From Polytrichum commune (Eukaryota > Streptophyta > Polytrichopsida > Polytrichales > Polytrichaceae), in the NCBI GenBank assembly GCA_950295325.1, contig OX485803.1, positions 63,937,554 through 64,001,553 on the forward strand: a stretch of 64,000 nt of DNA. Direction: 5' to 3'. The notes beneath the pieces are model-generated. The model had not been told where the DNA came from. It made no database searches and was given only the letters and a program-made list of their open reading frames with translations. Each line of letters opens with the position of its first letter. The stretch's first letter is position 1. This document shows positions 1 to 64,000 of the stretch, piece by piece. The translations under genes were made by a program, and so were the position numbers.

Positions 1-196
1 TAATTAGTGTGGGTTACCATTTGGAGTTACATGTTGCTATAATTTTTTACCAAGACTATAATATTTGACCCAAATAACATAAGTAGTTAGTATGCACACC
101 GAAGTTTATAATATGATATAACGTAGTTGGTAAAAAATGACAATGCCGGTGAAAGTTAAGCAACACGTAACTCCGAATAGTAGCCCACACTAATTA
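1..196. mobile_element. MITE-like element with long terminal inverted repeats
   Basis: The first ~40 bases are the imperfect reverse complement of the last ~40 (155-196). Both outer ends read TAATTAGTGTGGG and the match continues inward through GGAGTTACRTGTTGCT. There is no coding capacity. Size and structure fit a non-autonomous DNA transposon (MITE). Because the outermost bases are themselves palindromic (TAATTA), a TA or TWA target duplication cannot be separated from the repeat, and the left end may lie just outside the window. Confidence 0.75.
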
Positions 197-1380
197 GAGA
201 AGACAATGTAGCGGTTTATTCTCCCCAGTCATTGCCTATCATCCATGATAGCCTTCACCTCCGGTCACTTTTGGTATCATGTGTATCCTCATTAATGTAT
301 TATCACTTTTCAAGCGTGTTCTTCCCCCAAAAAATATGGGTGGACTAGTTGCTCCATAGAAAGTTGGTGCATTGCTAGGAAATAAGTGCATGCGTTGCTT
401 AACCCTTCACTCCTAAGTGCCCATATTTGGGCTTATGAATGTACCTTGAAGGAAAATTCATCCAAAAGGAAGATGCAAGGAAGGTCACAATAAGTATCAT
501 ATGCTCCCTATGAATTTTTTTATTCATGACCATGATCCCCTTCCAACATTAAAGGATGGTTGTTTACAAGAGATTTTTAAAGTCAAGAACTAAACTAACT
601 TTTGCTCTTTGTTGATACACTACTCTATATTTTGTAGTAACTTCAAAAAAAATTGATTGAAAAACGTCAATTTTGTATGAACTCTTTTTCTTGACTCAAA
701 GTGTATATCTATTCTTAATATAGTCTTGAAAGGTTGGACTATAATACCATTACATATATTTATCACCATTTATTAAAGTTGAATAATTATGAATCGATAA
801 TAGTCTTATGATTATTACTAAATATTGCTTTCATTTGGATGTGACCTTAAAATCATTAGCAACAATGTTTATTTTGGTATAATAAAAATTAAGGTCTAGA
901 AAATTTGATTTTAAAATGATCTGATGTAATCACAATACACTCCAAGAAGTTAAGGGGCTTAGTGAGCCACTATTAAGCTAAATGAATGGATTAACTAAAT
1001 TATTTGGCGGGTAATGTTGGTCCACTAAGACTTGGAAACGGTCCTTAGGGAAAATGAGGTTACCAACGAACAAGGTGAGACATGACACACTTATGATGTG
1101 ACCAAGGGTGGTGAGAATGGATGATGTAGGAATTGTTGTAGTCAAAGTCCTTGGTCCGGAAGCCATGTCCAAGAGATATCACATCACTTTATAAAAGCCT
1201 TGGTGTTACGGACATAATAACATCAAGAGAGCTTAGACCAAATGAAAAGGGGGTCCATGCTTTTTTTCAAAGAGCATCTAAAATTGATAACTTCAATTAA
1301 ATAGAAAGGCAAAATGTCATATGCATGCTACTAGGCAATGACACAAAGTATAAGTCTATATGTAGGCTATGACTTGAGAG
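197..1380. other. AT-rich DNA, no gene seen
   Basis: No open frame here has recognisable protein similarity, and no clear repeat structure was seen. Confidence 0.5.
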
Positions 1381-1732
1381 TACACTCTAACCTCCCTAAT
1401 ATCACGCATGCGGCAACCAAAGTGCATGTGATATCAATGAGGTATGTAGGGTCCACATGGATGCATGATGATAGAGAATTAGTGCAACATGTGATGCTAT
1501 GAAATAACATAAAGTCAACATTCCAATAATGACGATAATGACAACGTGATGCATGCGGGTATGTGGTTTGAATTCTTTGATGGATTATTTTAATATCAAA
1601 ACATGTGCTACATGAGAGGGAAGTGTGACAACAAGGAGGGATATTTGAATTGAGCACATTCATTCCCAAGGGTTTTGGACTACAAGAGAGGAGTGACATT
1701 GCAGAGGGTGACATTACGGAGGTTAGGGTGTA
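1381..1732. mobile_element. Second MITE-like element, ~352 bp
   Basis: The left end (1381-1405, TACACTCTAACCTCCCTAAT...) pairs with the reverse complement of the right end (1708-1732) at about 22 of 25 positions. A related copy of the left ~100 bp lies at 18190-18290, so this is a dispersed repeat. There is no coding capacity. It is probably a non-autonomous DNA transposon; no target duplication was identified. Confidence 0.55.
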
Positions 1733-2940
1733 TCATCAAACCATTGACTCAAAGATACATAGGCTTGATGATGGCCATGATTTCATACGAGAAGGAGTGT
1801 TTTGGCTTAGGAAACAACTATGATTTAACTTTTAAGTATGTATATTTGGATTCATACATGAATTTTGGATAGTTGCAACCGCCAATACGATGTACACTAA
1901 ATCGCACAACTAGACAAATGTGGTGGTTGGCGAACATGGAATACAAACATTCGAAATTGCAGTTGTTGTCTTATTGTTTTTGATGTTATTCTTGTTTGAT
2001 GTTTTTGTCCCCACAAGTGCACATCCCTCACAGGTCTGAACAAGTAATTCGTCTAAATATACTCAATTGTTAGTTCATTTGGGTCATCCTTGTAAAGGGT
2101 CCAATACAAACCTACTACCCCTACGAATTCATGCAAGATTCGTTCAAGCTAAATCTCACTGAACTAGTATGTGGGTTCTAATGCTAATTCCCCAAACTTA
2201 TACATCCAAGGTCATTAAAAATTCCACTTGCGAAATCAAATCCCGAGCTATAAAGAGTTCCCAATGAAATCGTTTCACCTTCAGCTTATAGGCATAGCAC
2301 AAATCCTTGGCCGCAAAATCTATCTTTCCAAATACCCAACCATGAGAAGGCTCCAAATGAATGGGCTACAAGAGAATCTCGTTAAAACAGAAATTTCCGC
2401 ATCGTTTTTGTTTCATTTACATAGCTGCCACGAGCACTCAAAAGTGTTTGATCTTACCAAAGTAACTGACCCCATGTCTGGTAACATTGGTATCGCATGC
2501 AAACTGCCTTCTGACCAATGGCCAGAGTAAGTTCATAGCCAAGGACGGACTGATCCTGGTCGGAAAAGAGAAAACGTTTTGTAGGATACCGTGCACTGAA
2601 GTTTCCTTTGAGAATATTCTGGTCTTTCAATTCAAAGTCCAAGTCTCCTCAATTCTCCTTTTGCTCGACCTTTCCCCAGCAATTTCTCCGCACTCACGCA
2701 CGGACGCACGGGTGATGAGGATCAACTCCTAGCCCTGGCAATGCACGTCAGCCGCATGTCTATAGACGACCAAATTGAAGGACTAGCTACAAGACTAGAT
2801 TGGGAAGGAAAAGTCCAGTGTATATGGAAGTGCTCTTCTGATTAAGGTTTCACTCAGCCCGGCCGTGACCTGTTTGTCAGTGGAGTGCAGGCCATACCTG
2901 GATGTGCTCTGAGATTCTCTACGGAAATCAATCTCAGTAT
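1733..2940. other. No gene seen
   Basis: Short open frames at 2228-2732 have no recognisable domain or splice context and are not supported as genes. Confidence 0.4.
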
Positions 2941-2949
2941 GTCAGATCC

Positions 2950-3500
2950 GCAGAGAGAGAGAGAGATGTAACCAACTTGGGGTTATGCTGAACTATCTAT
3001 GATCTACTTGATCAAGTCCGCAAGGGGATCGAGAGTTATCGCACTTGCAACATACAACAACTCGACAATCCATCAATCGGTATGGCTGTAACTTGCATGA
3101 TTTGTTGCAGGCTGGCATACATGTATATAAGTCTATTTCATGTTGGTAGAGAGAGAGAGAGATGACGCCAACCAGGGGTTCGTGTGAATGAGAGATGCTT
3201 CATTTTTTGGGCATAGACTCTCGTGTCCAACATACATGAATGAAAGTCATGAATGAATATAAGACTTGTACAAAGGAATGAAAATCCGATATTAATGTGA
3301 CACTAGGCTCAACTTTTCACCTGCCTTCACTCGATTGATCAATCGGCATGGTCATAACCTATATAATTGGTCATGTAATTCATACTCAAGTTTGTATTTT
3401 GATGATCTGTTTGGCATCTATTTCAGGTTTGCAAAGATAACAGAGAGAGAGAGATATGAAACCAACTAGGAGTTGATATGAATGAGAGACGCTTCACCCT
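2950..3500. repeat. Three diverged copies of a GA-run-containing unit
   Basis: Runs of (GA)n at about 2953, 3150 and 3441 are each followed by a related stretch (ATG..ACCAAC...GGGTT..., then GAATGAGAGA(T/C)GCTTCA in copies 2 and 3). The spacing of about 200-290 bp suggests old tandem duplication. The block directly precedes the first recognised bestrophin exon and may be its upstream intron or leader. Confidence 0.5.
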
Positions 3501-3557
3501 TGGAAATATATAGACTCTTGTGACCTCCGCATCCTCACGGGCTACCTACACGCAAGT

Positions 3558-5344
3558 ATGCACCGGCGCAAACCCGTCTACGGGCATGAAGAATGGGCGA
3601 AGCACAAATCGTCTTGGCGACACGGCCGCCACATCTTGAGCATCGTGTCGTCGGGCGTGATTTTCCGGACCGGTCCGCCGGTGGTCATGTGCACTTTGGT
3701 CGCGGTGTTTGTGTCCGTGTTCAACCATTTGGTGATCATTGGCCGCCTCCCCAACTGGGTCCCGAAGCTCGAAGTGTCCTCGATTCCTTTCACCCTCACA
3801 TCCTCCGTGCTGTCCCTCTTGCTCGTTTTCCGCACTAACTCCTCCTACAATCGGTTCGACGAGGCCCGGAAAGCGTGGGGCTCCAATGTGAACCGGACTC
3901 GGGACCTCGCCAGGCAAGCCTTGACCAACATTCGGAGCCCTGAGGACACGCCCCAGCTGCATTGCTTGTTGCGCCACATTAAGGCATACTCCTTTTGCTT
4001 GAAGAGCCACCTAACAGTTGAGCCGATACGGCTTCGGCCCCAGGGGGCAGCCACTCATCAGGTTGCGTAAAGTTTGCATTTTTTCTATTTTTTCTATTAT
4101 GGTTACAATTCTTTTTCTTTCATCATAAATTCTCTCAGTAAATCTGCAGGTAGGCTCGTTGCGCAAAACAATGAAACCAATGAAGTCCTAATATCAGGCA
4201 AGGCTGTTGACCTTCGTACTCCCTTCGGACAATGGATTCTGCTATAGGAATAGTACAAAGGAAATCTTATTTTGCATGGACGGCCACAGGGTACACCAAT
4301 CAGGATTTCTACGAACCTTTTCAATTACGAATATGCAAACTTATTACACCATCTTCTCTCATTTGATAAGAACCTTAAAGCAATCCCTATTTTCCTGGAA
4401 AGTGATTTAAAACTCGATCTTTCAATTATCGGCTTTCTTGGGGATTTTTTTTTTGTTTCAATTGACGACCTCAAATCAGTACTCATTCCAACCACAAAGC
4501 CTAGTATATGATTGTTGCCCACCAAATGATTATTGCCCACCAATTACAAGAGAAGGGCAGATTATGACTCACATTCATGTTATATATGGACTCTCTGGGT
4601 GAGTTCAGCATGGATGTTGGCCCAAAATATTTTTGAAAGCTGATTATTTAGAGAATCGAGTTATAATGACCGTAGTTAGTCGAAGTTGCGGCTCCACTCA
4701 TAACAACCTCGTGTTTTCTACTGTATAGCTTAATATAATACAAAGTTGCCTTCATGTTCAAGCCTCACAGATTGTTTTGCTGCTGCTCACTTTCTATTAT
4801 ACAGGAACAGCCACCCCCCGGCCAGCCCCGGGAGCGTACCGATCAGAATGCGGCGCTGCGGGAGGAGCTCGTCGGCGTACTCGAGCCGCGGGAATTGGAG
4901 TCGGTGATGGCCTCGGCGCACAAGCCCAACCACGTGGTGCAGATCATGTCGGAGCTCATGACGCACTGCCATATCAGCGGGTGGGACAAGATCAACATGG
5001 ACGAGAACATCACCCAGTTCCACGACAACATCGGCACCTGCGAGCGCCTCTTCAAAACGCCGATCCCCGTGGCCTACACACGCGTCACCTCCCGCTTTTT
5101 GATGCTCTGGCACCTCACCTTGCCCTTTGCGCTCTGGGAGGACTGCCACTGGGTTACCATCCCCGTCACGTTCGCCACCGCAGCCGCGCTCTTCTACATC
5201 GAGGAAGTCGGGGTGCTGATCGAGGAGCCGTTCTGGGTGCTCGCCTTGAATTCGATCAGCAGCGGCATCGTCTCGGCCCTCGATGGGCTCGCGGCGGCGC
5301 AGAAAGAGACGGCGAGCGCGTTGCTAGGCAGCTCGACCGACTAG
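3558..5344 (+). CDS. Bestrophin-like anion channel (plastid VCCN1/UPF0187 type), two exons
   Basis: Plant members of this family are thylakoid voltage-dependent chloride channels that adjust proton-motive force under changing light. Proposed exons are 3558-4061 and 4805-5344, with a 743-bp intron (CAG|GTTGCG ... TATACAG|GAACAG). Both junctions are in phase 0, giving about 347 aa. Exon 1 carries the family signature LLLVFRTNSSYNRFDEARKA after a hydrophobic segment. Exon 2 carries IPVAYTRVTSRFLMLWHLTL, a Trp-rich transmembrane region and IEEVGVLIEEPF, all typical of bestrophin-like proteins. The exons are strikingly GC-rich against AT-rich surroundings. The frame stays open for some codons upstream of ATG 3558, and no transit peptide is visible, so one or more 5' exons are probably missing or lie further upstream. 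This is the only ordinary host gene recognised in the window. Confidence 0.85.
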
Positions 5345-5362
5345 TCTAGTCTAGTCTAGTCT
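5341..5362. repeat. (CTAGT)n microsatellite at the stop codon
   Basis: Four pentamer copies start at the TAG stop codon of the channel gene and run into its 3' UTR. Confidence 0.8.
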
Positions 5363-7031
5363 CGCGGGCGGGCCTTCGAGGTAGTCGTGCCTAATTCGGT
5401 TATTGATCTTGACTACATGTCACCTACATTTGAGTGGTGTGTATGTGGTTTGGTGGGGTGCCAAAAACGGATACTAGAAAGACATAACTAGGATTAAACT
5501 ATATTTGGAAATTTTCTTTCATTTTGGACAATTCCAATTGACAATATGGCCTAAACGACACTGTAAAACCAGGAGCACTTGGTGTTGGGTGGTGGTATTT
5601 ATATGGTATGTAGTGGTTTTATAATTCATCTATCATCCACAGAAGCCCTTGTATCACATGTGGACTGGAAAATTTCCTCTGTGGGAACATTCTCCACGCA
5701 AGCAAAACATGGATTATAGAAGCACGCAACCTATATTTGATACATCCACTAGAGGAATGGCGAGTATTTACATAGTGTGTGAGTGCTTATATCAGCGGGT
5801 CGACCATTGGGATTGTCGTTGGACTCTAGTTATAATAATAATTTTGAAGTTGGCGACATGCCTTGGCCATGATACACGAAGTGGCACTTCTAACTTCCAT
5901 AGTGTGTTGCACCGACATCAAACACTTAAATTTGCAACCACTATACATTGTCAAGCCAGTTTACAATGGCAAATTATATATATTATTTTGAGAATACATA
6001 TATGATACATTTTGGTAACATATATGCCATTGATAGGTATGAATGAATGCTGGAGGAGCTTCTATATCATAATTTGGCGCCCATTTCTAGCACACAAAAA
6101 CAAGCATTTAAGCATGTGATTTGCAAAATGTAGTGTATGTTAAACACAAACTTAGACATGTGAGCTCTATATCTTCACAAGCATATGGCATTGGATGCGC
6201 CATCAATATATTTCACGTTATATTTATTGCATTATCCTCAAATGGTATGCTTCTAGCATATGCTATGTTCGTGCTTGCCACACCAAGTTCCCCGTAGCTT
6301 TTGGTTTCACAAGTATTGCCAATATCAAACATGGAACATTGCCCACCATGGAGTTATCCACCCATTACAATGTCCATGAGTTGAAATCCATGTATTTTCT
6401 AGTGTATGTCACTCTCCCATCAAAATGCATTGTACAAGTCTGCGACGCATACAATTTGGCCATCATAAGTGCATCAAACCCCATTTTCAGGTACAGCCGC
6501 ATTAGTTTTGTCAAGGGCCTCTATAGTAGTCATGGTGGCCCTTTGAGATATGACATTCGTCTTCTTTTTTTGTTTTTTGGATCACTCTGTGTACACAACA
6601 TAATTGCAATCAATATACTCTGACATTGTGGTTGTTTTGTCCACTATTTGTTGCAAATCTTTGTATAGGTTCTTTATTGTTGCTCATGGTGGGGCCACTA
6701 GCTCCCACCACTCAAATTTGAAATTCATGTACATTGCACTATGTTCATTGTTAACAATCGTCGTAATCACTTTGCCAAGCCACACAGGGTCCAAAATCAT
6801 TCATTTATTAATTGTGTCTAGTTTTACCATGAAATAATGCTTGAAGGGTAATCCTATTGAACATAGGAGGTGGTCTTTCCCGTCTTGAACCATAGCATGA
6901 AAAGGTTTTTTTGTCCTCGGGTGTTTTGTTTGTTGTACATGTTTGTGCGCGGTCCCCTCTAAATGATTCATTATCATATTAGAATATGGCTAGAACTCTT
7001 CCAACAACATGAAGGGTTCTCGCAAGCTATG
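5363..7031. other. AT-rich DNA, no gene seen
   Basis: Open frames at 5649-6837 show no recognisable family features. The stretch separates the channel gene from the gypsy element. Confidence 0.4.
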
Positions 7032-8005
7032 TGTCGCGCACCTCTCCATGAGGAGTGCCCGAAACACCATGCGCACAAGGGGGACCCCGGAGTGACACCC
7101 GGGACTTGTGGCGCCGTTGGTGAGAGGGCCCAAGTGATCCTAGTGTGAGCGAGGGCCCCGGGCGTTGGGAACGCCTCCCACCCACGGAGACTAGGAGGCA
7201 GGAGAGTAAGGCCATGAGCTATGAGTAGCTCATGGCGTGGTGATTCTAGAATGCTCAAGAACACCTCAATCGGAGGTGTGAGCTAGGAGTTATGGCCATT
7301 TGAGTGGGGCGCTGTCCCGGGACAGCGCCCTGGTACAGCAGTGCCTGGGAGTGATTCCCGGGACTGCCAAGGTTCAAACAGGCATAACTTCCTCAAGACT
7401 TGCCCGAATGGGGAAAGTGAGGAGTCCATCGGCATCTACGTGAAGCGTAGATGAAGATGGAGTGGTTGGTTGTTAGCATCAGACATCATACAAGGAAGTT
7501 ATGATGGTCTGAAGCTGCGGGGGGCTTCTAGGCCCAGTAGCTAAGGGAAAATGTCTACTTGGCCCCAACTCTTGGTATAGAGACAAGAGGTCTCTTGACG
7601 GTGGGGTAGGGGCCCCGTGTAGAGTCCTAGAGGCTTATATGGGTGAGGTGGTGTGGCCTCACCCACCCGAGGCCGAACGGCACGGCCTCCATGGGCATTG
7701 GCCCATTGTGAGGCCATAGTTGCCTAGTATGCTTCGGGTTGTTGTAGTGTTGCTCCGGCAATGCGATGATCAACATAAGATGGGACTTCCATGGATGGAA
7801 GTCCACATCTAAGGATCGGTTACCGATTAAGGGGGTGAATCCCGAAAGCAAAGTAGGAGGGTTGGTTCCCCTCCTATGAACTATAAGGTCCGGGGTAAGA
7901 GGAGCTAACCATTAGCATGGCGGTATGCGAAGGGTTAGCACTCGTAACCTTTGCTAGAAATGGAAATTGGCAAGATAGTTAAGGGGACTAGCAAGGGTTA
8001 CGACC
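7032..8005 (+). repeat. 5' LTR of the gypsy element
   Basis: 974 bp, starting TGTCGCGCACC. By eye there are about nine mismatches and no indels against the 3' LTR. The last base is C where the 3' LTR has A. Open frames seen in the LTR recur in every LTR copy in this window and are not genes. Confidence 0.9.
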
Positions 8006-8007
8006 AG

Positions 8008-8019
8008 TGGTATCAGAGC
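8008..8019 (+). promoter_or_regulatory. Primer-binding site (initiator tRNA-Met)
   Basis: TGGTATCAGAGC two bases after the 5' LTR is complementary to the 3' end of plant initiator tRNA-Met, the standard primer site for many plant LTR elements. Confidence 0.92.
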
Positions 8020-8059
8020 AGGGTTCCAATATTTGAGCTAGCACTTTGAGGGAGACATG

Positions 8060-9400
8060 GCTATCAAATGTGCAGGTTATGATGATGAGCCCGGGGTTTC
8101 CAAAAGGTTGTGATGCTCAAATTGGAACAAAGATCATGTAAAAGTGGATTTTGACCACATCATTGATTATAATGTCAATGGTGGGGATGATGGTGAATTC
8201 GGAAAGGAAATGGGGGGAGTGCTTTGAAAAAGGCTCCCACAAACCTCAAAAAGTATTTGGGGCCTAGAATACCGAATGCACCCAAAACCTTGGAGGGCAT
8301 TAATGTTGGATTGAAATTCCAATTCGAAATACTTGGAAGGTATTGATGTTGGAATGAATTTGGTGGAAATGAGGCGTCTGGGCCTCTTAAGGCGTATATG
8401 CGCGAATTTCACACCCAAATGAATCGTATATCTTCGATGGACGAGCTTTGCAAGAAATACATCGTTTTAGGTGGGTTTCAAAAGCGGGTGGTGAATACCA
8501 TGTTTGAGTCCCCAAAGCTTCTCGAGGACGTGTCGGGGATGTTTAAGATTTAAAAAGCATTGAAGCTGATGGTCCCAAAAAGAAGTTGGGCGGCGCATCA
8601 CCACAAAGTGGGTTTAACCGAAATAGGTCCCAAGGAAATAAATGCAAGTAGTTTGGCCCATTGGAGCAAGCCAAATTATATTGTTGCGCGGACCGAATGT
8701 TGGACGACGGCTTTGTGACCAAGGCTAATATCCTTAAGCCGAGGCCAAGTATTGTGTACCTTGAGGCTCAAAAGAATGGGAGAAATGTTTCATGGGTTGA
8801 CAAAAAGGCTAGCATTCCTTTTTGAGCCCAAAACTTACAAAGGGGTTGTTACTTGCCGATTGGTAGAGCGGGCAAGCCCATCAAGGTACGGTTTGTAAAG
8901 GGCGAACCGCATGAGACAAAGGAGGCTACAATGCATGTAACCTTTTAATGTGGGACGTTGGATTTTTGTCAAAATTTCACACCATGTGAAATAGATGAAA
9001 TGCATGTCATTGTGAAGGTCGTCTTCTTTGAAATTCACATGATAAATGTGAGATGCAAGCCGGTGTGCTTGTGGTGCATTATGATGTGTCATAATGACAA
9101 AGAGTTGAAGTTCAAATTGACAAGGACTCCTATGGTAGGAGGACCCAAATTGAATTTGGTCTTAATGGACCAAATAAAAAATGGAAAACATAATGGTCGT
9201 GATTTAATTGGAGCAACTCCAAGGAACTTATGGGGAGGCTAGGAAAAATGAGCCTCCCCTAAACCACATTGGTGGGATGTTGGTGAGATACAAGAATGTA
9301 TTCACCAATGTGTTGCCCAAAAAGTTACCGCCAAGGAGTGAAAAACAACTTTGCTCAACGAGAGATTGAGTTCTTGAAGTATGTGGTGACAAAGGAAGTT
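8060..9400 (+). pseudogene. Decayed gag and protease region of the gypsy element
   Basis: Short collinear fragments in shifting frames include a stretch around 8440-8530 reading KYIVLGGFQKRVVNTMFESP, which looks gag-like. No continuous frame survives. The assignment rests mainly on position between the primer site and the reverse transcriptase remnant. Confidence 0.5.
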
Positions 9401-10550
9401 GGTGGACGAACATGAAAAATGTCAAGGCAATCCAAGAGGAGAATTGGCCCTTGACTCAAAAAAATGGCTTAGGTCATTTGTTGGCCTAGCCAACTACTAC
9501 TACCACTTCATTCGAGGTTTTTTTAAGGTTGCTAGGACCTTAGTCAACTTGTTGAAAAAAATGGTTATCCCAAAAGTGGGATGAGCCTTGTCACCAACCC
9601 TTTGGGGAGCTCAAAAACAAGTTACCTTCGCCGCCCATGCTTAAGTTTGCGGACTTTGACAAACAGGTTGAGGTGCATACGGGGACGAGTGACTTTACCA
9701 TTGGCGGATGTTTATCCAAGATGGATGACCATTGCATATGAAAGCGTTAAGCTCAATGGTTGTCGAACCTTATCCGGCTTGTGCAAGAAATGGCTATCCC
9801 AAGAGTCGGATGAGCCTTGCCACCAAGTCTTTGAGGAGCTTAAGATCAAGTTTCTTCGCCGCCCGTGCTCAAGTTCCCGGAGTTTGACAAACATTTTTGA
9901 GGTGCATACGGGGGCGAATAACTTTACCATTGGTGGGTGTTGATCCAAGATGGATATATGCCCATTGCTTATGGGAGCATTAAGCTTAATGGTTGTCGAA
10001 CCTTGTGCGACTTGTGAAAGAAAGGGCTATCCCAACAGTGGGATGAGCCTTGTCCCCAAATCTTTGGGGAGCTTAAGACGAAATTCTCTTTGCCGCCCGT
10101 GTTCAAGTTCGCGGAGCTTGACAAACCTTTTGAGATGCATACAGGGGTGAGTGACTTTGCCAATGGTGGATTATGTGTAAGATGGATGGCCATTGCATAT
10201 GGGAGCATGAAGCTCGATGGTTGTCAAAGAAGACAACCAACTCATGACAAAGAACTTCTTTGCCGTAGTGCATTGCTTGAAGATGTGGCGACACTATTTG
10301 GGGTCGCACAAAGCAAAGGTCTACATGGACAATGTGTCTTAAAAGAATTTTGACATACAAGTGCAAGTGAGCGCCAAGTCATTGCGGTGGCATGATAGTT
10401 TGGCGCTTATGAAGGTGGATTTGATTCACAAACCGGACCGTGGAAATGTGGTGCCGGATGCGCGAAGTAGACCGGAAGAGTTCCAAGCAATGAGAACCAT
10501 CCAAACCTTGTGGCTAATGTGTGCTGGCGAAGGAAACTTGTGATGCAAGA
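9400..10550 (+). pseudogene. Decayed reverse transcriptase/RNase H of the gypsy element, with internal triplication
   Basis: Around 9470-9560 the translation reads RSFVGLANYYYHFIRGF, the conserved gypsy reverse transcriptase tail (normally FLGLANYYRRFI). It is followed by three tandem copies of a ~232-bp unit starting near 9557, 9788 and 10023 (each WxWDEPCH-like, then PVFKFAELDKPFE.HTGAS), which is the start of the RNase H domain. Frameshifts and stops separate the copies. A frame ending near 10543 retains HKPDRGNVVPDARSRPEE, the usual gypsy motif before the integrase. Confidence 0.8.
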
Positions 10551-10569
10551 TACGGGAGGGGTAAATTAA

Positions 10570-12020
10570 CTACCCCAAAGCACAAAAGCTTTTAGGTGAG
10601 CTTCGCAAGAGCAAGGTGCTCAAAGAGTTGGTGGACAGATTGTTCAAGTGCAAGCAAAGTTGGGTGTATGTGCCATAAGGCAAGTTGAGGCTATCGGTTT
10701 TGAAGGAGGAATATGATAGTCCTATTGCCGGTCATAGAGGAGAAAGAAAAAGCCGCCATAGAATGGTGTCAAAGAGGTACCATTGGCGGTGCATAAAAGA
10801 GGATATAACCCACTTTATGAAGGCGTGAATGAAGTGCCAAGTGAACCGAGCCTCTTACCAAAAGCAAGGCGGCTTCTTGCAACCATTGCCTATCCCGTCG
10901 GTGCCATGGCATAGTATGTGCATGAACTTGATCACAAGTTTGCCGGAGTCACATGGGTATGATGCCATCTTGTTGATGGTAGAGCGGTTTGCCAAGTTGG
11001 CACACATGGCGCTGTTTGTGGGAACCGCCACCGCGTTGGAGACCGCATAGCCTTTTCTCAAAGGATGGTTGAGGCACCACGGGTTGCTAAGAGTGATTGT
11101 GTCGGATCAAGATCCAAAGTTCACAAGTGCATTTTCAATGCATTTCTCTAAGGAGGTCGGAATGAAACTAAGGTTTAGCACAGCCTTGCATTCCCAAATG
11201 GATGGGAAAGCGGAGCGTGTGAATAGAGTCTTGAAGCAATACTTGAGGAACTTGGTGGGGACGGACCAAGGAGATTGGGCGGACTATGTGGGTCGAGCGG
11301 AGTGTAATTGCAATGTAGCCACGTACTTGGCTACCAAGGGGTGGTCTTTCGTGGTGGCTTATGGAGTGGATGCGCTCCAACCTATTAACCTAGCTCTCGA
11401 GGGGGCACATTCAACACTAGTGTTCAACCAAGATGTTGAGGACTTGGCCAAGGATGGTAAAGAAGTCTTGGAGATGACCAAGTTGTTGGTGGAGAAAGCC
11501 CGAAGGTGCTACGGAGTGCAAGTCAATGCCGGAAGACGCGAAGTGGAGAATGAGGTGGGCCAAAAGGTGTTGTTGAATGTGAACAACTTCACTTAGCCGG
11601 AAGGCTTCACTCCAAAATTCAAGTCCAATATTAGAGCTTCGTATCTCATTGTGGAACAAGTGTTCAAGGACATGTATAAGTTGGAATTACTGCCCGAGAG
11701 CAAAGTGCATCCGACATTTCATGTCTCATTCCTAAAGCCATTTAAGGACGACACCTTGTGACCCGATCACAAGCAAGTGATTAGGCCACCTCCCGACCTT
11801 GTGGACGTCATTTGGAACATGAGGTAGGAGGGCATCCTCAAGTGTAGGAAGCCCAAGTGAAAAGGAAAGAAAATCTACAAAGGAGTATTTGGTGAAATGG
11901 TGAGGATACCATGAGAAAGAAGCCGTTTGGGTAGCGGCAAGAGACATGATGAACGCCAAGGAATTGGTAAAGCACTTTGAAGAAACTAAGGCTAGACATT
12001 CCAATAAAATGAAGCATAGG
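10570..12020 (+). pseudogene. Decayed integrase with C-terminal chromodomain
   Basis: The H-H-C-C finger region (HRGERKSRHRM ... CQVNRAS) is followed by the integrase core: MVERFAKLAHMALF, then VIVSDQDPKFTSAF with the second catalytic Asp, then TALHSQMDGKAERVNR with the catalytic Glu region. The longest open piece is 11069-11596. Downstream comes the conserved HPTFHVSFLKP, then a chromodomain remnant around 11830-12000 (ILKCRKPK, W-GYHEKEAVWV). Stops at about 10676, 10829, 11048, 11594 and later interrupt it. Confidence 0.85.
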
Positions 12021-12819
12021 CATTGATGAGGACATCAATCTCTTTTAGTGGGGGAGAGACACTAGTAGCACACTTAACTTCGAGGCTAATTACTCCACAA
12101 CATGAACTTGATATTTGGCTTGAGGGAATAAAGTCCAAACTTTAGTGGTGCAAAGAGAAAAGTATGAGATGAGGTCCTAGTCTTGTACTTGTGCTTGGTT
12201 AATGGAAGAGGGGGAATAGACATGCCAAACTAGGTTGGGTAAGCCGAGTAATTGGGGGCCATGGCTTGGAGGGGCCTTGGATAAAACCAAGAAACTTCTT
12301 AGTTGTGGGCTTGTCCGGGCGGGGACAAGGTGATGGCGCGTGCTCATAAAAGTGTTACCCACGAGCTTACGAAAGTTGGCGCATGGGAGTCATGAACCCA
12401 TGTCTCGAAAGAGCAAAGTGGGAACCGAGTCGGGCGGGACTTGGCATCACCCCCGTGCGATCGAGGCGTGGCTTAACAATGGAAAGCCATCTCGGAGTTG
12501 CAACCGAGACAACTTAGTGGAAGCGTTGAGGTCTCGCCTATTTGTGTCATGTTAGGCTAGTGGAGCCTAACGGGGGAGGCCCCAAAGGAGGGGCAACCCA
12601 AGTGAGTCCCAAAGTAGTGGGTCTAGTGTAGGTTAGGTCCTTGGAGGAGAGATCCAAGGTCGCTAACGGGACACCTACGAACGACACCTTTGGGACTATG
12701 CCAAATTTGAAGATGCATTGTGGGGGTCGCGCCCTAAGGTAAACACAATGCCGCACCATAGAAGTGGCAACTTGAGAATTGGTGTGCCGACTACGAGTAT
12801 AGTCGATGAGGGCATCGAC

Positions 12820-12838
12820 TCCGTTTGGTGGGGGTGAC
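12820..12838 (+). promoter_or_regulatory. Polypurine tract
   Basis: The G-rich run TTTGGTGGGGGTGAC lies immediately before the 3' LTR, at the position expected for plus-strand priming. Confidence 0.7.
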
Positions 12839-13812
12839 TGTCGCGCACCTCTCCATGAGGAGTGCCCGAAACACCATGGGCACAAGGGGGACCCCGGAGT
12901 GACACCCGGGACTTGTGGCGCCGTTGGTGAGAGGGCCCAAGTGATCCTAGTGTGAGCGAGGGCCCCGGGCGTTGGGAACGCCTCCCACCCACGGAGACTA
13001 GGAGGCAGGAGAGTAAGGCCATGAGCTATGAGTAGCTCATGGCGTGGTGATTCTAGAATGCTCAAGAACACCTCAATCGGAGGTGTGAGCTAGGAGTTAT
13101 GGCCATTTGAGTGGGGCGCTGTCCCGGGACAGCGCCCTGGTACAGCAGTGCCTGGGAGTGATTCCCGGGACTGCCAAGGTTCAAACAGGCATAACTTCCT
13201 CAAGACTTGCCCGAATGGGGAAAGTGAGGAGTCCATCGGCATCTACGTGAAGCGTAGATGAAGATGGAGTGGTTGGTTGTTAGCATCAGACATCATACAA
13301 GGAAGTTATGATGGTCTGAAGCTGCGGGGGGCTTCTAGGCCCAGTAGCTAAGGGAAAATGTCTACTTGGCCCCAACTCTTGGTATAGAGACAAGAGGTCT
13401 CTTGACGGTGGGGTAGGGGCCCCGTGTAGAGTCCTAGAGGCTTATATGGGTGAGGTGGTGTGGCCTCACCCACCCGAGGCCGAACGGCACGGCCTCCATG
13501 GGCATTGGCCCATTGTGAGGCCATAGTTGCCTAGTATGCTTCGGGTTGTTGTAGTGTTGCTCCGGCAATGCGATGATCAACATAAGATGGGACTTCCATG
13601 GATGGAAGTCCACATCTAAGGATTGGTTACCGATTAAGGGGGTGAGTCCCGAAAGCAAAGTAGGAGGGTTGGTTCGCCTTCTATGAACTATAAGGTCCGG
13701 GGTAGGAGGAGCTAACCATTAGCATGGCGGTATGCAAAGGGTTAGCACTCGTAACCTTTGCTAGAAATGGAAATTGGCAAGATAGTTAAGGGGACTAGCA
13801 AGGGTTGCGACA
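12839..13812 (+). repeat. 3' LTR of the gypsy element
   Basis: 974 bp, TGTCGC...GCGACA, about 99% identical to the 5' LTR by eye. Confidence 0.9.
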
Positions 13813-15390
13813 CTGCGTCACCATTAAACCTCTATAGGTGCTTGTTCATTTTCAATTTATATGTAGGTGACTCCCCCCTTAATTTGTGATATGTGTGGCC
13901 ACATGTTGAATTCGAATATGACTTTGGGGCCATTGGATCGCTTATTATTTTATATGTGGGCCCATACTTCACCTTATCAAAGTAGACATGTATAAATTGA
14001 TTTCTCCCATGTATAATTAGAAATCACCACCCAAATTTACACGTAGATTTTGTGCATTCGCCAAATACTCCCTTTTATTCATCTAAATGTAGCCACCCTA
14101 CACTCCACAAATAAATCTTTAGCTCAACACCTTGACTACTCCCGTACTCGACATTATAGCCAAACCTACTACTTTTCAAAAGAAATAATAATAAAGGTTG
14201 GTAGCCACAAAACCACGGGTAAATTTTTCTAACTTTTTGACATGCCTTTGACATCAAGTGGAATTTTCCAATTGAGAATCATGCTAATAGTCCAATACCC
14301 AAAGTACCCGTGGTGTTTCAAAAGTAAGATTCTAGATCATAACATGAAGTATGATGCTCAAAAAACCTCATGATGGGATTTGATTTTCCAAACAAAAGTA
14401 GTACTATGCATGTCTCTCATTGCCCAAGGAATGAAATGTCAATGGAGTCACAAATCATGGGTGACGCTTTGAAACCTTTTGACGTCCCTTTGACATTCAA
14501 GAGTGTCATTTCCCTATTGAATATGGTGCCAATGGTCCATTACATAAATTACTATTGGTGCTTCAAGTTTAAGATTCTAGATTGTAGCATGAAGTATGAT
14601 TTTCATATCCTCATAATGGGACTTGATTTTGCAACAAAAGTAACAATATGCATGTCTTCCATTTCAGTGAATTTGGATATATATATATATATATATACAC
14701 AATAATATGGACTTTTTGATCGTCTTGATTCTCTGGGTGGATGTGTGATTATATTGATAGACTTCCAATATACCTAAATTCTATGGGAGATATGTGAATC
14801 CTAATGGTTACTTGAATGGTATAATGTTCAAATAAAATTGAAAAGGATTTTCATAATGTTGATGTTGAATATATAGCTAAATATAATGAAATAATGAAAT
14901 AAAACACAATTGCTATAATAGAATCATAATCAATATTTTATCAAAGGATCCTATGATACTTTTTAGCATGGTCCAATTATGAACTCAGACTTAGCCCAAT
15001 TTTACTTCAATTTTAGTTGCAAGCCTCTCATTGCTCAAGGCATGAAATGTTGATATAGCCATATAACCATATTAAGTGGAATTTTGAGAATCTTTTGACA
15101 TGCCTTTCACATGTAGTGTCATTTCCCTATTGAGAATGGTGCCAATGGTCCAATAAATTTAAACTACTTTTGGTGTTTTTTGAAAGTAAGATTCTAGATC
15201 ATGAATCGAAGTAATGGGACTTAACTTTGCAACAAGAATAAACCATTATGGCTCACATGTCCTTTTCCAAGCAAATTGAGGTAAGAAATTTGGGGGCAGG
15301 TTTGCCACATTCACACCTTACTTATGCCATAGCCCGTTCATTTTGCTATGCCTAATGAAGGTATTTGTCTTTATTTGAAATCAATGCACA
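13813..15390. repeat. AT-rich DNA with three diverged copies of a ~240-bp unit
   Basis: Units beginning near 14230, 14478 and 15095 share CTTTTGACATGCC(T)TT, then TCATTTCCCTATTGA, ATGGTGCCAATGGTCCA and AAGTAAGATTCTAGAT. The first two are almost adjacent. No coding region was recognised. Confidence 0.6.
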
Positions 15391-15803
15391 GGGAGGTTAC
15401 TTCATTGTAAAGTTGAACACCCACGTGCGAATACTTTACATGTAAAAAATCCTACTCCTTACATAAAGCATCACCAAAATGGGTCAAACTTTTTATCAAA
15501 AAAAAATATGAGTAGATATACATGGTACCTATTACATAGTAAAAAATGGTAACTAAATTTGATGATTTGTTTTAAAATAAAAAATGCCGTTTCTAACTAG
15601 AATGATGCAAAATTAAACTAAAAAAATTACTAAATTTTTTTTGAAGATGAATAAAAATTTCAAAAAATTTCAAAAGATACTATCAATGGTTATGTGTATG
15701 TAGAAAAAATATCAAAAAAATTTAAATTATCTATGGCATGTAATATAGGGGTAGCAAACTTTGTTCGCACATGGTGTTCAACTTGAATATGGAGTGACCT
15801 CCC
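15391..15803. mobile_element. MITE-like element, ~413 bp
   Basis: The ends are inverted repeats of ~40 bp: GGGAGGTTACTTCA ... AAGTTGAACACCCACGTGCGAA on the left, and the reverse complement of 15763-15803 on the right (GGGAGGTCACTCCA ... AAGTTGAACACCATGTGCGAA). The interior is A/T-rich with no coding capacity. Confidence 0.7.
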
Positions 15804-15959
15804 CGTGAATCAATGTATTCTCTAAAATTGACATCTTGATACAACAATTTTCCATGATAATAATCACTAAACCCACTGAATCAGGTTTCGGGTTACTTAA
15901 TTTATTATAAAACCCCTTCTTTGTCAGACGGTTCATTATCTCACACATATTGTTCTCCC

Positions 15960-17650
15960 TCTTTAGTATGACACATTTGGAAAACACCAAAAACGTGGTA
16001 TTATCGAGGTGTCGTCTTCTCGTTAATACGACAAATGGCGTAAAATTGTTGTACTATCGAGGGAATACAAAAACATAAGCAATATGAGCTTAAAAATATA
16101 TACAACGAGTTTAAGCAATATAGATTGTATGAAATAGTAACTTATAACTCCAAACAAATACAAATATTCTCAAGAACTCTTGAAATAGGAGTTCAAAGAT
16201 CTCTGGTGTTCCCTACCCAAGTTAGCAATTGCCATCTTATCTAAATTCCCTACTAGCTTTTGAGAACTAATAATTTCATTAACACCAAAATGTAAAGAGT
16301 TGTCTAATAAGAAATTAGACAACAATTATCCATGACGTTTAGCATCACTAAGCTTTACTATAGGTGGAGCAACATCATCCACACCTATTGAATGTAGATC
16401 AACATCATGATCAAAGCCTTGTGCATAATTGATTCCCAAAGCAGCATCCACCAACTCATCAATACTCAATTCTAACTCAATAATATTTTTCCCTTCCATC
16501 TGAATGTAAGTCTCGATTGATATCTCATCATCACCCAATTACAACTTTGAAATCAAAGCACCAAGTTCAACTGAACCTTTTTGCATTCTATTCTTCTCCC
16601 TTTCATCAACTAGGGAACAATCAACATTCCATGTTGCAGGTCATATACAACAGCCATCCTCCAACAATTCCTGACTATTTGTGCATCCAACTCACTCTAT
16701 ACTTCATAACTCCACATGATAGCATGTTTGATGTTGGGCACCACCTTCCTTGAGTCCTTTAATGTAGTATCATCATATTGTGATAAAATCCACTGCAAAA
16801 GTTTCTTCTTGTATTGAATCTTGAAAGATGCTATTATACCTTGATCCGAAGGTTGAACTTTGGGAGGAAGGAATACCAAAGTCATGTTGCTCAATTCCAA
16901 GGTTGAAAAACCATGAGACTTACCAGCTTTGGCAAAGCTAAGAACATGTGAAGATGTATTATCCAAAATCATAATCACCTTTTGATTTTGGCCTTGGAAT
17001 TGAGTGTTGAGCTGCAAAATCCAAGCTTCAAATTTATCCCCCTTCATCCAAGCTATTTTATTTGAATGCCACCGAACATACTCATGAGGTTGCCACCTTC
17101 CAAATTAAAACATCATGGTTGCTTAAACGTATAAATCACAAGCAACTTCAACTTATCAATCCCAGTTGAATTAAGAACGAGAGCAAGTGTTACATGCTCT
17201 TTCTATAACTTCTGACCCTTCACCTTCCCTTATGCTAATGTTTTATTAGGATGTGGTCTAAAATACAATCCAGTCTCCTTCATGTTGTAAACATCTTCAT
17301 GCTCATAATATGACAAACGAATAGGAAGGAGGCCACTCTAACCCTAACCAGGTCTATTCTACACTAGTAACTCTAATTATCATTAAATTCCCAATGATAA
17401 GTGAAGTTCCCAAGTAGTTCCCAAGTGAAAATGGATGTATTTTAGATGTACATAACATAGATGAAATGATTTTTAGCATTAATTACCTCTTTTATATGAC
17501 AAAACGGAGATTCTAGCTAGATGTCATATTATCAAGTGTCGTAGTCGTATAAAAGAGGGAGTTTTGAACTAGAAAGTTTGGTCGAACAAAAAAGTGTTGT
17601 AATATGGGAGGTGTTGTATAAACGAGTGTCATACTAACAAGGTTTAGACT
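15960..17650 (-). mobile_element. pogo/Tigger-like DNA transposon remnant
   Basis: Outer ends share an inverted TTAGTATGACAC (about 15964 on the plus strand and about 17622-17636 on the minus strand). They are followed inside by several degenerate TA-rich subterminal motifs such as TTATACAACACCT. The transposase remnant lies between them on the minus strand. Confidence 0.65.
16326..17310 (-). pseudogene. Dead pogo/Tigger (DDE_1) transposase
   Basis: Reading from 17310 downward, fragments include YNMKETGLYF, HVTLALVLNSTGIDKLKLL, then a clean stretch 17047-16697 with KVIMILDNTSSH, LVFLPPKVQPSDQGIIASFK and YKKKLLQW, and finally a C-terminal acidic piece at 16538-16326. These match the order of pogo/Tigger transposases, where LDN..SH and Q..DQGI.A.FK hold the second and third catalytic aspartates. 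The first, in the family motif N(A)DETG, is NMKETG here, so the Asp is lost. Stops also interrupt the N-terminal half. Confidence 0.85.
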
Positions 17651-18189
17651 GTATTGACAAGTGAACTAAAGTCCACCGGAAAGTTAGAAGGCTCTTGGGA
17701 CACACTTTCTCATTTGAAGATGCAAAATGTGAGGCACATTTTCCATTTGTTTGTGCATACATCATATCACAACCTACTAATATCTCATTACCATACTACC
17801 TTTACCATGTTGGCTATTTATAGGAGAAATTTTGTTTAATTTTCTATTTAAGATTTGATAATCCCGGATGGATTTAAGGGATTTTCACTTTTCCCATATT
17901 AGTTTTTGAGATTAAAAAAATATGATTTCCAAAATTTTCCGTTTTTTTCTTCCTAAAATAGTTTAATTAGTGCCGAAGTGGTAAAACTTCTCCGGTATTC
18001 AATCTTCAAGATAAGACTTCCAACTTCAGACCTCCTCCATTATGTTAGGCATTTCATGTCTGTGCCTGGGGAGATTTTTGGGCGTAGTTGGTCAAAATTC
18101 TAGTGTTTTTAAGGCCAACCAGTTACATGTTGTGATCTTCTAGTTACATTTAGAGGTATATTCCATCTAAATACTTTTAAAATGATGGG
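17651..18189. other. No gene seen
   Basis: AT-rich spacer. The one short open frame (17654-17839) has no recognisable features. Confidence 0.4.
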
Positions 18190-18290
18190 TACACTCTAAC
18201 CTCCCTAGTATCAAGTTTGAGGCAACCAAGGCACGCGTGATATTAAGGAGGTATGTAGTGTTAACATGGATGCGAGATAATAGAGAGAAG
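18190..18290. repeat. Partial copy of the 1381-1732 repeat
   Basis: It starts TACACTCTAACCTCCCTAG and follows the 1381 copy through GGCAACCAA, GTGATAT.AA.GAGGTATGTAG and ACATGGATGC. The matching right end was not found. Confidence 0.65.
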
Positions 18291-18562
18291 AGAAAAAACT
18301 TCGGTCTCCGGAGGAGACCGACGTGAATGGAGTGTCTGTTCGATCCTCCTCCAATCCAATGCCCACAGGACAAAGGTATGGAGGTAAAGATCTACTCCTC
18401 CCTTTCGAGAGTAGACATTATAGTCACCAGTCACTAGAAACAAGAACCAAAATGGTTAGTTATTAGGGGGGGATTGTTAGTATGATTTGGGTCGCCAGGT
18501 CTCTAGTGCATTGTTAGTGGGTGGGGTGGAGTGGCTTAGTTGTTAAAGTTTTATGGCTTTAT

Positions 18563-19294
18563 CTATGGGGGGTCTAGTGTTTGGGGCAGTGGTTGGTGGT
18601 TTTCTATTCTTCTTTTGTGTAGAAGGATAGCCATGGCATATTTTATAGCGATAGTATTGATGTTTTTAAAGGTATTTTTAATGATAGGCATGGGTATTTT
18701 AAATTTATTTTTGAGGGATTTCATTGAAGGAGTGTGTGTAGTGGCTCTAGCGCCAGCGGTGATTATGATAAGGGGGTCAACTTTCCATCCTCTAGCAGCA
18801 ATACTATCAATTAATGGTTTGTATTTGTTATTTTTTGCTTCGAGTGTTTATGGAGAGAATCTATCATTACAGTATGTAAATTCGATGAATTGTATGGTGA
18901 GGTTGGGGTCCAAGTCTGTGGGGGGGTCATTTTGGTATGGTAATCCTCTAACACAGAGGATGTCAGGTTTGAATCTGGAGTTACAATGGCATCTTTGTGT
19001 ACCGCATGTGCAAGGGAGTAGCCAATTAGGAACGGTGTTTTCCTGGGGTGTATTATTGAAGGTGCCCGCGTTCATGAGAATATAACATCGAGATTTTTCA
19101 GATGAGATTAGTAGTTTCCTAATTTCCCAAACTGCTTTGTTATGTCTTTTGACGTGGAGTGAATGTATATGTTGTTGTTTACACGTAAGTAGTACATGTA
19201 ACCACGTGTCCGGTTCGTATGAGGTGCAAATGGGGCATGTAATAGAGGGATATGTTTGTTTACCGAAGAACAGTTGTTTTCGAGCATTGCCCAT
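18563..19294 (-). pseudogene. LINE C-terminus: CCHC zinc finger and restriction-like endonuclease
   Basis: From 19294 downward the finger reads CPICTSYEPDTWLHVLLTC (C-x2-C-x9-H-x4-C). It is followed by RHNKAVWEI, then RFKPDILCV (the PD of a PD-(D/E)XK nuclease), IQFIEFTYC (acidic residue), a stop codon (TAA at 18848-18850), and in the same frame LEAKNNKYKPLI and GWKVDPLIIITAGARATTHT, ending at 18563. The order CCHC, PD, E, K..KY is that of the restriction-like endonuclease of R2-type and Dualen LINEs. One premature stop splits the nuclease. Confidence 0.8.
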
Positions 19295-19470
19295 ATAGGT
19301 TCATGTTCGGAATTTGATGAGGCATGATTTTTGTTTATCCGTGATTTCCGGGTTTTCCCGAATTCATTAGAAAGTTCTTTATCTATATCTGCATTTCCTG
19401 TCCATTTGTAAGTGTTGGGGGTTTGTGTGGCCATGTTTTCCAAGTTGTTTTTCCTATCGTATTTAATAAT

Positions 19471-20537
19471 TTATTTTTCTAGGGATCTAACGGGGCCTTT
19501 ATCGGGAACGTCCGTCATTGAGGCCCAAACATCCTTTTGGTAATAGTATGGGGTGGCATGGGCATGCTCATATGGGTGGATGGCAATTCTGTGCTCTAGT
19601 TCTAGTCTTTTTTTTGCCAATTTGTCTGTTTGTTCGTTGCCGTCAATATTAACGTGTGCTCTAACTTTGTATAGTGTGATTGGTTGTGTCCAGTTTTGAA
19701 GTAGTTGTACCATGGTGGCGAGGGTAATTTGATCGGGATGGCTATTGTGAAGTGTGGGGTGTTTAATTTGTGTGTTGAGTAAGTATAATACGTTTAGGCT
19801 GTCGGTAAATATGTATGCGGGTTCGTTTGGATATAGTGTATTAATGGTTGTTAGTGTTTCATGTGTTGTTATCATTTCTGCTCGTAGTATGTTTTGGTGT
19901 CCATGCAGTCTTTTGGAGATGTTAAGGCCCTTGGGGCTATAGATTCCATAGCCAGCTCTTTCTCTTCTCCATACTCCAGGGTTAATTTCTTTGGGTTTCA
20001 TAAAAGAGCCGTCTGTGTAGTAGCTGAATTGAGGGTGAAATTTTAGTGGTAAGTTAGTTTGGTAATTTGGGAGTTGTGGAATAGGTGTGTTATTATTTAC
20101 AGGTATGTTTGGGTAGTTAGATTTAGCCCATTTTTTGCTAGGGTTAACGGTGGTATTTACGGGGGTGGGTGGTACAATTTGTGTGTGAATTTGTAATATT
20201 TGGAGGTTATTTGCTATGTTGGCGAGTTGATTCATTTGTTCGTAGGTACCGATGTGATTGTTTTGGTGGTGGATACAAAGTATTCGTAATGTTGATAATT
20301 CTTTTCTCGTGATATTGAGTTCGGGGGGAATTGTGGGTTCTTCGTATATGATGGTGTTAGCTGCAAAGTGGGCAATGATGTGTGTGTCCAAGAATGGGCC
20401 AGTGTATGGATTAAAATTATGGTACCAATCCATATCTTTTGAAATAAGTATAGTGATTGTATTTGGATCGTTTTTGGCGGCAATGCGGGCACAATGGATG
20501 GCTTGTTGTAAGTCTGTTGCGTTGTGGGGGTGGGCGT
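19471..20537 (-). pseudogene. LINE RNase H domain
   Basis: The protein reads YYTDGSFM (first Asp), ILRAEMITT (Glu), AYIFTDSLNV (second Asp) and RAHVNIDGNEQTDKLAK (His and final Asp), the full catalytic set of an RNase H fold. Its N-terminal side continues in frame to 20537, where an LTR-like insertion begins. Downstream it ends at a stop at 19471 before the CCHC region. RNase H domains lie after the reverse transcriptase in I, R1 and Dualen-type LINEs. Confidence 0.9.
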
Positions 20538-21695
20538 TGTCGTGATGTAAATACGTACACTATATAGATGTGTACGTATTTAATATTGCATTGTGATTCT
20601 TGGTCTTGGAGAAAAATAATAAAGAATAGAAGTAGATTACTTTTTTTATTTACTCATAGTTTATTTTAGTTATCATTACCTAAGGATAGAAGTGGATAGA
20701 AGTTGCTTACCTTTATGTTTACTCATAGTTACTCTTAGTTACCTTTACCAAATGATAGAAATAGATTACCTTTTTATTTACTCATAGTTTATTTTTGTCT
20801 TTTAGTTATCTTGAGTTACTTTGGACCAATGGGTGATTAGAAGCCATGTGATGAGGATAAGAGAGAACTTTGTCTCTCGCATGGATAGGGAGAGGTGGTG
20901 AAGGAAAGATGTTATGTGATTATTGTTGGAGAGAAGTGGTTGAGAGAGAGAAGTGGATTCGAAGCTCACGGTGTGAGTTGTTTTTTAGAAGAATATGAAA
21001 TAAAATACGAGGGATTTGTGATTCATGAAAGATCTCACTTGTTGTTTTGGAAGTTAGCAATCAAGATTTGTGCTTGTTTGAGTGGAGGGAAGTCTGTTGG
21101 TTCTTAAAAGAAGAGCTGAGACTTCGACCGACCATAGAAGACGGACAGATTGAAGAATTGAAGGCTTCAAGACTCGAATGTGTGGTTGCTTGTGGCACGT
21201 TGTCTTTTTCTTGTGTGTGTGATTCCAAGCCGGTTTTGGAGGCTAGTTGCATTTCATTTCTGCATCGTAATTTGTTTCATGTGTGACAACGAAGTGGGAT
21301 TAATGACCCACAAGGTTGTTTGTGACAACGAAGTGGGATTGATCACCCACAAGGTTGTTTTCTGTCGTTCCCACTGGTGAGGCACGATTGCTGGTCACCG
21401 TGGGTTTGAAAGTTTAGGAGCCAATCTTTCGGACGTCAGCTCGTGTTCTGACGTCCCGTTTTACCCGTCCGAAGCCCGTGGTTTCTTATCACACTACCCT
21501 TACCCTTTACCCATATAGAGCCGCAACAGGATAGGTCGACGGGAAAGAGGTTGAAGATTAGAAGAAATTGAAGAAATTGAAGACTAGAAGACTAGAAGAC
21601 TCGATTGAAGACAAGAAGATTCGACGGGTCCGATAAAATCTAGTTGCAGCCAGAAGCCCAGTGTTTTCCCAAGGCGGAACCCTCTCTACCCGACA
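20538..21695 (-). mobile_element. Solo-LTR-like insertion in the LINE
   Basis: 1,158 bp with TGTCG...CGACA ends and an exact 4-bp duplication GCGT on both sides (20534-20537 and 21696-21699). Removing it with one GCGT restores the LINE frame (...KEIGYAHPHNATDL...). It has no coding region and is probably a solo LTR; minus orientation is assumed only from the termini. It includes a tandem 40-bp duplication with hairpins (21279-21359) and an imperfect palindrome, AAATACGTACAC...GTGTACGTATTT, near its left end (20549-20582). Confidence 0.75.
21279..21359. repeat. Tandem 40-bp repeat with hairpins
   Basis: Two copies of GTGACAACGAAGTGGGATT...CCCACAAGGTTGTTT. Each contains a 5-bp stem GTGGG/CCCAC around an 8-nt loop (ATTAATGA at 21294-21311, ATTGATCA at 21333-21350). 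Confidence 0.75.
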
Positions 21696-22821
21696 GCGTA
21701 ACCAATTTCCTTCCACTTTTGATAAAATGTTTTTTCTAGGGATCCAAATATTCTATCCCTGGAGAATGGTGAGTGGAATTGGGTGAATTGTGTGGAGCAA
21801 GTAACTGGGGATGAGAAGTATGAGTGGTTAATATTGAATGATGTTATTAGGAAATCTAGTATTGGAGTTGGTATTGTATATTGAGCACGTTTAAGTGGGT
21901 CGTTTTTTGGAATACGGTATTTATACCTTTGGTATAGCCATACGACTTTTGTTTCAAATGATTGGGTAGGTGGTTCTAGACTATGTGGGGTATCTTTAGC
22001 TTGGTGGTATTGTTTCCATAACCACAGTAATCTAGTTTTTGGTATGGTAATGAGGTGCCGACCATTATCTTTATATATGTGAGCGACGTCGAATTGTGTT
22101 TGGATAGTGTTAGTATTTGTTTCTATATCACACTCGGGGTTGCATTCATTAATGGAGATATGTGCCAATGGTATAATTGTGGCAGGGATAACGTATCTAG
22201 TATCTCGTTGTTGTTCTATGGAGAAGTATGCATTGATGATGTTTGAGAAATGTTTGTGTTGTCTTTTCGTATAATATTGGGTAAGTAGTTCGGTGTTGTG
22301 ACGACTAGTAAATGCGTCACAATAGGGAAATAAATCTCTTTGGGTACGCCATTTGTTGTATGTGTTATTATTTGGAGTAATCCATTGGCATAGATAGGAT
22401 GTGTCTTTTCTTTTTATCCCATAGAATCTGTGAGTTGTCGTTGTTTGTGGTCAAGTATTGTGTGTATGGGAAATTGACGGGGGTTTTTAAGCATATTATT
22501 GGGAGGTGGGGGTTGGTGGGGGACCGGGGGGTGTATAGGAGGGGTTGGGTGTTGAGGAAGGATGTTGTGATTTATTATTGTATAGTCATTTTTTAGGGTT
22601 CGTGGGGGGTAGTGGTGTGGGTATAGGAGTGGACATTCTCGGTGACAGGGAGGGTGGCAAAATAATTGGTTTGCGATGTTTAATGCATTCTTTATGAATT
22701 TTGTAGGGTTGGAGTGGTATATTTTGAAGTCATCTGGGTTCATTAAGGTGGCACCATTGGGCATGGTTATTTGTTCTAATTTTATTATATTATGCAATAG
22801 AAGTTTTTGTAGTAGTTTAAG
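21696..22821 (-). pseudogene. LINE linker between reverse transcriptase and RNase H
   Basis: Two open stretches on the minus strand (22860-22414 and 22168-21700) carry on the polyprotein after the reverse transcriptase, with FKIYHSNPTKFIKNALNIANQ and then DVAHIYKDNGRHLITIPKTR. No domain was recognised. A stop and frame change near 22414 separate them. The ends join in frame to the reverse transcriptase and RNase H parts once the two LTR-like insertions are removed. Confidence 0.65.
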
Positions 22822-23796
22822 TGTCGCAACCCTTGCTAGCCCCCTTAGCAATCTTGCCAATTTTCCTTTCTAGCAAAAGTTACGAGCGCTAACCCTTCGC
22901 ATTCCGCCATGCTAATGGTTAGCTCCTCCTACCCCGGACCATATAGTTCTTAGAAGGGGAACCAACCCTCATACTTTGCTTTCGGGACTCACCCCTTAAT
23001 CGGTAACCCATTTTTTGTATGTGGACTTCCATCCATGGAAGTCCAATCCTATGTTGATCATCACATTGCCGGAGCAACACTACAACAACCCGAAGCATAC
23101 TAGGCAACTATGGCCTCACAATGGGCCAATGCCCATGGAGGCCGTGCCGTTCGGCCTCGGGTGGGTGAGGCCACACCACCTCACCCATATAAGCCTCTAG
23201 GACTCTACGCGGGGCCCCTACCCCACCGTCAACCAACCTCTTGTCTCTCTACCAAGAGTTGGGGCCAAGTGGACATTTTCCTTTAGCTGCTGGGCCTAGA
23301 ACCCCCCTAGCAGCTTCAGACCATCATAACTTCCTTGTATGATGTCAGATCATAACAACCAACCACTCCATCTTCGTCTACGCTTCACGTAGATGCCGAT
23401 GGACTCCTCACTTGCCCCATTCGGGCAAGTCTTGAGGAAGTTATGCCTGTTTGAACCTTGGCAGTCCCGGGAATCACTCCCAGGCACTGCTGTACCGGGG
23501 CGCTGTCCCGGGACAGCGCCCCACTCAAATGGCCATAACTCCTAGCTCACACCTCCGATTGAGGTGACCTTGAGCATTCTAGAATCACCACGCCATGAGC
23601 TACGCATAGCTCTTGGCTTTACCCTCATGCCTCCTAGTCTCCGTGGGTGGGAGGCGTTCCCAACGCCTAGGGCCCTCACCCACACTAGGATCACTTGGGC
23701 CCTCTCACCAACGGCGCCACAAGTCCCGGGTGTCACTCCGGGGTCCCCCTTGTGCGCATGGTGTTTTGGGCACTCCTCATGGAGAGGTGTGCGACA
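22822..23796 (-). mobile_element. Solo LTR of the gypsy family, inserted in the LINE
   Basis: 975 bp, the reverse complement of the 7032-8005 and 12839-13812 LTRs with the same TGTCGC...GCGACA ends but visibly more diverged. Flanks are TTAAG (22817-22821) and CTAAG (23797-23801), a 5-bp target duplication with one substitution. Removal restores the LINE frame (...NPNTSLKLLQKLL...). An intact element probably inserted here and was reduced by LTR-LTR recombination. Confidence 0.92.
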
Positions 23797-25470
23797 CTAA
23801 GTGAAGTGTTGGGATTTAGACCCTGTAGATTTTGTGCTTCTTTCAACCATGCGGTTTCAAGTGGGGACGGGTTTATTAGAAAGGTATCTATTGTACTTTT
23901 TAGGTGAACTCCAGCTTCATGTTTGAGTAGGAATAACGTTCTAGTGATAGGTGATCTAACGCAGTGATGGTATTTAATGCGGGCTATTTCTTTGGAGCCT
24001 CCAAATTTAGCGAGTATAAATTGTGTCATGCCATAATAGATTTTTCTAAGTCTGCCTTTGTCATTGAGGGTGTTTTGTAGTTGTTCTCCAGTACAACGCA
24101 GATAGGCATTTTGTAGTGAGAATGCTTCAATTCCGAATAGATCATGTGGGAGTTGTGTAGCAATATTAGATGTGCATTTCGGTAGTCCGCATATTGTCTT
24201 GTGGAGTGCTATAATCTTTTTGTCGAGTTTTTTGATGGCCGGAATAGAATATGGTACTGCGTAAAAGCTGTAGGCTATTCCAGCACGTATGACTGTGTCT
24301 GCCATGTTGATTTTTTGCTTCATGGTGGCTGGGCATGCTACAAGGGCTTGACATTGTTTGATGATTTTTGCTGTAGTGGTGTTTATTTGTGTTTTCCATT
24401 TAAGTGAAGGTGCGAGGTTTATTCCAAGATAAGTGTATGGTTCGTGTTGATTTAAAATTGGAATTGGTTGGTTCCTATAATTTATATTGGTAGATTGGAT
24501 CCAGGCCTTAAATGTTATGGGGTTCATTTTGGATTTATTAGGACATCCGGTCACTTCGCATTTGGATATTCCGAGGTCCATTCCTGCCCATTCGCAGTAT
24601 TTGTCTAATTTGTTTAGTTGTACTTGTAATGATTTTAGTTTGTTAGCCATAGCTGCTAAGTCATCTGCATATGCTGCGGATATAATTTTTACTTTAGATG
24701 TTCCGAAGATGTATCCATTATCGTCTTGTTGTAGCCATCTAAGGAGGGGTTCTAAAAATATAATAAATAAATATGGGCTGAGAGTGTTTCCTTGTATTGT
24801 ACCTCTTTGAATAGGGATAGGTAGGATTTTACCAAAATGTTCTCCAGTAAATATGGTAGATGCTTGTGAATATATGTTTCCGATGAGATTTGTGGCGTCA
24901 GTTGGATAACCAAGGTCCTTCATTATGGCTAAAAGTCTAGCATGGTCAATGGAGCCGAAAGCATTTTTGAAATCAATGTAGAGGATGTATATATATTGGT
25001 TCGTAAGTCTAGCATCTTCTAGTGCTGCAATGAGGAGTTGAAGTTGCCTAGATGTTCCTCTTTTGGCTATGAATCTTTTTTTACTGTCGTGCAATATTTG
25101 GTATCTTTCCCCATAGGCTGAAATGATAGAGGTTAGTGTACTTGTGTATAATTTATATATGGTGTTAGCTAGTGCGATAGGCCTGTGGTTGGTAAGTTTT
25201 GACGGGTCACCTTTCTTATATAGTAAAATTGTTAAACTAGTTTTCCACGATGCGGGGATTTGTTTTTGTTTGTAGCAGTGTTTGAAGAATAAATAGAATA
25301 GTTTGTGAAATCGTGGAGGCATATTTTTTAAGATTGAATTAGGAATTTTGCCTGGGCCCGGGGCTTTGTTGTTGCCTAGGTTTTTAAGGCAGAAGTCGTA
25401 TGTTTCTTGGTCAAAGTATGTGTGCAGGGGAATTTGGGGTTCACCACGTTGATCAATTGTAAATCCTTCT
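23797..25470 (-). pseudogene. LINE reverse transcriptase
   Basis: One long open stretch runs from about 25400 to the inserted LTR. Motifs in order: NNKAPGPGKIPNSILKN, then NHRPIALANTIYKLY, IYILYIDFKNAFGSIDH (first Asp), RGTIQGNTLSPYLFIIFLEP, the catalytic AAYADDLAA (about 24658-24672) and YTYLGINL. This is the standard order of LINE reverse transcriptases. Stops occur only upstream, near 25490-25500, in the linker from the endonuclease. Confidence 0.93.
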
Positions 25471-25711
25471 AGGTCGTGTCATGGGTATTATTTAACACCA
25501 CATGTGCAGTATGGTGGGTGGGTATTATGATAGTGGCATGTGGATACTGTTGGGCGGTTACTGATGGATTGTTGGATGTGTATTTCTTTTGCAATGTCTT
25601 CAGGGCTAGTTAGGATATTATTTTGTCTATCCGTGATTGAGTCTAGGGGGAAGTTTCGGAAATTTTAAAGACTTTCCTATTAATCTTTTTGGGGTTTTTT
25701 TCATATATTTG

Positions 25712-26624
25712 TCAATATTTTGATACGGCTTTTAGAATACAGTCTTTGGTATATTTTGTGGTGATTTTTCTGGCGTCTTTATTAGCGGTTTTTGCGATGG
25801 CAGCTATGGTGTCTATCCATTCATTTGGAGGGGTGGTTGTTGTGGATGGGAGTGAGATTTGCACATTTTGGTGGTTTCGAATTTCATTTAGGATAGGGTG
25901 ATTTTGCCAGTGTGGGTTGTTTTTTGCAATGTATATAGTTTTTCTAATAAGGTGATATGTTTCAAGGTGTTTTTCCCATTCTTTAGATAGTTTTCGCGGG
26001 AGGAAGCCACCTTGATGTGCAGTTCTGTTCGTAAGGGATGGTATTGGGGCTGCTTTGTAGGTTTTTTCAATGGTTTCAGAGATTTTTTTTATAATATTGT
26101 CTAGTGTTGTACATGCTTCTTGCCATTGGTCAGGGTTGAGGTGGTTATGGTCCTCTAGTAATTTGGTTAGTTCGTCTAGTTGCGTAGAGTATGTTTCGAA
26201 GAACTCTATATTAAAATTTTCTAAGTTTTCCGGGGGGATTGGGTTTAGTATTTTGGTTGGTATGATATTCGTGGGGGGTAGGGGTCTAGGTATGAGTGTG
26301 TTTGGGGGTATATGCAGAGTGACTGGGTAGTGGTCTGAGTTTAGATTCATGTTTGTGTTTGTTGTGAAGGTGAATCTGCTATTGTCTGGTGAGTTGATAT
26401 AGAAGCCGTCTATAAGGCTGGTTGATGTGTAATTATAGCCTCCTTGTCTAGAGATGATAGTGTCCGTAGGAATATATTCTAGATTAAGGGTTGTGGTAAA
26501 GTTTTTCCATTGTATATCTTCTTCTTGTGGTGGTGTATTGTTGTTATAGTTTTGCCTACGAGTGAGTGCAATGTCTCGGTTAAAATCACCACATAAGATG
26601 TGCGTGTGGTTTGGATGTGCAGTG
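25712..26624 (-). pseudogene. LINE APE-type endonuclease, C-terminal half, and linker
   Basis: From 26624 downward: PNHTHILCGDFNRDIAL (GDFN metal/DNA-contact motif), SLIDGFYINS and NLNSDHYPVTLHI (the catalytic SDH motif) identify the C-terminal half of an APE/exonuclease III-type endonuclease. About 200 residues of linker toward the reverse transcriptase follow. The upstream half lies beyond the 26625-29490 insertion and joins in frame (AITNQITAHPNHTHILCGDF). Confidence 0.9.
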
Positions 26625-29490
26625 TGTGAGCCCGAAATCGTACTCACATTAATCCTTAATCGCAAAAAACATGGCTAACACGTCGATTTCATGCTTGATA
26701 GAACTAGCAGGTGATGGGAAAGGTAAGGTGTTAAATATATCGGGGGAATTAGGCTAAAAAAATGATTAAGAACTTAGAGAGAAATTAACCTTAGGGGACT
26801 AAAGGGGAATAAGGCATAAGCGTTTCATGGAGAGTCTAGTAAAAGCATGCTTAAAAGGACCAAGAAAAAACCAATAGAATAAAAGGAGGGGTCATGACGA
26901 TGACCGTTATTTATTGAAGGATATTTACACGGATAGCTCAGGAGGATGGGTAAGAGCCGGTTGGTTGGATACTAATTTCCTGCCTAGAAATCACTAGCAT
27001 CGCCAAGTCATGTGTAACACATGAAACGATCACACGAACTCGACGGGAGTCGAACCCGGACCGTTTAAGTGTCGTACAAATTCCCTCCCTCAACCAACCG
27101 AAGAAACATGACTTGGTGACTACAACCATAACGACTCACAACTTATACCATAACGCGAGCGGGATTACTTGGTAACAACTATGGTGGGTTACTTTTATCT
27201 TATCTATTTACCTATCTATCTATCTATGAGTTTTATTTATCTATGAGGCTAGAGGGAGAAGAAGTCAATTGAAGAAAAGGGAAAGTGGGTTTGGAAGGGG
27301 AAGAGGCCAAGGGAAAAGGTCTTAACCCGTTTTCTCTCTCGGGCGGCCCGAAAGATGCCGGGCAACCCGGGAAAAAAGGTAGAGGTTGGAGGGGTCTCGG
27401 GAGGTAGGAGGTAGGGAGCTCATTATGCATGATAGAGAGGTAGAGGAGTAGAGAGAAGAGCGAGGGGGCGAAGCCCTGCTCCGTTGGGGATCGATTCATG
27501 GGGGCACGGTAGGAGAGGAGAGACCGGGGCATGAAGAGGAGTCCATAGTCAGCGTAGGGCGAGATCGGGGATAGGAGGATTGTGTTCGTTGGGGGCGGAA
27601 TGGAAGTTGAGGAGTTACAGGCGCATGTTGTGTGGAAGTGGGGTGGAGACCACAATGGAGTTAGTCCTTGCATGGATCAGAAGGATCGGAGGTGGGTTGG
27701 GCGCCGTGGAGACGCAACCTCGGCAGCGGCGACAAAACCATCTTATAGCTGAGTGAATCGCATCCCCAAGCAGCCTAACCCTGGGAATGATTCGGGAGTC
27801 GATGGAGTAAGGGGCGTCGACTCGAGGTTATAATCTAGGGTATGAGGACCGGTCTTGATCAGATGCCTTGCCAGGCCGTAAGGAAGTGATAGTCAAGTGG
27901 GATCAGTGGTGGTAAGAGATTGGTAAAAGCAGTTTAGAAATGGGAGAGATTGAGGCAACAATGGAATGGCTGTCGTGGTAATGAGAGGGCTAGGGTGAAG
28001 GGACTGGGAGGCCGCCGTGAGACTTCGAAGGCCAAGTGGGTGAGTAGTAGCGGGAAGGGGAGGTAGTTTCACAAGGAGAGGGGTAGGATCCAGGGCACAC
28101 GGCGCGAGCAGTGTGGGTAGCAAAAACACATTACTCACAATAGAATCAACCGCGCAAGGGCGGGGAGGCCTCATTGCAGATCCGGTCAAGTAGAGGCAGT
28201 GCATGAGCCCCGTCGGTCGTTTAGGGTTGCATGCCCTCTTCCACTATTTCTGTCCACTGGGCGGAGGCTCTTAATGCGGCTGGACCTTGCACGAGTTCCC
28301 ATGGTCCGGAAGCAGGTTGGCTGGTTGACACAAGTCGGCCGATCCAAGCTGCCTAGACGCCATCGGGTCCTAGACAGATTCCAGCAATTAAGTGCTGCCA
28401 GTACCAACGCTAGTCCCAAGAATTCGCATGGTGGAATTGTGGTGCGTGGCGGAAGGTCTGGGTCACACACTGGTGGCCAGTGGTCGTGGATTGCTGTGAG
28501 TACAGGGAAACTAACAGGGAATGGCGGGTGAATGGTCGCATTCCACATCGGAGAGTTGTCGCTTCCATCGGTACCGAAGATTCCGTGGTGTAACTGGAGG
28601 ATACGAGGCAGCGGACTTGCGAACCCCCTCTTCGGACTTATGAAGTGCCACTGATTGGCAAGTGGTACATGGGGTGCCGATTCATGCAAGCGGCCATGAC
28701 TGACGGGGATGCAACCACGACGGGTTCACCGGCCGCAGTCTTGGGGGTGGGAGCAGGACAATAAGCTTATCCGGCGGTTCCTAAGCGACGGAAGATCTCG
28801 GTGGGGAAAGTAGCGCTTCTGCCAATTCCGTAAGGGATGCGTGGGATACCGAGACTGCAACGAGTAAGGGCTAGATGCAACACATGAAGCTGCATTGACG
28901 AGCCTGACAGGGCATGGTAGCCATGGGAAGTGATGCCTCAAACTGGGTCTCTGTCGGGCCCTTGACGTGAGCTGATGCGGAGAGCTTACGGTTCCTGACC
29001 GAGGTGGAGGTTTCAACCTCGTCTCACAATGCTTAGTTAGCTAGGAAGGTAGGGATGTAATCGGGGTGATGGTCAACTTCCAGGTGCCTAGTAAGTGAAT
29101 GTTGGGTGGAGGAAGCCGCTCCAGCAAGTGCATCAGCTGGGAGCGACCTTTCCCGATGGAGCACCAATGTTAGGAGGATCATTGGGCAGGGATTTGTGAA
29201 ATTAGGATGAACCTGGGGGGATTGAGTATTGGATGTGGTAGGGGAAGGCAATCAGACTTGATTAGTTAAGGGATTGGATTGAGTTATCAACCATTGATAT
29301 TGTATGGCCATCAAGCATTTGTAAATGCTTGACGAGTGTTAATAAAAAGAAAGAGAGAAAGGTGTTATACACACCAATTCTTCCAATCCTTTTTCCTTGT
29401 CTGCACGTGTTACTTGCATATTTGAATGTAGCCTTGAACCCTCACCCGGACTAGGACGCAATTGAAGGGTGAGGGGGATTTGTGCTCACA
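26625..29490. mobile_element. 2.9-kb insertion with TGTGAGC...GCTCACA ends
   Basis: The ends form a perfect 7-bp inverted repeat beginning TG and ending CA. They are flanked by an exact 5-bp duplication CAGTG (26620-26624 and 29491-29495). This is the signature of an LTR-type or other integrase-inserted element, but no LTR pair, primer site or protein domain was recognised. It is probably a non-autonomous (LARD-like) element. The interior is GC-richer than its host LINE, has many frames without recognisable domains, and includes a SINE-like segment near 27030-27115. Excision restores the endonuclease frame. Confidence 0.7.
26985..27115 (-). repeat. tRNA-derived SINE-like segment
   Basis: On the minus strand GGTTGGTTGAGGGAGG (A-box-like) is followed about 35 bases later by GGGTTCGACTCCC, a good Pol III B box with T-stem. 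The rest does not fold as a full tRNA cloverleaf, so this looks like a SINE head or decayed tRNA-derived repeat rather than a tRNA gene. Confidence 0.5.
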
Positions 29491-29699
29491 CAGTGATTTG
29501 ATTAGTGATTGCGGTTTTGAGGTACGGAATGAGGTGGATATCTTCTAAATGTGTGGGCATATACATGTGTAAGATTAGCCATGGTGGGAGTGGGTGATTA
29601 TTTATTTTTATTATTTGTAAATATGGGGAGATGTTTGCTGGTGAGGGGATCTTGGTGACGTTCCCTGGAAATGCGTATTTATTATGAATGAGTGTGAGT
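29491..29699 (-). pseudogene. LINE APE endonuclease, central part
   Basis: It reads GLTLIHNKYAFP, IIKINNHPLPPWLILHMYMP and HLEDIHLIPYLKTAITNQI. This is the central beta-sandwich portion between the N-terminal part (above 30196) and the GDFN part (below 26624). Insertions on both sides split it without loss of frame. Confidence 0.8.
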
Positions 29700-30195
29700 C
29701 CCAGGGAGTGCACTGTTCAAGTACTGTATTTATACACGTGGGTGCACAAAAGGGGTATTATTTAAAACAAACATGTACAAAATGTACGTACAAGAGACAT
29801 ATTGCTATTAAGCAAGAAGTAGATATACATGAGGCTATAGAAAAATATATGTAAAGTACGCATTTACGCGTTTACGCGTTCAAGTCAGACCTGGACCAAG
29901 AATCATGTGTTTTTTCATCCACTAAATAACGATTTTATAACTAAAAATCCATGATTTGATATTATACATATAATAGGGTCATGTTTTTGCATTTCCAAAC
30001 ATTTGTACACATGTTATATACAATTTCCGTATTTGTTTTTGGACCCTTGTGTACGTATGGAAATGTATTTTGAAGCAATGAGATTTGTAAGTATATTGCT
30101 TGATTTTAGCAAAAATAAAATGTATACAGGGGTATTTTAATAAGGGGCATGCACGCACGTGATGCTTGGTTTTAATGAATAGTGCACTCCCTGAG
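29700..30195. mobile_element. hAT-type non-autonomous element (MITE), 496 bp
   Basis: The terminal inverted repeats are C(C/T)CAGGGAGTGCACT, 14 of 15 matching, with weaker similarity further inside. An exact 8-bp duplication GTGTGAGT flanks it (29692-29699 and 30196-30203). The CAGGG-type ends and 8-bp duplication are diagnostic of the hAT superfamily. No coding capacity. Removing the element with one 8-mer restores the LINE endonuclease frame (GRGGLLTLIHNKYA). Confidence 0.88.
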
Positions 30196-31085
30196 GTGTG
30201 AGTAGGCCACCTCTTCCGGGGGTGTAAGGCATTCTTTGTTGTATACATCTTGTGAGGGCGTGCGTGTTGTTAAAAATAAGTTTATATTCAGGGAATAAGT
30301 TTTGTATGTATTTTGTTGATTTAGTTGTTGTCAATTTTGTTTCTTGGATATTAATAATTGCAGTGTTACTGAAGGAGCAATTTATTAGGCTTTGTAAATT
30401 TTGGTAAGGCTGTGTTGAGCGATGCGGCATTCCAAGTTATCATATTTGTTTCGTGGTTGGTATTTACTATGTTACTTGGGGTTGGTGTAGGGGTGTTTGG
30501 GAGTGGAGGCGGGTGTGAGTATTCGTTTATGTTTTCTAGGCAACGTAGGGATTCGGTTATTAATTTTTCTGGGAGATATGGGAATTTTGTTTGGAGCGTG
30601 ACTGGAGTAGGTGGGGTTTCTTGGCTGTGGATGAATTCATATAGTTCAGTATGTATAGTGTTTTTGGGGAGTATTATGTCTTGGTTATTTTCTACAAATG
30701 TAGTGTATGGGTGTTGTGTTAGGATATGACGTTCGGGGGGGTTGTTAAGGTTGGCTAACCTAATGATAAGTGTGTTGGTCCATATATTGTTAAAGTGGTG
30801 AATGTGTGGTTGGGCTAGTATATTGTTACATATGTTTATTGAGGTGATGATTAAGGTGTATAATATATGAGTTGATGGGCAATGACTTTGTGTTTGGATG
30901 TATTGATGTAAGTATGTATACATAGTGGTTGTTTGGTGGTGTAGTGGATGATTATGTTTTAGTATGGGTACAAATGTGGTAGCTATGTGTTGATATTCGG
31001 GTTGTAGTTTTATCGTATTTGAAATAAAATATTCTTTGGCTATCTTTTTGTATAAAGCGGGATGTATGTGCAAAATATCAGGCAT
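30196..31085 (-). pseudogene. LINE ORF2 N-terminal region and start of the APE endonuclease
   Basis: Right after the 2A-like motif the frame begins MPDILHIHPALYKK and runs about 210 residues without a recognised domain. Then comes NMITWNAASLNTALP (endonuclease start), IINIQETKL with the conserved catalytic Glu of QET(K), and TPGRGGLL. A frame change near 30370-30430 separates the first part from the endonuclease start. Confidence 0.8.
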
Positions 31086-31127
31086 TGGTCAGGGGTTGGG
31101 TTCTATATCTCTACATTTTAATAATGT
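31086..31127 (-). other. 2A-like ribosome-skipping motif, Gly codon mutated to stop
   Basis: The minus strand encodes LTLLKCRDIEPNP, then TGA, then Pro and Met. The 2A consensus is D(V/I)ExNPGP, where the Gly-Pro bond is skipped during translation. A single change, GGA to TGA, explains the stop. 2A-like motifs are known at this position in several APE-type LINEs, where they separate an upstream product from the endonuclease-reverse transcriptase. The element's sense strand continues in the same frame after the stop. Confidence 0.8.
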
Positions 31128-32207
31128 TAGTTTGTTAATGAAGTAATACCCATGAAGTTGTATTGTTTTTGGTTTTTTCTTGTTTATTTTTAGATATTTG
31201 GTAAGTATGAATCTGGTTGTAGTAAAAATGTTAGGTAAGGCGGGTATTTTGTTTGATATTTGTTTGGTTGAGAAGTATGTATTTGTGTTGTCTTTAGGTG
31301 TGTGGTCTGTTATTGTGTTAGGTGTCCAGCTATTTGCGATTTGGTATTTGTTTTTATTTTTGTGGCAAGGCCGGGAGGCCGAGGCCGTTTGATGTTGAAG
31401 GCGATGTTTTGATTGAGGTTTATATTTAGAATGCAATTTATATTTAATGTATATAGAACGGTAGTAGTGAGATTTGTGTAGGTGTGGGTGTATTGTTTGT
31501 TTTGTTTTGTGACGAGGCCGGTAGGCCAAGGCCACTTGGTGTTTTGTTTGGTGTTTTATAAGGTGTTTGGTGAATATTATTATTATTTTTGTGAATAGCC
31601 TTTTTGTTTGTGTGAACTTCTTTCTATTTTGTGTTACCGGTTGTGTATGTGTGTTGTTTATTGTGTGTTTAATGGGCGTCTTTGTTTTTATTTTATTTGT
31701 TTGTATTCTTAGGGTGGTATTGGTAAGTACTATGCTAGTATAGTTTGGATTTAGAATGGGTGTTATGTGTTTTCCACCTATATCATTTGATAGTACTATA
31801 CGGTATTTGTATAGGTGTTTGTTGTATTTTGTGTATGAGTATACTTCTATATTATATGTTTTTGATATTGCATATGTCAAAACTAGTGTTGTCCGTATAG
31901 TATTGAAGAATACTATATGGTGTTTGTATTGTTCTTTATTATATTTTATATATAAAGAAGTTTTTATTTTATATTTACTTGAAGTTTCAGATGTAAAAAT
32001 TAGTTTTATACGTATAGTATTTAGTAATACTACACGGTGTTTGTTTTTGTTTTTCGTATATAAATATACTTTTGTTTTTTGTTTTCTTGATGTTATGTAT
32101 GTAAAAACTCGTTTTTTACTTATAGTATTTAATAATACTATACGGTAGTTGAGTTTTGTATAAAAATATACTTTTATTTTATTTTGCTTTGACGCTACGA
32201 TTGTCAA
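31128..32207 (-). pseudogene. LINE middle ORF with ~37-residue peptide repeats
   Basis: Long open frame directly downstream of ORF1. Its first third is about four degenerate tandem repeats of ~36-40 residues built on KVYxYTKxN...YRIVLLNTI...FTYxISK, mirrored in the DNA by an AT-rich tandem repeat of ~110-120 bp at 31760-32200. The rest is Lys/Thr/His-rich, ending in the 2A-like motif. No known domain was recognised. Confidence 0.6.
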
Positions 32208-32209
32208 AA

Positions 32210-33256
32210 CTAGTTTGACGTGTCCATATTACCTTCAATGTCGGGTGTGTCGGGGTGATCGGCTTGGAGAGTTTCCAGGATGATGCGCATTTGTTTTTGG
32301 AGGAGTGCAATTTGAATTCTTGAGTTTCGGTTTGATTCTGCTTGTACTTTGTCGGCATACATTCTTGCTTCTTCTACAATTTCTTCTTTAAGGAGGCTCA
32401 TCTCTTTCCGAATTACTACTGCCCCTTTATTTACCGCCTCTTCCACCATTTTGCTTAAGTCTGCTTTTGTGTATCCTTTCGAGGGTGCGTTCTCCATTGC
32501 TTGGATTGTGTTGGCAAGTGCGGTGTTCACATCAGCAAACCCTAGTCTATTAAGTTCTATTGGAGAAGGGGCGTCAATTCCATCTAGGCTTTTGGGGTGG
32601 GGTGAGAATTCTACGTATTTGCCATGGATTAGGTGATTTTGCTTCACATATTTCTTGTAGACCACTGCGTTTAGACATTGCACATTGCATGAGCCCACAT
32701 ATTTCCCTTTCTCTAATCGAAAGAAAATACCTGCTACATTTTCCTCCTCAAAGAGTTTCTTTATTCCCTCCTCTAAGGCAGCGGTTGTTTTGGTTTTGTT
32801 GAGATTTTTTGCAATTAAAACTACCGCATTATTTTTGGCCTTGTCATCCTCGGAGAGTTTCTCCATACTAGCAAAATGTACTTCCATAATTTCATTAAAA
32901 ATTGATATTTTAAAGTTTCTAACTTTCTTTGCTTGGTCCGGAGAAGGGGTTTTAATCCATGCAAATTCGGCACTATCATTCTTTCGCACATTGGTAATTT
33001 CAAATTCATACCCTCGCTTAAAGCTATCTTTGACAATCTCTTGATGCAATTGAAACCATTTTCTATTCTTGAATGGTGGGCTAGAGATTTTCACCGAGAG
33101 CAAGCTAGCGATGGCTATAGAATCAAATGATTTGAATGCCTTCCCTCTACAATAGGTTGTATTATCCAACTTAAGGATAAATGACCCATTGTCATGTAGG
33201 AGATCATTGGCATCTTTCATAGGGTCTTGAGGTGGAGTTTGATTGTACCACTTCAC
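32210..33256 (-). CDS. LINE ORF1 protein, main part
   Basis: An open frame of ~348 codons just upstream of the endonuclease-reverse transcriptase ORFs. A globular N-terminal part (DNGSFILKLDNTTYCRGKAF, VVLIAKNLNKTKTTAALEEG, an RRM-like piece) is followed by a C-terminal heptad-like coiled coil from about residue 260 (SKMVEEAVNKGAVVIRKEMS to EEARMYADKVQAES). RNA-binding plus coiled-coil layout is typical of LINE ORF1 nucleic-acid chaperones. The frame has no normal ATG at its start and overlaps the end of an upstream open stretch in another frame, so a frameshift near 33254 probably truncates a longer ORF1. Confidence 0.7.
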   Translation of the reverse strand: MKWYNQTPPQDPMKDANDLLHDNGSFILKLDNTTYCRGKAFKSFDSIAIASLLSVKISSPPFKNRKWFQLHQEIVKDSFKRGYEFEITNVRKNDSAEFAWIKTPSPDQAKKVRNFKISIFNEIMEVHFASMEKLSEDDKAKNNAVVLIAKNLNKTKTTAALEEGIKKLFEEENVAGIFFRLEKGKYVGSCNVQCLNAVVYKKYVKQNHLIHGKYVEFSPHPKSLDGIDAPSPIELNRLGFADVNTALANTIQAMENAPSKGYTKADLSKMVEEAVNKGAVVIRKEMSLLKEEIVEEARMYADKVQAESNRNSRIQIALLQKQMRIILETLQADHPDTPDIEGNMDTSN

Positions 33257-33839
33257 CTGTTAGAACCATGAAAGCAAAGGACGGCTATAGGTTCTCCTAG
33301 GATCTCTCCTAGTGGAATATTCATAGCTTTTAACCTTGCTTCCGTTTTTCCATATATTTCATCTCTTGACAAGTTCCGTTCACGAAGCTCAAAAGTTATG
33401 GCTACTTGGTAGTCAAGAGAAAACCCTCCTTCATCCACTTCTACATCGAAGGACACTTGAGTGAGATTGAAGTGTCCACCTTCTTTTCCATCCAACCTTT
33501 TGAAAGGCCAAGCCTCTTAAGGGATGTATGGAAAGGAAGGGACTGCTTCTAGATGTTCTAATGCCTTATCATGTTCCATTCCGAATTTAACAAGTTCATT
33601 AACCGAGTATATTGGTTCTAATGCTTCACCATTTTCACATGCAAGTGCATTCATCGTATGATATCCCAACCAAAAGAAGGGGCGTTGGGGTACAACTCCT
33701 TTGCCCTTTGCTTTCTTTTGGCTAGACACAATCATGACACCGACTTGTCTTTTCTGACCGTTCGCTAGTGCATCTATCATATCAACATTTTCCTCAAATA
33801 ATTTCCTAGTGGTGGCGGCAACATTGGTGGATGTAGTCA
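33257..33839 (-). pseudogene. LINE ORF1, N-terminal part (stop and frameshift)
   Basis: Starting at an ATG at 33837-33839 (MTTSTNVAATTRKL), the frame runs to a TAA near 33514. It continues in the same frame through LDGKEGGHFNLTQVSFDVEV to a TGA at about 33253, where the next frame takes over. The pieces are collinear and together give an ORF1 of about 540 residues broken by one stop and one frameshift. No domain was recognised in this part. Confidence 0.6.
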
Positions 33840-34519
33840 TTCTGTAACAAATACAATGCTCAAATGAGTGACATGGTTTTTGTAGAGTTTTAACTAAGTC
33901 TTCACTTCTTATCATCCCTACACTAGTAGAAAACATGGTAAAAAAAAACCGTAGTCGTTTTGCCATTACGGTTCTTTTGACCACTATTTTAATAGTTTTT
34001 TGGGGGGGCCGATAATTACCAATATTGGGTCACTGTCATTCAAGGTTTTAACTGTTTACACATTCATAAATCATTTCTCTTTATATTCTGTGTATATGCA
34101 TTTGCGTGCAATTAATTTTTGGAAACTTAATGTCTTCACACATCCTTTACGTACGTATAATATATATATATATATGTCTGGGTTAGTTTAGGTACGTACG
34201 TATCAGCAAGTGTTTGGTGCCTTTCGCAAAGAGTAAACATTGATTCGGAGTTAATTCGAATTCACAGTCCCATGCCATTCCATGAGCTACATATATGACT
34301 TTCAGGAGATATGCAATTGCTTGCCAAGTCCGTATTATGTCACACTCCCTTTAATTGTGGGACGGGTTTGTCCTATATTGACTGCCACTCACACCGAAAT
34401 GCTCCTACGTATTGGGTTCAACCCTAGCTGCAATGACGATGGCTGTCCAGTGCCTGTTGGAAACATGTGGCATTTGGATGCCACTTGTAGTCAAAATACA
34501 GTTGCAGCCAACTTCCACT

Positions 34520-34660
34520 GTCTTTTGAAAACGAGTGTCACTCGATTTCCACTGTCTTCAGGAAACGAGTGTCACTCGATTTCCACTGTCTTCTGAAAAC
34601 GAGTGTCACTCGATTTCCACTGGCACTGGAAATCGAGTGACACTCGATTTCCGTTGACAT
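34520..34660. repeat. Palindrome family 3: four copies at 34-bp steps
   Basis: Four tandem units of 34 bp (centres near 34536, 34570, 34604, 34638), each an imperfect or perfect palindrome with core AATCGAGTGWCACTCGATT flanked by GGA/TCC. The last copy is the most complete. In the first three the left arm reads AAACGAGTG instead of AAATCGAGTG. They lie about 600 bp inside the CACTA left end, where these elements usually carry transposase-binding subterminal repeats. Confidence 0.85.
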
Positions 34661-36915
34661 GCACCCGCAATGCGTTGTGCCTCAAGCGGACTGAACCCAA
34701 AAACAATTGCGACATGCATTCAACCTACACTCGAATTCTACTTGCTCTTGTATTCAAATGATAGATTACAAATGGGACAGGTCAATGAGCAAGGGACACT
34801 GGAACAGAGAAAAATGGTCTGTACAATGGTTGCAATGATAACTACATTCCCATGAAACTAAGTCGTGCACAGAATTACACACATACATGTCTATCAAGCG
34901 TCATAGTCTGCACACAAACTTCACATCATACATTTCAAGGATATGAAAATTTTGGGCAACATACTAGAGTTTCATTGTTTGGCAACTCCAATGAAGCTAC
35001 ACTAAATCGCGCATTCACTGTCAGTAACATTATTTGCCATGCTCAGTTAATACTGCGTCCCACATCTCTCAAAGTCTCAATGCAACTACATTCAATGGTC
35101 CCAATATATTTGAACCTGTCTTCTCTGAAAAATGAACTACTGTGGATGACATGTTCCAACAAGTACAAATTTGCTATTGAAGCTATGGCCACATTTCGAA
35201 GATTGAGCAGAGAACAGGATTGCCGTTCCGGGTCCAGGATGTTGTAGCGCTTCAAAGCCAATGCCAGTCCATAGAGTTCCAGACTTGCCAATCTGCACAA
35301 ATATTTACACTTTCAGGATTTATGCTTTGTACACTAAACACCTCCACATTTAGTGACTGTCATAACAAGTAGATACAAGGCATGAGTTTAGTGGAGCTTG
35401 TCATTTACTCTGCAAAGTATACAGCTCCAAGTCCAAGTAATAGAAGGAACCTTACACTAAACTCACTATAAATTGATGCAAATACTGCATGAATAGGATA
35501 ATTGCCATGTCATCTCCTTAACAAGTTAAAAATTACATTACATATTAATATCTATTTGAGCACCACCGTTTGAACGAGCAAAAAAAGCCCACAATGCATG
35601 CACGGATCATGTAAAAACAACTGGCACGAATAACGAGTCAGCATTTTACCTGGAGAGGAGCAGTTCATAGCACCCCAATCTGGAAAGACCGGTTAGATGA
35701 ACACATGCGTGTCTCTGTATATGAAGAATACAATGATTCGATTTCAAATTTATGGAGTCAGTTTGAATGTAGCTAAACATGAAACCCAAACATGGCATGC
35801 CTACATTCAACCTGACGCCATAAACTTGACCTCAAATCAAGTTTAGCAACCCCCAAGGACATTAGACCTCGGATCCGAGGCCTTCTGCAAAGTAGCTTGC
35901 TGCAAAACACCCTTCACATTTATATACAGCTGTTGTGTGAAGGGATACAGAATGTTACCTGAACAGCCCTATCCTCTAGCTCTCAGAATCTAACCATGTG
36001 AGGGTACTTAGGTTTTCCATCTGCACAAAAGCACCACAATGAGCCTCTTTCTTTATGTGGAAGTCATAAACAACCAATACACAGAGAACATCACAACATA
36101 TTCAATCCACTCAAAGTAACTGGGCATGATTCACATGGTTTACTTTATGCAATCATTGTACAATAGCAAATGTCTCTAAAAGACATTAGACTACAATTGA
36201 CATGCAGACGTCAACCATTGTTGGCTCAATATTGTTGCGAAGGAGAGTCTTATGGTGGACATTTATAATCACATAGATGAGGCCATACCAAACCATGTTA
36301 TAAAGCAATCATGTTTGGCTACTTCTGAGTTCCATAAGCTAATATGTTTCTGGGTTTTGTGACCAGTCCATATGACTATTTCATGATGGTGAAATTAAGT
36401 GGGCTGCTGTAATAGTCAATGTTTGCGGGTTTGTGGTTTAGAAAAGAGAAATGGTCCAGTAAGTCATCCTACTACCTCAATATGCTGTACGAGTAAACCC
36501 TTTTGCGGGGATAATGAAATGGGAGAAACAAGGTGGCCTCAATGTACATAACCAGCTTTTGAGTTCTCAATACCAACCCCTTCAATGGCGCAAAAGGTTG
36601 CGACAACTGCATCTCTCATCGACCGGTCCGATCCCTGATTATGAAGTTCAGTTTAGGGTGAGTCCTCCGCTACTAAGAGTTCACCACTGCCGACAGAAAC
36701 GTGTGGATTAGATAAAGTATAGTTCGCACCGTCCATATGTTACTGTAAAGAGTAACAATGGTCACAGTTTGCGCTACTATCCAATATAGTCACTATTATA
36801 AGAACCAAGTAATATTCTGGAAGAAGCTGCCAGTGATTTCAGGACATCAACAACGTTGCTAATAAGCAACACAGCAAGGGCACGCCCATGTTTGAAAAAT
36901 GAGCACGTACCATCG
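34661..36915. other. CACTA interior, no gene recognised
   Basis: Short open frames at 34670-35300 and elsewhere have no recognisable domain. The region is probably CACTA 3' sequence or intron. Confidence 0.4.
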
Positions 36916-37308
36916 TCAATGCCAAGCTGCTGTGGAACTATCCACCCATGCAAAATTGGACTCTAATGTGAATGAGGGTGGTGGTTTACGACATACCTGA
37001 TTGACGTCCATTACGTGCAAATGAATTGGAAGAGTCCATAGCTTGGTGTTACCAGATCTGCATTGATCCCTCGGAGATGGGACCATGAATAGCACTCTGC
37101 TAAGTAAGGTGGAGTAGTCTCCAAGCTCTGCATCCTGAAGGCACACAAGAGTCATAAAGCACAAAAATGAGTCATTTCGTCCTTGATTACGTGTACGCCA
37201 AAGCTCCTCATGCACGCTTCTCGCACATCTACCCCTGCAATGATGTAGAAGCACACCGCTTAAGTATGTGTGCGAGCCATTAAGATAAACATATGTCAAC
37301 ATATGCAT
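36916..37308 (-). other. Open frame of unknown nature in the CACTA element
   Basis: A 130-codon open stretch downstream of the DUF4216 exons. No domain was recognised. It may be part of a 3' exon of the transposase gene or chance. Confidence 0.25.
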
Positions 37309-37553
37309 TATAAACCCATGAACAATCCACCGTCATAATCAACTGGTGAACATTGACTTTGTGCATCATGGACTGTCAGTAGATGCAATTGGATACCGAA
37401 ACAACAAAATGTCAAAATGCCTGCCACATATATGTGTAGGGTTGTTGCCCATCATAGGCAACTCAATCTGTCTCCTTCCATGAAGACTGTGAGCCACGTT
37501 CACGTTCAGCTTGTAGATGTGTGAGTAGTTCAGGGCAGCAACTCCATGGTGCA

Positions 37554-38551
37554 CTACATGATTGTCCTGTGGGGCAATCTTCTCCGCCCCCTTCCCCTTC
37601 CCCTTCCCCTTTGCCCATGAGCTCTTGCAAATTGTCCATCTTGCATTCCCTCTCCCCTGACCAATGCATTCAGCCTGGCCATCTCTGCAGCTGGAACTGT
37701 CTCCCCAGCATGCCTCAGGTTTGGGCGGAACGAAGCTGCATTCATGTCCACCGGGAGGCGCATGCCGCTCAAATCCCCAGAAATCCCCAATATTTGTTCG
37801 TCTTCGTTATCCAAAACTCGCCTCGATCTCGGCTCCTTCTGGAGCACCACACGCCACGTAGGATGCAACCAGTCTTGGATGAAAAACACTTGCTGCATGT
37901 GAGCACATGAAAGTCAGCAACCTGTATCACTCGTGAAATTGCAAGCACATCACTTGTTGGAACATAAAATGAAACAAGCAGCAACAAGCAGCGCCACATT
38001 TCATCATCACATGTATAGTTGAGAACCACTTGCAGCACCTGGCGGACTGTGGCCGGTAGCACATACGGTTCTCGATCTCGTGCAATTCTGTCAGCAAAAC
38101 GTACCACGGTGAAGCCATATTGGTCTACCTTCGTGGATGCGCGTGGCCCAGGATCATTGCGGATCCATGAACCCCGAAATACAACTCTCCGTTGCGCCGA
38201 GTACCGTACGATGAGAATCTCCTTCAGTACTCCAACCATGGCGACGCCGGCACTCCGTCCCTCCTCTGCACCAAATATGCTGGCAATGCCATAATCCTGT
38301 GTCACAAATCCACCTCTGTCTCCCTCGTGAGCCACCCTATAGTGATTGCCATAGGCCCACATCTGTTGGTAAGTCTCGGCATCCTTTGAGGGAAGAGCCG
38401 ACAGGCGGAGTAAGTCGATGTCGACATTGGAGGCACCATGTTCATTCACCAATTGTGTCGTGTACTGAGTCAGCCACTCCACGAACTGCGGCAGTTCATG
38501 GGCAAGGTCATTTGGATACCTGTATTGATCTCCTCTTGAAAGCCCTCTCAA
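37554..38551 (-). pseudogene. CACTA transposase C-terminal part (DUF4216 region)
   Basis: The frame 38551 downward has YQQMWAYGNHYRVAHEG, GIASIFGAEEGRS, ILIVRYSAQRRVVFRGSWI and YGFTVVRFADRI. It then reaches a likely donor CAG|GTGCTG near 38038 and an acceptor CATGCAG|CAAGTG near 37895, joining ...ATVRQ to QVFFIQDWLHPTWRVVL. This is the layout of the DUF4216 domain that follows DUF4218 in CACTA TNPD/TNP2 transposases. The end (GRGRGRGRR) is basic. Confidence 0.75.
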
Positions 38552-38734
38552 TGCAGCATCCCTTCTGTAGGTTTCTCTGTCGGACTCCAGCTGCCGGACA
38601 AGGGCCTGGTACTGCCTGTAACATGTAAAGAAAAATTCAGGTTTATGTCAAGATGATGTGCACATACATGTGACTTGGCTGCCAAAGAGAGGTTGACTAA
38701 TGGAGAATGTTCAAAGCAAAGTGGCACGGATAGC

Positions 38735-39645
38735 TTACCTCCAGGGCTCCCTGGTTGCTTCCAAATTCCTTATAATCCACTCATGGATTCCTTGTCGTTC
38801 CTCACTTGTCAGTTCTCGGTGTATGGCTTTTCCTTCCAATACTTCTCCACAATCGCCAAGCTCCTCCTCATCGTCCCAAATCCTTCGCCGTGTGTACGGA
38901 TACAACTTCAAGTACTCGGTGCAAAAACCTAAGGCTTCGTCGTACATATAGGCGTTTGCAATGGCACCTTCGGGATGTGCCCTGTTCCGGATATATTTCT
39001 TTAAAACATTTAAGTGTCTCTCAACCGGATAGCACCAAGCGTTAGCGATTGGACCACACAACTTCACTTGTCTAACAAGGTGGATTGGCAAATGGACCAT
39101 AATGTCAAAAAATGAGGGAGGAAACCAAACCTCCATTAAGCACATGGTTTCCGCTGCATATAGTTGGAGAGAGTCCATCTCGGCTGCATTTATGACTTTC
39201 TTGCAAATCATTGTAAATAGCCTCGCCAATCGAATTATGGCCTGTCGAGGCCCACAATCCATAAGATTTCTCAAACAAACAGGGAGCAGAAACTGAAAAA
39301 ATATGTGGAAGTCGTGTGACTTCATGTTACCAATTCTGTTGTGTAGTATGTGCTTCCTTATTGGTCCACAATAACCCGTCGGAACAGAGATAGAGGCCAG
39401 CTGGTCCAAAAATATCTTCTGCTCGTTTTTGGTGAGTACATATGGCGCCGCAGGTTTGAAGAAATTTCCACCTGCTACGGGGCCTCGGCGAACCCACAAA
39501 TGCTCTCGTATTCCCTCCTCCTCCATGTCCCGACGTGATGCTGCGGTGTCTTTCGCTCCAAAAAGCAGCTTCAACAAGCTGTCGCATATGTTGCGCTCAA
39601 TGTGCATCACGTCCAGCAGGTGCCGAATTGGGAGTTTCTGCAGCT
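38735..39645 (-). pseudogene. CACTA transposase DUF4218 exon
   Basis: From an acceptor at about 39645 (TTGTAG|CTGCAG) the frame reads KLPIRHLLDVMHIERNICDS, KSHDFHIFFQFLLPVCLRNL, RLARLFTMICKKVIN, CLMEVWFPPSFFDIMVHLPI, CYPVERHLNVLKKYIRNRAH and PEGAIANAYMYDEALGFCTE, all near-canonical DUF4218 motifs. No stop interrupts it. The Transposase_21 domain expected before it is missing, so the protein cannot be a complete transposase. Confidence 0.92.
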
Positions 39646-40199
39646 ACAACATCGGGCACGTTAACCATGTAACACTATATTCGTTAAATTGAGACTTTCT
39701 CTAGTCTCAAATTAATATATGGATCAAAGAACTTGAAGAGGCCCGAAACTATATTGTCAACAATCTCAATTATATTATATGTTCTAATATCCCAAATCTA
39801 TGATGTGCGGACATAAGCACATATGGTAGAGCACTCGACACCAACTTCATCAACAAAAACACATTGGGTAGAGCACTCCAAACAAGTTTCACCCAAAAAA
39901 CATATAAACTGATTTCTATTATTAGCATGCACAATAGAATATAGACATTGCAACATACAAAGTGCATGTAATAAATGCATATTTCTTCATTCGACAATAT
40001 AGTCCCAAACATAATAATAAGATGAACTTCATTTTTTTTGAAATATAGTAAATGGATATTCATCCAACTCCAAACAATATAGTATTCGTAAGTTCTACCC
40101 AAACTCTGCCCCAATTTTGAAGAGCACACATATGTGTAATTTATATTGCTATAATTACGTATTAAACTATAATCATGCTAACACAATCCTACCAACTTC
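39646..40199. other. AT-rich spacer, no gene seen
   Basis: Separates the CACTA exon from the next transposase-like gene. No element end was recognised. Confidence 0.4.
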
Positions 40200-41102
40200 T
40201 CATTCAACGTGGGTTGCTTCTTGTGCAATCCGAGCAAGGTTGTCTTTTGCAAAAGTTATGTACTTTTGAGGGATGGACACTGATCCACTATGGTTTTTCC
40301 GTGGTTTCCATGCTATGAATATGGAATCTGTATCTACCCAAGATGGACCGTGCTCAGAATCCACCTTCCACCGAAAGTTAGGGTTTGTATCCCAGCCTGT
40401 ATAATGCCGAATCACATCTTCATTCCTTGCTGTCGGTCGATAGTACTCCACTTGTATCTGTTGAAAATGAGGGCTGGAAGTTACAAAATTGGGTTTGGAC
40501 AAAGCTCTTGCCACCCACACTGGCTTTGCATATGTCTCGTCTCCAGGACGTAAAATGAGCATATAACCTTCATGACAATCCACTGCAATGCGGAAAGATG
40601 GTGGGGGACGACTACTAGCCGGCCCCACGTAATGGTCGTCCACATCAAACTCCTCTCGAACCTCTCCATTTCCCAAAAGACTAGGCTCCGAAGCTTGTAC
40701 ATCGACTCGTGTTTGTGGCCAAAATCCATGCCTCAAAGTATGAGGGCTATCTTGGTGGAGGTCTGCCAAGGCGGCACGAACACGTGTCCAATAATGTATC
40801 CAACTCCCATAACGATGCCAACATGATCCGCCAACATCCGCTATTTTCAAACTCTCCCAATATTGTATGAAGCTTGGTATACCTTTCAAAATATCCTCCA
40901 AATTCTTCATGGCTATTGGCTTGCAAGGCCTAGGCTCCCCATCCGGTAACATGGTCTTTCCATCCGCATCCACGCGCCACACAAGAAGACCCTCCGGCGG
41001 GCTCCAATCTTGTGTCGTGCACAACAACTTGTATTGCATGGCCGGGACACCATCGTCACGCATATAGAAGCGGAATTGTTGTGCCTTCGTATGCCCGATC
41101 AA
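40200..41102 (-). pseudogene. C-terminal segment of an unassigned transposase-like gene
   Basis: An open frame of ~300 codons: LLCTTQDWSPPEGLLVWRVD, KNLEDILKGIPSFIQYWESL, then PPSFRIAVDCHEGYMLILRP and IQVEYYRPTARNEDVIRHYT. No domain was assigned with confidence. It lies directly downstream, same strand, of the Cys-rich frame at 41153-42445, with a telomeric-repeat insertion between them, so the two were probably one gene. A catalytic core expected between the Cys motif and this part is not present. Confidence 0.55.
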
Positions 41103-41131
41103 TCGGTGAGCTCCACTTCGAATATAAGGTT

Positions 41132-41166
41132 CTAGGGTTTGGGGTTTAGGGTTTAGGGTTTAGGGT
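41132..41166. repeat. Interstitial telomeric repeat (TTTAGGG)n
   Basis: About five degenerate to perfect TTTAGGG units sit between two halves of the transposase-like gene and introduce stops in all relevant minus-strand frames. Such tracts typically mark telomerase- or template-assisted repair of a double-strand break. Confidence 0.9.
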
Positions 41167-42445
41167 GTGCCTCTTGCATGTTTACGTGCTTGAAATAGTT
41201 CAATTGATGCGCTGCATATGACTCGGTACCCATCGTGTGTGCATCCCGGAGGCGCTTCAACTTCTCGCAATTAGAGCACCTGGCAAATTTGTCCCCTCGT
41301 CTTTTTGTAATGTATTCGCTAAAGTTTTGTTTCTTAATTGCACTCAATTTTGACAATGAAATTGGCTCCAACCCAATCTTCTCGCCAACTGCATTCACGT
41401 CCAACAATATGTCTTTCCATTTTGTGCCTTTGGGAAGAACTTTCTCCACAACCTTTTCACCGGTTGTGAGCGTGCGTGTTTTGTGCGGCATTGCATCGGC
41501 AAGGGGGACAATGATGGTTGCTAGAGTGGCCGTTGCTTGCCTTGTTGCTTCCCTAGGCTTCTTTAAACCCACATTACCATGGTGACGGGACCGGCGGCCT
41601 TCCTTGGCATAAGCAGCTTGTCGATAAAAGTCCGCTTTCGACACACCGTGAATGGTGTACCATGCCTTACAACACACGTCCATGCTTTCAATGGTGATGA
41701 CCTTGCGACCCATCCCATTCACATGTATCGCCCTATGGACATCAAGTTTTCTTGTGGATCTTAGACGGAAATCTCCAAGCCACATTTCTTCGCGGATGGC
41801 CTTCAATTTATCCCTTGGAAACAATTGGCAACAACGATGCACACAACAATCCTTTGTGGCAACTTCTCTAATGGACTCCTCCCCGAGCAACCTTTGACGT
41901 TTACAATCAGTTGCAGACGGAGCAGGACGTGCCAATGTATCGTACTTTCTTTGACCCTTGCGCGGCCGCATGTTTGCTTGCACCTCCTTTTCGATTTGCA
42001 TGTGTCGTTGCTCATGTTCATGCAAGCTAACTCCATCAATTGTGACATTCCTCAACGGCCACCTGCGGAGGGAGAACCTATGAGTGGGATCCACCTCGGA
42101 ATGAACGACCGACTCCAATATGACAACCCCAACGTCCTCGGTGCCAAGCGGGTTTTCATCAATGCAATCTTGCGGATGGGTGTTACGGCAAATCCCCTCC
42201 GCCACAACAACTCCACTATCGTTAAGAAGTATCACCTCCAAATTCATCCACGAAGCCCTTGAAAGTCCCGTACATTCAACAATGGGACACTGCGGTACGG
42301 AAGACGAAGGTAAATCCAAATGATCTTCATCCGCACTGTCAGCCATAGTAGCCTCCCCGACAATGTCTAAGTCATCATCAGATGCAGATGGCCAAGTGGC
42401 CATGTCATCAGATGACCAATCCCCAATTTCACTAAACCCATCCAT
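41153..42445 (-). pseudogene. Unassigned Cys-rich transposase-like protein, N-terminal part
   Basis: ATG at 42445. After an acidic N-terminus come CCVHRCCQLFPRDKLKAIRE, the basic WLGDFRLRSTRKL, MDVCCKAWYTIHGVSKADFY, RRSRHHGNVGLKKPREAT and, near the end, FARCSNCEKLKRLRDAH. A Cys pair block, a C-x-x-W..IHGVS helix-turn-helix-like segment, RG/HGN and a second CxxC are seen in several uncharacterised eukaryotic transposase-like families; I cannot name this one. The frame runs into the telomeric tract. Its leader and promoter were cut off by the Mutator-like insertion: they lie beyond 54184, with a palindrome array and TATA box. Confidence 0.55.
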
Positions 42446-42446
42446 T

Positions 42447-42456
42447 CTGCCTACAC
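42447..42456. repeat. Left target-site duplication of the Mutator-like element
   Basis: CTGCCTACAC, identical to 54184-54193. It lies two bases upstream of the ATG (42443-42445, minus strand) of the transposase-like gene, so the element landed in that gene's leader. Confidence 0.9.
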
Positions 42457-42540
42457 GAGGGAAGCTATCTTATGAGCGATGAGCAGTAAGCGGTGAGCGG
42501 TGAGCAGTAACACATGAGCAATGAGCAGTAACATATGAGC
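42457..42540 (+). repeat. Left MULE terminal inverted repeat
   Basis: Starts GAGGGAAGCTATCTTATG and continues as GAGCGATGAGCAGTAAGCGG-type hexamer-like repeats (TGAGCR), similar to the reverse complement of 54118-54183. Confidence 0.85.
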
Positions 42541-42786
42541 AATGAATCCAAATTTAGTAAAGACACACGGGTTTAGGGTACACAACCACAATTTTGACAA
42601 ATTAATTGCATATTTTCAATTGTAAATTGCAAGTATTTTAAATGAAACATAAGTGAAAGGGCCCTATTGCCATGGATCATTTAAAGCACTTTCAATACAT
42701 TGCTGATTTTTATTATAATAATCCAAACAAATACATGTAATTTATTGACATCCTTATACATGTAGTTACAACCAACACTTGTACAA

Positions 42787-42906
42787 CTACTCACATTCTA
42801 CAACAGCAGCAAATTCAAGTAGGTGCATAACCTCATTATACGTATATGTAGGTGCCATAATTGTGAGCCACTCAAACCGCTCACGGGTTGAATTAAGGCC
42901 CACAAT
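42787..42906 (-). other. Duplicated alternative last exon of the MULE transposase gene
   Basis: A phase-0 exon of 39 codons plus TAG with a good acceptor (TTTTTGTAG|ATTGTG at 42907). It ends APTYTYNEVMHLLEFAAVVE..., a diverged copy of the transposase C-terminus at 43362-43433 (APTYTYNEVMRLLELAGIVE...). A potential donor AAG|GTGGAT at 43460-43463 in the main exon is in the same phase, so splicing to this exon would replace the last ~32 residues. The duplication offset is about 575 bp. Confidence 0.55.
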
Positions 42907-42959
42907 CTACAAAAACAAGGAAATTAGATAATAGAAATTGTCAATATGTAGGTAGTTAC

Positions 42960-43170
42960 TAGGTTTTGAGACATCCGCCTGTGGATGCGAGTTGTGTAAG
43001 AGACTGGTATTAGGTCTGGATCAGCCCGGGTTCGAATCCGGTTGGTTACATTGACTGGTGCTATCCCAAATTGAGCTAGTGATAAAGAAGGAATAATCTA
43101 TAGGCGGATACCAAGAAGACATTACTACGCGGATGTGCGTAGAATCTTCTTAATTATTTTTTATTTTTAG
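42960..43170 (+). repeat. tRNA-derived SINE-like element in the MULE 3' region
   Basis: An exact Pol III B box GGTTCGAATCC at 43029-43039 is preceded ~45 bp upstream by an A-box-like GCGAGTTGTGTAAGAGACTGG. A non-tRNA body and an A/T-rich tail follow. It lies between the two copies of the transposase gene's terminal exon. It does not fold as a complete tRNA. Confidence 0.55.
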
Positions 43171-43361
43171 AAACTTGTTATTATTTATCCGTATGAATAA
43201 ATGAAACCGCTCACGGTTGGGTGTAGTCTAAATAGAAATGAAGTTACTGAATCATTTGAAATACTTTCAGTCCATTGCTAATTTTTATTATAATAATCCA
43301 AACCAAAACATGTCATTTATTGACATTGAAATATATGTTGTTTAATAGAACACTTGCAATA

Positions 43362-46300
43362 CTACTCACATTCTACAATACCAGCAAGTTCAAGTAGTCG
43401 CATGACCTCATTATAGGTATATGTAGGTGCATGAATGAACTTGTCACTCTCGTAATCCACCTTGCACAAAAATCTAAACACATAATAAAGATGTTTACAA
43501 TACACCCATTTTCCTTTCTTTCCCAATGCATGAGAGGACATTTTCGTGAAATCCGGGCATGTGCAATGCGGGATGTCGCCAATTGTCACATGGTAGGTGA
43601 TATCCTGCTTGGAGACAATGTTGATTATCACTCCAAAGCCCGGATATGGAATGGCAGTGATCCCAACCACATAGTAACCCTCCATGAGTCCGGCACTCTC
43701 CCATTTGTTTTTGTGATCCGCTAGCGGTGCTGTTGGATTACGACGCACTGTCTTCCCAAACCTGAATGTAGGGTGGGCATCCGGGTTTGGTGGTATAGAA
43801 AAATACGAGCGAGGGATGGGGAGAGTTGCAATTGTTGAAAGCCTACGACGAGGGGACAATGCCTCCCTCTGCTGTAGTTGAAATCCAGCATCTTCAAGTG
43901 CCAAAACCTCCTCTCTCAATAGATTGGTACCTATCTTCACCGGCCACGTGTTGGGTACTATAGGCCAGTCCAACACATATTTCTTTTTACTGCCACTCAC
44001 ACAACGCTTGATGTCGTCAGGGCAAAACCAAAATTCATACTCCACATTGTTGGGAGATCGAAATTCCTTCCTGAGCCCTTTGTATGTTGGGGCAGGTGTG
44101 CCATGTTTCCCAGTCCCGATTTTAGCATTGCACATAGTCCATGTAATGGCCTGCAGTGCCCAACATCGTTTGGCTGAGTTGGGTGGTAATCTTGCAATGT
44201 GCCAGTTGGAAGCAAGACAATCAGTCTCTAACACGGATGTAGTATGAGCCACATCATGAATTGCAGAACTCAACGATTCCTCTATGCGTTGACGAGTTGC
44301 TCGGGTGTTGGGACGAGGAATGGAATAGTTCACTTTGTCGGGTCGATGAGAGTCACAATCAGCACCCGGTGGTAGGTTGAGTTTGCGTTTGGTAGAACCA
44401 AAGAGTTCTGACCCTTCCAATGCACAATCTCTAGTGTTGACGTCTTCTGCCCCTGGGTAAGACTTCATGGCATCAGCCAACATTTTTGGATCTCCACACC
44501 TGGCAGCTGCTTTGAGTTTCAAGGAGGCCGAATCAGGACCTTTACCATCAGACCCCCCTTTCAACCATGTCCGGTAATTTGCAATTTGCATGAAGGCACG
44601 GATCATGTCGTCCACTGTAGCTTCATATAAACAAGTCATCTTGTTGCCGGACTGTTGGAGCCATTTGTTGTGTACAGTCTCTGCAAGGTTGCATGTTGGC
44701 ATTTCTGCACGCTCTTCTATTGTCATATCCTATGAACAACACACAAATACAAGGATAAGACAAACATAAGATAGATTATATATCTAGGTTTGGGTCGTTC
44801 GACCCAAAATGGCTGCCACGTTTGGGTCGAACGACCCAAACTGCCTACAAGGTTTGGGTCGAACGACCGAAACTGTTTGCGCAATTTGGGTCGTTCGACT
44901 CAAACTGCATACAAGGTTTGGGTCGAACGACCCAAACTGCCTACAAGGTTTGGGTCGAACGACCGAAACTGTTTGTGCAGTTTGGGTTGTTCGACCCAAA
45001 ATGGCTGCCACGTTTGGGTCGAACGACCCAAACTGTTTGTTGTTTGTTGTGTACAGTCTCTGCAAGATTGCATGTTGGCATTCCCGCACGTTTTTCTATT
45101 GTCATATCCTATGAACAACACAGAAAAACAAAGATAAGAAAAACATAAGATATATTACATTGAATAATGAAGTTTGATATGTACTTACAAGTAGCATATG
45201 GCCACCCCATTGTCTGTAACGAAAGTGCCAAAATCCCAACCACTCTGAAAGGCCAAGGATGCCTTCTTCGGAGGCAGCTCCAGATGACAACCACCAAGAA
45301 CGAATCACATGGTACTTGGTCTCAGCGTCGTCCATTGTTTTCGCGTCTTTGTAATCCTTGCATATTTGTTTGTGTTGAAATTGCAATGATGGTTTGATAT
45401 ACTTTTGGGTCACCTTATCCAAGCTTGCGGACCAATGGAAAAGACATGTACGCTCACGTGCAACCATGGGTAGACTTGGATCACCATCCCCGTAAATCGC
45501 CCTCACCGCATTCCAATTAGCTTGAGCACTATCAGCCATAAATCCTTTGAAGTTTACGTTTGGTACACCATTTTCTGCCATGACAGCATTCAAATTTTCC
45601 CAAAAGAGAATTTGTGCTGCACCATCTTCAGATTGCATGTCAGAACACGCAATAGTCAACACTTTACAGTATCGACTGTCGTACACATGGCAAGCCATGG
45701 TCGTCCAGTCCTTCAAACGTTTGACATGGTCAAACATAATCCACGAATTCTCCATATCCCCACCGACTTGCATCCTCTTCACAAGCTCTACACCACTACC
45801 TGGAAGGTCTACAGACATCTTGAAAATAAACACTTTGTCCTTTGACTGCCCTGGGAACCGACTACCATGGACGAATTTGAAAGCAGAGTGGTCTTTGAGC
45901 GCCATAATACTATCCATAGTTCCCATTCCACTACGCAAAAAACGCTTTGATCCAGATACAAAGTTACGACAATTTGGAGACGCAAGAGTGCTGAATTTGT
46001 CCATGACGACCTCTAGGGATGAACCAACCAAGTGATGGCCTTCGACATTTGCGGGAGATTTGAGAAGGTAATCGGCCAAGAATTGTTTGCTCGCCGCCAT
46101 AACTATGGCTGAATTTTTTGCTGTGGGTGTTTTCAATACCTCATTTGCAACGCATTGGTATGCCATGTCCAATGATTCACGGCATGTGCCATTGGCCACA
46201 GGGTGATCATGTACACCAAGATGAATGCAAGCCCTGGACATTCCAACGGATGTGGACTGGATGTATATGATTCGAGCATTACACAAAGCAATGCACACAG

Positions 46301-47324
46301 GTGTGGAACGACATACCTTACACTCGACAGTGGACTTAGTAGGGGGAACAACACCCACAGCAAATGGGATAGGAGTTGAACCGGCCCATTCAGTGTTGTT
46401 CCGGAGGCCCCCATTGCGATTCATGTAATCACAGTAGTCATTATGACATTCGAGATGACCAGCACAAGTAGAGCGCCGGAAAGACAGTTCAAAGTCATTT
46501 TGGATATTCGTGGTTTTGGTGGTGCACCAAGGGTGACCGTCGCACATCTTGTCCATGCCGTCCATTGAGCGACCATACGTATTTGGAGCTTTGAGTGCCA
46601 CAGGAGGCAAGAGAAACAAAACATCACCATTAAAAGAAGATGGTAAGTACTTGACTTCACGAACATCTATACTGTCAAAATCAATGGATGCAAGATCGGA
46701 CTTTGATCTTTTTCTTGACTTTGTCAGCTTCAAGGCATCAATCATAGTCAACCCTGTAGATGAAGGTGAAGGGTGTAGTGGAGGACGTTGAGAAGGTGAG
46801 ATTTGGGGAACCACCTTCTTGTACATAAGACCGCAAGGGGATTTGGCTACATGTATAGGAAGTTGGGAAGGAGTAGAATGAACACTTCTAAATGGAAATG
46901 GCGATGTGTTTGAAAGATCAATAGATGCACAAATGTCATCTTCTGAATCTGATAGCACAAACACACTATCATCAAGGGGTTCCACCTTAACAGGTGCGAT
47001 AGAGGGAATTTGAACTGTGGATGTACCGGATTCATTTGTCAAAATGACAGTTGAAACTTGCATTTGAGACTCAGAAAGTCCTATCACCCTAAATGAACCA
47101 GGTCCTAGGATCCACATAAAACCAACATCAGTTCTATTTTTTGGAACCAAAATCGTTTCATACACCTCTCCATTTGCAGAGTACATCTCATGCTCTAAAT
47201 ACATGGTTCCTATCTGGAGGTTGAATCTCAAACTAAGTAAATCCTCTGAAACACTCACATGACCACCATCTTGGAGTGGCAAGATGAAGGGAACAAAAGA
47301 TCCATGAGCTCTAATGGTAGCCAT
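43362..47324 (-). CDS. MULE transposase with GCM-like zinc finger and SWIM finger, two exons
   Basis: Transposase expected to cut and paste the surrounding element. Exon 1 is 47324-45189 (712 codons, donor CTT|GTAAGT). Exon 2 is 44729-43362 (acceptor TTCATAG|GATATG), phase 0, total about 1,167 aa with no stop. Residues ~123-130 (FVLSDSED) look like a SUMO-interacting motif. Residues ~260-375 form a Cys/His-rich GCM/WRKY-like finger (CAGHLECHNDYCDYMNR, CKVCRSTPVCIALC, CIHLGVHDHP). The DDE region follows with SWIMFDHVKRLKDWTTMACH, GFMADSAQANWNAVRAIYG and RTCLFHWSASL. Exon 2 carries a SWIM finger (CTCPDF...YCKHLYYVF). The gene is divergent from the ParB/methyltransferase-like gene, and a ~520-bp spacer could be a bidirectional promoter. 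Its intron holds an array of eight palindromes. Confidence 0.9.
44665..45157 (-). repeat. Duplicated exon-2 acceptor region flanking a palindrome array
   Basis: 44665-44780 and 45044-45157 are near-identical direct repeats 379 bp apart without indels. Each includes the intron end, the acceptor TTCATAG|GATATG and the first ~20 codons of exon 2. The distal acceptor (45109) would read into the palindrome array and soon hit a stop, so only the proximal one gives the full transposase. The array lies exactly between the copies. Confidence 0.85.
44789..45032. repeat. Palindrome family 1 array: eight copies at exact 32-bp steps
   Basis: Copies of TTTGGGTCGNNCGACCCAAA begin at 44789, 44821, 44853, 44885, 44917, 44949, 44981 and 45013, a constant period of 32 bp: 20-bp palindromes with 12-bp spacers. 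The central pair is TT or AA. Some arms carry single changes (CGACCGAAA, CGACTCAAA, GGGTTG). Spacers fall into a few related types (CTGCCTACAAGG, CTGTTTGYGCAR, ATGGCTGCCACG). Confidence 0.95.
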
Positions 47325-47846
47325 AGAAAATCAAAAGAACATATGAACAATACATCACAAGAATATGGGGTGAATGTTACTTTTGTATAGAGTTGTGTGA
47401 GGAAATGAATGGAAATGAAAACGTGTGATACAATAATGGATGGAGATGAAAGCGTGTGATACATAGCATCTAATAATACAGAAGTGGACATAACACAATA
47501 ATAGTCAGAGAATATTTACGAGCAAGATATACACAAAATGGCGTCAAATACTAAAAATATTGGTAGAAATTTAAAATATATATGTGTGGACTGACGTAGA
47601 TGTAGAAAGAATTAAAATTGGTTGGAAAAATAAATTATTGATCATTATGAATAGAACAAAGTAGGTGTCAGAAAATTTTGGCGGATATAACAAAAATAAA
47701 CACATAATGACAAACGCGTCGAAATATCTCGCTCATTGAACGCCAATTACAACATGTGATCATAATATACGCCGGATTTTGTGAGATAGATACATTGGAA
47801 GAATAAATGATAGTACCTGATAGAAAACATATCATAGACACCAACG
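47325..47846. promoter_or_regulatory. Putative bidirectional promoter between the two MULE genes
   Basis: A 522-bp AT-rich gap between the transposase ATG (minus) and the upstream basic exon at 47847 (plus). No firm TATA element was assigned; the call is from position only. Confidence 0.4.
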
Positions 47847-48128
47847 ATGGTGGACGATGTAGAGAGAACACCCGTGAGGCCGAAGAGAAGACGTAGGAAA
47901 GCTTTGTATTTCACTTCCGAGAAAAAGAGATTCAGACTGAGTGTGGGAAAGAAGAATGCAAATAAGAAAGGGAAAAGAAACTTGTTGAGTATGGTAGAGG
48001 AAACTGTGAAGACACTGGATTTTGATGCGATGGAGGATGATGAAGGTGCAAAGAGCAAAGAAGATGTAGACGATCGTGTATCAGAGTCCGAATTGAAGAC
48101 GGGTTCAAAGAAGATGACAAACAAAAAG
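47847..48128 (+). CDS. Possible first coding exon of the ParB/methyltransferase-like gene
   Basis: ATG to a strong donor AAAAAG|GTAAGT gives 94 codons in phase 0. The peptide is highly basic then acidic (PVRPKRRRRKALYFTSEKK, NLS-like; EDDEGAKSKEDVDD). The next acceptor, TTGTTTTAG|GACGAATCA at 50158, is also phase 0 with the downstream ATG, so splicing 48128 to 50159 would extend that protein by 97 residues. The 2.03-kb intron would then hold all palindrome arrays of this half of the element. Alternatively transcription starts at the TATA box near 49503 and this exon is separate. Confidence 0.5.
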
Positions 48129-48253
48129 GTAAGTCAGTTCAACGTTCACATAATTTGATAGTGCATAAGTTGTAAGTTAGGACGGAGAACCTTGTACGTT
48201 CACTCACATGTCCTGTAGTAGCAATTTATAGAGGTTAGAAATTGGAGAGGAGA

Positions 48254-48843
48254 AACCCTATACGTTAATGCACATGGTATATAACAAAAATTGAGGAAGG
48301 CTAGAAGTCAGGAGGAGAACGCAGAGGGTTTATAAGAGCAACTTAGGAGTCGAGAAGTTGGGAGGTAAAACCCTATACGTTAACGCAGAGGGTTTATAAG
48401 AGCAACTTAGGAGTCGAGAAGTTGGGAGGTAAAACCCTATACATTAACGCAGAGGGTTTATAAGAGCAACTTAGGAGGCCAGAAGTTGGGAGGTAAAACC
48501 CTATACGTTAACGCAGAGGGTTTATAAGAGCAACTTAGGAGTCGAGAAGTTGGGAGGTAAAACCCTATACGTTAACGCAGAGGGTTTATAAGAGCAACTT
48601 AGGGAGGCCAAAAGTTGGGAGCTAAAACCCTGTGCGTTAACGCACAGGTTTTGTAATAGCAACTTAGGAAGGCCAAAAGTTAGGAAGGGAAACCCTGTGC
48701 GTTAATGCACAGGGTTTGTAAGAGCAACTTAGGTGGCAAAAAGTTGGGAGGAGAAACCCTGTGCGTTAACGCACAGGATTTGTAAGCGCAACTTAGGAAG
48801 GCCAAAGTTCGGAGCTAAAACCCTGTGCGTTAACGCACAGGGT
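48254..48843. repeat. Palindrome family 2 array: ~10 copies of a ~62-bp unit
   Basis: Tandem unit ...AAGTTGGGAGGTAAAACCC... containing a palindrome. It grades from CCCTATACGTTAACGCAGAG on the left to the perfect CCTGTGCGTTAACGCACAGG on the right (48689-48843). The core GTTAAC and right arm are the best kept. Isolated perfect copies lie at 49341-49362, 49404-49430 and 49920-49947; the last is a 28-bp perfect palindrome extended by AGA/TCT. Confidence 0.9.
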
Positions 48844-49500
48844 TTGTAAGAGCAACTTAGGAACGCCAAAAATTGGGAGGTAAAACGACTAGGAGAGCCT
48901 AAAAGTAAAACAAATATCTATTGTATGAATTTAAATCGATATTCAGAGCGTAGGACCAAAAAAACTATTCAAAACGGGGTTAGAATGCAAGAAATGAGAA
49001 ATATGTCTACTCAAGTATTCATGCAATACGTTATAGGAGCTAGAAAATGACACAAAATAGCATAATTTTTTTCTTGCCCCGAAACCCAAAATCTACGAGG
49101 TGGCCCAAAACAAGGAAATAGATAGAAGAATGAGAAAAGAAAATGATTTCAAACCAAAAAAAAATATGAGAAGAATTTTTAGCTACGGAGATTTAGATAA
49201 TATAGCATATTTTTGTTTTTTTTTTTGGACCCCATTAGCATTTTTTCCAGATTTTACAAGTTTTGGCAAATCTACCAATTCCAGACAAAGTTTTTTATCA
49301 AATTCAAAAAAAAAAGTTTTTTATAAAATTCATGCCTCGGCCCTGTGCGTTAACGCACAGGCCTTATGCGCTAACGCACAGTGGCCTCAAAGTTGCCAAC
49401 GTAGACCCTGTGCGTTAACGCACAGGGTCTACGCTGACAACTTTCTAGCGGCTATGCAGGGCCACGAAGAGCCACGCTAAATATGGCTGCAGGGACGAGT
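48844..49500. other. MULE non-coding spacer with single family-2 palindromes
   Basis: AT-rich DNA before the TATA-like site. It holds the palindromes at 49341-49362 (followed by an imperfect copy at 49362-49381) and 49404-49430. The open frame at 49100-49480 is low-complexity and crosses the palindromes, so it is not supported as a gene. Confidence 0.5.
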
Positions 49501-49502
49501 AG

Positions 49503-49600
49503 TATAAATTGCCACACCCCCAAAGCATTCAGTCTTTTTTCTCTCATCTGTCGGACCTTAGCTCGACGCTGCAAGCTCTCTCATCTACAGGTGCAGTACA
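49503..49600 (+). promoter_or_regulatory. Putative core promoter and leader of the ParB/methyltransferase-like gene
   Basis: TATAAAT at 49503-49509 is followed 65 bp later by GCTGCAAGCTCTCT (49568-49581). A possible leader donor CTACAG|GTGCAG lies just before the palindrome array. The same TATA plus GCTGCAAGCTCTCT arrangement (61-bp spacing) occurs on the minus strand at 55422-55348 ahead of the 42445 gene. Confidence 0.6.
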
Positions 49601-49664
49601 AGGTTTGTTTGTACTTTCGTGATGACAGGGTATTTGCGCATATTCAGGCGTAAATTGCGGACAG

Positions 49665-49880
49665 TTTGGGTCGGTCGACCCAAACTGTGAGCATGGTTTG
49701 GGTCGACCGACCCAAACTGTGCCCCTAGTTTGGGTCGGTCGACCCAAACTGTGAGCATGGTTTGGATCGACCGACCCAAACCACGCGTAGAAAGTTTGGG
49801 TCATCTGACCCAAACTGGCTGTAGGCGGTTTGGGTCGCTCGATCGAAACTGGGTGGACAGTTTGGGTCGTTCGACGCAAA
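49665..49880. repeat. Palindrome family 1 array: seven copies at 32-34-bp steps
   Basis: Copies start at 49665, 49697, 49729, 49761, 49795, 49829 and 49861. The first three are perfect with central GT or AC. The rest have one to three arm changes. The array lies in the leader intron of the gene starting at 50168. Confidence 0.93.
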
Positions 49881-50167
49881 CCTCGCGCCCAACTTTTGTA
49901 GACATGTAGTTGGACACACAGACCCTGTGCGTTAACGCACAGGGTCTGCCCTTGTAGTTTTGGGGTGAGCGGCCACCGTAATCGTACAATATTTAGAGAT
50001 GTAAATGGCAATGTGTAGAATAATTTTTGTCATTTTTCCCTGTGTTCGTGGTATTATGTTGTTATTGTTGTTGCTATTGCTGTTGGTTTTGTAATGTTAT
50101 TGCTAATGTGTTGCTACTGGTTTTGGATTATTTATGAAACTTATTTCATTTGTTTTAGGACGAATCA

Positions 50168-53100
50168 ATGGATTTAGAGAGAACGACTCTTATTTCGACT
50201 GATGATGATTGCACAATGCATTCAACTCAAGATCGTCCATCTCAACAGGTTCATCATCATCAGGATATATCGTCAAATCTTCATAATAAGAAAAAGAAAA
50301 AAATAAATGAATCCCTAGATGATTTTGATTCGGATGAAGATAATGATGGTGACAATAAAACTTATCAAGAGAAAGTGTGGGAGCTTACGAACAAACGAAA
50401 GGTCAATTCCACTTCCACAATTTCCTCAATCCGTGCTGGACCTAATGCTCGCTTGCGTGTACCCTTATGTCGCATGGTTCCTATGCCGATTTTGCGTCCT
50501 GCTTTGAAGGGTGACATTACTAAATTGGAGGCTGATTTTTTTAATGGTTATCGTGATGGTGACCGTGTGTTTTATATATCGGCCACCGATTCTAAGGGAA
50601 ACTTTCAATTCGTGGATGATGAGGTTCGCGCATCTTGGAGCCCAAATTGGGCTCAAGCCAATGCCCTGTTTGAATCTCAATTGGATACAGATTTGTCATT
50701 GACGTCATACAAGAACAAGATGTTTTTTATATGGGATGGAAATCACAGATTTTTTGCTTGGAAAAATTATATTGACCGCGTATATACCGAAGATTATGAA
50801 CGTCATGTCTTCGTGGATTCTATCATTTTGGCGCCCGAGCTTGACGACATTCCAAGTTTGTTGACTGCTATGCATGACATCAACAAGTAATGTTCTTACC
50901 TATTTTTTTATACTTATTTCTAGTTTATATTTTGTTATCCAAATTATATCATCATGAATCTAATCAATTTAAAATTTTTTTTAGGTCAACCGAAAATTCT
51001 CACGTATCCACCAATTTGGTGCATACTTTATATCGGATGCAAAGTATAGGCACCATGCCTTTGACTTCCTTCAGAAAGCAACTGGATCCAAAGAATTATA
51101 AACGATGTGAGGAGAAGTCCGTTGAAACTTGGTATTCTTTGACACGACCACTTTTTTTGGATTACATGTACAGTGTAAGTTCTTCTACCATTGCTAATAT
51201 GTGCCTTATGTTTATTCATCTTCATTTTACATTACATCTATATGTACTTATAAATATTGACTTTTGTTTGATTTTTCAGCAAGAACTTGCTGAGGCTAGC
51301 GATATTGCTCTCAACCAGTACAATGAAACTCATCCTCTTGAACGGACATCAGACGGAGTTTCAAAAGCAATGTCCGTAGCTGTCAACAAAAAACGTGCAA
51401 TGTTATCTTCTAGTTTTACGAAACAACTAGCGATTGCCGACATCAACCTTACCTCTGCTTTCCTTGAAGAAGTTAAGCACCATTGGGGTTCATTTTCGGT
51501 GCCTGAAATGCTACAAGAGAAACTTCATCGTGTTGCTGTCAGTAATGTGGATTCAGAAGTCAAAGTTGGATGGCTCAAACTTTGGAATGGCAATAGATTT
51601 GACAAAGATGCATTGCACTTCCCGAAATCGCCCCTTTCTGATTCTGCACTTGATGATTGGTTATCAAAGTCTACATATTGGGCACAGTTGGAAAAAAAAG
51701 CTATCGAAGAGCTTCAAAGTATTCTTTCATCTCCTCTTCAGTTGCCTGCAGATGTGCCTACTCTCTCCGAGTATATCCAAACCTGGAAGTTTGCGGCTTT
51801 CAATTCAATATTCTATCGTGAATTCCAAAGCGGAAAAGTTAAAAAACACAACGGTTGGGATGAGCAACCTAATATTGATCTTGCTATGAAACGTGTATTA
51901 TACAGGTACAACCTAATCTTATTATTTTTTTGATTTTTTTAATTCCATTTGTCAAATTGTCATGGAATATTTGACTTACAATATTTTTGTGTGTAGGTAT
52001 TTTCGATATGTTTTGATTCCACATAAATGCGTTATAGGGGAACCTCGTTTTTTCCCAAATTGGCGTGACACTGGTGCAGGAGATTCATGCATGTTCACTA
52101 CTGAAATTTGTTTGGATTGGTCGCTCCCACACTATGAGGATTGTGGTTGGTATCTTGATTGTCCTAAGGATGCATGTCCGTCAAGTGAGAAGACAATCCG
52201 TCAGATAAATGATGCTAAAAATGTGGATCCTCGTGATACTGCAATTTTGCAAGCACAAATTGTGCAGCTTAAACTTAGAGAGCCAGAACCAAAAGAGACA
52301 AAACGTCGTAAGAGGAAACATGTTCCTGAAACCAAAATACAAGGTCAATCGGAAATTTCACAACATGAAGAATTGCTTGTTCTTTCCAATGATTTGGATA
52401 AGAATCCACTTGGAGGCGAAAGTTCAAAGTCTGGGTGCGATGTATTGGAATTTCATTACTCCAGCACCTATGACGCTATTCATCGTGCGCCAACGGATAT
52501 TTTGAGAAAAGAGTTATTCATATTGAAGAACTTTCTCACGCTCTCGTTTGCTCGATCTACTGCTGTCAAGAACAAGTCTAAAGGGGTGGATTTAGGCCCT
52601 CCTGAGTGGATCCAATGGCGGGAATTTATTGAAAACGTAAGTGTTATTGTTTTGGAATTTCTTCTAATGTTCTTACTTTCATTTGGGTTTTATTTTGTGT
52701 CTTATATTGTGATATGTTGTGGTATTTCAGTTCAATGACAATCGCGAATTTCATGTCATGGGAAGTCCGACTCCCTTTGCCGTTGACTTGGTTTTTCTCC
52801 AATTTCCCGACGGTCTTGATTTCAACCTCTCCAATAAACCTGCTGAAATTCCTCTTTGGAATAAATATGACAAGAACTGGATGGTTGCAACAATGTCCTT
52901 GTGCAAGTCCATCTTGTCTGATGATGGCGTCCTCATAGTATTTTCTGCTATCGATATGCAAACCAAGAAGGTTTTGAATTCAACCTTACACAACGGCAAC
53001 ATGAAAGTTGTTAGGACTTTTATTTGCCTCAATTCGTACATGGTGTTCAAGGATCCGGAGTCTCCAACGTACACCGTAAGTATAACACATCACAATTGTT

Positions 53101-53986
53101 TCTATTTAATTATTTTGGTGTTATTTGTATTGTATATAGTTTTAACACAATTTATATTTTTTTGTAGACTCCGGCATTTATGGCTCATGTCTTGGTAAGG
53201 GATTTTACTACCACAAAATCCACGAGACAACCAAACTCCACTTTTTTTGGCACTGGATTGAAAAGCAAAAATTTGCTTTTCAATTTTGTGGATGAAAAAA
53301 ACATGCTTCTTCAAAAATCGGGAAGACCTTGGAGGGGGCCATATCAAAAATCGCCGCGTTTTTTTCAAGATCTTATTGAATTGTTTACACCATCGAATGG
53401 ACGCGTTGTTGATTTGACGTGTTCCACTGGAGCTTCTATCCTAGCAACACGCGCATGTGGCAGACATCTTCTTGCATTTGAGGGTGATAATGACATGTTT
53501 GAGCACATATTGAAACCGCTTTTGGAAAAGGTTTTGAAAGAGGGGTCATCTAAGGAGAATATACAAGATCTCACAAAAGAAGATGATGACCTCTCGGATG
53601 AGGAGATGCTTGAATTTGAGTGTGAGTAAGTTTTGATACAATAAATTTTTATTCAATTCATTCGTTTCATTCAATTCATTGGTTCATTTTTATTTCTTCA
53701 CATTATTTACATGTTTCATCGATTTGATTTCAGGAATACGATTGGAAAGAGGACATGTCTCCCGTTTTGGGCACATAGACAATTCCTACGAAGTCCAAGC
53801 CGTAGCCCGCGTCTCCCATCATATGCCGAGAATGTTGCAATTGCAATGTTGAATCTCGAAGATTCGGATCCAAATGAAGAATCTTGCTATAGTTCCAAAA
53901 TCAATTCGCAATGCAAAGGTGCTCGAATATATATAGATGACGAGGCAAAAGATAGTTTCATGTCTAGTGCTACTACTGATGAATAA
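50168..53986 (+). CDS. ParB-like plus DNA N-methyltransferase-like fusion protein, seven exons
   Basis: Exons 50159/50168-50886, 50985-51174, 51280-51905, 51997-52636, 52731-53075, 53168-53625 and 53734-53986 all have GT..AG borders and matching phases. They give 1,076 aa from ATG 50168 with no stop. Residues ~40-45 are a Lys run (NLS-like). Residues ~186-200 read FFIWDGNHRFFAWKN, like the GE/DGxHR box of ParB/Srx-fold nuclease and partition proteins. Residues ~735-815 and ~900-950 resemble a permuted (beta-class) DNA N6A/N4C methyltransferase: VDLVFLQFPDG at the DPPY position, SLCKSILSDDGVLIVFS after it, then KSPRFFQDLIELF and RVVDLTCSTGASILAT...GRHLLAFEGD as the AdoMet-binding motif. DPPY is replaced by QFPD and the glycines are reduced, so catalysis is doubtful. 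It may be a DNA reader or helper for the MULE. The domain assignments are by eye. Confidence 0.7.
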
Positions 53987-54117
53987 ATTTTTGGACTTCA
54001 TGTTGTTTATCCTTCTCAAGCCTCTTATTACTAAACCCTAAAATCATCATTTTTAAGGCCACAATTCCACGGTTATAGGATATTGGTGGCCCTATTACCA
54101 AAATTTTCATCTTCCTC

Positions 54118-54183
54118 ACTGCTCATAAGTTACCGCTCATCGCTCACCGCTCATTGCTCACCGCTCATAAGATAGCACTCCCC
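54118..54183 (-). repeat. Right MULE terminal inverted repeat
   Basis: Tandem GCTCAYYGCTCA-type units ending CGCTCATAAGATAGCACTCC, the inverted counterpart of 42457-42540. Confidence 0.85.
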
Positions 54184-54193
54184 CTGCCTACAC
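54184..54193. repeat. Right target-site duplication of the MULE
   Basis: CTGCCTACAC, identical to 42447-42456. Confidence 0.9.
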
Positions 54194-54384
54194 ACATGAA
54201 CATTGAACATTGTCAAAAAATCACAAAAATTGTAGGTTCAAATCGAAGACCACAAAAACCATCATATATAAACAAAATTGCAAATACTCAGTGCTCATAC
54301 AAGTTCATATGACTAATATGCCATTGGGTTCGTAAAGGTTTTGGATGGCCAGTGGCCACACTGTCATCCAGATCCCATCCACAC

Positions 54385-55200
54385 TTAGAGGTTGGGTTTG
54401 GGTCGAGCGACCCAAACCTTTTGGGAGGATGGGTTTAAGGTCACGACAAGGAGCACCCATACTTAGGGGGCTGGGTTTGGGTCGAGCGACCCAAACTTTT
54501 TGGCAGGATGGGTTTAGAGTCACTCCAGAGAGCACCCACACTTAGAGGGCTGGGTTTGGGTCGATCGACCCAAACCTTCTGGCAGGATGGGTTCAGGCTC
54601 ACTAAAGACAACACCCACACTTAGAGGGCTGGGTTTGGGTCGAGCGACCCAAACCTCGAGGCAGGATGAGTTCAGGCTCACTACACACAGCATCCACACT
54701 TTGGGGCTGGGTTTGGGTCGACCGACCCAAACCTTTTGGCAGGATGGGTTCAGGCTCACAACAGTGAGCACCCACACTGTAGGATTGGGTTTGGGTCGAC
54801 CAACCCAAACCTTTTGGCAGGATGGGTTCAGGCTCACAACAGTGACCACCCACACTGTAGGGCTGGGTTTGGGTCGACCGACCCAAACCTTTTGGCAGGA
54901 TGGGTTCAGGCTCACAACAGTGAGCACCCACACTGTAGGGCTGGGTTTGGGTCGATCGACCCAAACCTTGAGGCAGGATGGGTTCAGGCTCACAACAATG
55001 AGCACCCACACTGTAGGGCTGGGTTTGGGTCGATCGACCCAAACCTTGAGGCAGGATGGGTTCAGGCTCACATCAGTGAGCACCCACACTGTAGGGCTGG
55101 GTTTGGGTCAATCGACCCAAACCTTGAGGCAGGATGGGTTCAGGCTCACAACAGAGAGCACCCACACTGTAAGGCTGGGTTTGGGTCGACCGACCCAAAC
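54385..55200. repeat. Palindrome family 1 array: eleven copies in a 78-bp tandem repeat
   Basis: Units of 78 bp (...CACACTGTAGGGCTGGG, palindrome, CCTT..GGCAGGATGGG...) run from about 54385 to 55200. Palindromes start at 54397 and then every ~78 bp to 55180. Central pairs are AG, AT, AC. Right-hand units are nearly identical and left-hand ones more diverged. The array lies outside the MULE, in what was the leader of the 42445 gene before the MULE inserted. Its long open frames on both strands come from the repeat. Confidence 0.95.
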
Positions 55201-55347
55201 AATTCCGCAAAATCCGCCTATTTATTCGGGTGATTCTCTATTAATCTATATATAACCTATTTGGAACAACTGAACTCGTAGATATTTGTTGTAATTAGCT
55301 GCTCATGAATGGAAACGTACACAAACCGTGTATTACAGCTCCAACTT

Positions 55348-55422
55348 AGAGAGCTTGCAGCAATCTCAGGATTGGGACATGAAAGAAAGAACCAGCATTT
55401 GGGGGGGTTGGGCTCTTTATAC
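55348..55422 (-). promoter_or_regulatory. Putative core promoter of the 42445 transposase-like gene
   Basis: On the minus strand TATAAAG (55421-55415) is followed by GCTGCAAGCTCTCT (55361-55348), matching the arrangement at 49503-49581. The gene it would have driven is now about 11.7 kb further away because of the MULE insertion. Confidence 0.55.
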
Positions 55423-55429
55423 TACCCGC

Positions 55430-56777
55430 CTCCACTTTGGGCATCCTCTTTGGATGCCTTTCCCGCCTGGTCTCCTTTGGACGTTAATTCAAACCTTCTG
55501 ACTCAATTTCCCGCTTCTTGTCAATAATAGACAATGTATATTTAGCTTGGCTCTTCGTTGCCCCAACCATCAAATGAATAATTCAACATATATTATTTAA
55601 AGTTGTTACCACCCTAACTTGGTCAACACTATTCTTCAACTCTTTCATAATTAGTTTTATACATGAATACACCACCACCTTCCCTATTGCCATCTCCTTT
55701 CTCCTTTTATCATTGTTGTATTTTTTTCTCACATCCTTACTAATACTAAATTCCTATATGTAACTTCCATATATCACCACAGTGGATATTTAGTGTTTGA
55801 GTTTACATTTAATGTTACTTATTCTCATAGGGTTAGTAATAGGAAGTGTATGCGTTCGTTTTAAGTGTATCAAACACTAACTATCATATAACTAAAAAGG
55901 ATATAAAGATTTTGATACACTACATATGAACGCATACACTGAATACCAATAACCCTGTGACAATATGTAAGATTATATCTATTAAGGGGTTTTACTCTAC
56001 TTGTAGTCAAACATTATGGTATATTTCAAACAATATATTGACAAAAGATGTGCATGTATTACAAAACTTCATATACTAAAAGTCACTAAAAGTCACTAAA
56101 TATAATAGTTAATGCAATTACTTACACTCTCACATGAGGACTTATATTTTGAAAAAAAAAATTAATGCCATGACAAACTTGAATAATTTGGCCAACTTTC
56201 AATTTCCGCTAGTTAAAAGAACATCTGTTGTGTTGTAATGTGTGCACCCAATATTGCTTCATCCTCAAGGCTCCAAGTGTGACAATAACCTAGTACCTAT
56301 GTGGAAGTCATTAATGGAACCATAAACCACAAATGACATTTGGCACATTCAATGTTTCAATGATGTTTGAACCTATCGTGAAGTCCCTTGAACTCTAGCA
56401 ATGTGTGTGAGCAAAACATGCAAAGTTCAAAAGGTATGTCCTCATATCATTCACAACATGAAATCTACCTTAAATTAATATATAATATTTCACTATTCCA
56501 AATAACATGTTAACATGAACAACATCCTATCTATTATAATCTAGTTCTTATGCTCTTCTTACCAGGTGACAAGGTTATAGGTTAATATTGTATCACCTAC
56601 TTGTGAGCACAATATCATTTATTTCCTTTAGTGCGTTCATTCGTGAAAAACCACACATCCATCTTTCACGTTTGTGAATTAGGATGTTGTGATGACATTA
56701 TACATTTGTATTGGAAACTACAAGCACCAAGGCCCATGTCATTTGACCTATGTGCCATCCAGTTATGGTTTGTGTTG
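55430..56777. other. AT-rich DNA, no gene seen
   Basis: No coding region or clear element ends were recognised. Confidence 0.4.
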
Positions 56778-56811
56778 TTTAGGGTTTAGGGTTTAGGGTT
56801 TAGGGTTTAGG
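56778..56811. repeat. Interstitial telomeric repeat (TTTAGGG)n
   Basis: Four perfect TTTAGGG units plus a partial one in AT-rich DNA, a second repair scar or relict like that at 41132-41166. Confidence 0.92.
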
Positions 56812-57330
56812 CATCATCAAACATCAAATTGAATGTTTAAATGACTTCATATGATATGTGAACTCCATGGGGTTGCAGTAGATACATTTGTAATCATTTG
56901 TTTCTCCCATGTACTTCAAATGTGAACTTCTAAGTACATATATTAATGTTCACTCTAATGCTACTTGTTAGGGTATCCATTATAGACTAGAGCATTGTCC
57001 TCTACCAACAACCATCATATAAATTACAATACATAATCCTAAACTGTTAACCATGTGAATGGTTACCATATTTATATTATTGCACCGTGTAATTGCCTTT
57101 GTGGATTGCAATATAATTATGACTTACTCCTCTTAGACTTTGTAACACTCTCATATGATTCCATAAATCACATTATTCATACACCAAAACGATAATGGCT
57201 ACATTCTACGATGTTATCAATTCCAACGGGTGATCATTCAATTGAACACCATTAAAATATGAGTTGGCGATGGTGTTAATTTTGTGGAATACCTTAGTCC
57301 ACGTAGGTTTTTGAGTGGTATTGAATTGCC
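56812..57330. other. AT-rich DNA, no gene seen
   Basis: Nothing recognisable; the composition switches abruptly to GC-rich at about 57340. Confidence 0.4.
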
Positions 57331-57339
57331 GCTAATGAA

Positions 57340-58189
57340 TAGCGGGTTAGAAGGCCGGGGCCGGGCGGCCAAGAGAGGCGCCGGCCCTCCTATGTCCCGC
57401 ACCTAGGGGCAAGGACAACCAGGAAGGCAATCTGCCTAGGGTGGCAGGTGTCAACACCACAAGCCTCGCGGGCAACCACCTTAACCAAGGAGGTGTCGAC
57501 ACCTGGCAGGGTGTTGGCCCGCGAGGCTTCTGAGCCGTTGATGGGCCCGGCGCAATCTAATGGCCCGGATTCGAGGGTTTAGGGTGACCCCTTCCGCTCT
57601 CTCCTTCTCTCCCCTCCTCTTTTTTCTTTCTCTCTTTTTCTTCCTCTCTTCCTCTGCGCCAAGCGCCGCTCTTGGAAACGCCGCCGCCGCTTTCCATAGC
57701 GCCGCGCCAAGCGCTTCCTTTCGCACCTTTTGCTTTTGTCTTGGTCGCGCCGCTTCCTTTCATTCTTCTTTCTCCTTCATTCCTGTCCTCCTCTCTGATG
57801 CTTCTCCTCCTCTTCTCTCATTCTATTCCTCTTGTTATTGTCTTCCTCTTGTTATTCTCTCTTCTTGGTCCAGAGTGTTAGCTTTGAGTGAGTTCGGAGC
57901 GGTTTATTGTGTTGAACTCCTTACTTGTTTTGTAAATTTCATGCATGGAGTGATTTTAGGTTGAGTAGAAGTGAGCACGGTCGAGTGTGATAGAAAGGTA
58001 GAGGTCTTTCAAATTAGGCCTGAGTTTGCAAGAATCAGGGGGTTTGTGAGAAAGTTTTAGGGTGCTTGAGAGATTCATTGTGTTTCTGAGGTCTTTGTGA
58101 GAGTTGTTCTTTAGTGCCACAACAGAGTTTCTGAGTCTGGTTGTAAGAAGCAGATTGTGAGAGCAGCTTTCAAGAGTTTGAAAGACAAG
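57340..58189 (+). promoter_or_regulatory. GC-rich promoter and 5' leader of the 59-kb gene
   Basis: A GC-rich block contains inverted repeats: AAGCCTCGCGGGC (57461-57473) against GCCCGCGAGGCTT (57518-57530), and the perfect palindrome AGGTGTCGACACCT. It is followed by a long pyrimidine-rich tract (57590-57850) and a leader exon ending in a strong donor GACAAG|GTAAGC at 58189. The open frame through the pyrimidine tract is not considered coding. Confidence 0.5.
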
Positions 58190-58383
58190 GTAAGCAATTT
58201 GCATCAGTGCACACAATTTGCATCATTCCCTTTAGGTTCCTGTTACATATACAATGCATAAGCATTGTATATGTTGCCGAAGCATTAAACATGCATCTGG
58301 AAACACAGTAGTTTGGGGAGACGACCCAAACTCATATTAAAATATAATAAATATTTGAATTGCAGCCTAAAATGAACTAAATG

Positions 58384-59245
58384 TTTGGGTCGTTCGACCC
58401 AAACATTGCAGCATCTTGTTTGGGTCGAGCGACCCAAACATTGGAGCCTCATTATGTTTGGGTCGCTCGACCCAAACATTACAGGGAGAAGAACAAACCA
58501 CATTGTAAAATATAAAAGAACTTTGAAAATGAAGTAAATGTTTGGGTCGTTCGACCCAAACATTGCAGTCTGAAATGAATGGGTTGAGCTACCTAAATTT
58601 GCAGCCTCATCATGTTTGGATCGCTCGACCCAAACATTACAGGGAGAAGAACAAACCACATAGTAAAATATAAAAGAACTTTGAAAATGAAGTAAATGTT
58701 TGGGTCGTTCGACCCAAACATTGCAGTCTGAAATGAATGGGTTGAGCTTCCTAAATTTGCAGCCTCATCATGTTTGGGTCGCTCGACCCAAACATTACAG
58801 GGAGAAGAACAAACCACATTGTAAAATATAAAAGAACATTCAAAATGAAGTAAATGTTTGGGTCGTGCGATCCAAACAATGCAGTCTGAAATGATTGGGT
58901 CGAGCTACCTAAATTTACAGCCTAACATGTTTCGGTCGGTCGACCCAAACATTACACGGAGAAAAACTAAAACACATTGTAAAATATAAAAGAACTTTGA
59001 AAATTAAGTAAATGTTTGGGTCATTCGACCCAAACATTGCACTCTGAAATGAATGGGTTAAACTACCTAAATTTGCAGCCTCATCATGTTTGGGTCGCTC
59101 GACTCAAACATTGCAGGGTGACCACCTAAACCACAATTTAAAATCTAAAAGATCTTTTAAAACGACTTTGAAAATTAAGTAATGTTTGAGTCAATCCTCC
59201 AAATGTTAAATGCACATTGCAATACTTTGGGTCGATCGACCGAAA
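58384..59245. repeat. Palindrome family 1 array in a 158-bp tandem repeat
   Basis: All copies lie inside the leader intron 58190-59273. They start near 58384, 58419, 58457, 58541, 58615, 58699, 58773, 58857, 58930, 59014, 59089 and 59226. From 58541 on, the unit is ~158 bp with one TT-centred and one CT- or GT-centred copy. Between them lies a recurrent decayed copy (GGGTTGAGCTACCTAAA). Several arms carry single changes. Confidence 0.93.
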
Positions 59246-59273
59246 CTCACAGTTTCGATTTCTTGGATTGCAG

Positions 59274-61731
59274 ATGGCCCCTAAAAAGAGACCAGGTGAA
59301 AGGTGGTTCATGCTCGCGCCAGACCATCTTTGGCAGGAGTATGAAACTCCACAGGACGATTCTTACGTCCCAAAAGATGGCGTCGTTCTGGCATGGTCCG
59401 TTCAGGTGGTGAAGGCATCCATGTTCAAGCTGCTATTCGTGGTGAAGGTGGGGACCCACGAGCAGCACACCTGGGCAACACTGACGGGATGGGAGGTTGC
59501 GTCTGTCCAGTCTCTCGGGGACTATGTAGACGTCATACTGGAGAACTCCGCCGTGCAGAACGTCCACATGTTCATGCACCAGTTCTCCGAGCCCTTCGAC
59601 CCCCTGTACGCCAAGGAGACCTGCGTCGACCCTGAAACCATACAACCGGAGGCTATATTCATAGATGGCAGTGTAACCAACACGAAGGTTGCGAGCAGGT
59701 TCACGAAGTTAAAACATGCCATCACGGTTCTAAACAAGGCGCTGCAAAGCAAACCCAAGACACAACAGCCTGTGAGGCGGAAGGCAACGACGGAAGAAGG
59801 CGCAGGGTCCTCAAGACCACAAACTGTGAGGAAACCGCGGGCGGTCCCTGTGGAGTCGAGACGGACAAGTACTACAACAACGCCGGCTGACAGCGAGACG
59901 CCAACGCCATCAACAAGCCGTCAAACGACCCCTTCCAAAAGGAGAAGAGAGTCATCGGTGATGACTGACGAGCATGTTTCCCCGGAGCTCCGGATGCCGA
60001 AGCCTGGCCAGGAGGTGGATGCAGGCGAAATACAAAAAATAAACACCAACTTCGAAACAAAATGCCTGCACTGCTTCTTCATGGGCAGGGACTTCAAGTT
60101 CGAGGTCAACATTGCGCAGTGCCACCTTGTGCCACCCGAGAAATGTGTCCGAGCCAAGGAGGACGCCTACGTCGACTGGATGGTCGCTTAAATCTTGGGC
60201 GGGCAGTTCAAGGACGATAGGCAAACGATTGTTGTCATGCCACAAGGGTTGAAGAGAATGCCGACGCCTGATATGTGGCCGACAATCTCCAAATGAGACT
60301 TCTGGTTGATTGACGGGCAGCACAGTGTGGAGGCATCAAAAAAAATCCAGCTGATGACCGAGTGGAACGACCCGAACAACCAGAAGGAGAAACTAAAAGT
60401 TTGGAAGGCTTTGGTGGTTTGGTCGGACAACGAGACGGTCCTCAGCGACATCTCCAGGTTCTTCAACATGGGGAACAAAAAGAGGGCCTATCAGGCATCG
60501 TGGATCAGAAACATCATGGCCTCGAGGGAGGTGTGGGAGTTTTATGGCAGGCCTCCCAGGGAAAGGGAGAATGCTAAAGATAAGAACCCCAAATGGGAGG
60601 TGAGTATGTTTGGGTCGATCGACCCAAACTGCTGTTACATTTGTTATTCCATGAGATGTTGTCTAACATGAATTGTTGGCTACGTGTGCAGGACTTCAAA
60701 TATCAGATGATCAATAAATTCTCCTTGATAGACAATGCTAGCCACAAGCAAAAAAATATAATGAGTTGCGAGGAGAAATATATTTGATCACCGCGTCCGA
60801 CTCCGTGTGGAGAAAATGGAGGAGTGTTTTTGAAAAACACGAGACGGGGGACCTTATGGACCCCGACACCGGCATGCTCTTCAACCAGACTATGCGCTTC
60901 AAGCAAATGAAGCCTCTGGTGAGGGAATTCTTCAGAGCGCTTCAAGGTCTTTCCGAGACAGAGATGGGAAAAGCGGCGTCCCACATCCTACACGTGGAGA
61001 CGACGGCGAAGAGATGCTGGGTCCACCCCAAGACCGTCTTCACCAAACCCAAGATCTTCGTCCCTTCATGCTACACCATGAAGGAATGGACGGAGAACAA
61101 GAAGAAGAAGACGACCATCGTCCAAGAGTTGCACAAGCTGGTGCCTGAGAAGAAGCTCATCGTGGACGGAGAGGTCGACGAGGCGCACTGGAGGGCCTTC
61201 AAAGCCGAATATAAGTTCACCAGTGCGTCCATGGCGGCACTCATGAGGGAGGCGGGAGACGACTTCCTCAGATCCAAGCTCGTGAAGGGGGGGAGGAACC
61301 GGGTGCTTCCCGAACACTCAGCGCGGGCCTTCTCCAACTTCATAAAGGAGAAGAAGATCGTCAGTTTCGAAGGCGATGCGCAATTCAACATGGTCACCGT
61401 CGAGCCTCTCAGGATCCAAGGTTGGCCGGGCTCTGAGTCCAGGAAGGCGATCAGGACTAAAGCCGGGGACCGCTTCCCCTTCGGAATGATAGACTTCAGG
61501 AATATCCCTGGAGCCTCATTCGAGGGGACTATGAGCACCCCTTTTTACGATGCTTTCTTGTCGAAGTTCGTGGACTACGCCAGCCCCAAATTCAGGGAGG
61601 TCGACGTCTGGCTCTGGATTGTCGAGGACAGGAGGGCAGAGCAGGTTTACGAGATCGTGCGCAAATTGCAGCCGGAGTATGCTGTGAACCCTTTGAGTGG
61701 TCCACCACTCTGCGGGATCACTTTTAGTTAG
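59274..61731 (+). pseudogene. Broken relative of the ParB/methyltransferase-like gene (DGQHS protein)
   Basis: Leader intron 58190-59273 ends GGATTGCAG|ATG, so translation starts at 59274 (MAPKKRPGERWF). The N-terminal ~110 residues are unassigned, then comes a Ser/Thr/Pro- and Arg-rich linker. An in-frame TAA (60189) and TGA (60294) follow, then DFWLIDGQHSVEASKKI (60297-60347), a ParB/DGQHR-like box. Intron 2 (60600-60691, GAG|GTGAGT ... GTGCAG|GAC) carries one perfect family-1 palindrome. A frameshift near 60765 precedes a long C-terminal part to 61731 with FGMIDFRNIPGASFEG and VDVWLWIVEDRRAEQVYEIV, which could be a degenerate methyltransferase core. Coding DNA is GC-rich. The similarity to the 50168 gene is inferred from motif and architecture only. 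Confidence 0.6.
60608..60629. repeat. Single perfect family-1 palindrome beside a 5' splice site
   Basis: TTTGGGTCGATCGACCCAAA at 60609-60628, flanked by G and C, starting 9 bases inside intron 2 of the broken DGQHS gene. This copy is solitary, not in an array. Confidence 0.95.
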
Positions 61732-62470
61732 AATGTTAGCATTAAAAGTTAGAATTGATAGGGAATTTAGGGAAAATTAGTTCATTTAGCATTTAGCCTA
61801 GAAGAAGGAAGGTCAAAATGAAACTAAGTAGTGCTAGAAGATAGCAAAGTAGAAAAAATATGCTAGCTAGTAAAAACAACTAGCTAAGCAAATATTAGTA
61901 GATGCTAGTTATTAAGCAAATGTTAGTAGATGCTAGCTAAGCAAGTGTTAGTTTATTAGTTAGTGTGAGGCACACAAGACTATTGGAGGTGTTTTACGTA
62001 AGAAGATAAAATCGGCGTGAAGAATTTTGAAGACAAAAAAGAAAGAGAGCAAGGGGGATACTTGCCCACTTGCCCCCTTGCCAACTCGATGGCGGAAAAA
62101 TTAGAAAGATTTCTAAAGGTTTTTTGTCGGAGCCACCTCGGCGAGAGGGTGGCAACCTCAACCGGGAAAACCCCCGAGCCAAAATTTCGGGAAAGGGTTT
62201 GAAAAATGGATCCGGTGGAGAAGGGGTCCAACCCTTTTGTGAGAGGGTTTAAAAACCCCTCCTTCCACCTTGTAGCTCTCTCTCTTTCTCTAGTTTTTGG
62301 GCGAAGCCCTGCTTCAATGTAGTTAGGAAAAAATCCTTTAGCATGTATTCTCAATGGTCTAAAAGAAAGGCTTGAGAACCTCCTCTACTCTCTCTCTCCT
62401 AGTTAGGTTGTGTGTTTATTAACACACCAACAAAATTATTCCTTCTTTTGTAGAGGTAGGTTGGATGGTA
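61732..62470 (+). mobile_element. Probable LTR-type sequence
   Basis: TTTAAAAACCCC, CT-rich runs and GGGCGAAGCCCTGCTTC look like the promoter and R region of a plant LTR. GGGCGAAGCCCTGCT also occurs at about 27465 in the 26625-29490 insertion. No protein domain or element boundary was recognised, so this is tentative. Confidence 0.35.
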
Positions 62471-62739
62471 GAGTTTTGAGTAGAGGCATTATAGACCTCA
62501 TCTGCCAATGCCCTGAAGGCTTAGTTCAAAAGCTAGAACAAGATACTTATCATTTTTCTCTTAGAGAGATTTCATATAGCTATCCATAGCCGTTTCCCAT
62601 TTGTGATTTGGTTGAGATGACAATTAGTTATGGATTTTCAAAGATGGAGTAGAAAAACTGGGTGGTCTTGTGGGTAGCGGCTGCTGGATCAGACCTGCGA
62701 GCCCAATAGGAATTTTAATTCCAAGAAATTATATTTTTC

Positions 62740-63090
62740 CCAAGTAGAACTTTTGTGTAGCTTTCCAAAATGGCTTAGAACATTTGATTTGAGCATGATT
62801 TGAATTAGATATGAATTGTGCAAGATGGGACACATAGTTTGAGAACTTTTGGTTGACTGCTGCATTGCAGAGGACCTGCTGGGTTCACTTCGGCTTACCT
62901 TTCTAATCACATATTTTTATCAAATACATCTTTTTAATATCTCTCCAGGGTCATATAGAACGTTTGATTTGACTAAGATTTGAATTAGATATGAATTGTT
63001 GAAGGCGAGATACATAGTTTAAGCCTTCTTGATTGACTGCTGTGTTACAAGGAGTCCGCTGAATTTCTATTAGCTTAACCTGCTGATGTC
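62740..63090. repeat. Two diverged ~180-bp direct repeats
   Basis: 62770-62885 and 62950-63065 share GATTTGAATTAGATATGAAT, AGATACATAGTTT and TTGATTGACTGCTGYRTT in order. They are probably part of a decayed LTR. Confidence 0.65.
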
Positions 63091-63699
63091 ATAATTTTTC
63101 TAGTTAGAGCTTGTTCATAGCTTTCCAATGGTATAAGGAAAGCCTAGATCCAAGTAGTAAGGAATGTGCTATGAATTCTTGAAGTTAGAAGGTAGATAGG
63201 TGGGTTGGAAGGGTCGGTTGAATCGACCTCACACTTCCAACCCTCATAACTTTTGCATTTCTTATCCGATTAGAGTGATTTTTAGATCATTGGAAAGATA
63301 ATTTGGTGCACTAAGTATAAATATTATGCTTAGGATTAAATTACAGGGCAGAATAACACTTTATATTTTAATTGTTAACTAAGGTACGCTTACTACCAAA
63401 CTAGTTACAAAGAAGGAGGCAAGGTCGACGCTCGGAAAGTGGAGCAAGGAAGGAGGTAGCGGCTCGGCCTACATCAAGCCCAAATCAACCGAGGAAAATT
63501 GAGGTAAATTAACTAACCTTAAGCCTTCCATTTAGGATTGGAGGGAGCACGGCTAAGGTACGCATCTCTAAACCCACTCACCTATCTCGTAAGGTCAAGT
63601 GGCTTGACCACTTGACCGCCAAGGGAGTACCCAATTCCATTGTTTTCGGGGCCCTTGGTATGTTTTGTGGTAGTAGCTTCATTTATTAGCAAGTTTCGT

Positions 63700-63830
63700 G
63701 TGTGGTAAGTCGGATTAATCACCGACACGACCACTCTGAATGTTGTTGGTGGAAAGGTGGGGTTAATGACCCGCGAATCCACTATTATGTTGTTGGCCCC
63801 ATAGATTGGGAGTAATGGCCCCAATTTATG
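63700..63830. other. Series of three small hairpins
   Basis: 63709-63726 GTCGG/CCGAC, 63757-63774 GTGGG/CCCGC (one G-U pair) and 63805-63825 ATTGGG/CCCAAT, each around an 8-9-nt loop (ATTAATCA, GTTAATGA, AGTAATGGC). The same motif occurs twice at 21294-21350. Confidence 0.6.
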
Positions 63831-64000
63831 AAGATTGCGCAACAGGTTGAACCTACAGGTCGCCCGTCACCCTGGTCCCATTGAGTTGCATTTCGTGGTC
63901 TATCCAGTGTAAACACATTTAACAATCAAAACATACAAAATAAATCGTAAACCCTTGTTGGCAAGAAACCCGAGGTAAGGGGTGATGCCTAATATGTTAA
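63831..64000. other. Window end, no gene seen
   Basis: Probably continues the LTR-like sequence; nothing further recognised. Confidence 0.3.

Follow-up and report, generated by a model that had tools for sequence, protein, structure and literature searches.

The window analysed here is the whole 64-kb stretch C1:63937554-64001553 of the Polytrichum commune genome (407.8-Mb, 64 contigs). TTTAGGG-like repeats are present in it. A Mutator-like element (MULE) of 11.7 kb spans positions 42457-54183 and, according to the gene models, is inserted into an outer CACTA-type gene. It is flanked by a 10-bp target-site duplication, CTGCCTACAC, on the left (42447..42456) and on the right (54184..54193); this 10-mer occurs exactly twice in the 64-kb window, once per element end. 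Target-site duplications of 8-11 bp are a hallmark of MULEs. Local alignment of the two ends reveals terminal inverted repeat regions at 42457..42555 (GAGGGAAGCTATCTTATGAGCG...) and 54115..54183 (...GCTCATAAGATAGCACTCCCC). The repeats proper, 42464-42525 and 54115-54176, are imperfect, with 87% complementarity and an alignment score of 94. A transposase-like gene (43362..47324, minus strand) is modelled as two exons, 47324-45189 and 44729-43362, with an open spliced frame of 1,167 amino acids. By eye, its product shows DDE-like residues and, towards the C terminus, a SWIM-like CxCx(n)CxH motif; MULE transposases have a DDE domain, often joined by a SWIM zinc finger. Pfam returns only SWIM (PF04434) below the cut-off, at E=0.076-0.1, and no MULE domain at E up to 1; no relative of the transposase is found in IMG/VR. 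The MULE assignment holds on the duplications, the terminal repeats and the transposase motifs seen by eye.

The element carries a second gene, referred to below as the cargo. A genome search with its exon-6 DNA yields at least 40 copies that are 98-100% identical, this one included (best 40 of 149 candidates), and those listed are spread over contigs C1 to C7. The copies read further come from the top of this best-40-of-149 list and are a non-random sample. Ten other copies were read at the places where their ends should be; 5 of them show the left end and 7 the full right end. Both ends are recovered in three of the ten, each with its own perfect 10-bp duplication (taacttcgat, ccgcaacctc and cattggagat). 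Of 20 other copies read where the transposase should be, 12 have a segment of it with 96.6-99.5% identity; in 8 it is missing from the 700 bases read, perhaps through a shift by array length or a deletion. The presence of the transposase at its expected place in 12 of 20 copies indicates that the second gene is a true cargo that moves with it. Carriage by a MULE, which the first-pass annotation had only asserted, is thus borne out by target duplications, terminal repeats and transposase linkage. The element is an autonomous-looking, recently spread MULE.

The cargo gene, on the plus strand, is modelled as seven exons that join into 1,076 codons and a stop. Exon 1 (50168-50886) carries a ParB/Srx-like domain from about residue 85, with a DGNHR box at residue 190 (50735-50749), and exon 2 (50985-51174) encodes what lies 3' of this domain. 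Exons 3 (51280-51905) and 4 (51997-52636) form a middle region, the latter with a basic KRRKRKH stretch; a distant homologue, L006 (see below), has pieces collinear with exon 3 and is partly collinear with exon 4. The motif-IV half of a methyltransferase-like domain lies in exon 5 (52731-53075), with QFPD at 52800-52811, and the motif-I half in exon 6 (53168-53625), with DLTCSTGAS at 53411-53437. Exon 7 (53734-53986) encodes a C-terminal tail. All six introns are GT-AG, 91-108 nt long, and have a GC content of 17-28%, as against 40-42% in the exons. Single-base shuffles of the coding sequence (n=5,000) contain a mean of 68 stops and a minimum of 42. A possible alternative first exon is seen in the sequence as an open frame of 94 Lys/Arg-rich codons at 47847..48128 (plus strand); its GTAAGT donor is in phase and could splice to 50159.

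Searches with exon-sized queries recover public relatives of exon 1 (88 matches, 36-93% identity) and of exons 5-6 (30 matches, 49-96% identity), and full copies of the gene are present elsewhere in the same genome. These relatives and copies indicate that the cargo frame is not due to chance, and the intact seven-exon gene of the first-pass annotation stands. The full-length protein has no match among 5.8 billion proteins (best 8,000 candidates scored), probably because its relatives in public data are ORFs of one exon each, to which the length limit of the search did not extend; nor does it match PDB sequences. The C-terminal exon finds no relatives in IMG/VR or in GTDB contigs. The exon-1 alignment, likewise without relatives in IMG/VR, matches a single locus in GTDB contigs. 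The sole PDB match of the exon-1 profile, ribosomal eL24 (E 0.0045), spans 49 positions upstream of the DGNHR box and is taken to be coincidental. Pfam and NCBIfam matches below threshold, NTR2 among them, were set aside as low-complexity or chance. One database relative, P0104, starts with VWVERPKL directly before exon-1 residues, a peptide that the window palindrome (see below) would encode.

The resemblance of the DGNHR motif to a ParB/Srx box, originally noted by eye, is backed by structure prediction: AlphaFold2 and structure comparison support a ParB/sulfiredoxin fold for the exon-1 region. The box also recurs among relatives. A [WC][DE]GNH version is present in 61 of 88 database relatives, while the remaining 27 end before the box or carry a changed one. 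Profile matches are weak, with Pfam DndB in 4 of 63 (best 0.0059) and phrog_1033 in 14 of 63 (best 0.044). ParB partition proteins proper are characterised by a CTPase clamp, a parS site and a helix-turn-helix domain via which they bind DNA; no helix-turn-helix was identified in the cargo protein.

The C-terminal half is shown by profile comparison to be related to beta-class N6A/N4C DNA methyltransferases in permuted order. PHROG_67 matches residues 774-970 with an E value of 1.5e-7, PF01555 falls below the cut-off (E 0.02), and pairwise profile comparison reaches 93.8% across motif I when the partners are five phage methyltransferases. After addition of L006, hhalign reports a probability of 97.3% (E 1.7e-11) over 200 columns, with VDLVFLQFPDGLDFNLS aligned to VDLVLTDPPYGIDIDLS. 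AlphaFold2 on exon 6 alone gives a pLDDT of 44. Both the order of the motifs and the change of DPPY to QFPD were thus read correctly in the first pass. DPPY is absent from all 16 readable exon-5 paralogues (30 matches in all), 15 of which have Q[FI] at this position and one NF. Exon-6 paralogues retain DLTCSTGAS or close variants, and the glycine signature of motif I is partly lost. The QFPD sequence and the absence of DPPY from all 16 paralogues suggest that catalysis has been lost and that the domain is probably not an active methylase.

The cargo coding sequence is under purifying selection. The whole gene was read from 10 other copies taken from the exon-6 list, and DGNHR is kept in all of them. 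Two (L071 and L074) are fully intact, L073 has an open frame with a changed (lost) splice acceptor, and the frame is broken in the other seven. Pooled over the ten copies, differences to the window amount to 490 synonymous and 355 nonsynonymous (pN/pS 0.19), or to 161 and 189 (ratio 0.31) when each variant is counted once; because the copies share ancestry, these counts are not independent events. L074, 93% identical to the window over the gene (99% in exon 6), has an intact frame despite 123 synonymous and 64 nonsynonymous changes. The pooled ratio agrees with the earlier impression that the gene is maintained.

The non-coding parts of the element contain arrays of the palindrome GTTTGGGTCGnnCGACCCAAAC. 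Eight copies with a period of 32 lie at 44788..45033 in the modelled transposase intron, and seven, mostly 32 bp apart, at 49664..49881 in what is modelled as an intron of the cargo 5' UTR. In the 64-kb window there are 40 occurrences at up to 5 substitutions, confined to 44788-45033, 49664-49881, 54396-55200, 58383-59246 and 60608, and none in five single-base shuffles. By the gene models, these sites fall in the transposase intron, the cargo 5' leader intron, the leader intron of the outer CACTA-type gene and introns of neighbouring gene 2. The arms hold 1.4-2.0 bits per position and the two centre positions 0.30-0.37. In the two MULE arrays the period is the same, 32 bp or roughly three turns of the helix, and the spacers are to some extent similar; the spacers of the arrays outside the MULE are unrelated. 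A further 10 kb adjoining the window contains six sites; these and the sites at 54396-55200, 58383-59246 and 60608 show that the palindromes are not private to the MULE. Twenty samples of 10 kb each, taken along C1 (200 kb), contain no site when up to 3 substitutions are allowed. IMG/VR contains no exact match to the palindrome. A second palindrome, ACCCTGTGCGTTAACGCACAGGGT-like, forms an array of nine copies mostly 64-65 bp apart at 48255..48843, with four more at 49340, 49361, 49405 and 49922; the matching stretch of copy L081 contains eight. Gene 2 (59274-61731) was considered as a cargo homologue, which is unsupported beyond its DGQH box, and it has no relatives in IMG/VR.

Both MULE arrays recur in other copies of the element. 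The cargo-leader array has 8, 13 and 13 matches in three of them (the stretches read may cut longer arrays), and the transposase-intron array 5 and 8 palindromes in two. In the three copies, 5, 1 and 5 of 140 arm positions differ from the window array, as compared with 27/74, 18/78 and 27/76 spacer and centre positions. The same stretches outside the array differ at 34/465, 66/456 and 95/469 positions, the last two being inflated where array lengths differ. In the cleanest case (C3), the arms therefore change about half as often as their surroundings. Since mispairing of repeat units can inflate the spacer figure, the constraint on the arms is suggestive rather than exactly measured, and their likeness may also come from array homogenisation. 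A promoter or 5' UTR-like segment of the cargo gene (49487..49630, plus strand; GTAGTATAAA..., then a splice-donor-like site) is common to the cargo gene and the outer CACTA-type gene. It aligns with an inverted segment near 55320-55450 with a score of 87, as compared with 42 at most for about 200 random pairs, and none of the other window parts scanned exceeds 35.

The distant homologue L006 comes from a 4.7-kb contig that had been assigned to a cyanobacterial MAG. This contig encodes a collinear gene which, since it is interrupted by introns, is taken as eukaryotic contamination. Its product is 40% identical to the cargo in the ParB-like part. In the C-terminal part, 77 of 275 aligned positions are identical, DVPE occupies the DPPY position and the D...TGAS motif-I region is retained (the splice there is guessed). 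Pfam and PHROGs do not recognise its methyltransferase region on its own. Four TTGGGTCTCGGATCCGAGACCCAA-like palindromes, 106-109 bp apart, precede its ATG, the last one ending about 185 bp before it. Two have exact half-sites; of 20,000 shuffles of the contig, 6 yield exact TTGGGTC...GACCCAA pairs, a control that ignores palindromic arrays common for other reasons. The L006 palindrome has a centre of 10 rather than 4 and has the TTGGGTC half-site in common with that of the window. This array, at one locus outside the moss genome, is the best evidence for an association and suggests that gene and palindrome belong together.

We propose, with a confidence that falls just short of even, that the cargo protein is a transposon-borne, site-specific DNA-binding regulator with an anti-silencing action like that of VANC. 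A sequence-specific regulator, most likely an anti-silencing one, is suggested by a layout like that of VANC and by the parallel with transposon-borne TET/JBP enzymes (both discussed below). The protein would combine a ParB/Srx domain of the nucleotide-binding type, a middle region and a decayed beta-class DNA-methyltransferase domain, and would act in trans on the element. In this model, dimers would bind at the GTTTGGGTCGnnCGACCCAAAC arrays within introns of the element genes. Such binding would sustain expression of these genes, most likely by counteracting silencing by the host, in the manner of VANC in VANDAL MULEs. The methyltransferase domain, retired from methylation, may still help in DNA contact, and the ParB-type domain could provide a nucleotide switch. 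Several observations weigh against the regulator model. The palindromes also lie beyond the element, and what binds them could be a host factor or a different protein. No helix-turn-helix was identified, the likeness of the arms may have the other causes given above, and the frame is broken in 7 of the 10 other copies read, with a lost acceptor in one more. The methyltransferase region of L006 escapes Pfam and PHROGs on its own, and outside the moss genome gene and palindrome are linked at a single locus. A bolder version, to which we give rather little weight, has the MULE domesticating a prokaryotic ParB-parS-like module. A nucleotide-gated clamp would be loaded at the intronic arrays, spread, coat the element and so prevent its packaging into silent chromatin, while the methyltransferase domain, no longer catalytic, would now serve to contact DNA. 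Each diverged homologue would be paired with a palindrome that has diverged too but retains the TTGGGTC half-site.

Other explanations assign the protein or the palindromes a different role. MURB and TnpA are regarded as transposition accessory factors, and the cargo protein might likewise bind the palindromes or the element ends and assist the transposase, with no part in silencing. Its retention together with the transposase in an element that moved recently, the purifying selection and the location of the arrays within the element all fit such a role, which we regard as somewhat unlikely given that the palindromes are in modelled introns, distant from the terminal repeats, and occur also in neighbouring elements of other types. 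The palindromes might also have nothing to do with the protein and represent intronic hairpins or host-factor sites exploited by several transposon families. Besides the cargo gene, three others have the same palindrome in a modelled intron or leader, and the outer CACTA-type gene has its promoter segment in common with the cargo gene. We nevertheless consider this unlikely, since in L006 the gene is again accompanied by a palindrome, diverged but with the TTGGGTC half-site, and the 200 kb of sampled C1 sequence contain none.

An active DNA methyltransferase of altered chemistry, which would mark the element with 6mA or 4mC, could account for the profile match across the whole catalytic domain and for the D...TGAS region found in most readable exon-6 paralogues and, with its guessed splice, in L006. 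QFPD in the window, the lack of DPPY in all 16 paralogues, DVPE in L006 and the partial loss of the motif I glycine signature make such an activity improbable. MULEs are known for gene capture, and most of the cargo copies read are broken, as might be expected of a host gene carried without function for the transposon. Passive capture is, however, already disfavoured by selection, with pN/pS well below 1. The complete seven-exon gene is found in independent copies and is intact in two lineages that are 7% apart in DNA, and a broad family has the same box; we consider this explanation very unlikely.

It has long been asked how transposons evade silencing by their hosts, and few protein families are known in this context. 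An anti-silencing regulator of the kind proposed would add an unrelated family to these and would mean that prokaryotic ParB and methyltransferase parts have been reused in a eukaryotic transposon conflict. Near-identical mobile copies, intact frames and predicted target arrays make the idea directly testable by binding and methylation assays. No description of a ParB-type cargo in transposons was found in the titles and abstract starts of the literature searched, and the main text of PMC6446971 and of PMC13317346 makes no mention of ParB or methyltransferase. The same domain order is seen in M.PhiCh1-I (L001), the adenine methyltransferase of Natrialba phage PhiCh1, in which a ParB-like box (ADGEHR, by eye) is likewise followed by a beta-class methyltransferase domain that aligns with the cargo domain over 200 columns. 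It differs by its active-type DPPY, its length of 419 aa, the lack of introns and an identity to the cargo of only about 20%. Homology of its ParB-like part to that of the cargo is not supported by profile comparison, which aligns only the box, without significance.

Transposon-borne DNA methyltransferases have precedents in the cytosine methyltransferases carried by retrotransposons of dinoflagellates and charophytes (PMC5890265). Those are C5 enzymes in retroelements, whereas the moss protein has a decayed N6A/N4C-type domain and resides in a DNA transposon. TET/JBP dioxygenases have been captured by several fungal DNA transposon lineages, likely as an anti-silencing device (PMC12730594). 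Capture of a gene related to DNA modification is common to both cases; the enzyme family and the hosts are different, and the enzyme domain looks decayed here. A parallel in layout is VANC, a second MULE protein of the Arabidopsis VANDAL elements. VANC binds YAGTATTAY motifs arrayed in tandem in introns and other non-coding parts, with loss of DNA methylation (PMC5735166, PMC10398659), and PMC5735166 places its targets in tandem repeats in the introns of VANC21 and VANB21. The moss cargo is set apart from VANC by description, as a ParB/Srx and methyltransferase-like protein. Its putative sites are palindromic 22-mers rather than YAGTATTAY and are common to other element types, and an anti-silencing role is proposed here by analogy. 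As with VANC, motif arrays occupy non-coding parts of the element, namely the transposase intron and the cargo 5' leader, and these arrays are the candidate targets of the protein.

The Mutator-like element (MULE, 42457-54183) splits an outer CACTA-type gene set on the minus strand (37769-42446 and 54194-55480), in which DUF4218 and DUF4216 domains are found. By the gene model, its insertion point would coincide with the 3' splice site of the leader intron of the outer CACTA-type gene. The promoter-like segment of the latter resembles that of the cargo gene, with a score of 87 against at most 42 for random sequences.

Within the MULE, a segment of the transposase gene that covers the end of the intron and the beginning of the exon is duplicated (44664-44781 and 45043-45160, 91% identical), and its two copies flank the palindrome array of this gene. 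A second palindrome family (ACCCTGTGCGTTAACGCACAGGGT), with a period of about 64 bp, occupies positions 48255-49945 and is also found in L081, another genomic copy of the element.

A neighbouring broken gene with a ParB-like box, DGQHS, lies on the plus strand at 59274-61731. Its frame is damaged by in-frame stops near 60189 and 60294 and by a frame change near 60750, and its modelled leader intron carries a palindrome array. Outside the DGQHS box, homology between this gene and the cargo gene has no statistical support. Six further GTTTGGGTCGnnCGACCCAAAC palindromes lie immediately past the window end (positions 901-2590 of the adjoining 10 kb, L008); therefore, another element bearing them may adjoin the window there.

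The 4.7-kb contig with a distant homologue of the cargo gene (CADCWO010000058.1) contains spliceosomal-type introns and is filed under a Synechococcales MAG, in which it is probably a eukaryotic contaminant.

A bestrophin-like gene in two pieces (3486-5349, plus strand), both matching PF25539 (E = 1.8e-33 and 2.1e-38), is likely to be a host gene with an intron. A LINE-like stretch with reverse transcriptase and RNase H (19471-33259) includes a minus-strand ORF (21686-22450) that seems truncated, since the sequence past it looks unrelated. This ORF matches PCIF1_WW (PF12237; E = 5.4e-9, above the cut-off), the family to which the methyltransferase responsible for m6Am in mRNA caps belongs.
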